Source: an uncultured Porphyromonadaceae bacterium (GTDB lineage: Bacteria; Bacteroidota; Bacteroidia; Bacteroidales; Muribaculaceae). Taken from it: DNA of 64,000 bases. The stretch spans positions 1 through 64,000 of the forward strand of contig CAMWQB010000003.1 of NCBI GenBank assembly GCA_947176295.1. Reading direction: 5' to 3'. The position numbers were made by a program, and so were the translations under genes. Position 1 is the stretch's first letter. Every line of letters starts with the position of its first letter. Under the pieces are notes generated by a model. That model saw nothing but the letters and a program-made list of their open reading frames with translations. It ran no database searches and had not been told where the DNA came from. Shown in pieces: positions 1-64,000 of the stretch.

Positions 1-52
1 CCGACCCTCTGCTTGTAAGGCAGACGCTCTGAACCAGCTGAGCTAAGCGCCC
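1..52 (-). tRNA. tRNA-Val (anticodon TAC), 3' part truncated by window edge
   Basis: Reverse complement GGGCGCTTAGCTCAGCTGGTTCAGAGCGTCTGCCTTACAAGCAGAGGGTCGG shows acceptor 5' strand, D-arm (TTAGCTCAGCTGGTT) and anticodon stem TCTGC-CTTACAA-GCAGA with anticodon TAC. Confidence 0.93.
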
Positions 53-226
53 TTTCTTGTCGAAAGCGGTGCAAAGTTAAGGACAATATTTGAGACGTGC
101 AAATTTTTTGATGATTTTTTTTAAAAAATATTTTGTCGGGATTCTATTCGGGCTCCGGGAGCGGGGCGAGGAGGGATAATTTTCAAAAATTTCTATAATT
201 ATATGTGAAATATCGCGGGTTGTGGC

Positions 227-234
227 TATCTTTG
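227..234 (+). promoter_or_regulatory. Bacteroidetes-type -7 box (TATCTTTG) upstream of TPR gene
   Basis: Match to TAnnTTTG 21 bp upstream of the ATG at 255. Confidence 0.55.
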
Positions 235-254
235 CGGGATAAATATTCTCCCTA

Positions 255-3200
255 ATGAAAAAAGGATTAATCATAACTGCGCTTGCGGCAGCTGCGACGA
301 TGGCGGCCGGGGCGCAAATCAACTCTACGGACAATCGGGGGTATATGGCCCGCTCGGAGGCTATGTTCCGCGACAATAATTTTGCGGGTTGCCTCGACCA
401 GCTGAGCCATGTGGACAGGCGCACGCTCACGGATGCGGAGCGCGAGACGGCCGACTGGCTGATGGCGCAAAGTGCATACCGGATGAGCGGTCCGAAGACG
501 GCGATGTCGTACTTCCGGGTGTTTCTGGCCAACTATCCTCAGAGCCTCCGTCGCCAGGAGGCGCTGGCTCGCGTGGGCGACTGCCTCTTTGCCATGGGGC
601 GCTACGACCTGGCTCTCGATGCATATTCGAAGGTGGACGGCTCGACACTGCCTGGAAATCTCCGGGAACGCCTGATATATCGCATGGCTTACTCGAGCCT
701 GCGAAAGGGCGACCTCAAGGCGGCCGAACGCCTTTTTTCGAGCATAAGACAGACGAAGACGTGGGGCAATGCCTCGCGCTTCTATCTTGGCTATATGGCC
801 TATGAACGCGGCGACTATGCTGCGGCTATGGAAGATTTCAAGACGGTGAACACTTCGACGATGCCGGGTGCGCTGGCTGATTACTATCTGAGCCAGATAT
901 ACTTCAAGCGCGGAGAGTACGGGCAGGCGCTGTCGACAGCTCGCTCGCTTCTGCGCCGCGGCGGGGGGGGGGCGCCAGAGGTGGAGCCCTCGTATACGGC
1001 GGAGGCCCGTCGCATTGCCGGCGAGAGCCTCTACCGCCAGGGCAAGACGTCGGAGGCGATGCCTTTCCTGCGGGAGTATATCGCTTCGGCGGATAAGCCC
1101 GAGCTGACGGCTCTCTACATAACGGGTCTCGAGGATTATGGCGATGGGCGGTATGAAAATGCTGTAGAGCTTCTGGAGCCCGTGAGCCTGTCGCTGGGCC
1201 AGGGCCTGAACGAGGCAATGGCGCAGAGCGCAAGCCTCTATATAGGCCAGGCGATGCTGAAACTTGGAAATACCGACGGTGCTCTGCTGGCCTTCGACAA
1301 GGCCCTGAAGAGCGATGCCGACGCGAAGGTAAAGGAAGCTGCATACTATAATTACGCGGTAGCGAAATTTTCGGGGGCGACGATTCCCTTCGGCTCGTCG
1401 GTCGAGACATTCGAGGACTTTCTGAAGGCTTATCCTGCCGGGCCGTATGCCCACAGCGTGCAGGACTATCTTGTGAGCGGCTACCTTGCCGACAACGACT
1501 ACGAGAAGGCTCTGAAAGGTCTGGACCGCATCCCGCATCCGTCGGCACGGGTGTATGAAGGAAAACAGACGGTGCTCTACACTCTCGGCGCCCGCGCGCT
1601 TGCTGACGGCGACCCCGACAAGGCTCTGAACTATCTCGAACAGGCGCAGAAGCTGCGCAAGTACAATACGGCTATCGGGGCTGAGACAGTGCTGCTCATG
1701 GGCGAGGCTCTTGCCTCCAAGGGCAACAACGGCACGGCCGTGGAGCGCTTCAACGAGTATCTGCGTATCGCCGACGCGAAGGCGGCGAACCGGCCCGTGG
1801 CGCTGTATTCGCTGGGATATGCCGAGTTCGGGCTCAAGAACTATGATGCGGCCGAGAAGACGCTCGGGCGCGCGTATGAGGCCACGGGCGACAATGCCGT
1901 GAAGGCCGATATACTGAACCGCCTGGGCGATATCCGCTACTATGCGTCGGCCTTCCCGGAGGCTGACGAGCTCTACACCCGGGCCTATGATGCTAATCCC
2001 TCGGCCGGCGACTACGCCCTCTTCCAGAAGGCTCTGATGCTGGGCTTCCAACGCGACTACAAGGGAAAGGAAAATGCGCTGGAGACCTTCCGCACCACCT
2101 TCCCGACCTCGTCGCTGATGCCTGATGCGATGCTCGAGCTGACCGAGGCACTTCAGCACCAGGACCGCCCCGGGCGCGCCGTGGAGGTGTATCGCGAGCT
2201 CACCAATGAGTATCCTGCCACGTCGCAGGGGCGCCAGGGCTATCTGCAGATGGCTCTCACGCTGCTGAACATGGGGCGCAAGACCGAGGGCGTGCAGGCT
2301 TATAAAGACGTAATCGAAAAATATCCCACATCCGAAGAGGCCGCGCAGGCGTCGATATTCCTGAAGAATGTCTATGCCTCCGACGGCAAGGTGGAGGAGT
2401 ATCTATCTTACATCAACGGCGTGGACGGCGCTCCCAAGCCCGACGAGGACGAGACGGAGGCCATGACCTTCGAGGCTGCCGAGCGCGAGCTAACCCGCGA
2501 GGGCCGGGCACAGCGGATGGAAAATTTCGTGGCAAGCTATCCGACGGGCACCCGCACTCCGCGGGCGCTGGAGATGCTGATGCGCGATGCTTTGGAGAAC
2601 GGCCGACGCGAACAGGCCTACGAATATGCAGAGGCGATTGTGGCGCGATTCCCGGACCACTCGGCCTCGGAAAACGCGCTCATCGTAAAGGCTGAGGAAG
2701 AATATGCCATGGGTCGGGGCAATGCGGCTCTCGAGTCGTGGCGCCGTCTGGAGCAGAAGGCTTCGACGCCCGAAAAGATGAATGCGGCCCGTATGGGCAT
2801 CATGCGCGTGGGCCGCGACCTCGGCGACCATGAGCTCGTCCTGCAGGCTACGGAGGCCTTGTTAGGCTCGACAGCCGCGGGGGCGGAAGCACGGAACGAA
2901 GCTGTCTTTTCGCGCGCTCTCGCCTTGGAACGCACGGGCGAGAATGACAAAGCGCGTGAGCTCTGGAAGAGCATATCGGACAACACTGACGACCTCTACG
3001 GAGCCAAGAGCGCCTATTATCTCGCTGAAAGCTACTACGACGCCCGCGAGCTGGACAAGGCGCAGGCCGAGGCTCGTGCCTTCACGGGCTCGGGCACGCC
3101 TCACAGATATTGGCTGGCCCGGGGCTTCATCCTTCTGAGCGACGTATATGCCGCCCAGGGCAAGGACTTCGAGGCCAAGGAATACTTGCGCGCGCTTCGC

Positions 3201-3260
3201 GAGAATTATCCCGGCACGGAAAGCGATATTTTCGAAATGATAGATTCGCGTCTGAAATAA
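255..3260 (+). CDS. Large tetratricopeptide-repeat (TPR) protein, secreted/periplasmic
   Basis: 1001-aa ORF, N-terminal signal peptide (MKKGLIITALAAAATMAAGAQ), many TPR-like repeats (e.g. ALYSLGYAEFGLKNYDAAEKTLGRAYEATGDN). Confidence 0.9.
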   Translation: MKKGLIITALAAAATMAAGAQINSTDNRGYMARSEAMFRDNNFAGCLDQLSHVDRRTLTDAERETADWLMAQSAYRMSGPKTAMSYFRVFLANYPQSLRRQEALARVGDCLFAMGRYDLALDAYSKVDGSTLPGNLRERLIYRMAYSSLRKGDLKAAERLFSSIRQTKTWGNASRFYLGYMAYERGDYAAAMEDFKTVNTSTMPGALADYYLSQIYFKRGEYGQALSTARSLLRRGGGGAPEVEPSYTAEARRIAGESLYRQGKTSEAMPFLREYIASADKPELTALYITGLEDYGDGRYENAVELLEPVSLSLGQGLNEAMAQSASLYIGQAMLKLGNTDGALLAFDKALKSDADAKVKEAAYYNYAVAKFSGATIPFGSSVETFEDFLKAYPAGPYAHSVQDYLVSGYLADNDYEKALKGLDRIPHPSARVYEGKQTVLYTLGARALADGDPDKALNYLEQAQKLRKYNTAIGAETVLLMGEALASKGNNGTAVERFNEYLRIADAKAANRPVALYSLGYAEFGLKNYDAAEKTLGRAYEATGDNAVKADILNRLGDIRYYASAFPEADELYTRAYDANPSAGDYALFQKALMLGFQRDYKGKENALETFRTTFPTSSLMPDAMLELTEALQHQDRPGRAVEVYRELTNEYPATSQGRQGYLQMALTLLNMGRKTEGVQAYKDVIEKYPTSEEAAQASIFLKNVYASDGKVEEYLSYINGVDGAPKPDEDETEAMTFEAAERELTREGRAQRMENFVASYPTGTRTPRALEMLMRDALENGRREQAYEYAEAIVARFPDHSASENALIVKAEEEYAMGRGNAALESWRRLEQKASTPEKMNAARMGIMRVGRDLGDHELVLQATEALLGSTAAGAEARNEAVFSRALALERTGENDKARELWKSISDNTDDLYGAKSAYYLAESYYDARELDKAQAEARAFTGSGTPHRYWLARGFILLSDVYAAQGKDFEAKEYLRALRENYPGTESDIFEMIDSRLK

Positions 3261-3271
3261 TACACACAACG

Positions 3272-5071
3272 ATGAAGAAATCACATATATATATTACAGC
3301 GCTGGCTGCGGCGCTGAGCGGCCCGCAGGCTGTGTGGGGAGCCGAACCTAATCTGCGCACGGAAATAAACGTGGACCGCACGGTTGTTCCGGTTCAAAGG
3401 CCGGCTGCACCGATGAGTTCCGTGTCGCCGACGATAGTGGCTCCGAAGGTGGAGGCCCACAAGCTCCGCCCGGCAGAGTATGGCGAGCCGTCGGCTTACG
3501 ATAATGTTGTGGCTCCTCTGCCCACGGCAACGTATACCGGACTTCAGGGACGCTCGCCTTATCGCGGATATGCCGCCCTGGGCTACTTCCCGTCCTTCAA
3601 CCTCGGGGCTTCGGCAGGGTACCGCATCCTCAACACGGAGCAGACCGTGCTCGGGGCGTGGCTTCAATACGACGGGCTCAGCTATAAGGCCCACGGCAAA
3701 GCGCCCAAGAATTATGAGGACAAGCGCCAGAGCGTGAAACAGCACACGCTGACCCTCGGAGCAGACCTTGTGCAGCGCCTCGGGAAGCGCTCACGGCTGA
3801 ATGCGTCGGTGGACTATACCTGTGGTTCGTTACAGCTGCCGCTGCTCTATTCTCCGGGCCCGACTGACGAGCCCGACAAGCGGAGCCTGAGCGCTCTGAA
3901 CGCCACTCTGTCGTATCACGGCGGCTATGGCGTGGTGGCCTGGCATGCGGGGCTCGATTTCGACCACTTCAGCGAGGGCAAGAACCTTCGCACGGCCGGC
4001 CCTGAGGGCTATTCGATGCTCGAAGGTGCGTCGGAAAACCGCACGGGTGTGCGCTTAGGGGCTTTCGGGCAGTTCTCGAAATCTACATATATTGGTCTCG
4101 AGGCCACGGCCGACTTTCTTCACCGCTCGCGCGGTCTGCTGCTGCTCGAGACCGGGCGGCCGAGCGATGCGCTGGCCAAGCCCGTCTATCCCGTGAGCAT
4201 CGGTCGAGCCCACAGCCGCACGCCCGGAATAATCAAGCTGATGCCCTATTTCGGGGCTCGCGGCGGACGCGTGAATGTGCGACTTGGTGTGGATGTGAAC
4301 TTCGTTACGGCCAATATCGGCAATAATCTGCACATCGCGCCGAACGTGCTTCTCGACTGGAACCCTGCCTCGACTGTGGCAATGTTCGCGAAGTTCTCGG
4401 GCGGCGACAGCTTCAATTCCTTGCGTTCGCTTTATACCCGAATGGGTGCAGGAGTTGCCGGAAGCTATGTATACACCACTTCAAATACACCCGTTAGCGC
4501 CGACTTCGGATTCAATATCGGTCCGTTCAAGGGGGCGGCGCTTGAACTTCACGGAGGCTATGCCTGCACGCACAATGCCGTGATGCCCATCGTGCTCGAC
4601 TACGCGTCGGGCGAGGCCGGTGCGCTTCTGAACACCAATCTGAGCGGCTGGCGTGTCGGCGGCGCGCTGAGCTATACATGGCGCGACCTGCTGAAGGCCC
4701 GGGCCTCCTTCGATATTCTGGCCCACAGCTATAATTCCGGATTCGCCGACGCCTATGACCGCGCCCGCACCGTCACGAAGATCGACCTTTCCGGGCGTCC
4801 GCTCGAGAAGCTCGAGCTCACGGCCACGTATGAGCTCCGCACCGGTCGCCGGTACTACAGCATCCCCGTTGCCGAGGGCGAGGCTTTCGCTCCGGAGGCC
4901 CGCACGATGCGCAACAGCTCGGAGCTGAACATTGGAGCGCGCTACACGCTGACGGATGCGCTGAGTGTGGGCATCCGCGCCGAGAACCTCCTCGGGCGTC
5001 GTGCGGAAATCCTTCCGTGGGTGCCCGGACAGGGCGTGCACGGGCTCGTCGGCGTGGAGCTGAAATTCTGA
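3272..5071 (+). CDS. Outer-membrane beta-barrel protein (TonB-receptor-like barrel, no obvious plug)
   Basis: Signal peptide MKKSHIYITALAAALSGPQAVWG; alternating beta-strand pattern; C-terminus ...HGLVGVELKF typical of OM barrels. ATG at 3272 is in frame with the 3110 ORF and better placed after the TPR stop. Confidence 0.8.
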   Translation: MKKSHIYITALAAALSGPQAVWGAEPNLRTEINVDRTVVPVQRPAAPMSSVSPTIVAPKVEAHKLRPAEYGEPSAYDNVVAPLPTATYTGLQGRSPYRGYAALGYFPSFNLGASAGYRILNTEQTVLGAWLQYDGLSYKAHGKAPKNYEDKRQSVKQHTLTLGADLVQRLGKRSRLNASVDYTCGSLQLPLLYSPGPTDEPDKRSLSALNATLSYHGGYGVVAWHAGLDFDHFSEGKNLRTAGPEGYSMLEGASENRTGVRLGAFGQFSKSTYIGLEATADFLHRSRGLLLLETGRPSDALAKPVYPVSIGRAHSRTPGIIKLMPYFGARGGRVNVRLGVDVNFVTANIGNNLHIAPNVLLDWNPASTVAMFAKFSGGDSFNSLRSLYTRMGAGVAGSYVYTTSNTPVSADFGFNIGPFKGAALELHGGYACTHNAVMPIVLDYASGEAGALLNTNLSGWRVGGALSYTWRDLLKARASFDILAHSYNSGFADAYDRARTVTKIDLSGRPLEKLELTATYELRTGRRYYSIPVAEGEAFAPEARTMRNSSELNIGARYTLTDALSVGIRAENLLGRRAEILPWVPGQGVHGLVGVELKF

Positions 5072-5120
5072 CCTCCTGAAAAAAATCGGGGTATAATGCG
5101 GCTATGTCAGGAAAAAATCG

Positions 5121-5128
5121 TATATTTG
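5121..5128 (+). promoter_or_regulatory. -7 box TATATTTG for secDF
   Basis: TAnnTTTG match in the gap before secDF. Confidence 0.5.
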
Positions 5129-5183
5129 CGAGCCGAAAAATCAACCATTGAATTTTCTAACAAATTTAAATCATAATTATTAC

Positions 5184-8069
5184 ATGCAAAGCAAAGGAAA
5201 CTTAGGTAGCATCGTAGCCGGTGTTATTGCTGTATGCCTTGTTGTTGTGTGCCTTTTCTATCTCTCGTTCACGTTTATATCGAACAAGTACGAGAGCAAT
5301 GCGGCAGACTACGCACTGGCAGAAAGCGGCGACAACGACGACGCGGCCTACAATCAGGCCTACAAGCACTACATGGACTCGCTGGGCGAGGAAAAGGTGT
5401 ACTTAGGCTATTACACTCTCAATGACGTACGCAAATGGGGCCTGGGCCTCGGCCTCGACCTGAAGGGCGGTATGAACGTAATCCTTCAGGTGGATATGCC
5501 TGATATGATCCGCAGCATGAAGAGCGGCGCCACCGACTCGGTATTCGAATCCGCACTTGCCCGCGCCAATGCAGCTGTGGAAAGCCACCAGAGCGATGAC
5601 TTCGTATCGTCGTTTGTGAATGCTTACCGCGCCTCCAAGCCTCAGGCCGACTTCTCGGTGCTGTTCCAGGGTATCGTAAACTCCGGCAGCAGCGATGATG
5701 CCGTGAAGTCGACGCTCAAGAGCCAGGTGAAGGACCGCGTGGACAATTCGGCCACGAACGTGCTCCGCAACCGTATCGACCAGTTCGGTGTGGTTTCGCC
5801 CAACATCCAGGTTCTTCAGGGCAAGGACGGCCAGATTCTGCTTGAGCTTCCCGGTGTCAAGGACCACGAGCGTGTGCGCGACCTCCTTCAGCGCAGCGCC
5901 AACCTTGAGTTCTACGAAACCTATCAGGCTTCGGAAGTGCAGGGCCAGCTCGCCTCGCTGGTAAGCGCGCTTGCCGCCGATTCGCTCTACAATCCCTCGG
6001 CTCTGATGGCCGTGATGCAGACGCCCGGCTATGGCGCCACCGTGGGCTATGCTCCCGACGCCAAGTCTATGGCAGCCGTGAACGAGCTTCTCGCCACGAC
6101 CTACGCCAAGAACCTCCTTCCCTCCGACCTCAAGCTCCGCTGGAGCGTGAAGCCTTCGGTCCACACCGATGCCAATGGCAAGGAAGTGAACCTCGGCTAT
6201 GCTCTCTACGCCCTCCGCGCCCATGGCGGCCAGCCCGCACTCGACGGCAAGGCCGTGAGCGATGCATCGTCGAACTACGACCCCCTGCGCGGCAACGAAG
6301 TGTCGATGCGCATGAATCCGCAGGGAGCCCGCGACTGGGCCCGCGTAACGCGCCAGAACATCAACAAGCAGGTGGCTATCGTGCTTGACGACCAGGTGTA
6401 CTCCGCTCCTAACGTCAACCAGGCCATCGAAGGCGGCCAGTCGTCCATCACCGGCGACTTCTCCATCGAGGAAGCCCGCGACCTCGCCAATGTGTTGAAG
6501 TCCGGTAAGATGGATGCCAAGGTGCATATCATCAGCGATATGGTCGTTGGTCCTTCGCTGGGTAAGCAGGCTATCGAGGACGGATTCACCTCGTTCGTCG
6601 TTGCCCTGGTGCTCCTGATGATTTTCATGTGCGTATTCTATGGCTTCATTCCCGGCCTTATCGCCAACGTCTGCCTCATCTGCAACCTCTTCTTCACGAT
6701 CGGTATCCTCTCGTCGTTCCAGGCAGTGCTGACGATGTCGGGTATCGCCGGTATCGTTCTCTCGCTGGGTATGGCCGTTGACGCCAATGTGCTCATCTTC
6801 GAGCGCACCAAGGAAGAGCTCCGCGCCGGCAAGAACGTGCGCAACGCACTTGCCGACGGTTATTCCAACGCCTTCTCCGCAATCTTTGACTCGAACCTTA
6901 CGTCGATCATCACCGGTGTGATCCTCCTGCTCTTCGGCACGGGTCCCATCAAGGGCTTCGCCACGACGCTTATCGTGGGCCTTGTCTGCTCGTTCTTTAC
7001 GGCAGTGTTCCTGAGCCGCCTCTTCTTCATGTGGATTGGCAAGACGCAGGCTTTCAACAAGCTCACGTTCTCAACGAGCATCAGCCGCAAGATGTTCGTG
7101 AACTCGCACGTGAACTTCCTCGGCCAACGCAAGGCCAGCTTCACGGTTGTGTTCGTGATGATTGCCATCGTCATCGTGTCGCTCTTCGTCCGCGGTCTCA
7201 ACCAGGGCATCGACTTCTCCGGCGGTCGCAACTACATCGTCAAGTTCGAGCAGCCCGTGAGCACGACCGAACTTCAGGATGCTCTTGCTCCCGAGTTCGA
7301 AGGCTCATCGGTTTCGGTCATCACCATCGAAAGCTCCAACCAGGTGCGTATCTCCACGAACTACAAGATTGCAGCCGAATACGACGGCCCGGAAACCGAT
7401 AAGGAAATCAACGAGAAGCTCTTCAAGGTGCTGAAGCCTTACCTGCGCGAGGGCATCACCCCCGAGCAGTTCTCGACCACTGACGCCTCGCAGGGCATCG
7501 TACAGTCGCAGAAGGTGGGTCCGTCGATTGCCGACGACATGCGCGCGGATGCCTACATCGCCGTGATTATCGCGCTTATCGCGATGTTCCTCTACATCCT
7601 CGTCCGTTTCCGCAATGTTGCCTTCTCGCTTGGCGCGCTTGCAGCCGTGGCCTTCACCGCCTTTACGATCATCGGTTTCTATTCGATATTTTACGGCGTG
7701 CTCCCCTTCGCAATGGAAGTGGACCAGACCTTTATCGCTGCAATCCTGACGGTGATCGGTTATCAGATCAACGATACGGTGGTTGTGTTCGACCGCGTTC
7801 GCGAGAACACGGCTCTCTATCCCAAGCAGGACTTCTACACGACGATCAACACTTCGATCAACACGACCCTGGGCCGTACGATCATGACCTCGTGCTCGAC
7901 GATTCTCGTGCTGCTCTGCATCTTCATCCTCGGTGGCGATGCAATCCGCTCCTTCACCTTCGCAATGCTCTTCGGTGTGATCATCGGCACGCTTGCCACC
8001 ATCTATGTGGCTGCTCCCGTGGCTTACCTCGCCGACACGCGTCGCAAGAAGTCTGCAGCTTCGAAGTAA
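5184..8069 (+). CDS. secDF: SecDF fusion protein translocase subunit
   Basis: SecD motif (LGLDLKGGMNVILQVD), SecF motif (QGIDFSGGRNYIVKFEQP, GYQINDTVVVFDRVREN) in one polypeptide; ATG at 5184 (MQSKGNLGS). Confidence 0.97.
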   Translation: MQSKGNLGSIVAGVIAVCLVVVCLFYLSFTFISNKYESNAADYALAESGDNDDAAYNQAYKHYMDSLGEEKVYLGYYTLNDVRKWGLGLGLDLKGGMNVILQVDMPDMIRSMKSGATDSVFESALARANAAVESHQSDDFVSSFVNAYRASKPQADFSVLFQGIVNSGSSDDAVKSTLKSQVKDRVDNSATNVLRNRIDQFGVVSPNIQVLQGKDGQILLELPGVKDHERVRDLLQRSANLEFYETYQASEVQGQLASLVSALAADSLYNPSALMAVMQTPGYGATVGYAPDAKSMAAVNELLATTYAKNLLPSDLKLRWSVKPSVHTDANGKEVNLGYALYALRAHGGQPALDGKAVSDASSNYDPLRGNEVSMRMNPQGARDWARVTRQNINKQVAIVLDDQVYSAPNVNQAIEGGQSSITGDFSIEEARDLANVLKSGKMDAKVHIISDMVVGPSLGKQAIEDGFTSFVVALVLLMIFMCVFYGFIPGLIANVCLICNLFFTIGILSSFQAVLTMSGIAGIVLSLGMAVDANVLIFERTKEELRAGKNVRNALADGYSNAFSAIFDSNLTSIITGVILLLFGTGPIKGFATTLIVGLVCSFFTAVFLSRLFFMWIGKTQAFNKLTFSTSISRKMFVNSHVNFLGQRKASFTVVFVMIAIVIVSLFVRGLNQGIDFSGGRNYIVKFEQPVSTTELQDALAPEFEGSSVSVITIESSNQVRISTNYKIAAEYDGPETDKEINEKLFKVLKPYLREGITPEQFSTTDASQGIVQSQKVGPSIADDMRADAYIAVIIALIAMFLYILVRFRNVAFSLGALAAVAFTAFTIIGFYSIFYGVLPFAMEVDQTFIAAILTVIGYQINDTVVVFDRVRENTALYPKQDFYTTINTSINTTLGRTIMTSCSTILVLLCIFILGGDAIRSFTFAMLFGVIIGTLATIYVAAPVAYLADTRRKKSAASK

Positions 8070-8100
8070 TCGACTGAACTAAGGATAAAACCCTCTATAA

Positions 8101-8139
8101 GGCGGATGCCGGCGCATGCCGGTATCCGCCTCTTTTTTT
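8101..8139 (+). terminator. Rho-independent terminator after secDF
   Basis: GGCGGATGCCGGCGCATGCCGGTATCCGCC hairpin followed by TCTTTTTTT. Confidence 0.9.
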
Positions 8140-8222
8140 AGACGCCGACCCTTGGCAAATGTTGGGGAAGGGGGGCTTAGGGATAAAAACCTGGAAGGGG
8201 GAAGGATTTTCGGCCGGGGTGG

Positions 8223-8253
8223 TTGACTTTTTGAGCGAAAATTGCTAATTTTG
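8223..8253 (+). promoter_or_regulatory. Promoter of pheT (-33 TTG, -7 TAATTTTG)
   Basis: TTG(8223-8225) and TAATTTTG(8246-8253) separated by 20 bp. Confidence 0.7.
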
Positions 8254-8320
8254 CAGTTTGTTAGGGTTGCCTTGTGCGGTGGCCCGGAATAACGCGCGAA
8301 ACAACAACATATTCATTGCA

Positions 8321-10837
8321 ATGAACATTTCCTATAAATGGCTGAAGCAGTATCTGGAGCCTGAGCTGACATTGGGCCCGGACGAGCTTGCAGCAGCGCT
8401 GACGTCGATCGGTCTTGAAACGGGCGGCGTCGAGCGTGTTGAGAGCATCCGCGGCGGACTTCGCGGCATAGTAATCGGCAAGGTGCTTACCTGCGTGGAT
8501 CACCCCGACAGCGACCACCTTCATATCACAACGGTAGATCTGGGCCTGCCAGAGGGCCCCGTGCAGATTGTGTGCGGCGCCCCGAACGTTGCTGCCGGAC
8601 AGACGGTGGTAGTTGCCACGGTGGGCACGACGCTCTACGACGGCGACAAGGAATTTAAAATCAAAAAATCGAAAATACGCGGCGTTGAGTCCTTCGGGAT
8701 GATCTGCGCCGAGGATGAAATCGGCATTGGCACGTCGCACGATGGCATAATCGTGCTGGGCGCGGAGGCTGATTCTTTCATCGGTCGCCCTGCAGCTGAC
8801 TATTACAACGTCGAGGACGACTACGTGCTTGAGGTGGACCTTACTCCCAACCGCATCGATGCGGCGAGCCACTATGGCGTGGCCCGCGATCTGGCAGCGC
8901 GTCAGAGCGTGCATTCCGCGGAGATGAAGGCCGTGCGCCCGAGCGTCGAGGGCTTCAGCATCGATCGTCCCGATGAGGCGGGAGTGAGTGTCGACATCAG
9001 CAGGGCCGACGGCGGCGTTACGCGCTACTGCGGTTTGACGATAAAGGGCGTAAGCGTCAAGGAATCGCCTGAATGGCTCAAGGAGCGCCTTACGGCCATA
9101 GGCCTGCGCCCCCACAACAATATCGTGGACATTACGAACTATATCCTCCATGCTTTCTGCCAGCCGCTGCATTGCTTCGATGCTTCGACGCTCAAGGGCG
9201 GCCACGTTGTGGTGCGCCGGGCGCATGAGGGCGAGAAATTCGTTACTCTGGACGCGGTGGAACGCACGCTGAGCTGCGCCGACCTCATGATATGCGACGG
9301 CTCGGATGCGAAGTGCATCGCCGGCGTGTTCGGCGGCCTTGAATCCGGCACGACCGAACGCACGACCGATATCTTCCTTGAGAGCGCCTGCTTCAATCCC
9401 ACGAGCGTGCGTCGCACGGCGCGGCGCCTGGGCATCAGCACGGACTCGTCGTTCCGCTACGAGCGCGGCGTCGATCCGAACGGATGCGAATACGCTCTGA
9501 AGCTTGCTGCAATGATGGTGAAGGAGCTTGCCGGTGGCGAAATCGTGGGCAGCCTCGTGGACCTCTATCCTGAGCCGGTGAAGCCTTATGCCGTGGAACT
9601 GAGCTACGCCCAGGTGTGGCGCCTTATCGGGCGGGAGATTCCGGCCGAAACTATCGACAAGATTCTCGAAGCGCTCGAAATCCGTATTGCCGGCCGCCGC
9701 GTGTGCGCTGAATGCGGCGAGGAGGTGCTGGAGCTTGAGGTTCCGACTTATCGCTTCGACGTGCGCCGCCCCTGCGACGTGATCGAGGAGATTCTGCGCA
9801 TCTATGGCTACAACAATATTGAAATGAACGACGAGCTGCATGCGTGCATTTCGTATAAGACGGCTACGGATAAGGACGATGCTCTCCGGAGGCTCATCTC
9901 CGAGCAGCTCACGGGCGCCGGGTTCAACGAGATTCTGAACAATTCGCTGACGGCCGAGGGCTACTACGAGGGCCTTGCGGAGTATCCGGTGAGCGGGCTT
10001 GTGCATCTTCTGAACCCTCTGAGCCAGGAGCTGAACGTGATGCGCGGGACTATGCTTTTCGGTGGGCTCGAGAGCGTGGTCCACAACGTGAACCGCCGCG
10101 CCTCCGACCTTGCGCTCTATGAGTTCGGCAAGGTCTATGCCTACAACCCCGAGAAGGGCCTCGACGACAGCAATTCTCTTGCGGCCTACTATGAGGAGAC
10201 GCACCTGGCGCTGTGGATGACGGGCAACAGGCGCCCCGCCGGCCACTGGCTGCGCAAGGAGGAGGAAGCAACGTTCTACGACCTGAAAGGTGCTGTGGAG
10301 AATGTGTTCCGCCGTCTTGGCCTCGAGAGCAAGATTGTCTTCGACACGGAGGCTCCGCTGGCCGAGGGCGACATGTTTGCCGAGAAGCAACGCATCATTA
10401 TGGGCGGCGGCACGACCGTGGGCTTTATCGGCCGCGTGAATCCGGCGCTTGCGCGCAAGCTGGACGTGAAGGTTCCGGTCTACTACTGCGAGCTGCTCTG
10501 GGACAAGCTCTCGAAGGCTTCGCTGAAGACGAAGACGGAGTTTACGCCGCTGCCCAAGACGCAGCCTGTGAAGCGCGATCTATCGCTGCTTATCGACTGC
10601 GGCGTGAGCTTCGCGGAAGTGGAGAAGGCCGTACGCGAGGCCGAACGCAAGCTCCTTACGGGCGTGAGCCTCTTCGATGTCTACGAAGGGAAGAATCTCC
10701 CGGCCGGGAAGAAGAGCTATGCTATCTCGATGACGCTGCAAGACCCTGAAAAGACCCTTCAGGACAAGCACATCGACAAGATCATGACCAAGATTATCGA
10801 GACGCTGCGCTCGAAGTTTAATGCCGAGCTGCGCTGA
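8321..10837 (+). CDS. pheT: Phenylalanyl-tRNA synthetase beta subunit
   Basis: N-terminal MNISYKWLKQYLEPEL, tRNA-binding domain, B5 and FDX-ACB domain (PLPKTQPVKRDLSLLID). Confidence 0.97.
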   Translation: MNISYKWLKQYLEPELTLGPDELAAALTSIGLETGGVERVESIRGGLRGIVIGKVLTCVDHPDSDHLHITTVDLGLPEGPVQIVCGAPNVAAGQTVVVATVGTTLYDGDKEFKIKKSKIRGVESFGMICAEDEIGIGTSHDGIIVLGAEADSFIGRPAADYYNVEDDYVLEVDLTPNRIDAASHYGVARDLAARQSVHSAEMKAVRPSVEGFSIDRPDEAGVSVDISRADGGVTRYCGLTIKGVSVKESPEWLKERLTAIGLRPHNNIVDITNYILHAFCQPLHCFDASTLKGGHVVVRRAHEGEKFVTLDAVERTLSCADLMICDGSDAKCIAGVFGGLESGTTERTTDIFLESACFNPTSVRRTARRLGISTDSSFRYERGVDPNGCEYALKLAAMMVKELAGGEIVGSLVDLYPEPVKPYAVELSYAQVWRLIGREIPAETIDKILEALEIRIAGRRVCAECGEEVLELEVPTYRFDVRRPCDVIEEILRIYGYNNIEMNDELHACISYKTATDKDDALRRLISEQLTGAGFNEILNNSLTAEGYYEGLAEYPVSGLVHLLNPLSQELNVMRGTMLFGGLESVVHNVNRRASDLALYEFGKVYAYNPEKGLDDSNSLAAYYEETHLALWMTGNRRPAGHWLRKEEEATFYDLKGAVENVFRRLGLESKIVFDTEAPLAEGDMFAEKQRIIMGGGTTVGFIGRVNPALARKLDVKVPVYYCELLWDKLSKASLKTKTEFTPLPKTQPVKRDLSLLIDCGVSFAEVEKAVREAERKLLTGVSLFDVYEGKNLPAGKKSYAISMTLQDPEKTLQDKHIDKIMTKIIETLRSKFNAELR

Positions 10838-10887
10838 CCAACACAGATTATTAAAATACAAAACTATATACAGACTAATTCCACACT

Positions 10888-11625
10888 ATGGGAAGAGCAT
10901 TTGAATACCGCAAGGCCCGCAAGCTCAAGCGCTGGGGCAATATGTCGCGCACTTTCACGCGCATAGGCAAGGAAATCACTATCGCTGCCAAGGCAGGCGG
11001 CCCGGACCCCGACACCAATCCCCGTCTTCGCGCTCTGATGCAGAATGCAAAGGCGGCAAACATGCCCAAGGATACCGTAGAACGCGCAATCAAGAAGGCT
11101 ACGGAAAAGGATGCCGGCGACTATAAGGAAATCTCCTACGAAGGCTATGGCCCTCACGGCATCGCTATCTTCGTTGAGGCTGCTACGGACAACAATACCC
11201 GCACCGTGGCCAACGTGCGCTCGTACTTCAACAAGTTCGGCGGCACGCTGGGCACACAAGGATCGCTCACTTTCCTCTTCGAGCACAAGTGCGTGTTCAA
11301 GATCAAGCCTAAGGATGGCGTGGGCCTGGACGACCTTGAGCTCGAGCTCATCGACTACGGTGTGGACGAGCTTGGACACGACGAGGATGAGGACGGCAAC
11401 GAGCAGGTGGTGCTCTACGGTGCGTTCGAGGAATATTCCCACATCCAGAAATATCTCGAGGAGAATGGCTATGAGATCATCTCTTCCGAGTTTGAGCGCA
11501 TCCCCAACGACCTGAAGGACGTTACGCCCGAGCAGCGCGAAGCCGTGCAGAAGCTCCTTGACAAAATCGAGGAGGACGAGGATGTGCAGAACGTGTTCCA
11601 CAACATGAAGGAAGAAGAGGAATAA
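10888..11625 (+). CDS. yebC: YebC/PmpR family protein
   Basis: MGRAFEYRKARKLKRWGNMSRTFTRIGKEI... canonical YebC/PmpR N-terminus. Confidence 0.96.
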   Translation: MGRAFEYRKARKLKRWGNMSRTFTRIGKEITIAAKAGGPDPDTNPRLRALMQNAKAANMPKDTVERAIKKATEKDAGDYKEISYEGYGPHGIAIFVEAATDNNTRTVANVRSYFNKFGGTLGTQGSLTFLFEHKCVFKIKPKDGVGLDDLELELIDYGVDELGHDEDEDGNEQVVLYGAFEEYSHIQKYLEENGYEIISSEFERIPNDLKDVTPEQREAVQKLLDKIEEDEDVQNVFHNMKEEEE

Positions 11626-11689
11626 TACCTTTCCGCACAACTCTCCCCGCCCGGATATAGGCGGAGGGAGAATCTTTAAAGACTAAACC

Positions 11690-11738
11690 GCGAGGGACGT
11701 GCCTTCTGCAACTAAAACGCAGAAAACACGTCTCTCGC
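11690..11738. terminator. Two-tier hairpin between convergent yebC and glycosyltransferase genes (possible bidirectional terminator)
   Basis: GCGAGGGACGTG cc TTCTGC aactaaaac GCAGAA aa CACGTCTCTCGC: outer 12-bp stem (one G-U) and inner 6-bp stem; no strong T-tract. Confidence 0.5.
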
Positions 11739-11763
11739 TTATTGCGAATTTCTCCGGATTCGG

Positions 11764-12714
11764 TCAGGGAAGATGAATGAATCCTGCGGCGGCTTTGACG
11801 CGCCAGCGCAGACTTATCTCGGGGTCGAAAAGGAGGTCGACCCACCGACTTAGAATATAGCGGCGATTCTTTCTAAGCCATTTTTTGTATTGTTTGTTTT
11901 TTCGGAACCGGACGATTCTCAAGGCCGAAAAGATGTGAGTGTAAAGTTTGTATCTTTCGAATGATTTCCTTACCTCAGGTGCGTCCTGCGGGATTATTGA
12001 GTTCAGATAGTCGAGGTTGGCGAAGATATCGAAAAATGAGTCTTTGAATGAGTGCGATGCGCTGTCTAAGACCGGTCTGTAATAATAGTAAGCTTTCGGG
12101 AGCACACATACCTTGTGGTTCTTCAGGTGAACTTCAAGGATGAATGTGAGATCTTCATTGTGGCGGATGTCCCGAAAACGTGTATCGCCTATTGCCGAGC
12201 GACTGAAAAGTCTTGTACAAGCCGAGATGTTGAGTTTATAGTCGAGGCATCTACAAGCCACTTGCGCCCCGGAGCCTACAAACCCCTCTATTTTGGCTTT
12301 ATTTTTTTCGGGAGAAGTTTCGGAATTGACATTCCAAGGCAGAAATCCCGAAACGACGATAGGCGCATTGTTAGAAAAGGAGGCCTCTACCATTTCTGCA
12401 TACATTTCGGGCTTGATGGTATCATCGCTGTCGATAAAGCCTATGAAGTTGCCTTTTGCAATTTCGATACCGGCGTTTCTCGCAGATGATACTCCCCCGT
12501 TTGTTTTATGGATCACTCTGATTTTCTCGGGATGCATGGCCGCGTATTCATCGCAGATTTTTCCGGAGGCGTCTTTGCACCCGTCGTCCACCAATATGAT
12601 TTCGATATTCGGATATGTCTGTGCAAGGATAGAATCTACACACTCGCCCAGGTACTTTTCAACGTTGTATACAGGAATGATGACTGAAACGAGAGGGCTT
12701 GGATTATCTGACAT
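11764..12714 (-). CDS. Family 2 glycosyltransferase
   Basis: PLVSVIIPVYNVEKYLGECVDSILAQTYPNIEIILVDDGCKDASG ... FIGFIDSDD. Confidence 0.95.
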   Translation of the reverse strand: MSDNPSPLVSVIIPVYNVEKYLGECVDSILAQTYPNIEIILVDDGCKDASGKICDEYAAMHPEKIRVIHKTNGGVSSARNAGIEIAKGNFIGFIDSDDTIKPEMYAEMVEASFSNNAPIVVSGFLPWNVNSETSPEKNKAKIEGFVGSGAQVACRCLDYKLNISACTRLFSRSAIGDTRFRDIRHNEDLTFILEVHLKNHKVCVLPKAYYYYRPVLDSASHSFKDSFFDIFANLDYLNSIIPQDAPEVRKSFERYKLYTHIFSALRIVRFRKNKQYKKWLRKNRRYILSRWVDLLFDPEISLRWRVKAAAGFIHLP

Positions 12715-12718
12715 TATT

Positions 12719-14053
12719 TCAATTTTCTTGTAAAAGGGCTGATGGGTCGTCTTTTTTATTCAGCGGTTGCAGGTTCAATGCAAGAGCGATGTAGGTAATC
12801 ATCATGCAGAAAGTATAGAAAGCGAATGCGTCGTTATATACTTGATCCAAGATTAAGATGATGGCTAAAAATATCAGGATCCTGTTTAGTTGGGGATTCC
12901 CTTTCACCTTATAGAAAAACACGGAAAAGTATGCCCACAGAAACCAAATCATGCCGATGATTCCAAGCTGGATTATGACGGTAAAGGGCCATGGAAGCGA
13001 TCCTCTGAGTAGCCATTTGTTCTGGGTTGCAAATTTGGTCGGATTGAGATTTGTGTTTCCTCTGAACTGCCCGAGTCCGGCTCCGAACCATATACCTCCG
13101 GGTGTCTTTTTCAAGGGGTCCCACATAAGCATGAGCTTGCCCACGCGCTGAATATCAACGGCCCAAAAATCTTCGGGATTGCTCTCGTCAACATCGAAAT
13201 CGCCATCTTGAACCATAAGTGCGATGTCGACGTAGTAGTCGAGGTCGTCGCCAACAAGATAGTCGTAAATATATTCCGACGAGAAGACTGTATCGAAGTC
13301 CTGACCGGTTGCCTTGATGTATAGATGCGCCATCCCGATAAGGGCTGCGATACCTATTGGAATGATGTATACGAGCTTAACCATCAAGGCTTTAGAGGGA
13401 CGACAAAGCAGAATGGCATATACCACGGCGAGAATGAAACTGATTTTGGTCTCGTTGAGGAGAGTGGGATACAGGAGGATAAAGTTCCATTTGTTTTCTT
13501 TGAAACTTTTCCCGATGTTGTTGAAATCCCAATTCTGTATCGTGAGGTAGAAGGAGGTGAGATATATGAGAATGGACACAACCCCGGAGAATCCGAAGCC
13601 CATAGATCCTCCGCCATGGTCGTTGGCTCCGAAACGGAGAAACTGGATGGTGATACATATGGCCTGTATTACAAGCCAGATTTTGAGCTGATGATCGAAT
13701 TTTTTCTTAAATTCGGGAGCTCTCTCGCCTGTAAGGAAGAAGCGGATAATGGGGATAGCAAACAGTATTCCAAAAAAGCCTCGCGAGCCGTTGAAAAACA
13801 TCACGATGCCGACATGATTTAGGATGATCGTCGATATGAAGCCGATTATGAGAAATGTATAGATAATCCACTTATCGAGACGGTTCTTCAGCAGCATGAG
13901 GCCAAGCAGGAGCAGAGCAGTGTCCTCGAGAACCATAACATAAGATTGTAAAGTTTTTAGTGCCGGGACATCATCTGCAAAAAAACCGTAGCACATTCCT
14001 GTCCAGAAGAGGACGAGGAATGTGCGGTAATATAGCTTGTATTTATCTATCAT
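12719..14053 (-). CDS. O-antigen ligase/polymerase-like multi-pass membrane protein (Wzy-like)
   Basis: Highly hydrophobic 444-aa protein within an EPS cluster; polymerase assignment by context. Confidence 0.7.
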   Translation of the reverse strand: MIDKYKLYYRTFLVLFWTGMCYGFFADDVPALKTLQSYVMVLEDTALLLLGLMLLKNRLDKWIIYTFLIIGFISTIILNHVGIVMFFNGSRGFFGILFAIPIIRFFLTGERAPEFKKKFDHQLKIWLVIQAICITIQFLRFGANDHGGGSMGFGFSGVVSILIYLTSFYLTIQNWDFNNIGKSFKENKWNFILLYPTLLNETKISFILAVVYAILLCRPSKALMVKLVYIIPIGIAALIGMAHLYIKATGQDFDTVFSSEYIYDYLVGDDLDYYVDIALMVQDGDFDVDESNPEDFWAVDIQRVGKLMLMWDPLKKTPGGIWFGAGLGQFRGNTNLNPTKFATQNKWLLRGSLPWPFTVIIQLGIIGMIWFLWAYFSVFFYKVKGNPQLNRILIFLAIILILDQVYNDAFAFYTFCMMITYIALALNLQPLNKKDDPSALLQEN

Positions 14054-14086
14054 GGCTCGAGAAAAGCGCGCGTGGCGCCGGCGGGT

Positions 14087-16387
14087 TTAATAGATGTTTT
14101 TTTTCGTGGAGCGATAGCCGTATCCATAGCCTTTTCTTGACTCTGTGCCGTTGACAACGATGGATAGCTTCTTAAGCCGCTTGGTGTCGTAGATTTCGTT
14201 GATGAAATCGATGTCCTGTTTGCCTGTGAAGTTGGCGCGGCAGACGTATATCGTGGCATCGGAGATGCGGTCGAGGGCGAAGGTGTCGCTGACCATACCG
14301 ACGGGTGCGGAGTCGACGATAATGTAGTCGTACATGCTGCGCAGGGTCTGGAACATGGCGTCGATTTTTTGGCTCGTAAGGAGCTCGGAGGGATTTGGGG
14401 GCACGGGGCCGGCTACGATGACGTCCATTCCTTCGATTTCCTTGAGAGGCGTGATGATCTGCTTGATCTGCAGGTCTTCCGACGACAGATACTGGGTGAG
14501 ACCGAACTGTGGATGCAGGTTGAGATAGGACGCGAGGCGGGGCTTGCGGATGTCCATGCCGATGAGCACCACTTTCTTGCCCAGGAGGGCGAGAGTGGCC
14601 GCGAGATTGACGGAAACGAAGCTCTTGCCTTCGCCCGAGGAGGTGGACGTCATGAGGACAACCTTGTCGTTCTTGCCTCCCATGATGAACTGGAGGTTGG
14701 AACGGAGCAGGCGGAAAAGCTCGGTGGTCGAGGAGGTGTCCGTGGGCGTAACCACAAGGTTGCGGCCTGACTTGTCGGTGCATATCTCGCCAAGGATCGG
14801 GGCGTCGGTGAGGCGCTTGACTTCGCTTACGGACGTAAACTTATCGTTGAGGAAGTTTTTGAGCCACAGATATATCGGCGGGAGGAGCAGACCGATGAAG
14901 AAGGCTATCAGGAGAATCATCTTCTTGCCCATGGAGAGGGGGTCGATGAGAGTGTAGGCCTCGTCGATGATAGTGCCTTTGGGTACTGCGTTGGCCAGCA
15001 GGATTGCATTTTCTTCGCGGCGCTCCAGAAGGAAGACGTAGAGGTTTTCCTTGATGGTCTGCTGGCGAAGCATGTCGCGGAATGCTCGCTCCTGCGAGGG
15101 GATGTTGCCGAGGCGGGTATCGGCGGCGCGTTTTGCGCTTTCGAGCTCCTTGACGGCGATGCGCTGGGTGTCGTAGGCTTTGGAGAGTGAGGTGTTGATG
15201 TTGGAGCGCATTGCTGCGATCTGCTCGTCGAGGAGGCGTAGGGCGGTGTTGTTCGAGCGAGCGTTGCTGGCCAGCTCCATGCGCTTCATGATGAGCTCGT
15301 TGTAGGTCCGGATGGCGGTCTCGAGCCCTTCGGTCGAGGTGGTCATCGGGATGAGCGAGTTGGAGTTGGATGGCTCGGAAATGAAGTCGCGAATCATTTT
15401 GAGAATTTCGGCCTCGGTCTGTGCTTCGATGAGCTGAGCTTCGACTTCTCCTTTCTTCTGGCTCTGATATTTGGCTTCGACTTCGAGGTCTACGATGCCT
15501 TCCTTCTGCTTGTAGTTCTGGATGTCGCCTTCGGCCGTGTCGAGGTCTCCGGCGAGGAGTTTGAGACGTGTTTCGAGGAATTCGGCAGTTTTTTCGCCCT
15601 GGAGATTCTTCTGGTCGACGCCTTTTTTATTGTACTCGGCCATTATTTCGTTGAGGATGTCCATGCCGTATTCGGGATTTGGCGTGTTTATGGACATCTC
15701 GATGACGTTGCTCTTTCGGCTTGCCATTTCGCAGTTTACGTTTTTAGCAAGCGTCTCCGCTGCCGAGTCGTAGCTTGTAATCAAGATGGTGGTCTTGAGG
15801 TCTTTGCCTTTCACGAAGTGATCGGTTTTGTTGAAGACGAATTTGCCGAAAGTCGTTTCGAGCGTTACGGGGAATGTAGCGTCCTTTATATCTGCGATTT
15901 TTTCGCGATCGGCCTTTCCGGTGATGGATACTTTCTCTTTGTCGTTGACCTTTACAACGAAGCTTAGGCTTGTGGAAAGAGTGTCTGGCAGTTCGGGGTT
16001 CATGAACACCTGGACGGGATAATCCTTGTAGGCGAAGTGGGAGTCCATGAAGCCGTCGCGGACGTAGTGCGAGACCTCGGTCTGAAGTGCGCGGGCCACC
16101 GAACGGTAGACCGTATGGGAGGAAATGACGAAAATCTCGTCTTCGATGTATCCGCCGTCGCCGAAGAGGGCGCCCATTGCTCCGAGTGTGGATATGGGGT
16201 TTTCGTTGCCAGTATTGATTGAGATGTTTGCCCTTACGCCGTAGAGAGGTTTGTTGATGCGGGTGTACATGAACCCTGCTGCGACGCAGATTATTACTGA
16301 AAGGACAAAAAGATACCAGTGCGATACGTAGCCCTGCAGCAGGCCTCTTATATCGAAGTATTCGGAGCTGGGTTTGCGTTGTGCCAT
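14087..16387 (-). CDS. wzc: Polysaccharide co-polymerase / tyrosine autokinase (Wzc-like)
   Basis: Wzz domain with two TM segments, Walker A (TSTSSGEGKSFVSVNLAATLALLGKKVVLIGMDIRKP), C-terminal Tyr cluster (GYGYGYRSTKKNIY). Confidence 0.93.
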   Translation of the reverse strand: MAQRKPSSEYFDIRGLLQGYVSHWYLFVLSVIICVAAGFMYTRINKPLYGVRANISINTGNENPISTLGAMGALFGDGGYIEDEIFVISSHTVYRSVARALQTEVSHYVRDGFMDSHFAYKDYPVQVFMNPELPDTLSTSLSFVVKVNDKEKVSITGKADREKIADIKDATFPVTLETTFGKFVFNKTDHFVKGKDLKTTILITSYDSAAETLAKNVNCEMASRKSNVIEMSINTPNPEYGMDILNEIMAEYNKKGVDQKNLQGEKTAEFLETRLKLLAGDLDTAEGDIQNYKQKEGIVDLEVEAKYQSQKKGEVEAQLIEAQTEAEILKMIRDFISEPSNSNSLIPMTTSTEGLETAIRTYNELIMKRMELASNARSNNTALRLLDEQIAAMRSNINTSLSKAYDTQRIAVKELESAKRAADTRLGNIPSQERAFRDMLRQQTIKENLYVFLLERREENAILLANAVPKGTIIDEAYTLIDPLSMGKKMILLIAFFIGLLLPPIYLWLKNFLNDKFTSVSEVKRLTDAPILGEICTDKSGRNLVVTPTDTSSTTELFRLLRSNLQFIMGGKNDKVVLMTSTSSGEGKSFVSVNLAATLALLGKKVVLIGMDIRKPRLASYLNLHPQFGLTQYLSSEDLQIKQIITPLKEIEGMDVIVAGPVPPNPSELLTSQKIDAMFQTLRSMYDYIIVDSAPVGMVSDTFALDRISDATIYVCRANFTGKQDIDFINEIYDTKRLKKLSIVVNGTESRKGYGYGYRSTKKNIY

Positions 16388-16421
16388 CTTGTGGGTGGGG
16401 AGGATGGATTATAAGGTGAAA

Positions 16422-17225
16422 TTATTTGATAGCAAGTGCGATTACGAGCGATGCAACGACAGATGCCGCGCTGACTACGGTGGAGATAACGGTGAGTTTG
16501 TAGGCGTTGTCCTGGTTGTATTTGGAGTTTGCCTGGCGCACTTTGTTGGGCTGAACGTATACGTAGTCGTTCTGCTTGAGGTAATAGTATGGAGATGTGA
16601 GGGTTTCGGATGAATTGAGGTCGAGATGATGGTATGTGCGCTTCCCGTTCTCTTCACGGATGATGAGGACATTTGAGCGTTCGCCATAGGGGGTGAGATC
16701 GCCGGCGGCGCCGAGTGCGTCGAGAACCGTGAATCTGTTGCCGTCGACTTTGATAGTGCCGGGCTTGCTGACTTCGCCTGCAACAACGACATTGAAGTTG
16801 GCAATCTGGACTGTTACTATGGGATCGTTAACATCGGCGGCGATTTTGGTGGTGAGTTCATCGCACAGCTGTTCGCAGGTCATGCCTGCAACGTGGAGCT
16901 TACCGAGGATAGGGAAATTGATATAACCCTTGGTGTCAACGATATATACCTGCTGGCGGGGAGCTGTTGAAGCTGAAATTTTTTCTCTTGTAGCGGGGTT
17001 TACTAAAGGTAGGTTATAAGGCAGAGACGCTTCCGGAACTTCGGACTGAACTGTGATGAAAAGCTCGTCATCGGGCTTTATTTCAGGGAGATAATTACCT
17101 GCCTCGAAGCTGCCTTCTTTGATAGTTGAAATGTCGGTGAAGTAGGGCAGCACGGTCTTGGATGAACTGCAAGAAGAAAGCAGAAGAAGGGCTGCGGCTA
17201 TCGTGGATAATGATTTGAGTTTCAT
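16422..17225 (-). CDS. Polysaccharide export lipoprotein (Wza-like, Poly_export/SLBB)
   Basis: Lipobox LLLSSC; YIVDTKGYINFPILGKLHVAGMTCEQL and VVVAGEVSKPGTIKVDGNRFTVLDALGAAGDL. Confidence 0.92.
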   Translation of the reverse strand: MKLKSLSTIAAALLLLSSCSSSKTVLPYFTDISTIKEGSFEAGNYLPEIKPDDELFITVQSEVPEASLPYNLPLVNPATREKISASTAPRQQVYIVDTKGYINFPILGKLHVAGMTCEQLCDELTTKIAADVNDPIVTVQIANFNVVVAGEVSKPGTIKVDGNRFTVLDALGAAGDLTPYGERSNVLIIREENGKRTYHHLDLNSSETLTSPYYYLKQNDYVYVQPNKVRQANSKYNQDNAYKLTVISTVVSAASVVASLVIALAIK

Positions 17226-17482
17226 TTCGCAATAGGGTTGTGAATGGAAAGTATCGAGTTTATAACGTGGGTATGTAAACTTTTATTGTGTGTAAATATT
17301 TTTTGAATTGCAAAATTTTAAAATGTTCGTGGGATAGTCTATTTGCTACTTCTCTATCAGTTCAGAGGATGGATTGTGTTTTTTTATTGAGAATCCTCTA
17401 ATATTCAGGTTCTGTATCTCTTAAGGTTCTTAACCTGAAAGAGTGGAATTGTGTATTAACAATCAGGGAGTTGTGGATGCCA

Positions 17483-18436
17483 TTAATCCCATAGTTTTTC
17501 TTGAATGGCAAAACGGGGGCGGTTTTTCACTTCCACGAATATTTTGCCGATGTATTCGCCTATGATTCCTATAGCCATCATGAGGATACTGCCTATGCCC
17601 CAGATAGACAGCATTATGGATGCCCAGCCATGGCTGATGTTCGAAGAGTAGAAGAGGGATGCAAAGACGTATATTGCAACGGTGAAGGTAGCTATGAACG
17701 AGATAAGACCGATCATGAATATCCAGCGCATCGGCTTGGCTGAGAAGGATGTGATGCCATCGATGGAGAAGAGCAGCATCTTTTTCAGGGGATACTTCGA
17801 TTCGCCTGCAACGCGGGGATTGCGTTCATAGTACACTTTGGTGCTTTTCAATCCAATCTGGGGGACTATCCCTCTGAGAAAGAGGTTTGATTCGCCATAT
17901 TCGGATAGGAGCTCCAAGGCACGGTTGCTCATCAGGCGGAAGTCGGCGTGGTCGTAGACGGTTTCGAGGCCCATTGCTTTCTGGAGGCTGTAGAAGGCGT
18001 GGGCTGAGGTGCGCTTGAACATCGTGTCGGTGGCCCTCGAGGAACGAACGCCGTAAACTATTTCGTTGCCCTCGATGAATTGCTCGACCATCTCGCAGAT
18101 GGCGTTAGGGTCGTCCTGGAGGTCGGCGTCGATAGATACGGCGGCGTCGCAATGGCCTTTCGCGGTCATCAGGCCGGCTAATAAAGCATACTGGTGGCCG
18201 CGATTGTGGGCGAGGTTAACACCTTTGATTCGAGGATCTTTGGCATGCAGCTCGCGGATAACGTCCCAGGTATGATCCGCCGATCCGTCATTTACGAGCA
18301 GGATATAGCTGTTTTTGTCGGCTTTTCCGGCAGCAACGAGTTTGTCGAGAATAGAGAGCATCTCGGGCGCTGATACAGGAAGGGCCTCTTCCTCATTGTA
18401 ACAGGGCACCACAATGGCTATAATCGGTGGAGTCAT
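17483..18436 (-). CDS. Polyprenyl-phosphate glycosyltransferase, GT2 (GtrB/DPM1-like) with two C-terminal TM helices
   Basis: MTPPIIAIVVPCYNEEEALP...AVSIDADLQDDPNAICEMVE; two hydrophobic C-terminal segments. Confidence 0.9.
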   Translation of the reverse strand: MTPPIIAIVVPCYNEEEALPVSAPEMLSILDKLVAAGKADKNSYILLVNDGSADHTWDVIRELHAKDPRIKGVNLAHNRGHQYALLAGLMTAKGHCDAAVSIDADLQDDPNAICEMVEQFIEGNEIVYGVRSSRATDTMFKRTSAHAFYSLQKAMGLETVYDHADFRLMSNRALELLSEYGESNLFLRGIVPQIGLKSTKVYYERNPRVAGESKYPLKKMLLFSIDGITSFSAKPMRWIFMIGLISFIATFTVAIYVFASLFYSSNISHGWASIMLSIWGIGSILMMAIGIIGEYIGKIFVEVKNRPRFAIQEKLWD

Positions 18437-18511
18437 GTTTAGATTTTTATGGTTGAGCCACAAAGATACGCAAAAAAAACGATTTTTTGCACGCGGGGCT
18501 CAAGAAAGTAA

Positions 18512-21445
18512 TCAGAGGCTGTTGAGGTAGTCGGGGAGCTTGTCCTCGCGGTCGAGGTTGAGTTTCTTGCGGAGTCGGTAGCGGGTCATCTCCACGGAGC
18601 GATAGGAGATGTTGAACAGCGGGGCCATATCCTTGGAGCTCAAGCCCATGCGGATATAACAGCAGACACGCAGTTCTGCTGGGGTGAGCGAGGGGTGGAG
18701 CTCGCGCAGGCGCTTGGTGAAGTCTTCGTAGACGGCGTCGAAGTTGCCAGTGAAGGTCTTCCAGTCGTCGTCGTGGCTGATGTTTTCCTGGATGAGAGCC
18801 TGGATTTTCGAGAGCTGAGCGTTGGTTTCGGCCGGGGATGATACTTCGAGGGTGCGCTGGATTTTGGTGAGACGCGTGGAGATATTCATGAGAATCTCGT
18901 TCTTGCGCACGACGTTCATAGTGATGTTGGAGAGTTCTCCGGCTTTGTGGCGGATGTCTTGTTCGAGCTGCTGGTTCTTGAGATCGGAAATTTCATTTTC
19001 TTTCCTGAGCGACTCCTCGGCAGCACGGGCGCGGAGATGCTCCATCTCCTCTTCCTTGCGGCGGGCGACCGCCAGAGAGTTGCGTTCGGAGATGTACGTA
19101 ACTACGCGGAATCCGGTGTAGAAGAGCAGGAGGGTGAGAATCGTGTAGACGACTTTGGCCCAGGGACTTCTGTACCACGGAGGGAGAATGGAGAATTTTA
19201 TTCCGTGCTCGTCGATGCTGTGTGTGGCGGAGTTGTAGGCGCGTAGGTGGAGGGTGTAGTCGCCTTCGTGGAGCTGGGTATATTCTTTAGACGTGGCATC
19301 GGAGTATGAGCTCCAGTCGTTGTCGTAGTTTTCGAGGTAGTGGCTGAAAACCATCTGTTTGGCTTCTGCCGAGTGGCCCGGTGCGGCAAATTCGAAGCGT
19401 AGGGAGTTGAGATCGTTGGAAATCGGAGGCACGGGGCTGTCCGCGGCTCCGAATGCGAGGTAAATCAGAGAGTCCTGATTGGCGTAAATCGCGCTCACGA
19501 GAGCTCCATGGCGGCTGGTGCTTCTGGGGGCGTTGAAGGCGCGGCGGGTGTCGAGCTCATAGAAGCCATCCTGGGCAGATGCTATCACGCGGGATTCGTC
19601 CACGAAGTTGAAGGAATCGAAGCCCGGGATGATGTAGGAACTCATGGGCGAGAAGGTGATGGAATCGACTGCATGAGAGCCGTCTGCGCGGGCGCGCATC
19701 ACGTAGACGTTGTCCGGTGTAACGCTCCAAACCTCTCCTCCCGGGCTGTGGTAGATATGTGGCGAAACCTGGCTTTGGAAGTAGGTGTTGAGGCCGGGGT
19801 GGGGCGCAAGGTGTTCGTTTGTAGAACCTTCGTCCTCGAGGTGGTAGTATCCTCGCGAGCAGCTGATGACGGGTTGCCCCTCGTGGAGAGCTACGGAGGT
19901 GTTCTCGTTTGTGGGCAGGCCGCGGGACGAATCGAAGAAGTCCACTTCGTCGAAACGGCGACGCGGAAGGTCGAGATGCAGGCGGTATACACCTTTGAGC
20001 CAATGGCATATCCAGATGGCTCCCTCCTTGTCGATGGTGAAAGAGCCGTTGATGTCGGAGAAGCCTGCGATGCGCCCGAGGTTGGTCCATTGCCCGTTGA
20101 CGTCTTCGAGGAGGATGAAGTTGTCGTATGTCGAGGCCAGTGCGTATCTTGAATCGGAGGGCAGTATGCGGGCGTCCCACGTTCCGGCTACGTTCTCGAC
20201 TGGCCGAAATCCGCTTCCGTTGTCGATGAAGAGGCCGGCGTCGGTGCACGCTGCGACCGAGCCTCCGAGGTTCACGATGTGCCACACCTGTCCGGGAATC
20301 AACCTGCGCGGAGTGTCGAGATTGAAATCGGAGCGGAAGGGGGTGGTGTAGAGGCCTTGATTGGTGCCGAGGTAAAGAGTGCCGTTGCTTAGGAGGGATG
20401 CATATCCGGCTCCGCAAGATCCTGAGCGAGAGAAGATAGAACGGAAGGGTGCGTCGTAGCACACATAGTCGATGCCATTGTCGAGCCCGCACCATATGTT
20501 GTGGTGGCTGTCGAATTTCACGGACAGAACTGTATTGTTCTGGAGGCCCGAATCCGTGTTAGAGTAGGTGGGTGGGGCGCTGCTCGAGAAGTTGCACACT
20601 ACGAGGCCGCCGTTGACGGTTCCGACAGCGACTTCCGAGCCCTGAGTATCGGCGCAGAAGGCCTGGGCTTCGCGCAGGAAGTCATCTAGTATGGTGGGCA
20701 TTGTGCGGAGGCCTGTAGTGCCGTAGAGGTAGAATCCGTCGAATTGCGTAACGATGAGCACTTCGTTTCCGAAGGGGCATATTGCGACTATCCTCTTTCC
20801 GTCGAGTATCCCTCTTGAATCGAGGGGGATGAATTGCCCGTCGCGGAGCTGGCAGAAGCCCTTGTCGCTGAGAGCGGCGTAGAAGACGCCGTTGATATAA
20901 GCAGAGGTGTTGATTTTCTCCCGGATGGAGGCTACAAAGTGTTCGCCCTTAGGGTTGTATGCAAATATGGCGTGGTCGCCCTGAAACCAAATCGTGTTCT
21001 CGCCCTCGTATATTTTCCAGATTTCGCCATAGCTTGTGGGGATGTTCGGGAAGCCTGAGGAGAGGGATTCGTAGTGCATCAGGCGGCGGCCGCTGTCGAA
21101 GGTAAAGTAGCCGAATTCCTCACTGCCGGCCACGTAGACGCGTCCGAGCTTACTGTCGGCCATGACGGCGCGGACTGTCGAAAAGTTCGGGAGGGTGTAG
21201 TTTCGCCAGCGGATGCCGTCGAAGGTGAGAAGCCCGTATTTGTTGCCGAAATACATCATCCCCTCGCTGTCTTCGTCGGAGGCCCAGTTCTGGGAGCCCC
21301 ATGAATAGACAGTGCGCGGATAGTTGCGCACGGTGGGGTGCGATGCAAGGGCGCCAGGCGCGCCCGAAAGCGCAACCATGACGCACACGACAACTATAAA
21401 TATTGTGCGGGAAATATAATTTTTGAGAATTAACATTGTGGCCAC
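18512..21445 (-). CDS. Transmembrane sensor-regulator: beta-propeller/Y_Y_Y periplasmic domain, TM, coiled coil, C-terminal LuxR-type HTH
   Basis: Propeller repeats, YYY-domain segment (AEAKQMVFSHYLENYDNDWSSYSDATSKEYTQLHEGDYTLHLRAYN), TM (VVYTILTLLLFYTGFRVV), HTH (LTPAELRVCCYIRMGLSSKDMAPLFNISYRSVEMTRYRLRKKL). No kinase or receiver domain seen. Confidence 0.87.
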   Translation of the reverse strand: MATMLILKNYISRTIFIVVVCVMVALSGAPGALASHPTVRNYPRTVYSWGSQNWASDEDSEGMMYFGNKYGLLTFDGIRWRNYTLPNFSTVRAVMADSKLGRVYVAGSEEFGYFTFDSGRRLMHYESLSSGFPNIPTSYGEIWKIYEGENTIWFQGDHAIFAYNPKGEHFVASIREKINTSAYINGVFYAALSDKGFCQLRDGQFIPLDSRGILDGKRIVAICPFGNEVLIVTQFDGFYLYGTTGLRTMPTILDDFLREAQAFCADTQGSEVAVGTVNGGLVVCNFSSSAPPTYSNTDSGLQNNTVLSVKFDSHHNIWCGLDNGIDYVCYDAPFRSIFSRSGSCGAGYASLLSNGTLYLGTNQGLYTTPFRSDFNLDTPRRLIPGQVWHIVNLGGSVAACTDAGLFIDNGSGFRPVENVAGTWDARILPSDSRYALASTYDNFILLEDVNGQWTNLGRIAGFSDINGSFTIDKEGAIWICHWLKGVYRLHLDLPRRRFDEVDFFDSSRGLPTNENTSVALHEGQPVISCSRGYYHLEDEGSTNEHLAPHPGLNTYFQSQVSPHIYHSPGGEVWSVTPDNVYVMRARADGSHAVDSITFSPMSSYIIPGFDSFNFVDESRVIASAQDGFYELDTRRAFNAPRSTSRHGALVSAIYANQDSLIYLAFGAADSPVPPISNDLNSLRFEFAAPGHSAEAKQMVFSHYLENYDNDWSSYSDATSKEYTQLHEGDYTLHLRAYNSATHSIDEHGIKFSILPPWYRSPWAKVVYTILTLLLFYTGFRVVTYISERNSLAVARRKEEEMEHLRARAAEESLRKENEISDLKNQQLEQDIRHKAGELSNITMNVVRKNEILMNISTRLTKIQRTLEVSSPAETNAQLSKIQALIQENISHDDDWKTFTGNFDAVYEDFTKRLRELHPSLTPAELRVCCYIRMGLSSKDMAPLFNISYRSVEMTRYRLRKKLNLDREDKLPDYLNSL

Positions 21446-21496
21446 GGGATGTTAAGTTGCATCCGCAATACAAAATTCGGAATTTTTATCGAGTTG

Positions 21497-21541
21497 TGTA
21501 ATGCATAAAAGTATGTTATAAAACATATTTTTTGTAATGCA
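21497..21541 (+). repeat. Direct repeat TGTAATGCA (21497-21505, 21533-21541) flanking a dyad
   Basis: Two identical 9-mers 36 bp apart surrounding TATGTTATAAAACATA. Confidence 0.6.
21512..21527. promoter_or_regulatory. 16-bp dyad TATGTTATAAAACATA upstream of susC-1
   Basis: TATGTT-N4-AACATA perfect half-sites; same architecture recurs upstream of susC-2. Confidence 0.55.
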
Positions 21542-21568
21542 CTAAAATACAACCGAATAAAACACGTG

Positions 21569-21610
21569 TGTAGGTGTGTTGTAGGGTTGTTAAAATCGCG
21601 TTGTAGGGTT
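21569..21610 (+). promoter_or_regulatory. Phased TGTAGG repeats (candidate operator)
   Basis: TGTAGG at 21569, 21580 and 21602; the last two lie in perfect GTTGTAGGGTT 11-mers spaced 22 bp. Confidence 0.55.
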
Positions 21611-21651
21611 TTTATTGAGGCGATTTTGGTTCGCAGCATCCATATACTATA

Positions 21652-21659
21652 TAACTTTG
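21652..21659 (+). promoter_or_regulatory. -7 box TAACTTTG for susC-1
   Basis: TAnnTTTG match, with TTG at about 21626-21628. Confidence 0.6.
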
Positions 21660-21745
21660 CAGCGTCAAAGCACAAAAACCATTTGAAAATCCTTTTTTAA
21701 GCCTTAACCTTACTTTACCAAATCAATTCACAATTAAATCCTGCA

Positions 21746-24700
21746 ATGGCTCGATTAACTACACTCTTGTTCCTCATGCTCCTTGGCATCGCTCCGGTGT
21801 TTGCCCAAGGGCTGCGCGTAACGGGCACCGTTACCTCGGCCGAGGACGGAGAGCCACTGATTGGCGTTTCCGTGCGCGACCTCTCCAACCAGCGCAATGG
21901 CGTAACAACGGACATCGATGGTGTCTACACCATCACCGTGGCACCCGGCGCGAAATTAATGTTTACATACGTAGGCTGCGACCCCGTTGAAAAGACGGTA
22001 ACGGCCGCCGGCACTCTCGACATTGTCATGAAGGGCTCCAACGAGCTCGACGAAGTTGTGGTGGTCGGTTATGGTACAATGAAAAAGAGCGACCTGACGG
22101 GTTCGGTAACGACCGTGGGCGCTGATAAGCTGCAGAAGACGCCTGCCGCCTCACTTGCCAACGCCCTCCAGGGTCAGGCAGCCGGCGTTACGGTGAATTC
22201 GCTCAGCGGACGTCCCGGCGCAGGTGCCGAAGTCCGCATCCGCGGTGTCGGAACCATCAACGGCGCATCGCCCATCTATGTTGTGGACGGTGTGATCACG
22301 GACGACATCAACTTCCTTTCGCCTAACGACATCGAGAGCACCGAAATTCTCAAGGATGCATCCGCCACGGCCATCTACGGTTCGCGCGGTGCAAACGGTG
22401 TGATTCTCGTAACGACCAAGAGCGGCTCGCGCGACCAGCGCGCGCGCGTAACATTAGACGCTTACGTGGGGGTACAGCAGCGTTGGAAGAAGCTCGAAGT
22501 GATGAACGCCAAGGACTTCGCTGACACCTACGTTGCAATCAACGGCAACAAGTCGCAGAAGAAGATCTACGAAGAGCAGGGCTTCAATCGTTGGCTCTCC
22601 GTGTTCCAGGGCGTTGGGTCGTCGCCTTACTTCCCGACGGTTTATAATGAAGATACGAATCCGACCGGCTTTGACTACTCGAAGGTAGACACCGACTGGC
22701 AGGATGTTGTGTTCCGCGACGGTATGATTCAGAACTATCACCTGAGCATCGACGGCGGCGGCGACAAGTTCACCTACTCGATGAGCGGCAGCTGGTTCAA
22801 GCAGGAAGGCATCATCATCGGTTCCGACTACAGCCGCTTCACCGGCCGTCTGAACACGACTTATCAGGCACTTCCCTGGCTTAAGGTCGGCGAGAATATT
22901 TCGTTCATGGCATCCGTGGCACAGAACGCCTACGAGAGCGGCGACAACAGCGAAAGCGCCGGCGCCAACATCCTCTCGGCTGCCTTCGCAATGGCTCCCT
23001 GGGATCCCGTGCGCTATCCGGAGGGCTCGGTCAACCGAAACGGCAAGGACCTGAGCAACTGCATCTCCGCAGGTTCGAACTTCAAGAACGTAACCAACCC
23101 CCTGAGCATGGTCGAGTACTCCCACCCGAAGGTGCGCAACGAGCGCTGGGTAGGTAACGTATTCGCAGAAATCCAGCCCATAAAGCATCTTACCTTCCGT
23201 TCGAGCTACAGCTTCGACTACCGCATCACCACCGACAAGAGCTTCATGGACGCTTACGAGGTGAGCGCCTACGACCGTCGCGAAAAGAACTTCCTGTCGT
23301 CGTCGATGAGCCGCGCTTACTACTACAATGTGGACAACATCCTCACCTACGCCCGCTCCATCGGCAAGCACAACTTCTCGGTGATGGCCGGCCAGACGGT
23401 TGAAGAATACAGCTACTACAGCATCGGCAGCTCCGGCTCGATGATCCTCAACCCTGTTGAAAAGAACTGGTATCTTTCGCAGGTAACTGACGACTTCGCT
23501 CGCCCCGGCGACGGCGTGAGCCGCAACCGCCGCTTCTCGTGGCTGGGCCGTGTATTCTACAGCTTCAACGACCGCTATCTCGCCACGGTGAACTTCCGTG
23601 CCGACGGTTCGAGCAAGTTCCCCGAAAACTCCTGGGGTTACTTCCCCTCCTTCTCTCTGGCATGGCGTATCGACCAGGAGGACTTCATGAAGGACTTCAC
23701 CAACCTCTCCAACCTCAAGCTTCGCTTCGGCTGGGGTAAGGTCGGCAACGACAATATCTCGAACAACGCCTTCACGCTGAGTATGTTCAACAACGGTCCG
23801 ACCTTCGTGGACTACGTTCTCGGCGCAGACCAGGCTCTCGCAAACGGCGCAACGGTTCTGACGTGGGTGAACCGCGGCGGCCACTGGGAGAACACCGAGC
23901 AGCTGAGCCTCGGCATCGACTTCGGTTTCTGGAACAACAAGCTGACCGGTTCGGTGGACGGCTTCATCCGCAACACCAACGACATGCTCATGAGCGTAAA
24001 TGCTCCCGCACACGTGGGCAACCGCTACAGCGCAACGGCCAACGTCGGCAAGGTTCGCAACCAGGGCATCGAAATCAGCCTCGAGCACCGCAATACCGTA
24101 ACCCGCGACTTCTCCTACAGCGTAGGGGGCAACGTATCGTTCATCGACAACAAGCTGACGGCCCTCAACGGCGGTGCCCGCATCCCCACCAACTTCGCCA
24201 ACGTGCAGGTTGTGGACGAGGGTTATCCTCTCTACTACTTCTGGGGCTATGAATACGGCGGCGTATTCCGCAGCGACGAGGAAGCTCTCGAATACCTCCA
24301 CGGCTATACCGCCGAGAGCATTCCTTTCCATGCCGGCGACGCCAAGTATATCGACCACGACGGCAACGGCATGATCGACGACAACGACCGTATCGATCTC
24401 GGCTCGTCCATCCCCTGGCTGAACTACGGTATCAACCTCGGTGCATACTGGAAGGACTTCGACCTCCAGCTCTTCTTCCAGGGCGTAGGCGGCAACAAGA
24501 TTTACAACCAGATGCGTCATCGCCTCGAGAGCAGCGGCGCCACGTCGGTAATCTCGCCCGTGATGGCCGATGCATGGACGGTTGACAATCCCGACGGCTC
24601 CATCCCCAACCCCCGCAACTCCGTCAACTACTACGCAAGCTCCCGCTTCCTCGAGAAGGGCGACTACTTCCGCCTGAAGAACCTGCAGCTTGGCTATTCG

Positions 24701-24880
24701 CTGCCCCGCAAGCTCATCAGCCGCGCCGGCTTCGAAAACTGCCGCTTCTATATCCAGGGCTCGAACCTCTTCACCGTAACGAAGTATAAGGGCTTCGACC
24801 CCGAGGTGAACGGCGGAGTTGACTACGGCAACTATCCCCAGAGCCGCACCTTCCTTTTCGGTGTGAACATCACTTACTAA
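21746..24880 (+). CDS. SusC/RagA family TonB-linked outer membrane protein
   Basis: Carboxypeptidase-D-like N-domain, LDEVVVVGYGTMKKSDLTGSV, VRIRGVGTINGASPIYVVDGV, C-terminal PQSRTFLFGVNITY. Confidence 0.97.
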   Translation: MARLTTLLFLMLLGIAPVFAQGLRVTGTVTSAEDGEPLIGVSVRDLSNQRNGVTTDIDGVYTITVAPGAKLMFTYVGCDPVEKTVTAAGTLDIVMKGSNELDEVVVVGYGTMKKSDLTGSVTTVGADKLQKTPAASLANALQGQAAGVTVNSLSGRPGAGAEVRIRGVGTINGASPIYVVDGVITDDINFLSPNDIESTEILKDASATAIYGSRGANGVILVTTKSGSRDQRARVTLDAYVGVQQRWKKLEVMNAKDFADTYVAINGNKSQKKIYEEQGFNRWLSVFQGVGSSPYFPTVYNEDTNPTGFDYSKVDTDWQDVVFRDGMIQNYHLSIDGGGDKFTYSMSGSWFKQEGIIIGSDYSRFTGRLNTTYQALPWLKVGENISFMASVAQNAYESGDNSESAGANILSAAFAMAPWDPVRYPEGSVNRNGKDLSNCISAGSNFKNVTNPLSMVEYSHPKVRNERWVGNVFAEIQPIKHLTFRSSYSFDYRITTDKSFMDAYEVSAYDRREKNFLSSSMSRAYYYNVDNILTYARSIGKHNFSVMAGQTVEEYSYYSIGSSGSMILNPVEKNWYLSQVTDDFARPGDGVSRNRRFSWLGRVFYSFNDRYLATVNFRADGSSKFPENSWGYFPSFSLAWRIDQEDFMKDFTNLSNLKLRFGWGKVGNDNISNNAFTLSMFNNGPTFVDYVLGADQALANGATVLTWVNRGGHWENTEQLSLGIDFGFWNNKLTGSVDGFIRNTNDMLMSVNAPAHVGNRYSATANVGKVRNQGIEISLEHRNTVTRDFSYSVGGNVSFIDNKLTALNGGARIPTNFANVQVVDEGYPLYYFWGYEYGGVFRSDEEALEYLHGYTAESIPFHAGDAKYIDHDGNGMIDDNDRIDLGSSIPWLNYGINLGAYWKDFDLQLFFQGVGGNKIYNQMRHRLESSGATSVISPVMADAWTVDNPDGSIPNPRNSVNYYASSRFLEKGDYFRLKNLQLGYSLPRKLISRAGFENCRFYIQGSNLFTVTKYKGFDPEVNGGVDYGNYPQSRTFLFGVNITY

Positions 24881-24938
24881 TCTAAAGTAATTTCCAAAAG
24901 AAAAAGTGAAGTTTAAGCTTCAAACCAATCGAAAACAA

Positions 24939-26537
24939 ATGAAAAAGACTCTATATATCGCGGCAGCCGTGGCTCTGGGCATGGGTCTCAGCTCCTGCAA
25001 CAAATGGCTCGACGAGGATGCTCCCGGCAACACCCGTTTCGACGACTTCTATATCGGCGGCGCCGTGGCCATCCAGAATGTCAATGCCTGCTACGCTCCT
25101 CTCTGCTGGGAGTTCAACAGCTGCTACTTCCCCGAGTGGTATATCGGTGATATTGCCTCCGATGATGCCCTCAAGGGCGGCCAGAACCTGGCCGACGGCG
25201 GCGATGTCTATGATATCGATAACTTCAAGGTGAACGCCAACAACCCCATCCTCCTCAACTTCTACCGCGCAAAGTATCAGGGCATCGCTCGTTGCAACCT
25301 CGCGCTTCAGGAAGTTGCGAAGATGGAACCCGACGAGGTGATGAGCCAGAGCCGCAAGGATGCTCTCCTTGGTGAGGCATATTTCCTCCGCGCTTACTAC
25401 TACTTCCAGCTCGTGCGCGTCTTCGGCGGTGTGCCTCTGGTAGACTTCGTCATCGACTCGAGCGACCGCTGGATTCAGCCCCGCGCTACGGCAGAAGATG
25501 TGTACGACCACATCATCGCCGACCTGCTCCTTGCCGAAGAGGGTCTCTGGAACAAGAGCGAATATGCCCGCGAGGACCTCGGCCGCGCCACCAAGGGTGC
25601 CGCTCAGGCAATGCTCTGCAAGGTTTATCTCTACATGAAGGACTACAACAAGGCCTACGAATGGGGCAAGACCTTCGTGGACACGCAGTATAAGGGCGGC
25701 CAGTACAGCCTCTGCGGCGACTACGGCGACAACTTCACGATTGCCGGCGAAAACGGCCCCGAGAGTGTCTTCGAAATCCAGTATATGGCAGAGCCCACTT
25801 CCGACTACGGCGAAGGCTTCGGCTTCACCCGCGGCACCTTCTCGACCATTCTGTCGCGTCCGCGCCTCCCGAGCATGGGTGGCAACTCGGGCTGGGGCTT
25901 CGGCCATCCCACCCAGAACCTCTTCGACGAATTCGAAGCCGGCGACCCCCGTCGCGATCTCACCATCGGTCTTCCCCCCGAAAACGAAATCGGCATAGCC
26001 GAAGTGGACTATCTCGGCAACTCCTACTACAACCGCAAGATTTCCTACTGGGAACATGGCGACTTCCCCTCGCTTGACCATGCAACCCGCTCGCCCTTCA
26101 ACAACCGCCAGCTCCGCGCCTCCGACGCCCTTCTGCTCTTCGCAGAGGCAGCTCTCGAAAGCGGCAAGAGCCTGACGGATGCCAAGTGGGCTCTCGAAGA
26201 GGTGCGCAGTCGCGCCCGTCGCATGGTTTCGGATGCGAATGTTCTTCCCGCATTCCCCGGCTACCGCGGCTATGCCGATACGGCCGACGACCTCCGCAAG
26301 GCTATCCGCCACGAGCGTCGCGTGGAACTCGGAGGCGAAGGCCACCGCTGGTTCGACATCGTGCGCTGGGGCATCGGCAAGGAAATCTTCGATATGGCAA
26401 GCGGCAGCTATCCGCGCACCGAAACGGCAGAAGCTCAGGCCGAGATGGGCAATTTCATCGTGGGCCAGAGCGAGCTCTTCCCGATTCCCGCGGAGGAGAT
26501 GAACCTCAATCCTATGACGCAGAACCCCGGTTATTGA
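24939..26537 (+). CDS. SusD/RagB family surface lipoprotein
   Basis: Lipobox GLSSC followed by acidic NKWLDED; RAYYYFQLVRVFGGVPLV; FDIVRWG; C-terminal LFPIPAEEMNLNPMTQNPGY. Confidence 0.97.
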   Translation: MKKTLYIAAAVALGMGLSSCNKWLDEDAPGNTRFDDFYIGGAVAIQNVNACYAPLCWEFNSCYFPEWYIGDIASDDALKGGQNLADGGDVYDIDNFKVNANNPILLNFYRAKYQGIARCNLALQEVAKMEPDEVMSQSRKDALLGEAYFLRAYYYFQLVRVFGGVPLVDFVIDSSDRWIQPRATAEDVYDHIIADLLLAEEGLWNKSEYAREDLGRATKGAAQAMLCKVYLYMKDYNKAYEWGKTFVDTQYKGGQYSLCGDYGDNFTIAGENGPESVFEIQYMAEPTSDYGEGFGFTRGTFSTILSRPRLPSMGGNSGWGFGHPTQNLFDEFEAGDPRRDLTIGLPPENEIGIAEVDYLGNSYYNRKISYWEHGDFPSLDHATRSPFNNRQLRASDALLLFAEAALESGKSLTDAKWALEEVRSRARRMVSDANVLPAFPGYRGYADTADDLRKAIRHERRVELGGEGHRWFDIVRWGIGKEIFDMASGSYPRTETAEAQAEMGNFIVGQSELFPIPAEEMNLNPMTQNPGY

Positions 26538-26597
26538 TTTCCGATTCCGGAGTAAGTAGCATAACAAACAGAATACCTATCACAATTCAACTAAATC

Positions 26598-26617
26598 GCC
26601 GGGGCTTCGGCCCCGGC
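26598..26617 (+). promoter_or_regulatory. Very stable intercistronic hairpin with UUCG tetraloop
   Basis: GCCGGGGC-TTCG-GCCCCGGC, 8-bp perfect stem, no T-tract, between susD and the next gene. Confidence 0.75.
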
Positions 26618-26647
26618 AAAATACCAACCATTTAACTTTTCATATCC

Positions 26648-27586
26648 ATGAAAAAAATTACTCTTCTTGCTGCAACCGCAGCTCTGGCCCTCAGCGCCAA
26701 CGCACAGTATGTTACCGACAATGCAGGCATCCAGCCTGTTCTCGACAAGGGCACAAAGACCATCTATGCATGGGTGCTTCATGGCGAAACTGTTGATGAG
26801 GCCAAGCAGGCAGGTGTGAATGTTATCGACCAGATGATTAATGACGAAACGCGCTTCCTCTACATTTGGGAAAATACGTTCGTACGCAATGAAACTTCGG
26901 CTAATCCCGTTGGCGTGGACTTCAAGGGCGATGATCATGTAGCTTTCACAGTAGGTAGTGTGGGTTGGTCCGGTGCAGGTTTCTACCAGGACAAATCCGG
27001 TATGGATCTCAGCGGCATTGACGAGAACACCCGTTTCCACATGGGCTACTGCGCAATGAGTAATCCCGTTCCCTCGCTCGGTATCGTTCTTCTTAACTCA
27101 GAAAACGAAGGAGATATGAAGGCAAAGCCCGCACACATTTCTGTAGGTTCCGCCTTCAATGATAACGGTGCTATCTATCCTCCTGTAGGCCCGGCTGCCA
27201 ACGACGAATGGCAGGCTATCGACATGAGCCTCGGCGAGATCAAGAAACTTTTTCCCGAATTCGTAATTCCCGCTCTCCCCGACTTCACCGGCAACTACCT
27301 CGCAATCCTCGGTGGTGGCGTTCAGGGCCAGAACATCGACCTTGATGCTATCTATCTTTACAGCACCTCTGAGGCAGGTATCAACGGTGTAGAAGTTGAT
27401 TCTGCCGACATCATGGTAACGGGCAAGACCATCAACGCCTCCGGCGCAAAGAGCATGGTTCTGTACGACCTCGCAGGTAAGGAAGTTAAGCGTGCCAACA
27501 GCTCGATCCTCGGCCTCAATGGTGTAGGCGCAGGCCTCTACATCGTGAAGGCTGACAACGCCGTTGCCAAGGTTCTCGTGAAGTAA
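26648..27586 (+). CDS. Secreted PUL protein with T9SS-type C-terminal sorting domain (candidate glycan-binding protein)
   Basis: Signal peptide without lipobox; C-terminus SMVLYDLAGKEVKRANSSILGLNGVGAGLYIVKADNAVAKVLVK. Confidence 0.75.
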   Translation: MKKITLLAATAALALSANAQYVTDNAGIQPVLDKGTKTIYAWVLHGETVDEAKQAGVNVIDQMINDETRFLYIWENTFVRNETSANPVGVDFKGDDHVAFTVGSVGWSGAGFYQDKSGMDLSGIDENTRFHMGYCAMSNPVPSLGIVLLNSENEGDMKAKPAHISVGSAFNDNGAIYPPVGPAANDEWQAIDMSLGEIKKLFPEFVIPALPDFTGNYLAILGGGVQGQNIDLDAIYLYSTSEAGINGVEVDSADIMVTGKTINASGAKSMVLYDLAGKEVKRANSSILGLNGVGAGLYIVKADNAVAKVLVK

Positions 27587-27622
27587 TCTACGACACGGTT
27601 TCTTAACCCCACATCCTATACA

Positions 27623-27668
27623 GGAGGCGCGGCGTGAGCGAAAGCCGCGTACGCGCCTCCCTTTTTTT
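27623..27668 (+). terminator. Rho-independent terminator inside the PUL
   Basis: GGAGGCGCG...CGCGCCTCC with inner GCGGC/GCCGC-type pairing, followed by CTTTTTTT. Confidence 0.85.
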
Positions 27669-27877
27669 CGAGTCTCCGTCCGGAGGGCAGACTAAAATCC
27701 GGATGCTCCAGGGTAAAGATTAGGGCAGCATGGAGATTGCCGCCCGGTTTGCAAAACAATCCTCACTCCTCCTTCTCAACAACGAATGCCATCAGCGCCA
27801 CTCAGGGCCCCCAATAGTGGCTCGCCGGCGCGACAATATATAAGACCAATCATTTAAGCATCCTTTCTTCAGAACTC

Positions 27878-29542
27878 ATGAAACTCAACAATACAAAGAC
27901 TGTGGCAGCCCTTATGGTGGCGTTTGCAGCCGCAGCCCTGCCTGCAGCCGCAGCCGACACTCAGAGCGGCTCGGGCGAAAGCGGGGGCTACAAGCTCGTG
28001 TGGCAGGACCTTTTCGACGGCACGGAGCTGAACCGCTCGCGCTGGAATATTGAAGTGAACGGCGACGGCGGCGGCAACAGCGAGCTGCAGTATTATTCCG
28101 ATCGCGAAAGCAACGTCCGTGTGGGAAAAGACGACAAGGGAAACGGTTGCCTTATCCTTACGGCTGTTCGCGAAAACTATATGGGTAAAAACTTCACATC
28201 GGGTCGCATCACCTCGAAGGGCCTCATTGCTTTCAAGCATGGCAAGGTGGAGGCTTCCATCAAGCTTCCTAAGACAGCCAACGGCCTGTGGCCGGCTTTC
28301 TGGATGATGGGCAATGATATCGATGCCGTGGGCTGGCCCCGTTGCGGCGAGATAGATATCTGTGAGTTCGGCCATCAGGACGCTTTCGGTCCCGGCACTC
28401 AGGAGCGCTACTTCAACGGCGCCTGCCATTGGGGCACCGGCTGGCCTCAGCCCAACTATGCTCGCGCGCATACTCACGACTACAGCCTGCAGGACGGAGA
28501 GTTCCATCTCTTCACGTGCATCTGGGACGAGAATACGATTTCGATGTATTGCGACCTCGATAAGTACCCGAATCAGGAGCCCTACTACTCGATGTCGATT
28601 ACCGACAATCAACCCGGGGTGTCGGATTATCCCGGCAACTATTTCCACAAGGAAAATTTCATCCTATTCAATCTTGCAGTGGGAGGAACTTTCCCCGGCA
28701 TCTACAACGCCTCCGGCATCACGGCCCTCAACAGCAGCAATGGCAACCAGGCGTCGATGTATGTGAACTATGTGAAAATCTACCAAAAGGGCACATCCGA
28801 CGAGAGCCACAGCTTTGCCACGGCCGGCGACGTCGAGACCACCGACCCCAATCCTCCCACGCCTCCCACACCCTCGGGCGTGCCCGGAGCTCCCGCTCCC
28901 GTCCACGATGCTCAAAACGTGAAAAGTTTCTATTCCGACGCATACCATTCTATCGTTCCGGAAATGTTCGTGGGCTCATGGGGCCAGTCGACCGCAACGG
29001 AGAAGGTGGATCTGGACGGTAACGAAGCCCTGTGCATGACCAACTTCAACTACATGGGCCTGCAGTTCTCGGGCAGCGACGCCGTGGTGGATGTGAAAGA
29101 GATGAAAAATATCCATATCGACCTGTATTCCACAAGAGATATGGACATCAACATCTATCCTATCTCGCTTTTTCCTACTTACGACTCGGACAAGTCCACG
29201 AAGCATCTCCCGGCCGACGAGTGGCAGTCGTTCGACATTCCTATGACGGAGTTTCCGGGGGTGAAGTTCGAGAGCCTCGGCCAGTTTAAATTCGACGTGG
29301 CTTCGCAGGCGGCTTCGCGTGCGTCGTCCGACGAACATAAAATCTACATCGACAACCTGTATGCCTGGGCTCCCGGGACGACAGGTGTGGACGCCGCCGA
29401 GATTGCGGATCCGGCAGCCGGAGGCATGGTCTATGACCTCTTTGGCCGGACCGTGCGCGAGGGTACGGATCTTTCCGGACTGAGTGCGGGGGTCTATGTC
29501 GTGAAGCATGGCAATATCACCAAGAAGGTGCTTGTGAAGTGA
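27878..29542 (+). CDS. GH16 laminarinase-type endo-beta-1,3-glucanase with C-terminal beta-sandwich and T9SS-type CTD
   Basis: Catalytic motif CGEIDICEFGH, KLVWQDLFDG, WPAFWMMGN; Pro-rich linker then about 150-aa accessory domain; C-term VYDLFGRTVREGTDLSGLSAGVYVVKHGNITKKVLVK. Confidence 0.92.
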   Translation: MKLNNTKTVAALMVAFAAAALPAAAADTQSGSGESGGYKLVWQDLFDGTELNRSRWNIEVNGDGGGNSELQYYSDRESNVRVGKDDKGNGCLILTAVRENYMGKNFTSGRITSKGLIAFKHGKVEASIKLPKTANGLWPAFWMMGNDIDAVGWPRCGEIDICEFGHQDAFGPGTQERYFNGACHWGTGWPQPNYARAHTHDYSLQDGEFHLFTCIWDENTISMYCDLDKYPNQEPYYSMSITDNQPGVSDYPGNYFHKENFILFNLAVGGTFPGIYNASGITALNSSNGNQASMYVNYVKIYQKGTSDESHSFATAGDVETTDPNPPTPPTPSGVPGAPAPVHDAQNVKSFYSDAYHSIVPEMFVGSWGQSTATEKVDLDGNEALCMTNFNYMGLQFSGSDAVVDVKEMKNIHIDLYSTRDMDINIYPISLFPTYDSDKSTKHLPADEWQSFDIPMTEFPGVKFESLGQFKFDVASQAASRASSDEHKIYIDNLYAWAPGTTGVDAAEIADPAAGGMVYDLFGRTVREGTDLSGLSAGVYVVKHGNITKKVLVK

Positions 29543-29574
29543 GCAAGACGAATTTTTACGATTGAACCGAACTA

Positions 29575-30756
29575 ATGAAGAATAAGATATTTAAAGCTAC
29601 CGCCATCGCAGCGATGCTCGCCGCATCGACCGCTGTATGGGCCGTGGAGCCTCAGGTCGGCTCGGGCGAGACGAACGGCTATAAGCTTGTGTGGCAGGAC
29701 CTTTTTGATGACGAGGAATTGAACCCGCTTCGCTGGCATGTCGAAAAGAACGGTGGCGGCGGCGGAAACAATGAGTTGCAATATTATGTCGACGATTCCG
29801 ACAATGCTATAATCGGCAAGGACGAGAAAGGCAACAGCTGCCTTATACTCACGGCCAAGCGCGAAGCCCGCTGGGGTAAGGCCTTTACCTCGGGGCGCGT
29901 GAATTCCAAAAATATGATAGCCGTGAAGCACGGCAAGGTGGAAGCGGCTATCCGCCTTCCCAAGACTGCCAATGGCTTGTGGCCGGCATTCTGGATGATG
30001 GGCAACGACTACGACAGGGTGAAGTGGCCCAAGTGCGGCGAAATCGACATCATGGAGTTTGGGCATTCCGCAGGTTTCAACGGGCGCCAGGAATCTTATT
30101 TCAACGGCGCATGCCATTGGGGCACGTCGATGCCACAGCCCAACTATGCCAAGGCTCACAACCATGAATATAGCCTTCAAGACGGCGAATTCCATCTCTA
30201 CACCCTTATCTGGGACGAGAAGACAATAGAAATGTATTGCGATCTCGACAAATATCCCACCAAGGCTCCCTATTACAAGATGGGCATAGAGGGCGAGAGG
30301 CCAGGAGAGGCAAATTGGTGCGGCAATTATTTCCATAAGGAATTCTTTATCCTTTTCAATCTCGCTGTCGGGGGCAACTTCCCGGGCATATATGATGCGA
30401 ATCGAATCACGGCTCTGAACGACGAAAACGGACAGAAGGCGTCGATGTACATAAACTATGTGAAGATATACCAGAAGGGCACGCCCGATGAAAGCCAATA
30501 CTTTGTCGATCCGGGCGACGATCTTTCGGCCGCCGGAATAGAGGACGTGAGCGTGGAAGATGCGCCTTCCATCTCCTTCGGTCCGTCGGCTGCGAGCTGC
30601 TCCGGGGCCAAGGCTATGGAGGTGATAGACCTCTGCGGCCGGTGCGTAGGTCGCGGAGCCGACAGCGTGGCCCTCGGCGCCCTTCCGGCCGGAGCCTATA
30701 TCGTGCGGGCTCTCCTGAGCGACGGCCGCAGCATCACGGCTAAGATTGCAATCTGA
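29575..30756 (+). CDS. GH16 laminarinase-type endo-beta-1,3-glucanase with short C-terminal sorting-like domain
   Basis: CGEIDIMEFGHS catalytic motif; strong similarity to preceding GH16. Confidence 0.93.
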   Translation: MKNKIFKATAIAAMLAASTAVWAVEPQVGSGETNGYKLVWQDLFDDEELNPLRWHVEKNGGGGGNNELQYYVDDSDNAIIGKDEKGNSCLILTAKREARWGKAFTSGRVNSKNMIAVKHGKVEAAIRLPKTANGLWPAFWMMGNDYDRVKWPKCGEIDIMEFGHSAGFNGRQESYFNGACHWGTSMPQPNYAKAHNHEYSLQDGEFHLYTLIWDEKTIEMYCDLDKYPTKAPYYKMGIEGERPGEANWCGNYFHKEFFILFNLAVGGNFPGIYDANRITALNDENGQKASMYINYVKIYQKGTPDESQYFVDPGDDLSAAGIEDVSVEDAPSISFGPSAASCSGAKAMEVIDLCGRCVGRGADSVALGALPAGAYIVRALLSDGRSITAKIAI

Positions 30757-30828
30757 GGCCTCCCTCATTAAGAAACGAGACTATACCAATTCCATACAAG
30801 CTATACAATCATTACCACCTAAGCGACA

Positions 30829-33096
30829 ATGAATAAAAAACTCTTTCCGTCGATAGCATTCGGCCTTCTGGCAACGATCGTAGCCGGTGGCGCTATCAGC
30901 TCCTGCACCAAGAGTGCGGCAAAGGGCTCGGACAATGCCGACATTGAGGCACGCGTCGAGGCCCTGCTTTCGCAGATGACAATAGATGAAAAAATCGGAC
31001 AGCTGAACCAGCTGACGGGCGTGGGCTGCACTCCCGAGCGCGTGGCTGAAATCCGCTCCGGCTCCGTGGGTTCGCTGCTCAACGAGGTAGACCCCGACAC
31101 GGTGAACGCCCTCCAGCGCGAGGCTGTCGAGAACAGCCGTCTGGGTATTCCTTTGATTATTGCCCGCGACGTGATCCACGGCTTCAAGACCATCTTCCCC
31201 ATTCCGCTCGGGCAGGCTGCGACATGGGATGCATCGATCGTGGAGGAAGGCGCCCGAGTGGCCGCCGACGAGGCTTCCTCGGCAGGTGTCCGCTGGACAT
31301 TCTCGCCTATGGTGGACGTGAGCCGAGATGCCCGCTGGGGCCGCATTGCCGAGAGCTTCGGCGAAGATCCCTATCTCGCATCCAAGCTGGGTGTGGCCAT
31401 GGTGAACGGCTATCAGGGCGACGATCTCTCGAAGCCCAACACGATGGCTGCCTGCGTGAAGCATTTCGTGGGCTATGGCGCAAGCGAAGGCGGCAAGGAC
31501 TACAATACGACCTGGATTCCCGAGCCGCACCTGCGCGACGTGTATCTGCCTCCTTTCAAGGCTTGCGCCGATGCAGGGGCTGCTACATTCATGTGCTCCT
31601 TCAACGACATCAACGGCATGCCCACCAACGCCGACACCCATCTGATGCGCGACATCCTTCGCGGCGAATGGGGCTGGGACGGCGTGATGTGCAGCGACTG
31701 GAGCTCGATCCAGCAGATGGTGCCGCAAGGCTACTGCAAGGACCTCGAAGCTGCCACGGAGGCTGCTGCCAAGGCCGGCGTGGATGTGGACATGATGAGC
31801 TATGCATATGTTTCGAGTCTCAAGAACCTCGTGGAGCAGGGTAAGGTGAGCGAAAAGGTGCTCGACGACCTCGTGCGCAATGTCCTCCGGCTCAAGTTCC
31901 GCCTGGGCCTCTTCGAAAATCCCTACGTCGACACGGCCAACGCTCGCCGCTTCTTCACGGAAAGCAATCTCGCCGCAGCGCAGCATGCAGCCGAGCAGAG
32001 CGCTATCCTCCTGAAGAACGATGGCGGTGTGCTGCCCCTGAAGGAGGGTGTGCGCATAGCTGTTACCGGCCCGATGATGGATGCCAAGCACGACCAGAAC
32101 GGCACGTGGTGTTTCGACCTCGAAAAGGACAAGACCGTAACGGTGCTCGAAGCTCTCAACGATATGTACGGCGAAGGCAAGATCGTGGCCGCTCCCGGCC
32201 TGACCTACAGCCGCGACACTAACGCTGCGGGGATTGCCGCCGCAGTTGCCAAGGCCCGCACGGCCGATGTGATTCTCTTCGTCTGCGGCGAAGAAGCCGT
32301 GCTCTCGGGCGAGGCTCACTGCCGCACGGATCTCACGCTTCCCGGCGCACAGAAGGAGATGCTGCGTCAGCTCAAGGCCACGGGAAAGCCTGTGGTGTCG
32401 GTAGTGATGACCGGTCGCCCCATGGCCATCAAGGACGTGGTGGACAACTCCGACGCTATCCTCTACTGCTTCCATCCCGGAACGATGGGTGGCCCTGCCA
32501 TCGCCAATGTGCTGAGCGGCAAGGTGAATCCTTCGGGCCACCTGCCTGCAAGCATGCCTAAGGCTTCGGCGCAGGCTCCTCTCTACTACTCTCACAAGAA
32601 CACGGGCCGTCCCGCCGAGGGAATGATGCTCATGGATGAAGTGCCTCTCGAGGCCGAGCAGACGTCGACAGGCTGCACGAGCTTCTATATGGACTGCGGC
32701 GACGGGCCCCTCTTCCCCTTCGGTTACGGCCTGAGCTATACCGACTTCAACTATGGTCCGGTGGTGCTCTCGTCGGAGAAGATGGATGCCAAGAACGGCA
32801 CCATCACGGCAAGCTGCGAAATCGAAAACACCGGTAGCGTAAAGGGTGCGACTGTGGCTCAGCTCTATATCCGCGATCTCGTGGGTTCGCTCTGCCGCCC
32901 CGTCAAGGAGCTTAAGGGCTATGAGAAGATCGAGCTCGCTCCCGGCGAAAAGCGCACGGTAAGCTTCACGCTCAATGCCGACGACCTGGCCTTCTACAAT
33001 GCAGCCAACGAGCGCGTAACGGAACCCGGCGACTTCCAGCTCTGGATCGCTGCCGACAGCGCAAGCGGCGAGGCTAAGGGTTTTGTTGTCGAATGA
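30829..33096 (+). CDS. GH3 beta-glucosidase lipoprotein (BglX-like)
   Basis: Lipobox AISSC; EKIGQLNQLTG, RWGRIAESFGEDPYL, KHFVGYGASEGGKDYN, GVMCSDWSSIQQM, C-terminal FnIII-like domain. Confidence 0.95.
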   Translation: MNKKLFPSIAFGLLATIVAGGAISSCTKSAAKGSDNADIEARVEALLSQMTIDEKIGQLNQLTGVGCTPERVAEIRSGSVGSLLNEVDPDTVNALQREAVENSRLGIPLIIARDVIHGFKTIFPIPLGQAATWDASIVEEGARVAADEASSAGVRWTFSPMVDVSRDARWGRIAESFGEDPYLASKLGVAMVNGYQGDDLSKPNTMAACVKHFVGYGASEGGKDYNTTWIPEPHLRDVYLPPFKACADAGAATFMCSFNDINGMPTNADTHLMRDILRGEWGWDGVMCSDWSSIQQMVPQGYCKDLEAATEAAAKAGVDVDMMSYAYVSSLKNLVEQGKVSEKVLDDLVRNVLRLKFRLGLFENPYVDTANARRFFTESNLAAAQHAAEQSAILLKNDGGVLPLKEGVRIAVTGPMMDAKHDQNGTWCFDLEKDKTVTVLEALNDMYGEGKIVAAPGLTYSRDTNAAGIAAAVAKARTADVILFVCGEEAVLSGEAHCRTDLTLPGAQKEMLRQLKATGKPVVSVVMTGRPMAIKDVVDNSDAILYCFHPGTMGGPAIANVLSGKVNPSGHLPASMPKASAQAPLYYSHKNTGRPAEGMMLMDEVPLEAEQTSTGCTSFYMDCGDGPLFPFGYGLSYTDFNYGPVVLSSEKMDAKNGTITASCEIENTGSVKGATVAQLYIRDLVGSLCRPVKELKGYEKIELAPGEKRTVSFTLNADDLAFYNAANERVTEPGDFQLWIAADSASGEAKGFVVE

Positions 33097-33147
33097 TTCT
33101 TACACACACTCTCTCTTATAAACTTAGTTTCCTTAGATTTAAAGACT

Positions 33148-34617
33148 ATGAATTTAAGACATATTCTCCTTGGCGCGGGGCTTGCCCTGCTGGCATGCTC
33201 CGGCGCCGAGGCGCGAAGCGCCAAGCGTGGCGTGTGCGCCAAATTCACATACGCTCAGGAAGTTGAACTCATCCAGGAAGGATCCTGCTGGTGGTATAAC
33301 TGGGGCAATGCTGCCAACCAGGGCTATCAGTACGAGGTAGAAAACTTCAAGAGTACGATGGACTTCTGTCCGATGACGTGGAGCGCCAACTATAGCGCGG
33401 AGAACATCCGCAACTATTGCAAGGCACACCCCGAGGTGAAATACCTCCTGGGCTTCAACGAGCCGAACTTCACTAATCAGGCGAATATGACTCCGGCTCA
33501 GGCTGCTGCTGAATGGCCCAAGGTTCAGGCTCTTGCAAAGGAGCTCGGCCTGAAGCTTGTGGCTCCGGCCCTCAACTACTCGGCTAACCCCCAGTATAGC
33601 ACCCCCGCGAAGTGGATGGATGAATTCGTGAGCCTCGTAGGCCTCGACGCCTTCGACTTCACTGCTCTCCACAACTATGGCGGCTTCGGGCTTATGAAGT
33701 CGACGGCAGAGGAGTTCTACGCCAAGTATGGCAAGCAGGTATGGATCACCGAATGGTGCTACTGGCCCGGCGGCGCCGGCAACGTGTATGTAGCGCCCGA
33801 AGCTCAGATTTCGTCCATGATCGAATGCGTGGAATGGCTGGAGCAGAGCGAAGCTATCTACCGCTACTCGTGGTTCATGGCTCAGGGCCCTTACAATCAG
33901 AGCAACAAGCCCAACTATGGTCTGCTGGCCAATACAGTCGTGGACAAGAAAGTGCAGGTATCGCTCACGGAGCAGGGCAAGGTCTACACCCACATGTGGG
34001 AATTCGACCCTGAGTATTATCACACGCCCGGCACAATGATCGCAGCCACGGACTACCATGCCCGCACGCTGGCCGCTCTTGGCTCAACAAACTACGCAGA
34101 CGCTCCGAAACCCCTCGAAATCACTGCATTCAATGGCGGTGCAACGCTCGACTATCAGTTCGACGTGCCCGAGGCAGGCGAATACAACATCGAAGTTTTC
34201 GCTTCCGGTAAGGGCGAGCCCGAGCGTTTCGACCCCCGCATCAACTTCGTCGGCGTAGGAGCCGATGGCAAAGAGACGGGTGCGCTGTGCGCCGCACAGA
34301 CCCTCTCGCTTTCCGGCAAGGACGACGTATATGCTCCACATGTCTTCAAGGTAACCCTTCCTGCAGGCAAGCAGACAATCCGCATGAAGGACAATGCTCC
34401 CTACCAGCCCTCGGGCATCCGCATAGCAGCCCTGCGTATGAGCTCCGTGAGCGGAATCGATGCCGTGAAGATCGAGGCAGAGGATGCTACGCTCCCGGTT
34501 GATGTATTCAACACTCAGGGAATGCGCGTACGAAGCTCTGTAGCGCCCTCTGAGGCCACGCAAGGACTGCCCGCTGGTATCTACCTTGTTGGCGGCCGCA
34601 AAGTGCTTGTAAAATGA
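33148..34617 (+). CDS. GH128-like (Asl1-like) glycoside hydrolase with C-terminal carbohydrate-binding-like and sorting domains
   Basis: YLLGFNEPNFTNQANMTPAQAAAEWPKVQALAKELGLKLVAPAL ... QVWITEWCYWPGGAGN; C-term VDVFNTQGMRVRSSVAPSEATQGLPAGIYLVGGRKVLVK. Confidence 0.87.
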   Translation: MNLRHILLGAGLALLACSGAEARSAKRGVCAKFTYAQEVELIQEGSCWWYNWGNAANQGYQYEVENFKSTMDFCPMTWSANYSAENIRNYCKAHPEVKYLLGFNEPNFTNQANMTPAQAAAEWPKVQALAKELGLKLVAPALNYSANPQYSTPAKWMDEFVSLVGLDAFDFTALHNYGGFGLMKSTAEEFYAKYGKQVWITEWCYWPGGAGNVYVAPEAQISSMIECVEWLEQSEAIYRYSWFMAQGPYNQSNKPNYGLLANTVVDKKVQVSLTEQGKVYTHMWEFDPEYYHTPGTMIAATDYHARTLAALGSTNYADAPKPLEITAFNGGATLDYQFDVPEAGEYNIEVFASGKGEPERFDPRINFVGVGADGKETGALCAAQTLSLSGKDDVYAPHVFKVTLPAGKQTIRMKDNAPYQPSGIRIAALRMSSVSGIDAVKIEAEDATLPVDVFNTQGMRVRSSVAPSEATQGLPAGIYLVGGRKVLVK

Positions 34618-34679
34618 AAATAGGAATATGAGTATAGTTATAATTGTCAACACCGTCTGAGAGACGTCTCAGATAAAAG

Positions 34680-34712
34680 AAGCGTCCGACTGCGAAGCCG
34701 GGCGCTTTTTTG
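34680..34712 (+). terminator. Rho-independent terminator at end of beta-glucan PUL
   Basis: AAGCGTCCG...CCGGGCGCTTTTTT. Confidence 0.85.
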
Positions 34713-34744
34713 TGCGCCGTCCAGTGGGCGCTGCGGAGTGGGGT

Positions 34745-34789
34745 TGGGGCTAAATGGGCTTATTAGTCCTATTGGTCTAATTTAGTTGG
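34745..34789. repeat. 9-bp-period degenerate tandem repeat, block A
   Basis: TGGGGCTAA ATGGGCTTA TTAGTCCTA TTGGTCTAA TTTAGTTGG. Confidence 0.7.
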
Positions 34790-34902
34790 GGGAATTGCTT
34801 TTGCGCTTGCGGCTGCAGGGGTGTGCTATTTTCTTTGTTTTGATGAGGGAGCTTAAGCGTTGGGCTTTTCTGAGTGGTATCCTATGGGCTCCCCGGTTGG
34901 GT

Positions 34903-34947
34903 TGGAGCTAATTGGGCTTATTGGTCTAATTGGTCCAATTAGTCTAA
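34903..34947. repeat. 9-bp-period degenerate tandem repeat, block B
   Basis: TGGAGCTAA TTGGGCTTA TTGGTCTAA TTGGTCCAA TTAGTCTAA; near-copy of block A. Confidence 0.8.
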
Positions 34948-34973
34948 ATGGGTGCCGCTTTATGCGTTTATAC

Positions 34974-35005
34974 AAAAAATGCCACCGCGCAGGGGGCGCG
35001 GTGGC
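34974..35005 (-). terminator. Rho-independent terminator of ompA-family gene
   Basis: Minus strand GCCACCGCGC-CCCCT-GCGCGGTGGC-ATTTTTTG. Confidence 0.88.
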
Positions 35006-35030
35006 TTGTGGGGATTGAAAGTATGGGGGA

Positions 35031-36245
35031 TTACTTCGTTTCGGTGATGGTAACGGCGCGGTCGAGAGATGCGCACTTCTTACCGAGATCCTGGTGGAGG
35101 TTGTTGGTGTTGTTGTCAACAACGGTGAGCTGGTCGGCCTTCACGCCGTTGCGGAGTAGAACCTTCTCTACCCCAAGAGCACGAGCCTTGCGGAGACGAG
35201 CGTTGATGTCGGGTGTGCCGGTGAAAGTATCGGCCCAACCGGTAACGGTGTACTTCTGATCGGGGTGCTGAGCGATTTCAGCAGCAACAGCCTTGATAAC
35301 GCGAGCGTTTTCGGAGGACAAGCGGGAAACACCGATGGGATAGTAAACGGTTGCGAGGGGAGCTTTGATGGTCTCTACGATGCGCTCTGCGGGGCGAGCG
35401 AGGCAAGCCTGGAGCTGAGCTTCGAGCTCTTCGATGCGGCGGTTTGCAGCGTCGAGGCGAGCGCGGATAGGATCGCAGTTTTCGGGTTCGGGGCAAACGG
35501 GCACGATGGGAGCCTTCCAGTTGCGCTCACGGAAGTTGTAGGTGAGCGAGAGGTTAGCTGAAAGGTTGTTCCAGCCGCGGTTTTCGCCCTTTTTCTCGAT
35601 TACACCTTCGTAGAGGGTGTAGCGGAGGTCGATGCCGAGAGCCATCTGCTTGGAGAGACGGAAGGAGTTGATAAGGCCTGCGCGGAGAGCGAGCACCTTA
35701 TCGTGGTCGAATTTCCATTCGCCAGACTTTTTGTCGAAGGGGAATACGCCTTCGCCACCGGCATAGGCGATGAAGTTGTAAACGCGATCGGGCTTGTAGC
35801 CGCACCACCAGTTGGTGACGTTGAGCATAGCATCGAAATTGAGGCCAAGAGTGCGGAAACTTTGCTTGTAATAGCCGTCGGGACGATATTTGTCGGCTTC
35901 AACACCACCTGCATCGAAGTCGGCGAGGGACTTGAGGTTAGCCCAGTTCAGGCCAATGCGGAGACCCATCAGAGGCGAGAACCATTTGCCTACATAGAGA
36001 GAGGCCTGGGGGGAGAAGCGGTCCTTGAGATCGCGGTGGGAGGTGTAAGCACCGAAGTTGATGTTGGCGCCACCTTCAGCGGTGATGAACCAGTTGTCTT
36101 TGAAGCGGTTGAAAAGGTAGCCCTGGGAGGGATCCTCAACTGCAGTAACTTCCTGCATTACGGCTACTTCTTCTACCACCTCCTGAGCAACGAGAGCCTG
36201 GCCGGCAATGACGGTCAGACCGAGAGCTAAGAGAGCTTTTTTCAT
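35031..36245 (-). CDS. OmpA family outer membrane protein
   Basis: N-terminal beta-barrel; C-terminal OmpA peptidoglycan-binding motif (YTVTGWADTFTGTPDINARLRKARALGVEKVLLRNGV). Confidence 0.93.
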   Translation of the reverse strand: MKKALLALGLTVIAGQALVAQEVVEEVAVMQEVTAVEDPSQGYLFNRFKDNWFITAEGGANINFGAYTSHRDLKDRFSPQASLYVGKWFSPLMGLRIGLNWANLKSLADFDAGGVEADKYRPDGYYKQSFRTLGLNFDAMLNVTNWWCGYKPDRVYNFIAYAGGEGVFPFDKKSGEWKFDHDKVLALRAGLINSFRLSKQMALGIDLRYTLYEGVIEKKGENRGWNNLSANLSLTYNFRERNWKAPIVPVCPEPENCDPIRARLDAANRRIEELEAQLQACLARPAERIVETIKAPLATVYYPIGVSRLSSENARVIKAVAAEIAQHPDQKYTVTGWADTFTGTPDINARLRKARALGVEKVLLRNGVKADQLTVVDNNTNNLHQDLGKKCASLDRAVTITETK

Positions 36246-36337
36246 AGGAGAAATTTTGTTATGGTTGTTGATATATAAATAGTTTCAAACTTGGCGTATG
36301 TTACGTTCCGCAAAATTACAACATTTTTTTGAAATAT

Positions 36338-36382
36338 AATGCCTGTATGTGAAAAAAAGTTTTCAAACACAGGCATTTTTTA
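36338..36382. terminator. Hairpin AATGCCTGT...ACAGGCATTTTTTAT between transketolase and ompA
   Basis: 9-bp perfect outer stem with inner TGAAAA/TTTTCA stem and T-run on the + strand. Confidence 0.6.
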
Positions 36383-36411
36383 TTTGCGGTGACCCGGTGC
36401 GGGAGAGGGTA

Positions 36412-38484
36412 TCAGTAATTCTCGCGCAGAGGGTTTTCGATTCCGAGATTGCTTTTCACCCAGCTGAGGATGTTTTCGGGTGTGTATCCGAATTTTTCGT
36501 CGAGCACTTTGTAGGGTGCGGAAGCTCCGAAGCGGTTCATCGCGTAGATTTTGCCGTTGAAGCCGTCGATGAGGCGCAGGGAATCGGGGAGGCCGGCTGT
36601 GAGGCCGAGCTGCGGGATTCCGAGCGGGAGGACGCTGAGGCGATATGCCTCGTCCTGGTCGTTGAAGAGGCCTGTGGAGGGCACGGACACGACCGAAGCC
36701 TTGATGCCCTCGGCGGCGAGGAGGGCGCGGACGTCGCAGAGGAGCGAAACTTCCGAGCCGTTGGCCACGAGGACTACGTCGGGTGTGGCTCCGCCGGGTG
36801 AGGGCAGGGCGGTGTATCCGCCGCGGAGGGTGCCGCGGGCGGCTTCGATGCGCGATGTTCCTTCGGGGGCGGGGAGGTCCTTGATGTCCTGACGCGAGGT
36901 GATGAGGCCGGTAGGTCGCTTGGTGGCGCCCATGGCCATCTGCCAGGCGTATGAGGTCTCGGCAGCGTCGGCGGGACGGAGGACAAGCATCGAGCGTTCG
37001 CCGCTGAAGTTGCGGATTTCCTCGAGGAGGCGGAGCTGGGCTTCCTGTTCGATGGGCTCGTGGGTGGGGCCGTCTTCGCCTACGCGGAATGCGTCGTGGC
37101 TCCAGATGTATTTTACGGGAAGCTCCATGAGGGCCGACATGCGGATTGCCGGCTTCTGATAATCAGAGAAGACGAAGAATGTGCCGCAGGCGGCGATGCA
37201 GGCGCCGTGGAGGGCAATGCCGTTCATGATGGCAGCCATTGTGAGCTCGGCGACTCCTGCGTGGAGGAAGGCTCCGGAGAAGTCGTGCGGGGCAAAAGCT
37301 TGGGTTTTCTTGAGGAATCCGTCGGTCTTGTCGGAGTTGGCGAGGTCGGCGGAGGAGACGATCATGTTTTCGACTTTCTCGGCGAGGACGCCGAGCACGT
37401 CGGCGGAGGCTGTGCGGGTGGCCACGTCGGCTTTGTGGATAATCGCGGCGTAGTCTATTTCGGGGATGTATCCTTCGAGATAGCCTTTGAGGGTCGCAGC
37501 CTCAGCCGTGTGGTCCTGCGCCCAGCGTGCGTGGGCTTCGCGGCGTTCGGCCACGATCTTGCGCAGCTCTTCGGCGCGGGCGGCGTAGAGAGCTTCGGCT
37601 TCGGGGAAGAAGCGGAAGGGGTCGTCGGGGTCGGCTCCGAGATTTCGATATGTTTCGGGCATGTCCACGCCGGCTTTGCTCAGTGGCTGGCCGTGAGTGC
37701 TGCAGAGGCCTTCCATGGGTTCGCCCTTGGCGTTGCGGGCGCCGAGGCCCATGACTGTGCGGCCGATGATGAGAGTGGGGCGCTTGGTCTCTTCGTGGGC
37801 GGCGGCGAGGGCGTGTGCTATCTCGTCGGGGTCGTTGCCGTTGATTTCGAGAACGTTCCATCCCCATGCGCGATACTTGGCGGCGTAGTCTTCCTCGTCG
37901 ACGGCGTCGACGTCGGTGGAGAGCTGGACGCCGTTGGCGTCGTAGAACATGATGAGGTTTGCGAGGCCGAGGAAGCCGGCGATGCGGCCGGCGCCTTGGG
38001 AGATTTCCTCCTGAATACCGCCGTCGGAGATGAATGCGTATGTTTTGTGGGCGCAAGTTTCGCCGAACCGGGCCACGAGGAAACGTTCGGCAATTGCGGC
38101 CCCCACGGCCATGGTGTGGCCCTGGCCGAGGGGGCCGGAGGTGTTTTCAATTCCGCGAGCGGGATCCACTTCGGGGTGTCCGGGTGTAACGGAGCCCCAT
38201 TGGCGGAACTGTTGGAGCTCGGCTATGGTGTATCTTCCTGCGAGGGCAAGCACCGAATATAGCATCGGCGACATGTGCCCGGGGTCAAGGAAGAAGCGGT
38301 CGCGCCAGGGCCAAGTGGCATCGTCAGGGTCGTAGACAAGAAATTTCGAGTACAGGACGTTGACAAAGTCAGCGCCACCCATTGCGCCTCCGGGATGTCC
38401 GGATTTGGCTTTTTCGACCATTGCGGCCGAGAGGACACGGATGTTGTCGGCAGCGCGGGTGAGGGTCTTGGCGTCAGTTACCAT
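36412..38484 (-). CDS. tkt: Transketolase
   Basis: KSGHPGGAMGGADFVNVLYSKFLVYDPDD; GPLGQGHTMAVGAAIAER; SHDAFRVGEDGPTHEPIEQEAQLR. Confidence 0.97.
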   Translation of the reverse strand: MVTDAKTLTRAADNIRVLSAAMVEKAKSGHPGGAMGGADFVNVLYSKFLVYDPDDATWPWRDRFFLDPGHMSPMLYSVLALAGRYTIAELQQFRQWGSVTPGHPEVDPARGIENTSGPLGQGHTMAVGAAIAERFLVARFGETCAHKTYAFISDGGIQEEISQGAGRIAGFLGLANLIMFYDANGVQLSTDVDAVDEEDYAAKYRAWGWNVLEINGNDPDEIAHALAAAHEETKRPTLIIGRTVMGLGARNAKGEPMEGLCSTHGQPLSKAGVDMPETYRNLGADPDDPFRFFPEAEALYAARAEELRKIVAERREAHARWAQDHTAEAATLKGYLEGYIPEIDYAAIIHKADVATRTASADVLGVLAEKVENMIVSSADLANSDKTDGFLKKTQAFAPHDFSGAFLHAGVAELTMAAIMNGIALHGACIAACGTFFVFSDYQKPAIRMSALMELPVKYIWSHDAFRVGEDGPTHEPIEQEAQLRLLEEIRNFSGERSMLVLRPADAAETSYAWQMAMGATKRPTGLITSRQDIKDLPAPEGTSRIEAARGTLRGGYTALPSPGGATPDVVLVANGSEVSLLCDVRALLAAEGIKASVVSVPSTGLFNDQDEAYRLSVLPLGIPQLGLTAGLPDSLRLIDGFNGKIYAMNRFGASAPYKVLDEKFGYTPENILSWVKSNLGIENPLRENY

Positions 38485-38531
38485 AGCTTATTCTTGAAAA
38501 TGAGGGAATATTGTTTTTTGAAAAATGAGTC

Positions 38532-39908
38532 TTAGAGGTCGCGGAGGTCGGGAGCGTTGTCCTCGTCGGCCACGGGGATGTCGGTGTTGACGTTGCGCGA
38601 ACCGACAAGGCCGTAGTAGAGGAGATAAGCGAGCATAGCCACTACGAGCCAGTAGGAAGCCATGTATCCGGTTGCGCCGGCGATGGCGTTCTGTATGAGG
38701 GGCATCACGCCGCCGCCTACTACCATCATCATGAAAATGCCGGAGGCTTTGGCTGTGTATTTCCCGAGGCCTTCGACGGCGAGGTTGAAGATGCCGCCCC
38801 ACATTACGGAGGTGCAGAGGCCGCAGAGCACGAGAAGGAGGGCCTTGGCGGGTACCATAGCGGATGTGAAACCTACGCCGGCGGAGTATGCGGGCATGCT
38901 CACGCGGATAGACGCGGGCAGGAAGATTGCTGCGCAGACGAGGACGATAGCCGTGGCGCTCACCACGATGAGCTGAGTGCGGGAAGAAACTTTGCCGGAG
39001 ATGACGCTGGAGACGAGACGTCCGACGAGCATGAGCAGCCAGTATATTGCGGCAACGCCACCGGCAACTGCCGTAGCGTTCTCGGTGATGCCGGAAGCGG
39101 CGGAGTCGGAGAGGTAGAAGATGAGCATGCCGGGGATGCCAACTTCGAGGCCCACGTAGAAGAAGATACCGATTACGCCGAGGACGGTGTGGCGGAAGCT
39201 CCAGGGGCTGTGGGGCTCTTTGCGGGCCTTGGCGCCACTCTTCTGGAGGTGGGGCTCAGGAATGGCAACGAAGCTTATGATGATGAATGCCAGGACGAAT
39301 ACGGTCATTGCGATGTAGAGCAAGGGAGCCACGTCGTTCATGGAGGTGCGGTCGGTTACCTGGCCGATGAGCATGCCCACGAAGAAGGGGGTGAGGGTGC
39401 CCGCGAGGGAGTTAAAGGAGCCGCCGGCCTGCACGAGCTGGTTGCCGCGGTTGCCGCCGCCGCCGAGGAGGTTTAGCATGGGGTTCACCACCGTGTTGAG
39501 CATGCACACGCAGAAGCCGCAGATGAATGCGCCGAGGAGGTAGATGATGAAGTTGAGGGTTACGGGCACGGCGTCGATCATGAAGAGGTCGGTTTCGGTG
39601 CCTACGAAGCCCGAAAGCCACTGGAGGACAAGGCCGGCGAAGCCCACGGCCATAGCGGCGAGAGCCGTTTTCTTATAGCCGATTCGCGAAAGGAGGTTGC
39701 CGGCGGGGATGCCCATGAAGAGGTATGCCAGGAAGTTCATGAGGTTGCCGAGCATGCCCGACCAGTCGTAGTTGTTTTTCCAGATTGTGCCGAGGGGGGC
39801 TGCGAGGTTCGTAACGAAGGAAATCATTGCGAATAGGAAGAACATCGCAACGATGGCCACGACGTTCGACGACGAAGCGTTGGGGGCGGGTGTTTTGGTG
39901 TTAGCCAT
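38532..39908 (-). CDS. MFS sugar transporter (FucP-like)
   Basis: 12-TM-like profile; LMNFLAYLFMGIPAGNLLSRIGYKKTALAAMAVGFAGLVLQ. Confidence 0.87.
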   Translation of the reverse strand: MANTKTPAPNASSSNVVAIVAMFFLFAMISFVTNLAAPLGTIWKNNYDWSGMLGNLMNFLAYLFMGIPAGNLLSRIGYKKTALAAMAVGFAGLVLQWLSGFVGTETDLFMIDAVPVTLNFIIYLLGAFICGFCVCMLNTVVNPMLNLLGGGGNRGNQLVQAGGSFNSLAGTLTPFFVGMLIGQVTDRTSMNDVAPLLYIAMTVFVLAFIIISFVAIPEPHLQKSGAKARKEPHSPWSFRHTVLGVIGIFFYVGLEVGIPGMLIFYLSDSAASGITENATAVAGGVAAIYWLLMLVGRLVSSVISGKVSSRTQLIVVSATAIVLVCAAIFLPASIRVSMPAYSAGVGFTSAMVPAKALLLVLCGLCTSVMWGGIFNLAVEGLGKYTAKASGIFMMMVVGGGVMPLIQNAIAGATGYMASYWLVVAMLAYLLYYGLVGSRNVNTDIPVADEDNAPDLRDL

Positions 39909-39954
39909 TTCTTTAGGATTAGTGTTTAAGGATTTTTATAACGTTGGTTTATTT

Positions 39955-40638
39955 TCAGGGTAGATTTTCGGGGTAATCGCGGAGGCCGAAGATGGCTGTT
40001 CCGATGCGCACGTGGGTGCTTCCGGCCTCGATTGCCAGGGGATAGTCGTCGGACATTCCCATCGAGAGGATGTCGAAGCCGCGGAGGTCGGGGACGGCTG
40101 CGAGGATTTCGTCGCGAAGAGCGGCCACGCGCCGGAAGTCGTCGAGGATGCGGGCCGTGTCGTCGGTGTTGGAGGCCATGGCCATGAGGCCGCAGATGTG
40201 CGTGGCGCGGAGGCTCTCGAAGCGGCGCTGGCGGAAGAAATCGAGGAGCTCTTCGGGGCTGAAGCCGAATTTTGTTTCCTCTCGTGCAACATGCACCTGC
40301 ATGAGCACACGCGACACCACTCCGGCACGCTCGCTCTCGCGGTCGACAATATGCAGGAGGCGCTCCGAGTCGATGGATTCGATAAGGGTTGCGTGGCCTA
40401 TCAGGCGTCGCACCTTGTTTGTCTGCAGGTGGCCGATGAAGTGCCAGTTGATGTCGGAGGGCAGGGCATGGGTCTTTTCGGCGAGCTCCTGAATCCGGCT
40501 TTCGCCGAAGGAGCGCTGGCCTGCGTCATAAGCCTCGCGGATAGCCTCCACAGGGTGGAATTTCGACACGGCCACGAGCTCCACTCCCTCGGGGAGCGTT
40601 GCGCGAATGGCTTTTATTCGTTCGGCGATAGTCGACAT
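39955..40638 (-). CDS. yggS: YggS family PLP-binding protein
   Basis: VELVAVSKFHPVEAIREAYDAGQRSFGESRIQELAEK; INWHFIGHLQTNKVR; LSMGMSDDYPLAIEAGSTHVRIGTAIFG. Confidence 0.96.
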   Translation of the reverse strand: MSTIAERIKAIRATLPEGVELVAVSKFHPVEAIREAYDAGQRSFGESRIQELAEKTHALPSDINWHFIGHLQTNKVRRLIGHATLIESIDSERLLHIVDRESERAGVVSRVLMQVHVAREETKFGFSPEELLDFFRQRRFESLRATHICGLMAMASNTDDTARILDDFRRVAALRDEILAAVPDLRGFDILSMGMSDDYPLAIEAGSTHVRIGTAIFGLRDYPENLP

Positions 40639-40678
40639 TCTGTTGTTGCGGAGGGTTTGCGTGGGCTAGTGGTGGGGA

Positions 40679-41131
40679 TTATTCGGGCCGGGGGCCGTCG
40701 GCGATGACTTTCATTTTGTAGACGTCCATCAAGGGCGTCTCGGCGATGGATACGATTTCGTAGTCGGCCATGGTGCCTTCCATGCCTTTGGTGAAGTTTT
40801 CGAAGGCGCTCTTGAAGCCGTTGCACTGGACAAGAATCTGCGACACGGAGCGTTTTTCTGCTCCTGAGCGCTCGTCGATGGTAATGAACGCCACTTTGAC
40901 GAGATACCAGCGGTCGCCGCCCTCGTTCCAGAATATTTCGGAGATGCGCGAACGTTTCACGGCGGAGACGGAAAACTCGCCCGAGATGAAGGGGTGCTGT
41001 TCTTCGGTTATGCGAGCCTCGGCCTCGGTGAAGGTGAGGGCATCAACGAGATAGGGCTCGGTAACTTTTTTCGCGGAGCCGTTTTCCTGGATTTTATCGT
41101 ATCTTACTTTGCATTCAAACCAGTTGGACAT
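40679..41131 (-). CDS. DUF4494-type conserved Bacteroidetes protein
   Basis: MSNWFECKVRYDKIQENGSAKKVTEPYLVDALTFTEAEARI; start at internal ATG 41131 preferred over 41245. Confidence 0.8.
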   Translation of the reverse strand: MSNWFECKVRYDKIQENGSAKKVTEPYLVDALTFTEAEARITEEQHPFISGEFSVSAVKRSRISEIFWNEGGDRWYLVKVAFITIDERSGAEKRSVSQILVQCNGFKSAFENFTKGMEGTMADYEIVSIAETPLMDVYKMKVIADGPRPE

Positions 41132-41350
41132 ATTCTTTCGGATGATGAATAATGAAAGGATGGAGATAATATATATAAAAGAGGAGGGGAGCCTTCGGGA
41201 GGTTCCGAGTACAAAGGTACAAAAAATTTTTTTAAACGAGCCCACGGGCGCGAAAAGTTGCTACTTCGAGAGAGAAAAACGGTTAATTTGCGTAAAAAAG
41301 ATTGAAAGGGTGTAAGTGCTTGATACATTGGGGAAGTTATGCTCTAGAAA

Positions 41351-41366
41351 TATGTTATTTAACATA
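41351..41366. promoter_or_regulatory. 16-bp dyad TATGTTATTTAACATA upstream of susC-2
   Basis: Perfect TATGTT-N4-AACATA (extends to ATATGTTATTTAACATAT); matches site upstream of susC-1. Confidence 0.6.
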
Positions 41367-41438
41367 TCCGCAGGGTATCAAAGTGTCATATTCACGAAAT
41401 TTTTTCTTTCAAAAGTTTAAATAATCAAATATTTGTAT

Positions 41439-41446
41439 TAATTTTG
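41439..41446 (+). promoter_or_regulatory. -7 box TAATTTTG for susC-2
   Basis: TAnnTTTG match about 92 bp upstream of ATG. Confidence 0.65.
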
Positions 41447-41537
41447 CACAATCATTGCCCTCGGACAGCAGGGGGTGGTGTGCCTTAGAAAGCAGAAATT
41501 AACTAATCAACCAATTTATGTCTAATTAAATTTTTGT

Positions 41538-44500
41538 ATGAAAAAGCTGTTTCTATTATTTCTGACAGTGCTTTCGATCAGCCTGTGTGCGTCGGCGCAG
41601 ACGCGTACGGTTACGGGTACTGTCTACGACGCCCAGTCGAACGAGGAGCTCGTGGGCGTTTCGGTGACAGCCGGCCAAGGCTACGGTGCGGTAACGGACA
41701 TCGACGGACACTTCTCGATTTCCGTGCCCTCCTCGACGAAGGCCCTGAGCTTCACTTATGTGGGTTACAAGACCCAGGACGTGAACATCCCCGCCAACGG
41801 GAAGATGAGCGTCTACCTCAGTCCCTCGGCAGAGATGCTCGATGAGGTAATTGCCGTTGCATACGGCGAACAGAAGCGTTCGGCCTTCACGGGTTCGGCC
41901 GCAGTCGTAGGAGCTGCTACGATCGAGAAAACACAGAGCTCCAACGTGCTCGACGCTCTCTCCGGACGTGTTGCCGGCCTTCAGCTGTCGAACGCATCGG
42001 GTGCTCCCGGTTCGGGCAACCCCTCGATCCGTATCCGTGGTTTCTCCTCCGTTAACTCGGGTATGAACGACCCCCTTATCATCGTGGACGGCGCGCCCTT
42101 CACCGGCGACATCACCACGCTGAACAACAACGATATCGAGAGCATGACCGTCCTGAAGGACGCTGCCTCCAACGCTCTTTACGGTGCCCGCGGCGCCAAC
42201 GGTGTGATTCTTATCACCACTAAGCGTGCAAAGCTCGGTGAGGCTCAGGTTGTAGTAGATGCAAAGTGGGGTGCCAACACCCGCGCCACGCAGGACTACG
42301 ACTACATCACCGATCCCGGTATGTTCTACGAGACCTACTATAAGGCTCTTTACAACTACGCAAGCTTCCCCGAAGCAGCCGGTGGTCTGGGCTACAACAG
42401 CGAGATGGCAAACTACTGGGCTAACCAGAACATGATCAACTCCACCACCTACGGCCTCGGATATAATGTATTTACGGTTCCTGCCGGCCAGATGCTCATC
42501 GGCCAGAACGGCAAGATCAACCCCAACGCAACTCTTGGCAATGTGGTAAGCTACAAGGGCGCCGAATACTTCCTTACTCCCGACAGCTGGATGGATGCCA
42601 CCTATAAGAGCAGCCTCCGTCAGGAATACAACATCAGCATCGCCCAGGGCACGGAGAAGGGCAACTTCCGCGCATCTGTAGGCTACCTCGACAATCAGGG
42701 TATCATCACGGCCAAGACCGACTACCGCCGCTTCACCGGCCGTCTGACCGCAGACGTTCAGGCCAAGGAATGGCTCAAGGTTGGCGCTAACGTTAACTAC
42801 ACCCACTACTCGGCACACGCAATGTCGGGCGACGAGGGCGCTTCCAACTCGACGAGCAACGTATTTGCCGCCGCAACGGAAATCGCTCCGATCTATCCTC
42901 TTTACATGCGCGACGCCAACGGCAATATCATGGTTGACGCCAACGGCCTCCAGCGCTTCGACTATGGCGACGGCGCCAACGCGGGTCTCGTGCGTCCCAT
43001 CTTCCCCGACTCCAACGCCCTGAATGCCGCAATGCTCGACATCAGCGACAGCAACGGCAACCTCTTCAACGCTACGGGCTACTTTGAAGTACGCTTCCTC
43101 AAGGACTTCCGCTTCACTTCGAACAACACGGTATACGTGAACGAGCGTCGTTCGAGCTCCGTAACCAACCCCTTCTACGGCGCATACGCCGGCCAGAACG
43201 GTATGGTAGGCAAGAGCCACACCCGCCAGTTCAACCAGAGCTACCAGCAGCTCCTCAACTGGAGCCACCAGTTCGGCAAGCATAATGCTGCCGCTCTCGC
43301 CGGTCACGAATACAACCTTCAGCAGGGCTATGCTCTCTCCGGCAACAAGAGCAACATGTTCGATCCCTGGAACACGGAACTTAACAACGCCATCATCGAT
43401 GGTTCCTCGTCGTCCTACACTACGGAATATAACAACGAAGGTTGGATTTTCCGCGGCCTCTACGACTACGACGCAAAATATTTCGGCAATGTATCCTATC
43501 GTCGCGACGCTTCTTCGAAGTTCCATCCCAAGCACCGCTGGGGTAACTTCTGGAGCCTCGGTGCATCATGGATCCTTACCAAGGAAGACTTCATGGAGTC
43601 TACCCGCGATTGGCTGAACTCCTTGAAGGTGAAGGTATCCTACGGTGAGCAGGGTAACGATAATATCGGCAACTTCCTCTACACCAACGTTTACTCCCTT
43701 GCCAACGTCGACGGCTATCCCGCAGCAGTGCCCGAAACGATGGGTAATGAAAAGATTTCGTGGGAAAAGGGCGGCAACTTCAACGCCGGCGTAGAATTCT
43801 CGATGTTCAACAACCGCTTCTCCGGTGGCGTCGACGGTTTCTACCGCAAGACAACGGACATGCTCATGTTCTTCTCGCTTCCCTCGTCCTTCGGTTACAC
43901 GGGCTACTACCGCAACGTAGGCGACATGATGAACGCCGGCGTCGAACTCGAACTTTCCGGTATCGCAGTGCAGACCCGCGACTTCACGTGGACCGTGAAC
44001 TTCAACATGACCTGGTATAAGAACCGCATCCTCTATCTCGATCCCGAGACCAAGAACGGCGCTGCTTATCGCATCGAAGCAGACAAGATGAGCGAAGGCC
44101 GGAAGTTCGACGGTTACGCCAGCGGCAACTACTTCTATGGCGAAGGCCTCCCGATGTACACCTACTTCAATCAGAAGTATGCAGGTGTGGACCCCAACAC
44201 AGGTAAGGCTCTTTACTATATGCGCGAACGCTATACGAAGGAGGACTTCGAGAACGGTGTAATCACCGATCCCGACCTCATCGGTACAGAAACCAATTCC
44301 GGTAAGGTTGTAACGACCGATGTCTATGGCAATGCCGACCGTTTTGCCGTTGGTTCGTGTCTTGCACCTGTCTACGGCGGTCTCAGCACGACGCTCGAAT
44401 ACAAAGGCTTCGACCTGACTGTGAACTGCAACTATCAGATTGGCGGTCTTGTATATGACTCGGGTTATGCCCGTCTGATGGGTTCGCCTTACTCCACCGG

Positions 44501-44858
44501 CGGTAAGGGCGACAACATCCATGCCGACATTCTCAATGCGTGGACGCCCGATAACCGTACAACCGACATTCCCCGCTACTTCTATAGCGACCAGAGCTCC
44601 AATTCCGAATCGTCGCGCTTCCTGACGGATGCCAGCTACTTCTCTATCGAGAACATCAACTTCGGCTACACCCTGCCCGGCGCCATCAGCCGCAAGATGT
44701 ATCTGCAGAAGCTGCGCTTCTATTTCGCATGCGAAAACGTGTGGGTATGGAGCAAGCGTCAGGGTCTCGATCCTCGCCAGAGCTTCACCGGTGGCAACAA
44801 CAACACATATTATGCACCCATCCGCACGATTTCCGGCGGCTTATCGGTAACATTCTAA
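41538..44858 (+). CDS. SusC/RagA family TonB-linked outer membrane protein (second locus)
   Basis: TVTGTVYDAQSNEELVGVSV; LDEVIAVAYGEQKRSAFTGSAAVV; IRIRGFSSVNSGMNDPLIIVDGAPF. Confidence 0.97.
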   Translation: MKKLFLLFLTVLSISLCASAQTRTVTGTVYDAQSNEELVGVSVTAGQGYGAVTDIDGHFSISVPSSTKALSFTYVGYKTQDVNIPANGKMSVYLSPSAEMLDEVIAVAYGEQKRSAFTGSAAVVGAATIEKTQSSNVLDALSGRVAGLQLSNASGAPGSGNPSIRIRGFSSVNSGMNDPLIIVDGAPFTGDITTLNNNDIESMTVLKDAASNALYGARGANGVILITTKRAKLGEAQVVVDAKWGANTRATQDYDYITDPGMFYETYYKALYNYASFPEAAGGLGYNSEMANYWANQNMINSTTYGLGYNVFTVPAGQMLIGQNGKINPNATLGNVVSYKGAEYFLTPDSWMDATYKSSLRQEYNISIAQGTEKGNFRASVGYLDNQGIITAKTDYRRFTGRLTADVQAKEWLKVGANVNYTHYSAHAMSGDEGASNSTSNVFAAATEIAPIYPLYMRDANGNIMVDANGLQRFDYGDGANAGLVRPIFPDSNALNAAMLDISDSNGNLFNATGYFEVRFLKDFRFTSNNTVYVNERRSSSVTNPFYGAYAGQNGMVGKSHTRQFNQSYQQLLNWSHQFGKHNAAALAGHEYNLQQGYALSGNKSNMFDPWNTELNNAIIDGSSSSYTTEYNNEGWIFRGLYDYDAKYFGNVSYRRDASSKFHPKHRWGNFWSLGASWILTKEDFMESTRDWLNSLKVKVSYGEQGNDNIGNFLYTNVYSLANVDGYPAAVPETMGNEKISWEKGGNFNAGVEFSMFNNRFSGGVDGFYRKTTDMLMFFSLPSSFGYTGYYRNVGDMMNAGVELELSGIAVQTRDFTWTVNFNMTWYKNRILYLDPETKNGAAYRIEADKMSEGRKFDGYASGNYFYGEGLPMYTYFNQKYAGVDPNTGKALYYMRERYTKEDFENGVITDPDLIGTETNSGKVVTTDVYGNADRFAVGSCLAPVYGGLSTTLEYKGFDLTVNCNYQIGGLVYDSGYARLMGSPYSTGGKGDNIHADILNAWTPDNRTTDIPRYFYSDQSSNSESSRFLTDASYFSIENINFGYTLPGAISRKMYLQKLRFYFACENVWVWSKRQGLDPRQSFTGGNNNTYYAPIRTISGGLSVTF

Positions 44859-44873
44859 ATCCAACAAGCAATA

Positions 44874-46544
44874 ATGAAAACATCATATTTCACCCTTATC
44901 GCCGCAACTCTCGGCGCATCCGCGCTGACGAGCTGTGTGGAGGAAGTGTTCCCCACCAGCGGCATGGTGCAGTCGCAGCTCGAAGGGTCGCCCAAGGCCA
45001 CAGAGGCCGTCGTGATGGGTATGCCTGCATATCTCAATATTTGCGACATCATGAACAACGACCAGGCTTACGACTGGGGCAATCCGGCGCTGATGCACGT
45101 CCGCGACCTTATGACCGAGGATATGTGCGCACCGACCATCGGCTACAACTGGTTCACAACCTGGAGCAGCGTGCGTGAGTCGATCGGCGCTGAATATATG
45201 GCCACTCAGTGGGTATGGTTGAGCTTTGCCAAGCAGGTTCAGACCACCAACCTCGCTGTAGCAGCTGTAGACCCCGATACGGACAACCCCGTTCTCCGCA
45301 GCTACCTCGGCGCAGCACATGCATTCCGCGCATCCGTCTATATGGACTGGGCCCGTATGTATGAGTTCATGCCGAACATCTATAGCGATGGCAAGAGCAT
45401 TTACGGCAATTCGGTTGTCGGTCTCACCGTTCCTATCGTAACAGAAAATACCACTGAGGAGGAGAGCCGCAACAATCCCCGTCGCACTCACGCCGAGATC
45501 GTGGAGTTCATCAAGAGCGATCTTGAAAAGGCTATCGAGCTCATGAGTTCCAACTGTGCCGCCCGTCCTTCGAAGATTCTTCCCGACCTCTCTGTTGCAT
45601 ACGGTCTGATGGCTCGTCTTAACATGTGGGATGCTTCTTACTACGACATGGAATACAATGTTCCCGAAGGCGATGCTGCCAAGGCCGCTGCCGGCTATGC
45701 CGAGGCCCTGAAGTATGCCGAGCTCGCACAAGCAGGCTACACTCCCACCACCGAGGAAGAATGGCTCTCGACTGCAACCGGTTTCAACGACATCAGCACT
45801 CCCTCGTGGATGTGGGGCCAGCAGTACGTGAAGGAAGACGATGCAGTGCAGACTGCACTTCTCAACTGGGTGTCGTGGCTCTGCAACGAGGCTGAATTCG
45901 GCTATGCATCTGCAGGCGTATGGGTTCAGATCGGTGCGTCGCTCTATAATCAGATCAACGACCGCGACTTCCGCAAGCTCACATTCGTGGCCCCTGAAGG
46001 CTCGCCCCTCGAAAGCCGCGTAACCTTCCTGAACCAGGAGTTTGCAGAAGAGAACTTCCAGCCCTACTACTCGGTGAAGTTCCGTCCCGGCTCGGGCGTC
46101 ACCACCGACTACCAGACCTCTTGCGTTGTGGCTGTGCCTCTGATGCGTGTTGAGGAAATGTATCTCATCGCTGCCGAGGCTGCCGCTCATGCAGATCCTG
46201 AAGCCGGCAAGGCCAAGCTCGAGAGCTTCATGAAGGCTTACCGTTTCAATACCTACAAGTGCTATGCATCCTCGAAGGAAAATGTCATCAACGAAATCGT
46301 CCTTCAGAAGCGCATCGAGCTCTGGGGTGAAGGCCAGACCTTCTTCGACGTGAAGCGTCTGAATATGGACGTAACCCGTGCATACAATGGCTCGAACTTT
46401 AACTGGGGTGCTGACACCTACAACACCAACGGTCGCCCTGCATGGATGAACTTCGTGATCGTGCGCTCCGAGGGCGACAACAACCGCGCAATCGAGAAAT
46501 ACAACAATCCTTCGCCTTACGACCTGATGAAGCCCGTCAACTAA
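44874..46544 (+). CDS. SusD/RagB family surface lipoprotein (second locus)
   Basis: Lipobox ALTSC followed by VEEVF; HAFRASVYMDWARMYEF; LQKRIELWGEGQTFFDVKRLN. Confidence 0.95.
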   Translation: MKTSYFTLIAATLGASALTSCVEEVFPTSGMVQSQLEGSPKATEAVVMGMPAYLNICDIMNNDQAYDWGNPALMHVRDLMTEDMCAPTIGYNWFTTWSSVRESIGAEYMATQWVWLSFAKQVQTTNLAVAAVDPDTDNPVLRSYLGAAHAFRASVYMDWARMYEFMPNIYSDGKSIYGNSVVGLTVPIVTENTTEEESRNNPRRTHAEIVEFIKSDLEKAIELMSSNCAARPSKILPDLSVAYGLMARLNMWDASYYDMEYNVPEGDAAKAAAGYAEALKYAELAQAGYTPTTEEEWLSTATGFNDISTPSWMWGQQYVKEDDAVQTALLNWVSWLCNEAEFGYASAGVWVQIGASLYNQINDRDFRKLTFVAPEGSPLESRVTFLNQEFAEENFQPYYSVKFRPGSGVTTDYQTSCVVAVPLMRVEEMYLIAAEAAAHADPEAGKAKLESFMKAYRFNTYKCYASSKENVINEIVLQKRIELWGEGQTFFDVKRLNMDVTRAYNGSNFNWGADTYNTNGRPAWMNFVIVRSEGDNNRAIEKYNNPSPYDLMKPVN

Positions 46545-46565
46545 GAAGGTTGAGACATATGAAAA

Positions 46566-46597
46566 TCTCCGTCGGTCCTTCAAGGGGCCGATGGAGA
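46566..46597 (+). promoter_or_regulatory. Intercistronic hairpin between susD-2 and downstream lipoprotein gene
   Basis: TCTCCGTCGGTCC ttcaa GGGGCCGATGGAGA stem-loop, no T-tract. Confidence 0.65.
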
Positions 46598-46643
46598 ACC
46601 AAGAAACCAAGCAAATCAAACAAGAAAAATCACTCCACAAGAT

Positions 46644-48683
46644 ATGAAATTCAATAAAATTTTCTCAGTGCTCGCGTGCACGGCTCTCTTAGCTTGCTCG
46701 TATGCCTGCACCGACCATGTGGAACCGACGCCTTCGCCTTCAGCCGGGAATCAGGAAGCTTACTTCCCTGTCACGGAGTCTGCGGAGCTTTCGATTCCCG
46801 TTGATGCGACTATGGTGTCGCTGAAAGTGAATCGTATCGACGCCACAGAAGAAAGCACGGTGGGCCTGACGTCGTCGGTTATGTACGTAGACGACACCGA
46901 TGAGGAAAATCCTGTAGAAGTAAAGGTAGAGGACATCTTCACAATTCCTTCGAGCGTAACCTTCCCCAAGGGCGTGAAGGAAATCACTCTCGAAATCGGC
47001 GTAGACTTCGAGAAGGTGGAAATGGACCGCGAATATAACATCGACCTGACGCTCGACGCCAACTACACGGGCGCTTATGGCATGGGCCACCGCACTTTTG
47101 TTGCTGTTTACCTGCCTTGGTCTGATTGGGAGCTTTACAGCGAGGTTGAGCCCGGCGTATATCAGATGGGAGCACTTTGGGACTACGAATACAACACGCC
47201 TGTTTACGTGCGCGAATCGCTCAACAAGGAAGGTGTGAAGCAGTATCTGGTTCTTTCGCCCTTCACTGATTTCGAATATGAGGAAGTTATCGAGCTTGAT
47301 CCTTCGAAGACCATTGATGTTGACGGTGTTGAATGCCCGCTCGTTAAGCTCGTAGAGCCTATCAACACTCCGATTGTGAACACTAACTACGGCGAAACCT
47401 ACAGCTACACGACCATTCTGGAATACCTGATGTATTACTACGAAGGCGGAGGCCAGTTCACGGAAGCCGAAGCCCTGAAGGTTATGGCTAATAACGGCTT
47501 CGAACTCTCGTATTTCAATCCTGTCCAGGGTCGTTTCTACTTGAATATGTATCTTTATAGCGCCACAAAAATGTTTGGTCCGGCTCTTGAGACCCTTCAG
47601 CTCCCCGGCGAATATAAGGACTACTACTTCAACTTCGCATATCAGGGCAACCTTGTGTCCGACGACTATGAGGTGAAGGAGTATGCAATCGTAGAGGTTG
47701 TGCCCTCGCCGGATATCGACCACTTCGTATGCGAGATCCAGAAGGGCGAGCTCGCCGGTGATGACCTCGATGCTGCTTATGACGCACTTGCAAGCGATGA
47801 AGATGCAGAATACATCTATGCCGGCTCATACAAGATGTCGTATGAGTTTTCTGAGAGCGGCCGCTATACAACGATTGCTGTTGGCTACGACAAGGACAAC
47901 AAGGTTGTTGCAAAGGGTGCCAAGATCTATACATTCGAATCCAAGCAGGTGACGCCTGAATGGACGACGATTGGCTATGCCGACTACACGGACGGTCTGT
48001 TCGTAGGTCTGCTTCTCAATGCAAATGGTATTGCCACATGGGAAGTGATGGTTCAGGAGCATAACGACATGCCCGGCTACTATCGCATTGCCAATCCTTA
48101 TGGCGAATGGCCTCTGCTTGAGGACATCGGCTGGCCTCTCCTCGACGGCAAGTACTACATCGAGATTGATGCCCGCGACCCGAAGGGCGTGCTTATGCCT
48201 CTGAGCGCTATCGGTATCGACCTTGCCGATATTGAGATTGAAGAGGGCGTTTACTTCGGCCCGGCTAACGCTATGAGCGATGCATGGTTCCAGATCAACT
48301 ACAAGGGCAGCACGCTGACGGCCCAGAAGCGCGCAGGCGCAACCGGTACGTTTGAGAACGACCACATCACCTTCCCCGCCGGCAAGCTCCTGCTCATGAC
48401 CGACGAAGGCGACGGCTTCTACACGAACCTTGATCCGAACCGTCCTCAGGGTAAGCCCGTAACCTACGGCAAGGGTATGTTTGACCTCGACTTCTCGCCG
48501 ATGGCCGGTGCTCCTTCGAAGAAGATCAGTCCGAATGTGAAGGGTCTGAACTCGATCGTAACGCTCAAGAGCCTTGCTCGTGAAAAGTCCGGTCGCATCA
48601 AGGTTCAGAAGATGCGCTGCGGCCACGATCTGAGCCAGGATAAGATTCGTGAGATGATGAGCAAGAACTCGATCAAGTTTTAA
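46644..48683 (+). CDS. Large lipoprotein in susCD locus (putative surface glycan/ligand-binding protein)
   Basis: Lipobox LLACSYAC; N-terminal Ig-like/Calx-beta-like pattern; third gene of susCD operon. Confidence 0.75.
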   Translation: MKFNKIFSVLACTALLACSYACTDHVEPTPSPSAGNQEAYFPVTESAELSIPVDATMVSLKVNRIDATEESTVGLTSSVMYVDDTDEENPVEVKVEDIFTIPSSVTFPKGVKEITLEIGVDFEKVEMDREYNIDLTLDANYTGAYGMGHRTFVAVYLPWSDWELYSEVEPGVYQMGALWDYEYNTPVYVRESLNKEGVKQYLVLSPFTDFEYEEVIELDPSKTIDVDGVECPLVKLVEPINTPIVNTNYGETYSYTTILEYLMYYYEGGGQFTEAEALKVMANNGFELSYFNPVQGRFYLNMYLYSATKMFGPALETLQLPGEYKDYYFNFAYQGNLVSDDYEVKEYAIVEVVPSPDIDHFVCEIQKGELAGDDLDAAYDALASDEDAEYIYAGSYKMSYEFSESGRYTTIAVGYDKDNKVVAKGAKIYTFESKQVTPEWTTIGYADYTDGLFVGLLLNANGIATWEVMVQEHNDMPGYYRIANPYGEWPLLEDIGWPLLDGKYYIEIDARDPKGVLMPLSAIGIDLADIEIEEGVYFGPANAMSDAWFQINYKGSTLTAQKRAGATGTFENDHITFPAGKLLLMTDEGDGFYTNLDPNRPQGKPVTYGKGMFDLDFSPMAGAPSKKISPNVKGLNSIVTLKSLAREKSGRIKVQKMRCGHDLSQDKIREMMSKNSIKF

Positions 48684-48713
48684 TCTCCCCATTTTTTCGA
48701 GATAAATTTCAGG

Positions 48714-48746
48714 GGCTGCGTCAATTTTTGGCGCAGCCTCTTTTTT
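48714..48746 (+). terminator. Rho-independent terminator of second susCD locus
   Basis: GGCTGCG-TCAATTTTTGG-CGCAGCC-TCTTTTTT. Confidence 0.92.
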
Positions 48747-48878
48747 GTGATGGATAAGTGGGGGGGGCATGGTAAATAAGTGATATTCAGGTAAACGTGC
48801 CGAAGGAACGTCCCTACACGCGGGTGGTGGTTATTATCTTGCGAGGGGCTGCTTTTGGATTTTTTAGGATGGAATATT

Positions 48879-48908
48879 TTGAGGAATGGCGCAAATGCAG
48901 TAATTTTG
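48879..48908 (+). promoter_or_regulatory. Putative metK promoter (-33 TTG, -7 TAATTTTG)
   Basis: TTG 48879-48881 and TAATTTTG 48901-48908, spacing 19 bp; no closer match before metK. Confidence 0.6.
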
Positions 48909-48913
48909 CATTA

Positions 48914-49154
48914 TGAAGGTTCTCCGGATAGCGGGGGCTTCGCTGTGGAAAGATTTGGCTGCTTGCAACCACTCGAAAAAATGCTAAAATTGCCTCGCAA
49001 GTGTCCGTGCCGCCGACGGCGGCAGCCGGGCCCGGATATGCGGGAGCGAGCTTTTCTCGGACGAAAACGTCTTTCTATGGCCGGCGGCTGTGCGGAACCC
49101 TTCGCGCAGTCGATATTTTTTTGTGTAAAATCTAAAAAAAAATCAGAATTGGAT
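48914..49154 (+). promoter_or_regulatory. Long structured 5' leader of metK, candidate attenuator/riboswitch
   Basis: Potential pseudoknot pairings CTCGC/GCGAG and GTCCG/CGGAC, hairpin TGCCGCC-gac-GGCGGCA, and a terminator-like hairpin plus T7 at 49088-49122. Confidence 0.45.
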
Positions 49155-50447
49155 ATGAATTACCTTTTTACGTCAGAGTCCGTTTCGGAAGGGCATCCCG
49201 ATAAGGTTGCCGACCAGATATCCGATGCGGTTCTTGATGAATTTCTTGCCCGCGATCCTCAGTCGAAGGTTGCCTGCGAAACGCTCGTAACGACGGGGCA
49301 GACCGTCATTGCCGGCGAGGTGAAGAGCGATGCGTACGTCGATCTGCAGGACGTGGCTCGCAGGGTTATCAACGAGATAGGCTACGACCGCTCGGAGCTG
49401 TGCTTCGACGGGAAATCGTGCGGGGTGTTCTCGGCCCTGCACGAGCAGAGCGCCGACATCAATCGCGGCGTGGAGCGCGAGGAGGCTGAGGAGCAGGGTG
49501 CCGGCGACCAGGGCATGATGTTCGGCTATGCCACGAACGAGACGCCGCTCTACATCCCTCTGACGCTTGCGCTGAGCCATGCGCTGCTGATGGAGCTTGC
49601 GGAAATCCGCCGCGAGGGTAAGGAGATGCGCTATCTTCGGCCGGATGCGAAGAGCCAGGTAACTGTGGAGTACGATGATGAGCATCGCCCCGTGCGCGTG
49701 CACACGATTGTGGTGTCGACGCAGCATGACGACTTTGTGAAGCCCACGGCCGAGAACGGCCTGACGCAGGAGGAGGCCGACAAGCAGATGCTCGACACCA
49801 TCCGCCGCGACGTGAAGAATATCCTCATCCCGCGGATGAAGAGCAAGCTCCCGGCCGACATCGCAGCGATGCTCGGCGAGGACTACATCCTGCACGTGAA
49901 TCCGACGGGTAAGTTTGTGATCGGCGGTCCTCACGGCGACACGGGCCTGACGGGACGCAAGATTATCGTGGATACCTACGGCGGCCGCGGGGCTCACGGC
50001 GGCGGGGCTTTCTCTGGGAAGGACCCCTCGAAGGTGGACCGCTCGGCGGCCTACGCCGCCCGCCATATCGCGAAGAATCTCGTGGCTGCGGGTGTGGCCG
50101 AGCGCGCGCTCGTGCAGGTGGCATACGCCATCGGCGTTGCCAGCCCTGTGAGCCTCTACGTGAACACCTACGGCACCGGGAAGACCGGTATGAGCGATGC
50201 TGAAATCTCGAAGCGGGTGAGCGAGCTCGTGGACATGCGTCCGCGCGCCATCGAGGAGCGGCTGAAGCTGCGCGCGCCTATCTACCGCGAGACAGCAAGC
50301 TACGGCCATATGGGCAGAGTGCCCCGGACCGTGCGCAAGACCTTCCGCAACAGCTACGAGAAGGAGCCCCTGGAGCTGGAGGTTGAGCTGTTCACGTGGG
50401 AAAAAACGGATCTTGCCGACACGTTCCGCAAGGCTTTCGGGCTCTAA
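49155..50447 (+). CDS. metK: S-adenosylmethionine synthetase
   Basis: [68 protein letters not shown]. Confidence 0.97.
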
Positions 50448-50470
50448 AAAAACTGAAAAAGCACGTTTTG

Positions 50471-50502
50471 TTTGGGAAATAGTGAAAAAAATGCTATCTT
50501 TG
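50471..50502 (+). promoter_or_regulatory. Promoter (-33 TTTG, -7 TATCTTTG)
   Basis: TTTG 50471-50474 and TATCTTTG 50495-50502. Confidence 0.65.
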
Positions 50503-50540
50503 TGCGCTTATTCCGCAAACAATAACCTCTAAATATCACA

Positions 50541-52637
50541 ATGGCAACCTTAGAAAAAATCAGAAACAAGTCGGTGCTACTCTTTGTCATCATCATCGTG
50601 GCCCTTCTTGCATTCATTCTCGGCGACTTCCTGACCTCGGGTCGCACCTACTTCGGCGACCCCACCACCGTTGCCAAAGCCGGTGGACAAAAGGTAGAAT
50701 ATCAGGAATATCAGGATCGTCTGTCGCGCCTGAGCGAGCAGTCGCGCGGCCGCAACTATGATGCGGACGCCGCTTCGCAGCAGGTGATCAACGACATTCT
50801 TCTCGAAAAGCTTTTCCAGCAGGAATGCCGCGATCTCGGCATCGTGGTAACGGACAAGGAAATCTCCGAAGCCATGACGGGCGAGAACCTTCACCCCGCC
50901 GCATATCAGACCATCGCTTACCTTTCGCAGCAGCTTGGCCTCCCGGCCGCATCGGGCGCTGACGTATATCAGGCCATGAACGCCCCCGCCAAGTACGGCC
51001 TGCCCACCGAGGCCGGCGCACAGATCAAGCAGATCTGGGCCGACACTGAGAAGCAGGTAGAGGAGCAGCTCCTGGGCGCGAAGTTCTATCGCCTCCTGGG
51101 CGGTCTCTTCGGCTACAACGAGCTCGACGCGAAGGCTCTCTACAACGACAACGCTGCCACGCGCCACATCACCTACGCTACGAAGGACGTGAGCTCCGTT
51201 GCCGACGACCAGATTGAATTCGGCGACGCCGACATACAGGCTTACTGGAACGCACACAAGAACGAGTACAAGCTGAACGAAGAGCTCCGCAACGTGGATT
51301 ACATCTACGTGGCCATCGAGCCCTCGCAGGCCGACCGCCTCGCCGCCCAGCAGGCAGTTGAGGCCGCTATCGCAGGACTGAACGAGAAGCCCGGCACCGA
51401 GGCCGTGCAGACCGACAGCCGCTTCTCGATCAACCGCGCCACGACGGCTGCCTCGGGCATCAACGACCGTCGCCTCAAGAGCTTCGTAACGGATTCCGTT
51501 GCCGGCACGGCTGCAGTAATCAACCAGACCAACACGGCTTATACCATTGCCAAGGTGCTGGGCACGAAGCAGGGCATCGATTCGCTGAACGTAACGATGC
51601 TTTCGGCTGAGAATCCCGCAATCCTCGATTCTCTCGCCGCCGCGCTCAACGCAGGCACGCGTTTCGACCAGATTGTGGACAACACGACCATCGGCGGCCA
51701 GGATAGCCTCTGGGCATCGCTTGAGGCTCCCGGCCTGGATGCCAAGCTGAAGGCAGCCCTGACGGACGCCGCCATCGGCCATGCATTTGTCTACACGGAC
51801 ACCGTGAACGGCCAGCCCGCGTCGGCTATCTACCGCGTGAACCGCCGCCACGCTCCCGTAACCTTCTATGAAGTTGCCACCATCGAATACGGTATCGACC
51901 CCTCGAACGAAACGCTCGAGAAACTGACGCAAGACCTCCGCACCTATGTGAGCAACAACAGCTCGGCTGCCGACTTCACCGAGAATGCATCTGCAGCAGG
52001 CTATTCCGTGCAGACAGCCCAGGTGGGCGCATCGTCGTCGCGTCTTGGCATGGCTCCCGATTCGCGCAAGTTCGTGAAGTGGGCTATGGAGGCCAAGAAG
52101 GGCCAGGTGTCGCCGATGCTTCAGGACGACAAGCAGAGCTATCTCCTGGCTATGGCCGTAACGGACATCTATGACGACGGCTATCTGCCCGCCACGAGCC
52201 CTGCAATCGCCACTCAGCTGCGCCAGCAGGCCATGAATTCGAAGAAGGGCGACAAGCTCCTCGCCGACTATGCCGGGAAGGCATCGGATGTGGCCGGCTA
52301 TGCAAAGGCCATGGGCGTGGAAACAGCAGAAGGCAACGTGAACTTCAATTCCCCCGTGCTTCTGAATATGGGTGTACGCGAGAGCGCGCTCCAGGGCGCA
52401 ATCGCCGCAGCCGAGAAGGGCAAGACCGTGGGCCCCGTGAAGGGCAACCATGGGGTGCTGGTGTTCGTGGTGAATGACGTGAACACAGACAACCGCCCCT
52501 ACAACGCAGAGGAATACGGCCAGCGCTTCAACCAGAGCTTCGGCATGGGTCGCCTGCAGAGCCCGCTGCCCCTGCTCCTTGGCAAGGACAAGGTGAAGAA
52601 CAAGAGCCTCAACTTCATCTCCGGCGTGGGAGAATGA
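50541..52637 (+). CDS. SurA/PpiD-like membrane-anchored peptidylprolyl isomerase family protein
   Basis: MATLEKIRNKSVLLFVIIIVALLAFILGDFLTSG N-terminal TM anchor and SurA_N-like domain. Confidence 0.87.
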   Translation: MATLEKIRNKSVLLFVIIIVALLAFILGDFLTSGRTYFGDPTTVAKAGGQKVEYQEYQDRLSRLSEQSRGRNYDADAASQQVINDILLEKLFQQECRDLGIVVTDKEISEAMTGENLHPAAYQTIAYLSQQLGLPAASGADVYQAMNAPAKYGLPTEAGAQIKQIWADTEKQVEEQLLGAKFYRLLGGLFGYNELDAKALYNDNAATRHITYATKDVSSVADDQIEFGDADIQAYWNAHKNEYKLNEELRNVDYIYVAIEPSQADRLAAQQAVEAAIAGLNEKPGTEAVQTDSRFSINRATTAASGINDRRLKSFVTDSVAGTAAVINQTNTAYTIAKVLGTKQGIDSLNVTMLSAENPAILDSLAAALNAGTRFDQIVDNTTIGGQDSLWASLEAPGLDAKLKAALTDAAIGHAFVYTDTVNGQPASAIYRVNRRHAPVTFYEVATIEYGIDPSNETLEKLTQDLRTYVSNNSSAADFTENASAAGYSVQTAQVGASSSRLGMAPDSRKFVKWAMEAKKGQVSPMLQDDKQSYLLAMAVTDIYDDGYLPATSPAIATQLRQQAMNSKKGDKLLADYAGKASDVAGYAKAMGVETAEGNVNFNSPVLLNMGVRESALQGAIAAAEKGKTVGPVKGNHGVLVFVVNDVNTDNRPYNAEEYGQRFNQSFGMGRLQSPLPLLLGKDKVKNKSLNFISGVGE

Positions 52638-52655
52638 GGCCGGGCCGACCGGGCG

Positions 52656-52680
52656 AATAGGACTAATAGGCCTTATAAGG
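52656..52680. repeat. 9-bp-period repeat, third occurrence (inverted relative to blocks A/B)
   Basis: Reverse complement contains TATAAGGCC TATTAGTCC TATTCG. Confidence 0.55.
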
Positions 52681-52727
52681 TAGATAAAGCCTGAAGGGCT
52701 GAAATAGCTTCTACTTTTCTGATATTG

Positions 52728-52769
52728 CTGCCCTGCGGGATTTGTCCCCGCGGGGCAGTGTTTTGTTTT
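52728..52769 (+). terminator. Rho-independent terminator
   Basis: CTGCCCTGCGGG atttgt CCCCGCGGGGCAG TGTTTTGTTTT. Confidence 0.7.
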
Positions 52770-52792
52770 ACGGAGAATTTTTTTTATCTTTG
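52763..52792 (+). promoter_or_regulatory. Promoter of parE (-33 TTG, -7 TATCTTTG)
   Basis: TTG 52763-52765 and TATCTTTG 52785-52792, spacing 19 bp. Confidence 0.6.
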
Positions 52793-52817
52793 TGGGAACG
52801 CTATTTTCATAATTTCC

Positions 52818-54788
52818 ATGGCAGAAGAATTAATCGACGATGAGCTTGCTCCGGATGTTGCCGCGGGCACTGCGGAGTATGACGAAGAGGATATAAAGAC
52901 GCTGGACTGGAACGAACACATCCGGCGTCGCTCGGGCATGTATATAGGCAAGCTCGGCGACGGGTCGAATCCCGACGACGGCATCTACGTGCTGCTGAAG
53001 GAGGTGATGGACAATAGCCTCGATGAGTTTATGATGGGCTTCGGCCGTCAGATTGACGTCGAGGTGTCGGATGCGTCGGTGGTTGTTCGCGACTACGGGC
53101 GCGGCGTGCCTTTAGGGAAGGTTGTGGAGGTTGCGTCGAAGATGAATACCGGCGGCAAGTACGACTCGAAGGCGTTCAAGAAGTCGGTGGGCCTGAATGG
53201 CGTTGGCATCAAGGCCGTGAATGCCTTGTCGACGCGCTTCGAGATAATAAGCCACCGCGACGGGCAGCGGAAGCGAGCCTTGTTTGCCTGCGGGCGCCTT
53301 GTGGAGGAGGACCCTGTGGAGCCGACAGAGGAGCCTAACGGCACTTTCGTGAGCTTTACGCCGGATGAGTCGCTGTTCCGGGACTACCGCTACCGCGAGG
53401 AGTATATCGTGGCCTTGCTGAAGAATTATACATTCCTGAACACGGGCCTGAAGATAGTTTTCAACGGCAAGAGCTACTCGTCGCGCGGGGGACTCCGCGA
53501 CCTGCTGAGGGAGAATCTGACGCAGGAGCCGCTCTACCCGATAATCCACCTTAAGGGGCAGGATATAGAGATAGCGCTGACGCATGCCAACCAGTACGGC
53601 GAGGAGTATTACTCGTTTGTGAACGGGCAGCACACGACGCAGGGGGGCACGCATCTGAGCGCCTTCAAGGAGGCCGTGAGCCGCACGCTGAAGGACTATT
53701 TCGGGCGGAATCTGGAGTATTCCGACATTCGCAACGGCATGGTGGCCGCCGTTGCCATCAAGGTTGAGGAGCCGATGTTTGAATCGCAGACGAAGACGAA
53801 GCTTGGCTCGCGCGACGTGGGCCCCGAGGGTCCGACTGTGGCGAAGTTCGTGGGCGATTTCATAAAGCGCGAACTGGACAACTACCTGCATCGCGAGTTG
53901 CCCGTGGGCGAGGCCATCCTGCGGAAGGTGCTCGATTCGGAGAAGCAGCGCAAGGCTATGGCCGGGCTGACGAAGAAGGCGCGCGAGGCCTCGAAGAAGG
54001 TGAGCCTGCACAATAAGAAGCTCTTCGACTGCACGGTGCATCTAAACGACGCCAAGGGGAAGGACGAGCTGAAGGATGCGTCGAGTATCTTTATAGTCGA
54101 GGGCGACTCTGCGGGGGGCTCGATAACGAAAATCCGCAATGTGGCGACGCAGGCGGTGTTCATGCTCCGGGGCAAGCCTCTGAATACGTATGGCGTAACA
54201 CAGAAGGTTCTCTATGAAAACGAGGAATTCAACCTGCTGATGGCCGCTCTGAATATCGAGGACGGTATAGACAATCTTCGCTACAACAAGGTGATAATCG
54301 CCACGGATGCTGACGTGGACGGCATGCACATCCGCTTGCTGATGATTACCTTTTTCCTACAGTTTTTCCCGGACCTTATCAAGAAGGGCCACGTATATGT
54401 GCTGCAGACGCCGCTCTTCCGCGTGCGCAACAAGAAGACGGCCAAGCGGGGAGCATCCGGGCGGAAAAAGGCGGGAGATGCTGCGGCGCCGGACGATACG
54501 ATATACTGCTACTCCGACGAAGAGCGCCTTGCGGCGATAGAGCGCTTCGGGCAATATGCCGAGATAACGCGCTTCAAGGGCCTGGGTGAAATCTCGCCTG
54601 AGGAGTTCGAGGGCTTTATCGGCGACAATATCCGCCTGGACCGCGTGAGCCTTCGGAAGGAGGACGGCGTGGCCGAGGTGCTTGAATTCTACATGGGCAA
54701 GAACACGATGGAGCGCCAGAATTTCATAATCGATAATCTTGTTGTGGAAGATGACAGCAGAATCAATGAAGACGAGGCCCTCGACTGA
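52818..54788 (+). CDS. parE: DNA topoisomerase IV subunit B (type IIA, ParE)
   Basis: [67 protein letters not shown]. ParE rather than GyrB judged from the N-terminus. Confidence 0.88.
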
Positions 54789-55233
54789 TGGCGGGCGCAC
54801 GGCGTTGTTTCCGGGCTCGTTCCGGCCGTTCACGAAGGGCCACGCGTCGATAGTAGAGCGGGGCCTTGCGCTGTTCGACCGCGTGGTGATAGCCGTGGGA
54901 GTGAATCTCGAGAAGGATCCCGAGGGGCTGCATGGCGCAGAGGCCGTGCGGGCCATCGAGGCTCTCTACGCCGGGGAGCCACGAGTGGAGGTGATTCGCT
55001 ACAGCGGACTGACGGTGGAGGCCGCCCGCGAGGCAGGGGCGCAATTTCTGCTGCGGGGGGTGCGTACGGTGAAGGATTTCGAGTATGAGCGGGATATGGC
55101 GGACGTGAACCGCAAACTTTCGGGGCTCGAAACGGTTTTATTATATAGTCTGCCGGAACTTTCGGCTGTGTCGTCGAGCATAGTGCGGGAGCTTGAGCGC
55201 TTCGGCGCCGATACGAGCGAGTTCCTGCCCTGA
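54766..55233 (+). CDS. coaD: Phosphopantetheine adenylyltransferase
   Basis: [51 protein letters not shown]; overlaps 3' end of parE. Confidence 0.94.
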
Positions 55234-55261
55234 CCTCAAATTCAACTTTTATTACCTACTG

Positions 55262-56854
55262 ATGAAGAATATTTCCCGACTTATACTGATTCCCCTTTTG
55301 GCTCTTGCGGGGCTGACGCTGTCGGCGCAGGTGATGGAGCTGACGCCGTCGCAGAAGCTGAGGGCGGCTGAGCGCATTATCAATAGTTTCTATGTCGAGG
55401 ATGTGGACGATGCCGAGCTTGCCACAGAGGCCATCAAGGCTATGCTGAAGACGCTCGACCCGCATTCGTCGTACACGACGCCTGACGAGACCAAGGAATT
55501 TACGGCCCCGCTGGAGGGGAAATTCAGTGGGATAGGCATCACTTTCAACATGCCTGAGGATACGGTGTATGTGATTCAGACCATTACGGGCGGCCCCTCG
55601 CAGAAGGCGGGGCTGCTGCCCGGCGACCGCATTATCGCAGCGAACGACACGGTGCTTGCGGGGCGGAAGATGAAGAATTCGGAGGTGATGAAGCATCTGC
55701 GCGGCCCTGAGGGCACGGAGGTGAGACTGCAGGTGAAGCGCGGGGAGGAGTTGATAGACTTCAACCTTGTGCGAGCTGAAATTCCGATATATAGTGTGGA
55801 CGAGACCTTTATGGCTGACCCGACTACGGGATATATAGCGGTGAGCCGCTTTGGCGAGAGCACGGCGCAGGAGGTGAAAGGTGCAATCAAGGCCCTGAAA
55901 AAGAAGGGTATGAAGAATCTCATCATAGACCTTTCGGGCAATGGCGGCGGCTATCTCGGCGCGGCCTTCGATATGGCGGGGGAATTCCTGCCGAAGAATA
56001 CTCCTGTTGTGAGCACGTCGGGGCGGGCTGTGGCTCCGCAGACTTTCGTGACGGAGGAGCAGGGCGATTTCCTTGACGGGCGAGTGGTGGTGATTGCGAA
56101 CCAATACACGGCTTCGGCGGCCGAGATTCTGTCCGGGGCCCTCCAGGACAACGACCGCGGCCTGGTGGTGGGACGCCGGACTTTCGGCAAGGGCCTCGTG
56201 CAAAGGCCCTTCCCCTTCCCTGACGGATCGATGATCCGCCTTACGACTTCGCGCTACTATACGCCGTCGGGCCGATGCATCCAGAAGCCTTACGAGAAGG
56301 GTAAGAGCGAGGAGTATCAGCTGGACTTGCTGAACCGCATGGCAAGCGGGGAGCTGTGGCATGCGGATTCTATTCCTCAGCCGGATTCGCTGCGGTATGA
56401 GACGCTGCGGAAACATCGGCCGGTATATGGCGGCGGCGGAATCACTCCGGATGTTTTTGTGCCGGTCGATACGACTTACTATTCGCCTTATTACCGCGAC
56501 CTTATGGCTAAGGCTGTGGTGAACCGCACGGTGGTGAACTATGTGGACAAGAACCGCTCGGAGCTTCTTAAGAAATATCCGACGGAGGAAGCTTTCTATG
56601 GAGGCTTTGTGCTGCCGGACGAGGTGGTGCAGGCAATGATCGAGCGGGCCACCGAGGCAGGAGTGTCCTTTAAGGCTGACGAATGGGAGCGCTCGGCTCC
56701 GCTTGTGCGGGCTGTGCTGAAGGGCCTGATATGCCGCGACCTCTACGAGAAGGGGAGCTACTATCGGGCTGTGGCTCCGCTGAACAAGGACTATACGGAG
56801 GCCCTCCGCCTGATAAATGACCCGGAGAGATACAATAAATTATTAGGAAATTGA
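55262..56854 (+). CDS. S41 family C-terminal processing peptidase with PDZ domain
   Basis: GIGITFNMPEDTVYVIQTITGGPSQKAGLLPGDRI; NLIIDLSGNGGGYLGAA; VVIANQYTASAAEILSGALQDNDRG. Confidence 0.95.
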   Translation: MKNISRLILIPLLALAGLTLSAQVMELTPSQKLRAAERIINSFYVEDVDDAELATEAIKAMLKTLDPHSSYTTPDETKEFTAPLEGKFSGIGITFNMPEDTVYVIQTITGGPSQKAGLLPGDRIIAANDTVLAGRKMKNSEVMKHLRGPEGTEVRLQVKRGEELIDFNLVRAEIPIYSVDETFMADPTTGYIAVSRFGESTAQEVKGAIKALKKKGMKNLIIDLSGNGGGYLGAAFDMAGEFLPKNTPVVSTSGRAVAPQTFVTEEQGDFLDGRVVVIANQYTASAAEILSGALQDNDRGLVVGRRTFGKGLVQRPFPFPDGSMIRLTTSRYYTPSGRCIQKPYEKGKSEEYQLDLLNRMASGELWHADSIPQPDSLRYETLRKHRPVYGGGGITPDVFVPVDTTYYSPYYRDLMAKAVVNRTVVNYVDKNRSELLKKYPTEEAFYGGFVLPDEVVQAMIERATEAGVSFKADEWERSAPLVRAVLKGLICRDLYEKGSYYRAVAPLNKDYTEALRLINDPERYNKLLGN

Positions 56855-56893
56855 AAGAGGAGGCACGCCCCGCGGGGCGTGCCTCCTCTTTTT
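56854..56893. terminator. Bidirectional terminator, perfect 38-nt palindrome
   Basis: AAAGAGGAGGCACGCCCCGCGGGGCGTGCCTCCTCTTT between convergent S41 peptidase and ettA genes. Confidence 0.93.
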
Positions 56894-56914
56894 CGAATGT
56901 GGGATGGAGGGAGA

Positions 56915-58600
<1,686 letters not shown>

Positions 58601-58634
58601 TTTGCTTTAGTGTGAATGAGTGGGGGGGATGATA

Positions 58635-59201
58635 TTATTTGCGCTTTTTGGGTGCGTATTTCACGGGATAATCGACGCGTGTCTTTCCGGCGATGATGCT
58701 GTTGAGCTTCGAGCGGATGAGCTGTTTGCGGATAGGGGAAATGTGGTCGATATACAGCTTGCCTTCGAGGTGGTCGCATTCGTGTTGGACGATGCGTGCG
58801 AGGAAGCCGGAAATTTCTTCGGAGTGGGGATTGAAGTCCTCGTCGAGCCAGGAGAGACGTATGTGTTCGACGCGGGGAACGTTCTCGGAAAGTCCTGGGA
58901 GGCTGAGGCACCCTTCGGCGCGGGTCTCGTTTTTTCCGTCGAGGATTTCTATTTCGGGGTTGATGAGAGTGAGTTTGCGGCCCTTGCACTCGGGGAAAGA
59001 GTCGCCGACGGGGTCGGAGTCGATGACGACGAGGCGGATATTGCGGCCGATCTGTGGAGCTGCAAGGCCCACTCCCTCGGATGCGTACATGCAAGAGTAC
59101 ATGTCGTCGATGAGAGCCTTGAGGTCGGGATATTCCGGGGTGAGGGGCTCGGACACTGCCCGGAGGACGGGATGGCCGTAGAGATATACAGGGAGTTTCA
59201 T
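58635..59201 (-). CDS. def: Peptide deformylase
   Basis: GVGLAAPQIG, EGCLSLPG, QHECDHLEG motifs; ATG at 59201 (MKLPVYLYGHPVLR). Confidence 0.97.
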   Translation of the reverse strand: MKLPVYLYGHPVLRAVSEPLTPEYPDLKALIDDMYSCMYASEGVGLAAPQIGRNIRLVVIDSDPVGDSFPECKGRKLTLINPEIEILDGKNETRAEGCLSLPGLSENVPRVEHIRLSWLDEDFNPHSEEISGFLARIVQHECDHLEGKLYIDHISPIRKQLIRSKLNSIIAGKTRVDYPVKYAPKKRK

Positions 59202-59626
59202 TGCTGAGTGTATTGTTTGCTTTGAAGATATTCGTTGAGAATGATTGAGGCAGAAATTTCGTCGACGAGAGCTTTGTCGCGACGAGCGGATTTGGAGAGG
59301 CCTCCGTCGATCATGGCCTTGTGGGCGAGGACGGAGGTGAAACGCTCGTCGAAGAATTCGATGGGGATTTCCGGGGGAATTACTTTCCGGAGGCGGGCTA
59401 TGGCCGGGCGAAGGAAGCGCTGGCTTTCGGAGGGTCGGCCCATCATGTCGCGCGGCTCGCCGATGATGATGGCATCGAGGCCTTCGCGGGCGATGTAGTC
59501 GCGGACGAAAGCTTCGAGAGAGGCGGTTGGCACGGTTGTGAGGCCGTTTGCAACGATGCGCAACGGGTCTGTAACGGCAATGCCGCAACGTTTGCGGCCG
59601 AAATCTATAGACATCAGTCGTCCCAT
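59198..59626 (-). CDS. ruvX: Holliday junction resolvase-like protein YqgF/RuvX
   Basis: MGRLMSIDFGRKRCGIAVTDPLRIVANGLTTV; FFDERFTSVLAHK. Confidence 0.93.
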   Translation of the reverse strand: MGRLMSIDFGRKRCGIAVTDPLRIVANGLTTVPTASLEAFVRDYIAREGLDAIIIGEPRDMMGRPSESQRFLRPAIARLRKVIPPEIPIEFFDERFTSVLAHKAMIDGGLSKSARRDKALVDEISASIILNEYLQSKQYTQQ

Positions 59627-59675
59627 ACGAAAAACTGTCGGAGCATTGGTATTTTTTGCAAAGATACGAAAAAAT

Positions 59676-59706
59676 TTGCGGGAGTGAGGGATAAATGCTA
59701 TTTTTG
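59676..59706 (+). promoter_or_regulatory. Promoter of histidine kinase gene (-33 TTG, -7 TATTTTTG)
   Basis: TTG 59676-59678 and TATTTTTG 59699-59706. Confidence 0.55.
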
Positions 59707-59764
59707 TCAGACGATACGGGCGCGCGTGCAGTGTGCGGCCGTATTGCCGAATCCTTAAGAAGAG

Positions 59765-61942
59765 ATGAAAAGAAAACAGAGACTAATACTTACGCTATTT
59801 TTTGCTGTGGTGTTCAGCGGGGTAGTGAGCGGTGCGTTGCACAAGTACCCGTCGGAGGTGATGCCGGCGGTTCCGTCGTCGCCTACGGATGTGGAGCGTG
59901 AGCGCCTGAGCGCATATATCAGGGGCGAGCTTGCCAAGGGGCCGTCGGCAGCGGACAGCATCCGTCTGTTGTATAATCTTTTCGACCTTGGGCCTAAATC
60001 GGTGAGCGGTCCGCTGATAGATACGATCTATGAGCTTGCCTTGCGGACAGGCAATGATGATGCTGAATTCGAGATGCTCCGGCAGAAGGCCAACATGTAT
60101 ATAGACAGCGCTGAGATAGTGGCGGATTGTCTTGCCCGCGTCCGGGCCAAGAAGGGGACAAAGAATCCGCTGGTGCGCGATGCGGAGCTATACATCCGCA
60201 TGCAACAGATTCTCAGCGGTGTGGGAAACGACGTGCAGCTTACCGACCCTACTGTGGAAGGAACGCTCAACGGACTTATCGCGCGCTATATCTCGAATCC
60301 TCCTACCGACCCGTACGAAAGGGTGGAGGCGATTTTTACTATCTGCACCTATATGGGAAATCTCGGCGAGGGGCGGGATATGGAGCACTATGTGGAATTG
60401 ATGCGTGAGGCTCTGGACGCGCTTCCCTTGGTGTCGGGAGATATACGAAGGGCTGTGTATACGCGCAACGCTGTGATAGCCACTAATTTCGGACTCTACA
60501 GGCAGGCTTTGGCCATAGATCGCAAGCACCTCAGGATGCTGGATTCCATGCAGGTGCGTTTCGGAAAGAACGGTCGATTATTTCGGAGCAGCGATGCAGC
60601 GCGCTATACGATATATCGCCGGATGCTTGCTAATGCCGCGGGCCTGCGGTCGCCGGAGGTGGAGCGCCTGTGGGCAGAAATCAACGATATTGCGAGCCGC
60701 AACAGCGATGTGGCGGCAGATATGGCGGAGGACCATCGTGCGCAGATATATTATCTGATGGCCGTGAAAGAGTATGCGAAGGTTGTGCCTCTGATTTTGA
60801 AGCGCGTGCGCAACAAGTCGAGGAGTCTGCCTTACCGTGAGATTCTATACAACGACCTGATCACGGCTGCAGAGGAGACGGGCGATGAGAAGGTGCTTCT
60901 GGAGGCTTATCGCGAATATACGGATATGCTGCGGGAGCGTCTGAACAACCGCCAGGCTGAGAGTATCCGCGAGCTGTCGATTGCGTACTCGGTGAACGAC
61001 ATGAAGGAGGAGCGCGACCAGGTGCAGCACGAGCTTGCCGAGCGGGAACGCACGCGCACGCTCTGGATAACGGGGCTTTCGGTGCTTGCAATCCTGATGC
61101 TCGTGGTGATGGTGCTTGTGTTGTGGACACAGAAGAAGCGTGCGGCGGCCGCTGCCGAGACTATCGAGCGCATCAACGGCTCGCTTGTGGCTGAGCGCGA
61201 TAAGCTTCAGGCCATGAAGACGGAACTGATAGCGGCTCGCGACGAGGCCAAGCGCTCGGATAAGGTGAAGACGGATTTTATCAACAACATGAGCCACGAA
61301 ATCCGCACGCCTCTGAATTCCATCAGCGAGTGCTCGCGTCTGATCGTGGACTGTATTCCGGATGACAAGAGCCCGTTCCTGGATAAATTCGGGCGGATTA
61401 TAGAGCAGAATGTGAAGCTGATGGAGCGCCTTGTGAATGATGTGCTGGACCTTGCGTCGCTCGACAATAACGAGCTGAGCATCGATCCGATGGCAGTTCC
61501 GGTGATCGATATATGCAATTTCGTGATGACGATGACCTCGGAGAGCATGCAGCCCGGGGTAGCCCTCGAGTTCGAACCGTCGGAGGAAGTGTCGCATCTG
61601 GTTGTTGTTACGGACCGTCAGCGCGTGATTCAGGTGCTGATGAATCTGCTGAACAATGCCGCCAAGTTTACGGAGAAGGGTCGGGTTCGGCTGGATGTCG
61701 ATGTTGATAAGACGACTAATACTCTGAAGTTTGCCGTAAGCGATACGGGCATTGGCATCCGCAAGGGCAATGAGGAGGTGATTTTCGAGCGCTTCCGCCA
61801 GCTGGATATGAATGTGAACGGTTGTGGTCTGGGGCTGTATATCGCCAGAATGGTGGCTCGGCTGCTCGGAGGCGACGTCAAGGTGGATACGAGCTATCGC
61901 GGAGGGGCACGTTTCGTGTTCACTCTGCCGCTGAACGCCTGA
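59765..61942 (+). CDS. Sensor histidine kinase with helical-repeat (TPR-like) sensor region
   Basis: TM (TLWITGLSVLAILMLVVMVLVLW), H-box FINNMSHEIRTPLNSI, N-box LMNLLNNAAKFTEKG, G-boxes SDTGIGI and GCGLGLYIARMVARLLGG; no receiver domain. Confidence 0.93.
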   Translation: MKRKQRLILTLFFAVVFSGVVSGALHKYPSEVMPAVPSSPTDVERERLSAYIRGELAKGPSAADSIRLLYNLFDLGPKSVSGPLIDTIYELALRTGNDDAEFEMLRQKANMYIDSAEIVADCLARVRAKKGTKNPLVRDAELYIRMQQILSGVGNDVQLTDPTVEGTLNGLIARYISNPPTDPYERVEAIFTICTYMGNLGEGRDMEHYVELMREALDALPLVSGDIRRAVYTRNAVIATNFGLYRQALAIDRKHLRMLDSMQVRFGKNGRLFRSSDAARYTIYRRMLANAAGLRSPEVERLWAEINDIASRNSDVAADMAEDHRAQIYYLMAVKEYAKVVPLILKRVRNKSRSLPYREILYNDLITAAEETGDEKVLLEAYREYTDMLRERLNNRQAESIRELSIAYSVNDMKEERDQVQHELAERERTRTLWITGLSVLAILMLVVMVLVLWTQKKRAAAAAETIERINGSLVAERDKLQAMKTELIAARDEAKRSDKVKTDFINNMSHEIRTPLNSISECSRLIVDCIPDDKSPFLDKFGRIIEQNVKLMERLVNDVLDLASLDNNELSIDPMAVPVIDICNFVMTMTSESMQPGVALEFEPSEEVSHLVVVTDRQRVIQVLMNLLNNAAKFTEKGRVRLDVDVDKTTNTLKFAVSDTGIGIRKGNEEVIFERFRQLDMNVNGCGLGLYIARMVARLLGGDVKVDTSYRGGARFVFTLPLNA

Positions 61943-61966
61943 GAACGACATATCAACCAACGGGTG

Positions 61967-64000
61967 ATGAGATTCGGACGACTGCTTGTTGTTGCGGCTT
62001 TGGCTGTGGGCTTGTGGGCTTGCAGCTCGACGAAGCATGTGGCGGAAGACGAATATCTGCTGGACCGCGTGAACATCACGGTGAAGGATGGAGAGGAAAT
62101 CAGCACGGAGGAGCTCTACAATTTTCTTCGACAGCAGCCCAACCATAAGGTGCTTGGCTTCGCGAAGCTGCAGCTGGCCACCTACAGCCTCTCGGGCCGG
62201 GACACGACGAAGTGGTATAACCGCTGGCTGCGCCGCGTGGGGCAGGCTCCGGTGATCTACGACCCTGAGCTGACTGCTGCTTCGGCCCGGCAGCTGAGGC
62301 AGGCGCTGGTGAACCGAGGATATATGGATGCGCGTGTGGTGGCGGATACTATCGTGCGCGGGCCGCGGAAGATGGCTGTGGAATACGGCATCTATGCCGG
62401 GCAGCCGCATTACATCGGGACTATCGACTATAACATACCGGACACGGTGGTGAGGCGCATAGTGCTGGCGGACACGGCAGTGACGGACGTTCTGGAGGGC
62501 GGGGCGCTCTTCGACCGCAACCGCCTCGACGAGGAGCGCGGACGAATCGTGGACCTTCTGCGCAATGCGGGTTATTATGAGATTAACCGCGATTGTATTA
62601 CTTATACGGCTGATACTGTGGCGGGGAGCAAGGAGGTGGGCCTTACGCTGAACCTGCGTGCGCCGGGGCCGTCGGGTCGACCTATGGGCGAGGCTTTCCC
62701 GGCGGGACGTGAGGATTCGACGGGTGGTGTGTTTGTGAACAAGCCATATTTTATCGGGCGCGTGTATTTTGTCCTTGCGGATAATATCACCTCCGTGGAG
62801 GGCCTGAAGGCTGCTTCGGGGAAGGTCGGGCTGGATACTGTGGCTGCCCGGACGATGGATATTATTTATGGGGGCGACCCTTATCTGCGGCCTGCCATTC
62901 TGGAGGAAAAGTGCTATCTGGAGCCGGGGATGCGCTATCAGGCACGGGCTGTGGACCGGACTTATGAGGCTTTGGGAAGGCTGAGCATCGTCAAGTTCGT
63001 GAATATCGAGCTTGTGCCGGTGTCGCTTCCGGGGGCTCCGACGGGGCTGCTTGACGCTTACGTTTTCCTTTCGCGAAACAAGAAACAGAGCATAGCGCTT
63101 GAGCTCGAGGGCACGAACTCGGAGGGGGACCTGGGATTCGGAATCGGACTTACTTATCAGCACAGGAATCTTGCCCGCGGGTCGCAGCTGCTGACGGCCA
63201 AGTTCCGCACGGCATACGAGAGCCTTTCGGGCAATGTGGAGGGCTTGATAAACAACAGGTATTCGGAGTATTCCGGCGAGGTGGGGATAACGTTCCCGAA
63301 GTTTGAATGTCCTTTCCTGTCGAAGAGTTTCAAGCAGAGGGTGATGGCCTCGACGGAGTTTGCCGTGTCGTTCAACTATCAGGAGCGGCCGGAGTATACG
63401 CGCATTATCGGTGGTGTGGCCTGGAAGTGGAAGTGGCAGCAGCAGCGCCCGGGCTTCATGCGGAGGCACACCTACGATCTGGTGGACATCAACTACGTGC
63501 GCCTGCCGAGATCGACCTACGACTTTATCAATCAGATAGCTCCCGACAATCCTCTGTTGCGCTACAGCTATGAGGACCACTTCATCATGCGCATGGGCTA
63601 CAGCTACTACCGCACTAACAGGCGGGTGCCGACGGCGCAGCAGAGTGCTTTCTCGCTTCAGCCTTATGTGTCGACGGTGAGGGCGTCGGTGGAATCGGCG
63701 GGCAATCTGCTGTATGGAATCTCGAATGCCGTGGGGCAGCATCGGTCGGATGGGGTGTACAAGATTCTTGGTATCCAATATGCACAATATGTGAAGGGCG
63801 AGGTGGACTACAGCTATACGCGGAATCTTGATGCGCGAAATGCGCTGTCGTTTCATGCGGGATTCGGCATAGCCTATCCTTACGGAAACTCGACGATGGT
63901 GCCTTTCGAGAAGCGATTCTATGCCGGCGGGGCCAACGGCGTGAGAGGGTGGGGCGTGCGCACGCTCGGGCCGGGAGCTTTCGATGCGCGCAATTCCGTA
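61967..64000 (+). CDS. BamA/TamA-like Omp85 family outer-membrane lipoprotein (truncated by window end)
   Basis: MRFGRLLVVAALAVGLWACSSTKHVAEDEYLLDRVNI; lipobox LWAC; POTRA-like region; Omp85 motif EKRFYAGGANGVRGWGVRTLGP near the end. Open frame runs off the edge, so it is absent from the ORF track. Confidence 0.88.
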   Translation, partial: MRFGRLLVVAALAVGLWACSSTKHVAEDEYLLDRVNITVKDGEEISTEELYNFLRQQPNHKVLGFAKLQLATYSLSGRDTTKWYNRWLRRVGQAPVIYDPELTAASARQLRQALVNRGYMDARVVADTIVRGPRKMAVEYGIYAGQPHYIGTIDYNIPDTVVRRIVLADTAVTDVLEGGALFDRNRLDEERGRIVDLLRNAGYYEINRDCITYTADTVAGSKEVGLTLNLRAPGPSGRPMGEAFPAGREDSTGGVFVNKPYFIGRVYFVLADNITSVEGLKAASGKVGLDTVAARTMDIIYGGDPYLRPAILEEKCYLEPGMRYQARAVDRTYEALGRLSIVKFVNIELVPVSLPGAPTGLLDAYVFLSRNKKQSIALELEGTNSEGDLGFGIGLTYQHRNLARGSQLLTAKFRTAYESLSGNVEGLINNRYSEYSGEVGITFPKFECPFLSKSFKQRVMASTEFAVSFNYQERPEYTRIIGGVAWKWKWQQQRPGFMRRHTYDLVDINYVRLPRSTYDFINQIAPDNPLLRYSYEDHFIMRMGYSYYRTNRRVPTAQQSAFSLQPYVSTVRASVESAGNLLYGISNAVGQHRSDGVYKILGIQYAQYVKGEVDYSYTRNLDARNALSFHAGFGIAYPYGNSTMVPFEKRFYAGGANGVRGWGVRTLGPGAFDARNSV

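Follow-up and report, generated by a model that had tools for sequence, protein, structure and literature searches.

The two palindromes upstream of the two susC genes of the window, a 64,000-nucleotide stretch of DNA from an uncultured Porphyromonadaceae bacterium that was analyzed as a whole, are, judging from their sequence, very probably bound by Cur, the known master regulator of sugar starvation. The site 1 dyad TATGTTATAAAACATA (21512–21527, no strand assigned) lies between susC-1 and a divergent sensor-regulator gene, here termed REG, and the site 2 dyad TATGTTATTTAACATA (41351–41366, likewise without strand) lies upstream of susC-2. A first-pass annotation had placed both dyads at these positions, where they were indeed found, and had taken them for global carbohydrate-response sites of the Crp/Cur type; at the level of sequence this assignment holds, on the strength of the consensus, the regulon, the enrichment and the co-occurrence with a Cur ortholog that are described below.

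The motif published for the global Crp-like regulator BT4338 (Cur, MalR), which was obtained in a comparative study, is wwwTATGTTnTAnAACATAwww (PMC3878776), and the B. thetaiotaomicron fusA2 site TATGTTACATAACATT has been proven by ChIP plus deletion (PMC6989115). The core of site 1 matches the published TATGTTnTAnAACATA exactly, while that of site 2 deviates by one mismatch, a central TT for TA. The flanks, given as www on each side in the consensus, are aag/ttt at site 1 and aaa/tcc at site 2, a partial fit. The dyads of this genome have in common with Bacteroides Cur operators the palindrome itself, its half-site spacing, the hallmark target fusA2 and an autoregulatory position ahead of the regulator's own gene; they differ in that they are also found at susC promoters and at the sensor-regulator gene of a polysaccharide utilization locus (PUL). 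The CRP sites of E. coli are likewise palindromic Crp-family operators that serve an activator used under poor carbon supply, but their half-site is TGTGA, compared with TATGTT here. The identity between Bacteroides Cur and Crp is about 18%, and no cAMP has been detected in the phylum (PMC10294740).

A scan of the window allowing up to three mismatches returned four matches, which correspond to the two palindromes, each read on both strands, whereas 0.31 matches were expected from shuffled sequence. Genome counts were obtained by pattern search, with the reversed pattern of identical composition as a control. The exact TATGTTN4AACATA occurs five times in the organism's own genome, a 2.23 Mb draft of 138 contigs, and three of these occurrences adjoin susC genes; the reversed pattern is absent. 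The motif also exceeds the control in 49 genomes of the same genus (251 versus 11) and in 87 genomes of the same family (432 versus 21). Based on simple ORF calls, 73 of 75 exact dyads taken from 12 same-genus genomes are intergenic, and the genes that recur next to these 75 sites are susC (10), EF-G2 (7), the sensor-regulator gene divergent from susC-1 (5) and GH13 (4). The enrichment at susC genes (10/75) has a p value of 9e-10 when eight susC genes per genome are assumed, which is the count for this genome and an optimistic denominator, as relatives have more. Three of the eight full-length susC genes in the own genome possess an exact dyad, and nothing better than three mismatches was found at the remaining five.

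These counts bear on the idea that both sites are functionless palindromes arising by chance in AT-rich intergenic DNA, which the poor conservation of site 2 would fit. We rejected this origin as very improbable, because a pattern of the same composition is rare when reversed (none in the own genome, few in the genus) and because site 1 is conserved among orthologs.

Four PF00027 proteins are encoded in the genome (contigs C60, C13, C111 and C123). The C60 protein is a Cur-like member of the Crp family with a length of 232 aa; it matches PDB 2gau, a Crp homolog from Porphyromonas gingivalis that is independent of cAMP, over its full length and shares 57% identity with the B. fragilis member. 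We consider it the putative Cur ortholog, an assignment drawn from its 2gau-type family, from the autoregulatory dyad before its gene and from the fusA2 dyad rather than from a direct comparison with the BT4338 sequence. Its gene is preceded by the dyad TATGTCGTAAAACATA, which has one mismatch and is located 54 bp before the ATG. A dyad with at most one mismatch was present upstream of cur in 9 of 30 relatives, compared with 0 of 30 for the control, and dyads also precede cur in other families, in Bacteroides as the variant form TGTGCTnTAnAACACA. These dyads are in agreement with the autoregulatory site that has been reported for BT4338 orthologs (PMC3878776). The EF-G2 (fusA2) gene, which is divergent to lon, carries the dyad TATGTTTGAAAACATA 110 bp before its ATG, and the distance from the dyad centre to the first T of the TAAATTG box is 41 bp in all six same-genus promoters; in named Bacteroidales it is about 40 or 53 bp. 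Further dyads of the own genome are located upstream of a GH13 amylase gene and of a third susC gene.

Several dyads outside the window were recorded alongside. Upstream of fusA2 (loci of Bacteroides and Phocaeicola), the dyad in Bacteroides is joined by a second, overlapping one, TGTTTAGTAACA, 13 bp further on; the centre of the latter is ~40 bp from the -7 box, as in the genus of the window. In the nearest relative (G038, contig C83), a second EF-G2 gene carries a pair of perfect dyads, 26 bp apart, which together make up a long inverted repeat (TATGTTGTGTAACATA ... TATGTTACACAACATA). A Cur-type dyad also recurs ~97 bp upstream of a gene that encodes a protein of 85-86 aa (MTKTI[ST]FNELR...; in the own genome C6:6959-6974), and in two genomes a dyad precedes a gene resembling that of nucleoside diphosphate kinase (MEQTF[VI]I...; in the own genome C32:10924-10939).

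With four PF00027 proteins in one genome, and given that motifs of the Crp family can overlap, the dyad could be bound by the C13, C111 or C123 protein in place of the Cur ortholog. We judged a binder of this kind unlikely. The dyad precedes the gene of the C60 protein itself as well as fusA2, as is the case for Bacteroides Cur, and the C111 protein resembles PDB 1zyb, a member of another branch. In addition, dyad abundance follows the C60 protein, the one protein of the four whose distribution was compared: among 57 further families of the same order, 75 dyads were counted in the 29 families with a Cur ortholog and 15 in the 28 families without (p=2e-5), while the reversed control showed no difference (28 and 31, respectively).

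Site 1 is situated in a divergent intergenic region. On one side is REG (18512–21436, minus strand, ATG at 21436), whose product comprises a periplasmic propeller/Y_Y_Y domain, a membrane segment and a C-terminal LuxR-type HTH (Pfam Y_Y_Y, E=3e-6; GerE, E=3.5e-4, and Reg_prop, E=0.002, both below the Pfam cut-off). The first base of its -7-like box GAATTTTG (21471–21478, minus strand) is 41 bp from the dyad centre. On the other side, all on the plus strand, are two direct repeats of TGTAGGGT at 21580–21587 and 21602–21609, which are 60 and 82 bp from the dyad centre and thus have a 22-bp period, the -7 box TAACTTTG of susC-1 (21652–21659, first base 132 bp from the dyad centre), susC-1 (21746–24880; TIGR04056, 912 bits), susD-1 (24906–26537) and the Pfam-assigned PUL-1 enzymes GH16, GH16, GH3 and Glyco_hydro_cc (27878–34617). 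For PUL-1 we infer a probable role in beta-glucan degradation, and the TGTAGGGT repeats are a candidate, and probable, operator of the PUL's own regulator.

The conservation anticipated for sites upstream of orthologous genes was observed at site 1 and is patchy at site 2. The site 1 dyad is retained in all seven susC-1 orthologs for which upstream sequence is available, five times exactly and twice with one change. It forms, together with the TGTAGGGT repeats (+60, +82) and the -7 box of susC (+132), the conserved islands of an otherwise divergent region; the repeat at +60 is present in 7/7 orthologs, and the one at +82 is exact or near-exact in most. The distance from the dyad centre to the -7 box of susC is exactly 132 bp in all seven, despite indels in the flanking stretches, and that to the -7-like box of REG is 41-43 bp, also in all seven, with TAnnTTTG being exact in four. 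These spacings were noticed upon inspection and had not been predicted beforehand. Measured from the dyad edge, the distances to the susC -7 boxes are 124 and 72 bp, so that the initial estimates of about 125 and 73 bp were about right. The description of the first dyad as an element upstream of susC-1 is correct as to its presence there, but the dyad is nearer to the promoter of REG than to that of susC-1. Since this proximal promoter is spaced at 41-43 bp, similar to the 41 bp measured at fusA2, REG may be the main target of site 1. A distance of 132 bp is too far for the classical contact of Crp with RNA polymerase; the invariance of this spacing suggests that the susC-1 promoter matters too.

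At site 2, the first base of the susC-2 -7 box TAATTTTG (41439–41446, plus strand) is 80 bp from the dyad centre, and the box is followed by susC-2 (41538–44858; TIGR04056, 752 bits) and susD-2 (44874–46544), both on the plus strand. In the nearest relative, whose SusC is 84% identical, the dyad is degraded to two mismatches. Of 30 SusC-2 relatives, the window's own gene counted among them, six have it with no more than one mismatch, and it is absent in many orthologs. Four of the eight SusC-2 relatives that keep a dyad have it 79-81 bp from the -7 box. Around susC-2, Pfam revealed no recognisable carbohydrate enzyme, only the susC/susD pair and a gene for a 679-aa protein. To call the two PULs unrelated in enzyme content, as the first-pass annotation did, is hence generous: PUL-1 has its two GH16 enzymes, GH3 and Glyco_hydro_cc, and the susC-2 locus shows no recognisable enzymes to compare with them. 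The 679-aa protein (46644–48683, downstream of susC-2/susD-2) has no Pfam family, and housekeeping genes come next.

The geometry of site 1 leaves room for a simpler arrangement in which the dyad serves REG and nothing else, and Cur controls susC-1 indirectly, via REG. We regard this as a serious contender, although we lean towards a role at both promoters. It draws on the short distance between the dyad centre and the REG box in 7/7 orthologs, compared with 132 bp to the susC-1 box and 41 bp at fusA2, and it is compatible with the indirect PUL control by BT4338 in B. thetaiotaomicron (PMC6989115, PMC10294740). It accounts less readily for the susC spacing, which is fixed in all seven orthologs while that of REG varies by 2 bp, and for susC-2, where the opposite strand has no TAnnTTTG box within 100 bp of the dyad.

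The reading that we favor, and hold to be likely, is that both dyads are Cur operators, with site 1 most likely activating REG and in addition aiding susC-1, and with site 2 aiding susC-2. From the computed dyad, enrichment, regulon, conservation and spacing, we infer that Cur binds, in which direction it acts and what the repeats do, as follows. Upon carbon limitation or exhaustion of preferred sugars, Cur would become active, as is established in Bacteroides, and the active C60 dimer would bind both dyads. At site 1, Cur would most likely activate REG from a spacing near that of fusA2 and would also help the susC-1 promoter from its fixed upstream position, jointly with the PUL's own regulator, which probably occupies the TGTAGGGT repeats between the dyad and the susC-1 promoter. 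At site 2, where the dyad is centred 80 bp before the -7 box, Cur would co-activate susC-2. ChIP in B. thetaiotaomicron did not detect BT4338 at the promoters of polysaccharide utilization genes, roc and BT4299 among them (PMC6989115, PMC10294740); direct sites in the window would thus reflect a difference in wiring, not in the regulator.

A further class of dyads was found after the fact. The centres of ten exact dyads of the genus are located 15-16 bp from a TAnnTTTGC box, and every one of the box-adjacent dyads whose surroundings were read lies ahead of a conserved element of 70 nt, which Rfam identifies as FopS. FopS RNAs (RF04319) are sRNAs that block the translation of susC mRNAs; their published description gives them a canonical sigma-ABfr promoter, calls their regulator "unknown" and does not bring up Cur, and they are ~3-fold lower on high-mannose glycan than on glucose (PMC11697453). 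In 13 genomes of the order, a dyad with at most one mismatch lies upstream of 20 of 69 FopS copies, which represent most of the Rfam FopS matches of these genomes, compared with 0 for the reversed pattern. Two positions can be distinguished. In position A, which occurs mostly in CATGG-type copies, is spread over many genera and was found in all seven named genomes as well as in the window's genus, the dyad centre is 26-31 bp upstream of the start of the sRNA match; in position B, seen in many CATAG-type copies from Bacteroides and Phocaeicola, this distance is exactly 60 bp. The own genome harbors a FopS gene with a Cur-type dyad on contig C61 (870-973). In genome G028, three FopS copies are arranged in tandem, with a dyad at each. 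FopS promoters resemble the window sites in sharing the dyad, here in many copies and at two fixed positions, and differ from them in being part of a family of RNA genes instead of a PUL.

The location of position A between the -33 and -7 boxes suggests repression, and that of position B, 60 bp upstream, suggests activation. Because the same dyad is found at uptake-gene and FopS promoters, one regulator may serve both layers. We tentatively propose, without yet favoring it, that Cur is the missing transcriptional regulator of FopS and exerts two-level control over glycan transporters, through activation of PUL regulators and susC on the one hand and through FopS levels on the other. A literature search retrieved no paper linking Cur and FopS. 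An unidentified Cur target that acts on an mRNA leader has been postulated (PMC10294740). In such a two-level scheme, Cur would block the position-A class of FopS genes and activate the position-B class, signs that are taken from position only, and sugar shortage would lift the block that FopS imposes on susC translation at the time when susC transcription is turned on.

The susC mRNAs of the window itself are unconvincing as FopS targets, with predicted duplexes of -13.1 kcal/mol for susC-1 and -15.9 kcal/mol for susC-2 against a background mean of -13.0 kcal/mol (sd 3.0). As a separate observation, the start of the Glyco_hydro_cc gene (33148; region 33108–33177) is predicted to pair with the seed of the own-genome FopS at -23.8 kcal/mol; it was the only one of ~30 starts beyond the 1% background quantile of -21.7 kcal/mol.

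The dyads of the window provide sequence evidence that, in a gut lineage outside Bacteroides, Cur acts on PUL promoters directly, whereas its action on the PULs of B. thetaiotaomicron was found to be indirect. If Cur also governs FopS, this would offer a testable answer to the question of what regulates these sRNAs, which was left open in their description (PMC11697453), and likewise to how Cur affects the PULs of B. thetaiotaomicron without binding to their promoters.
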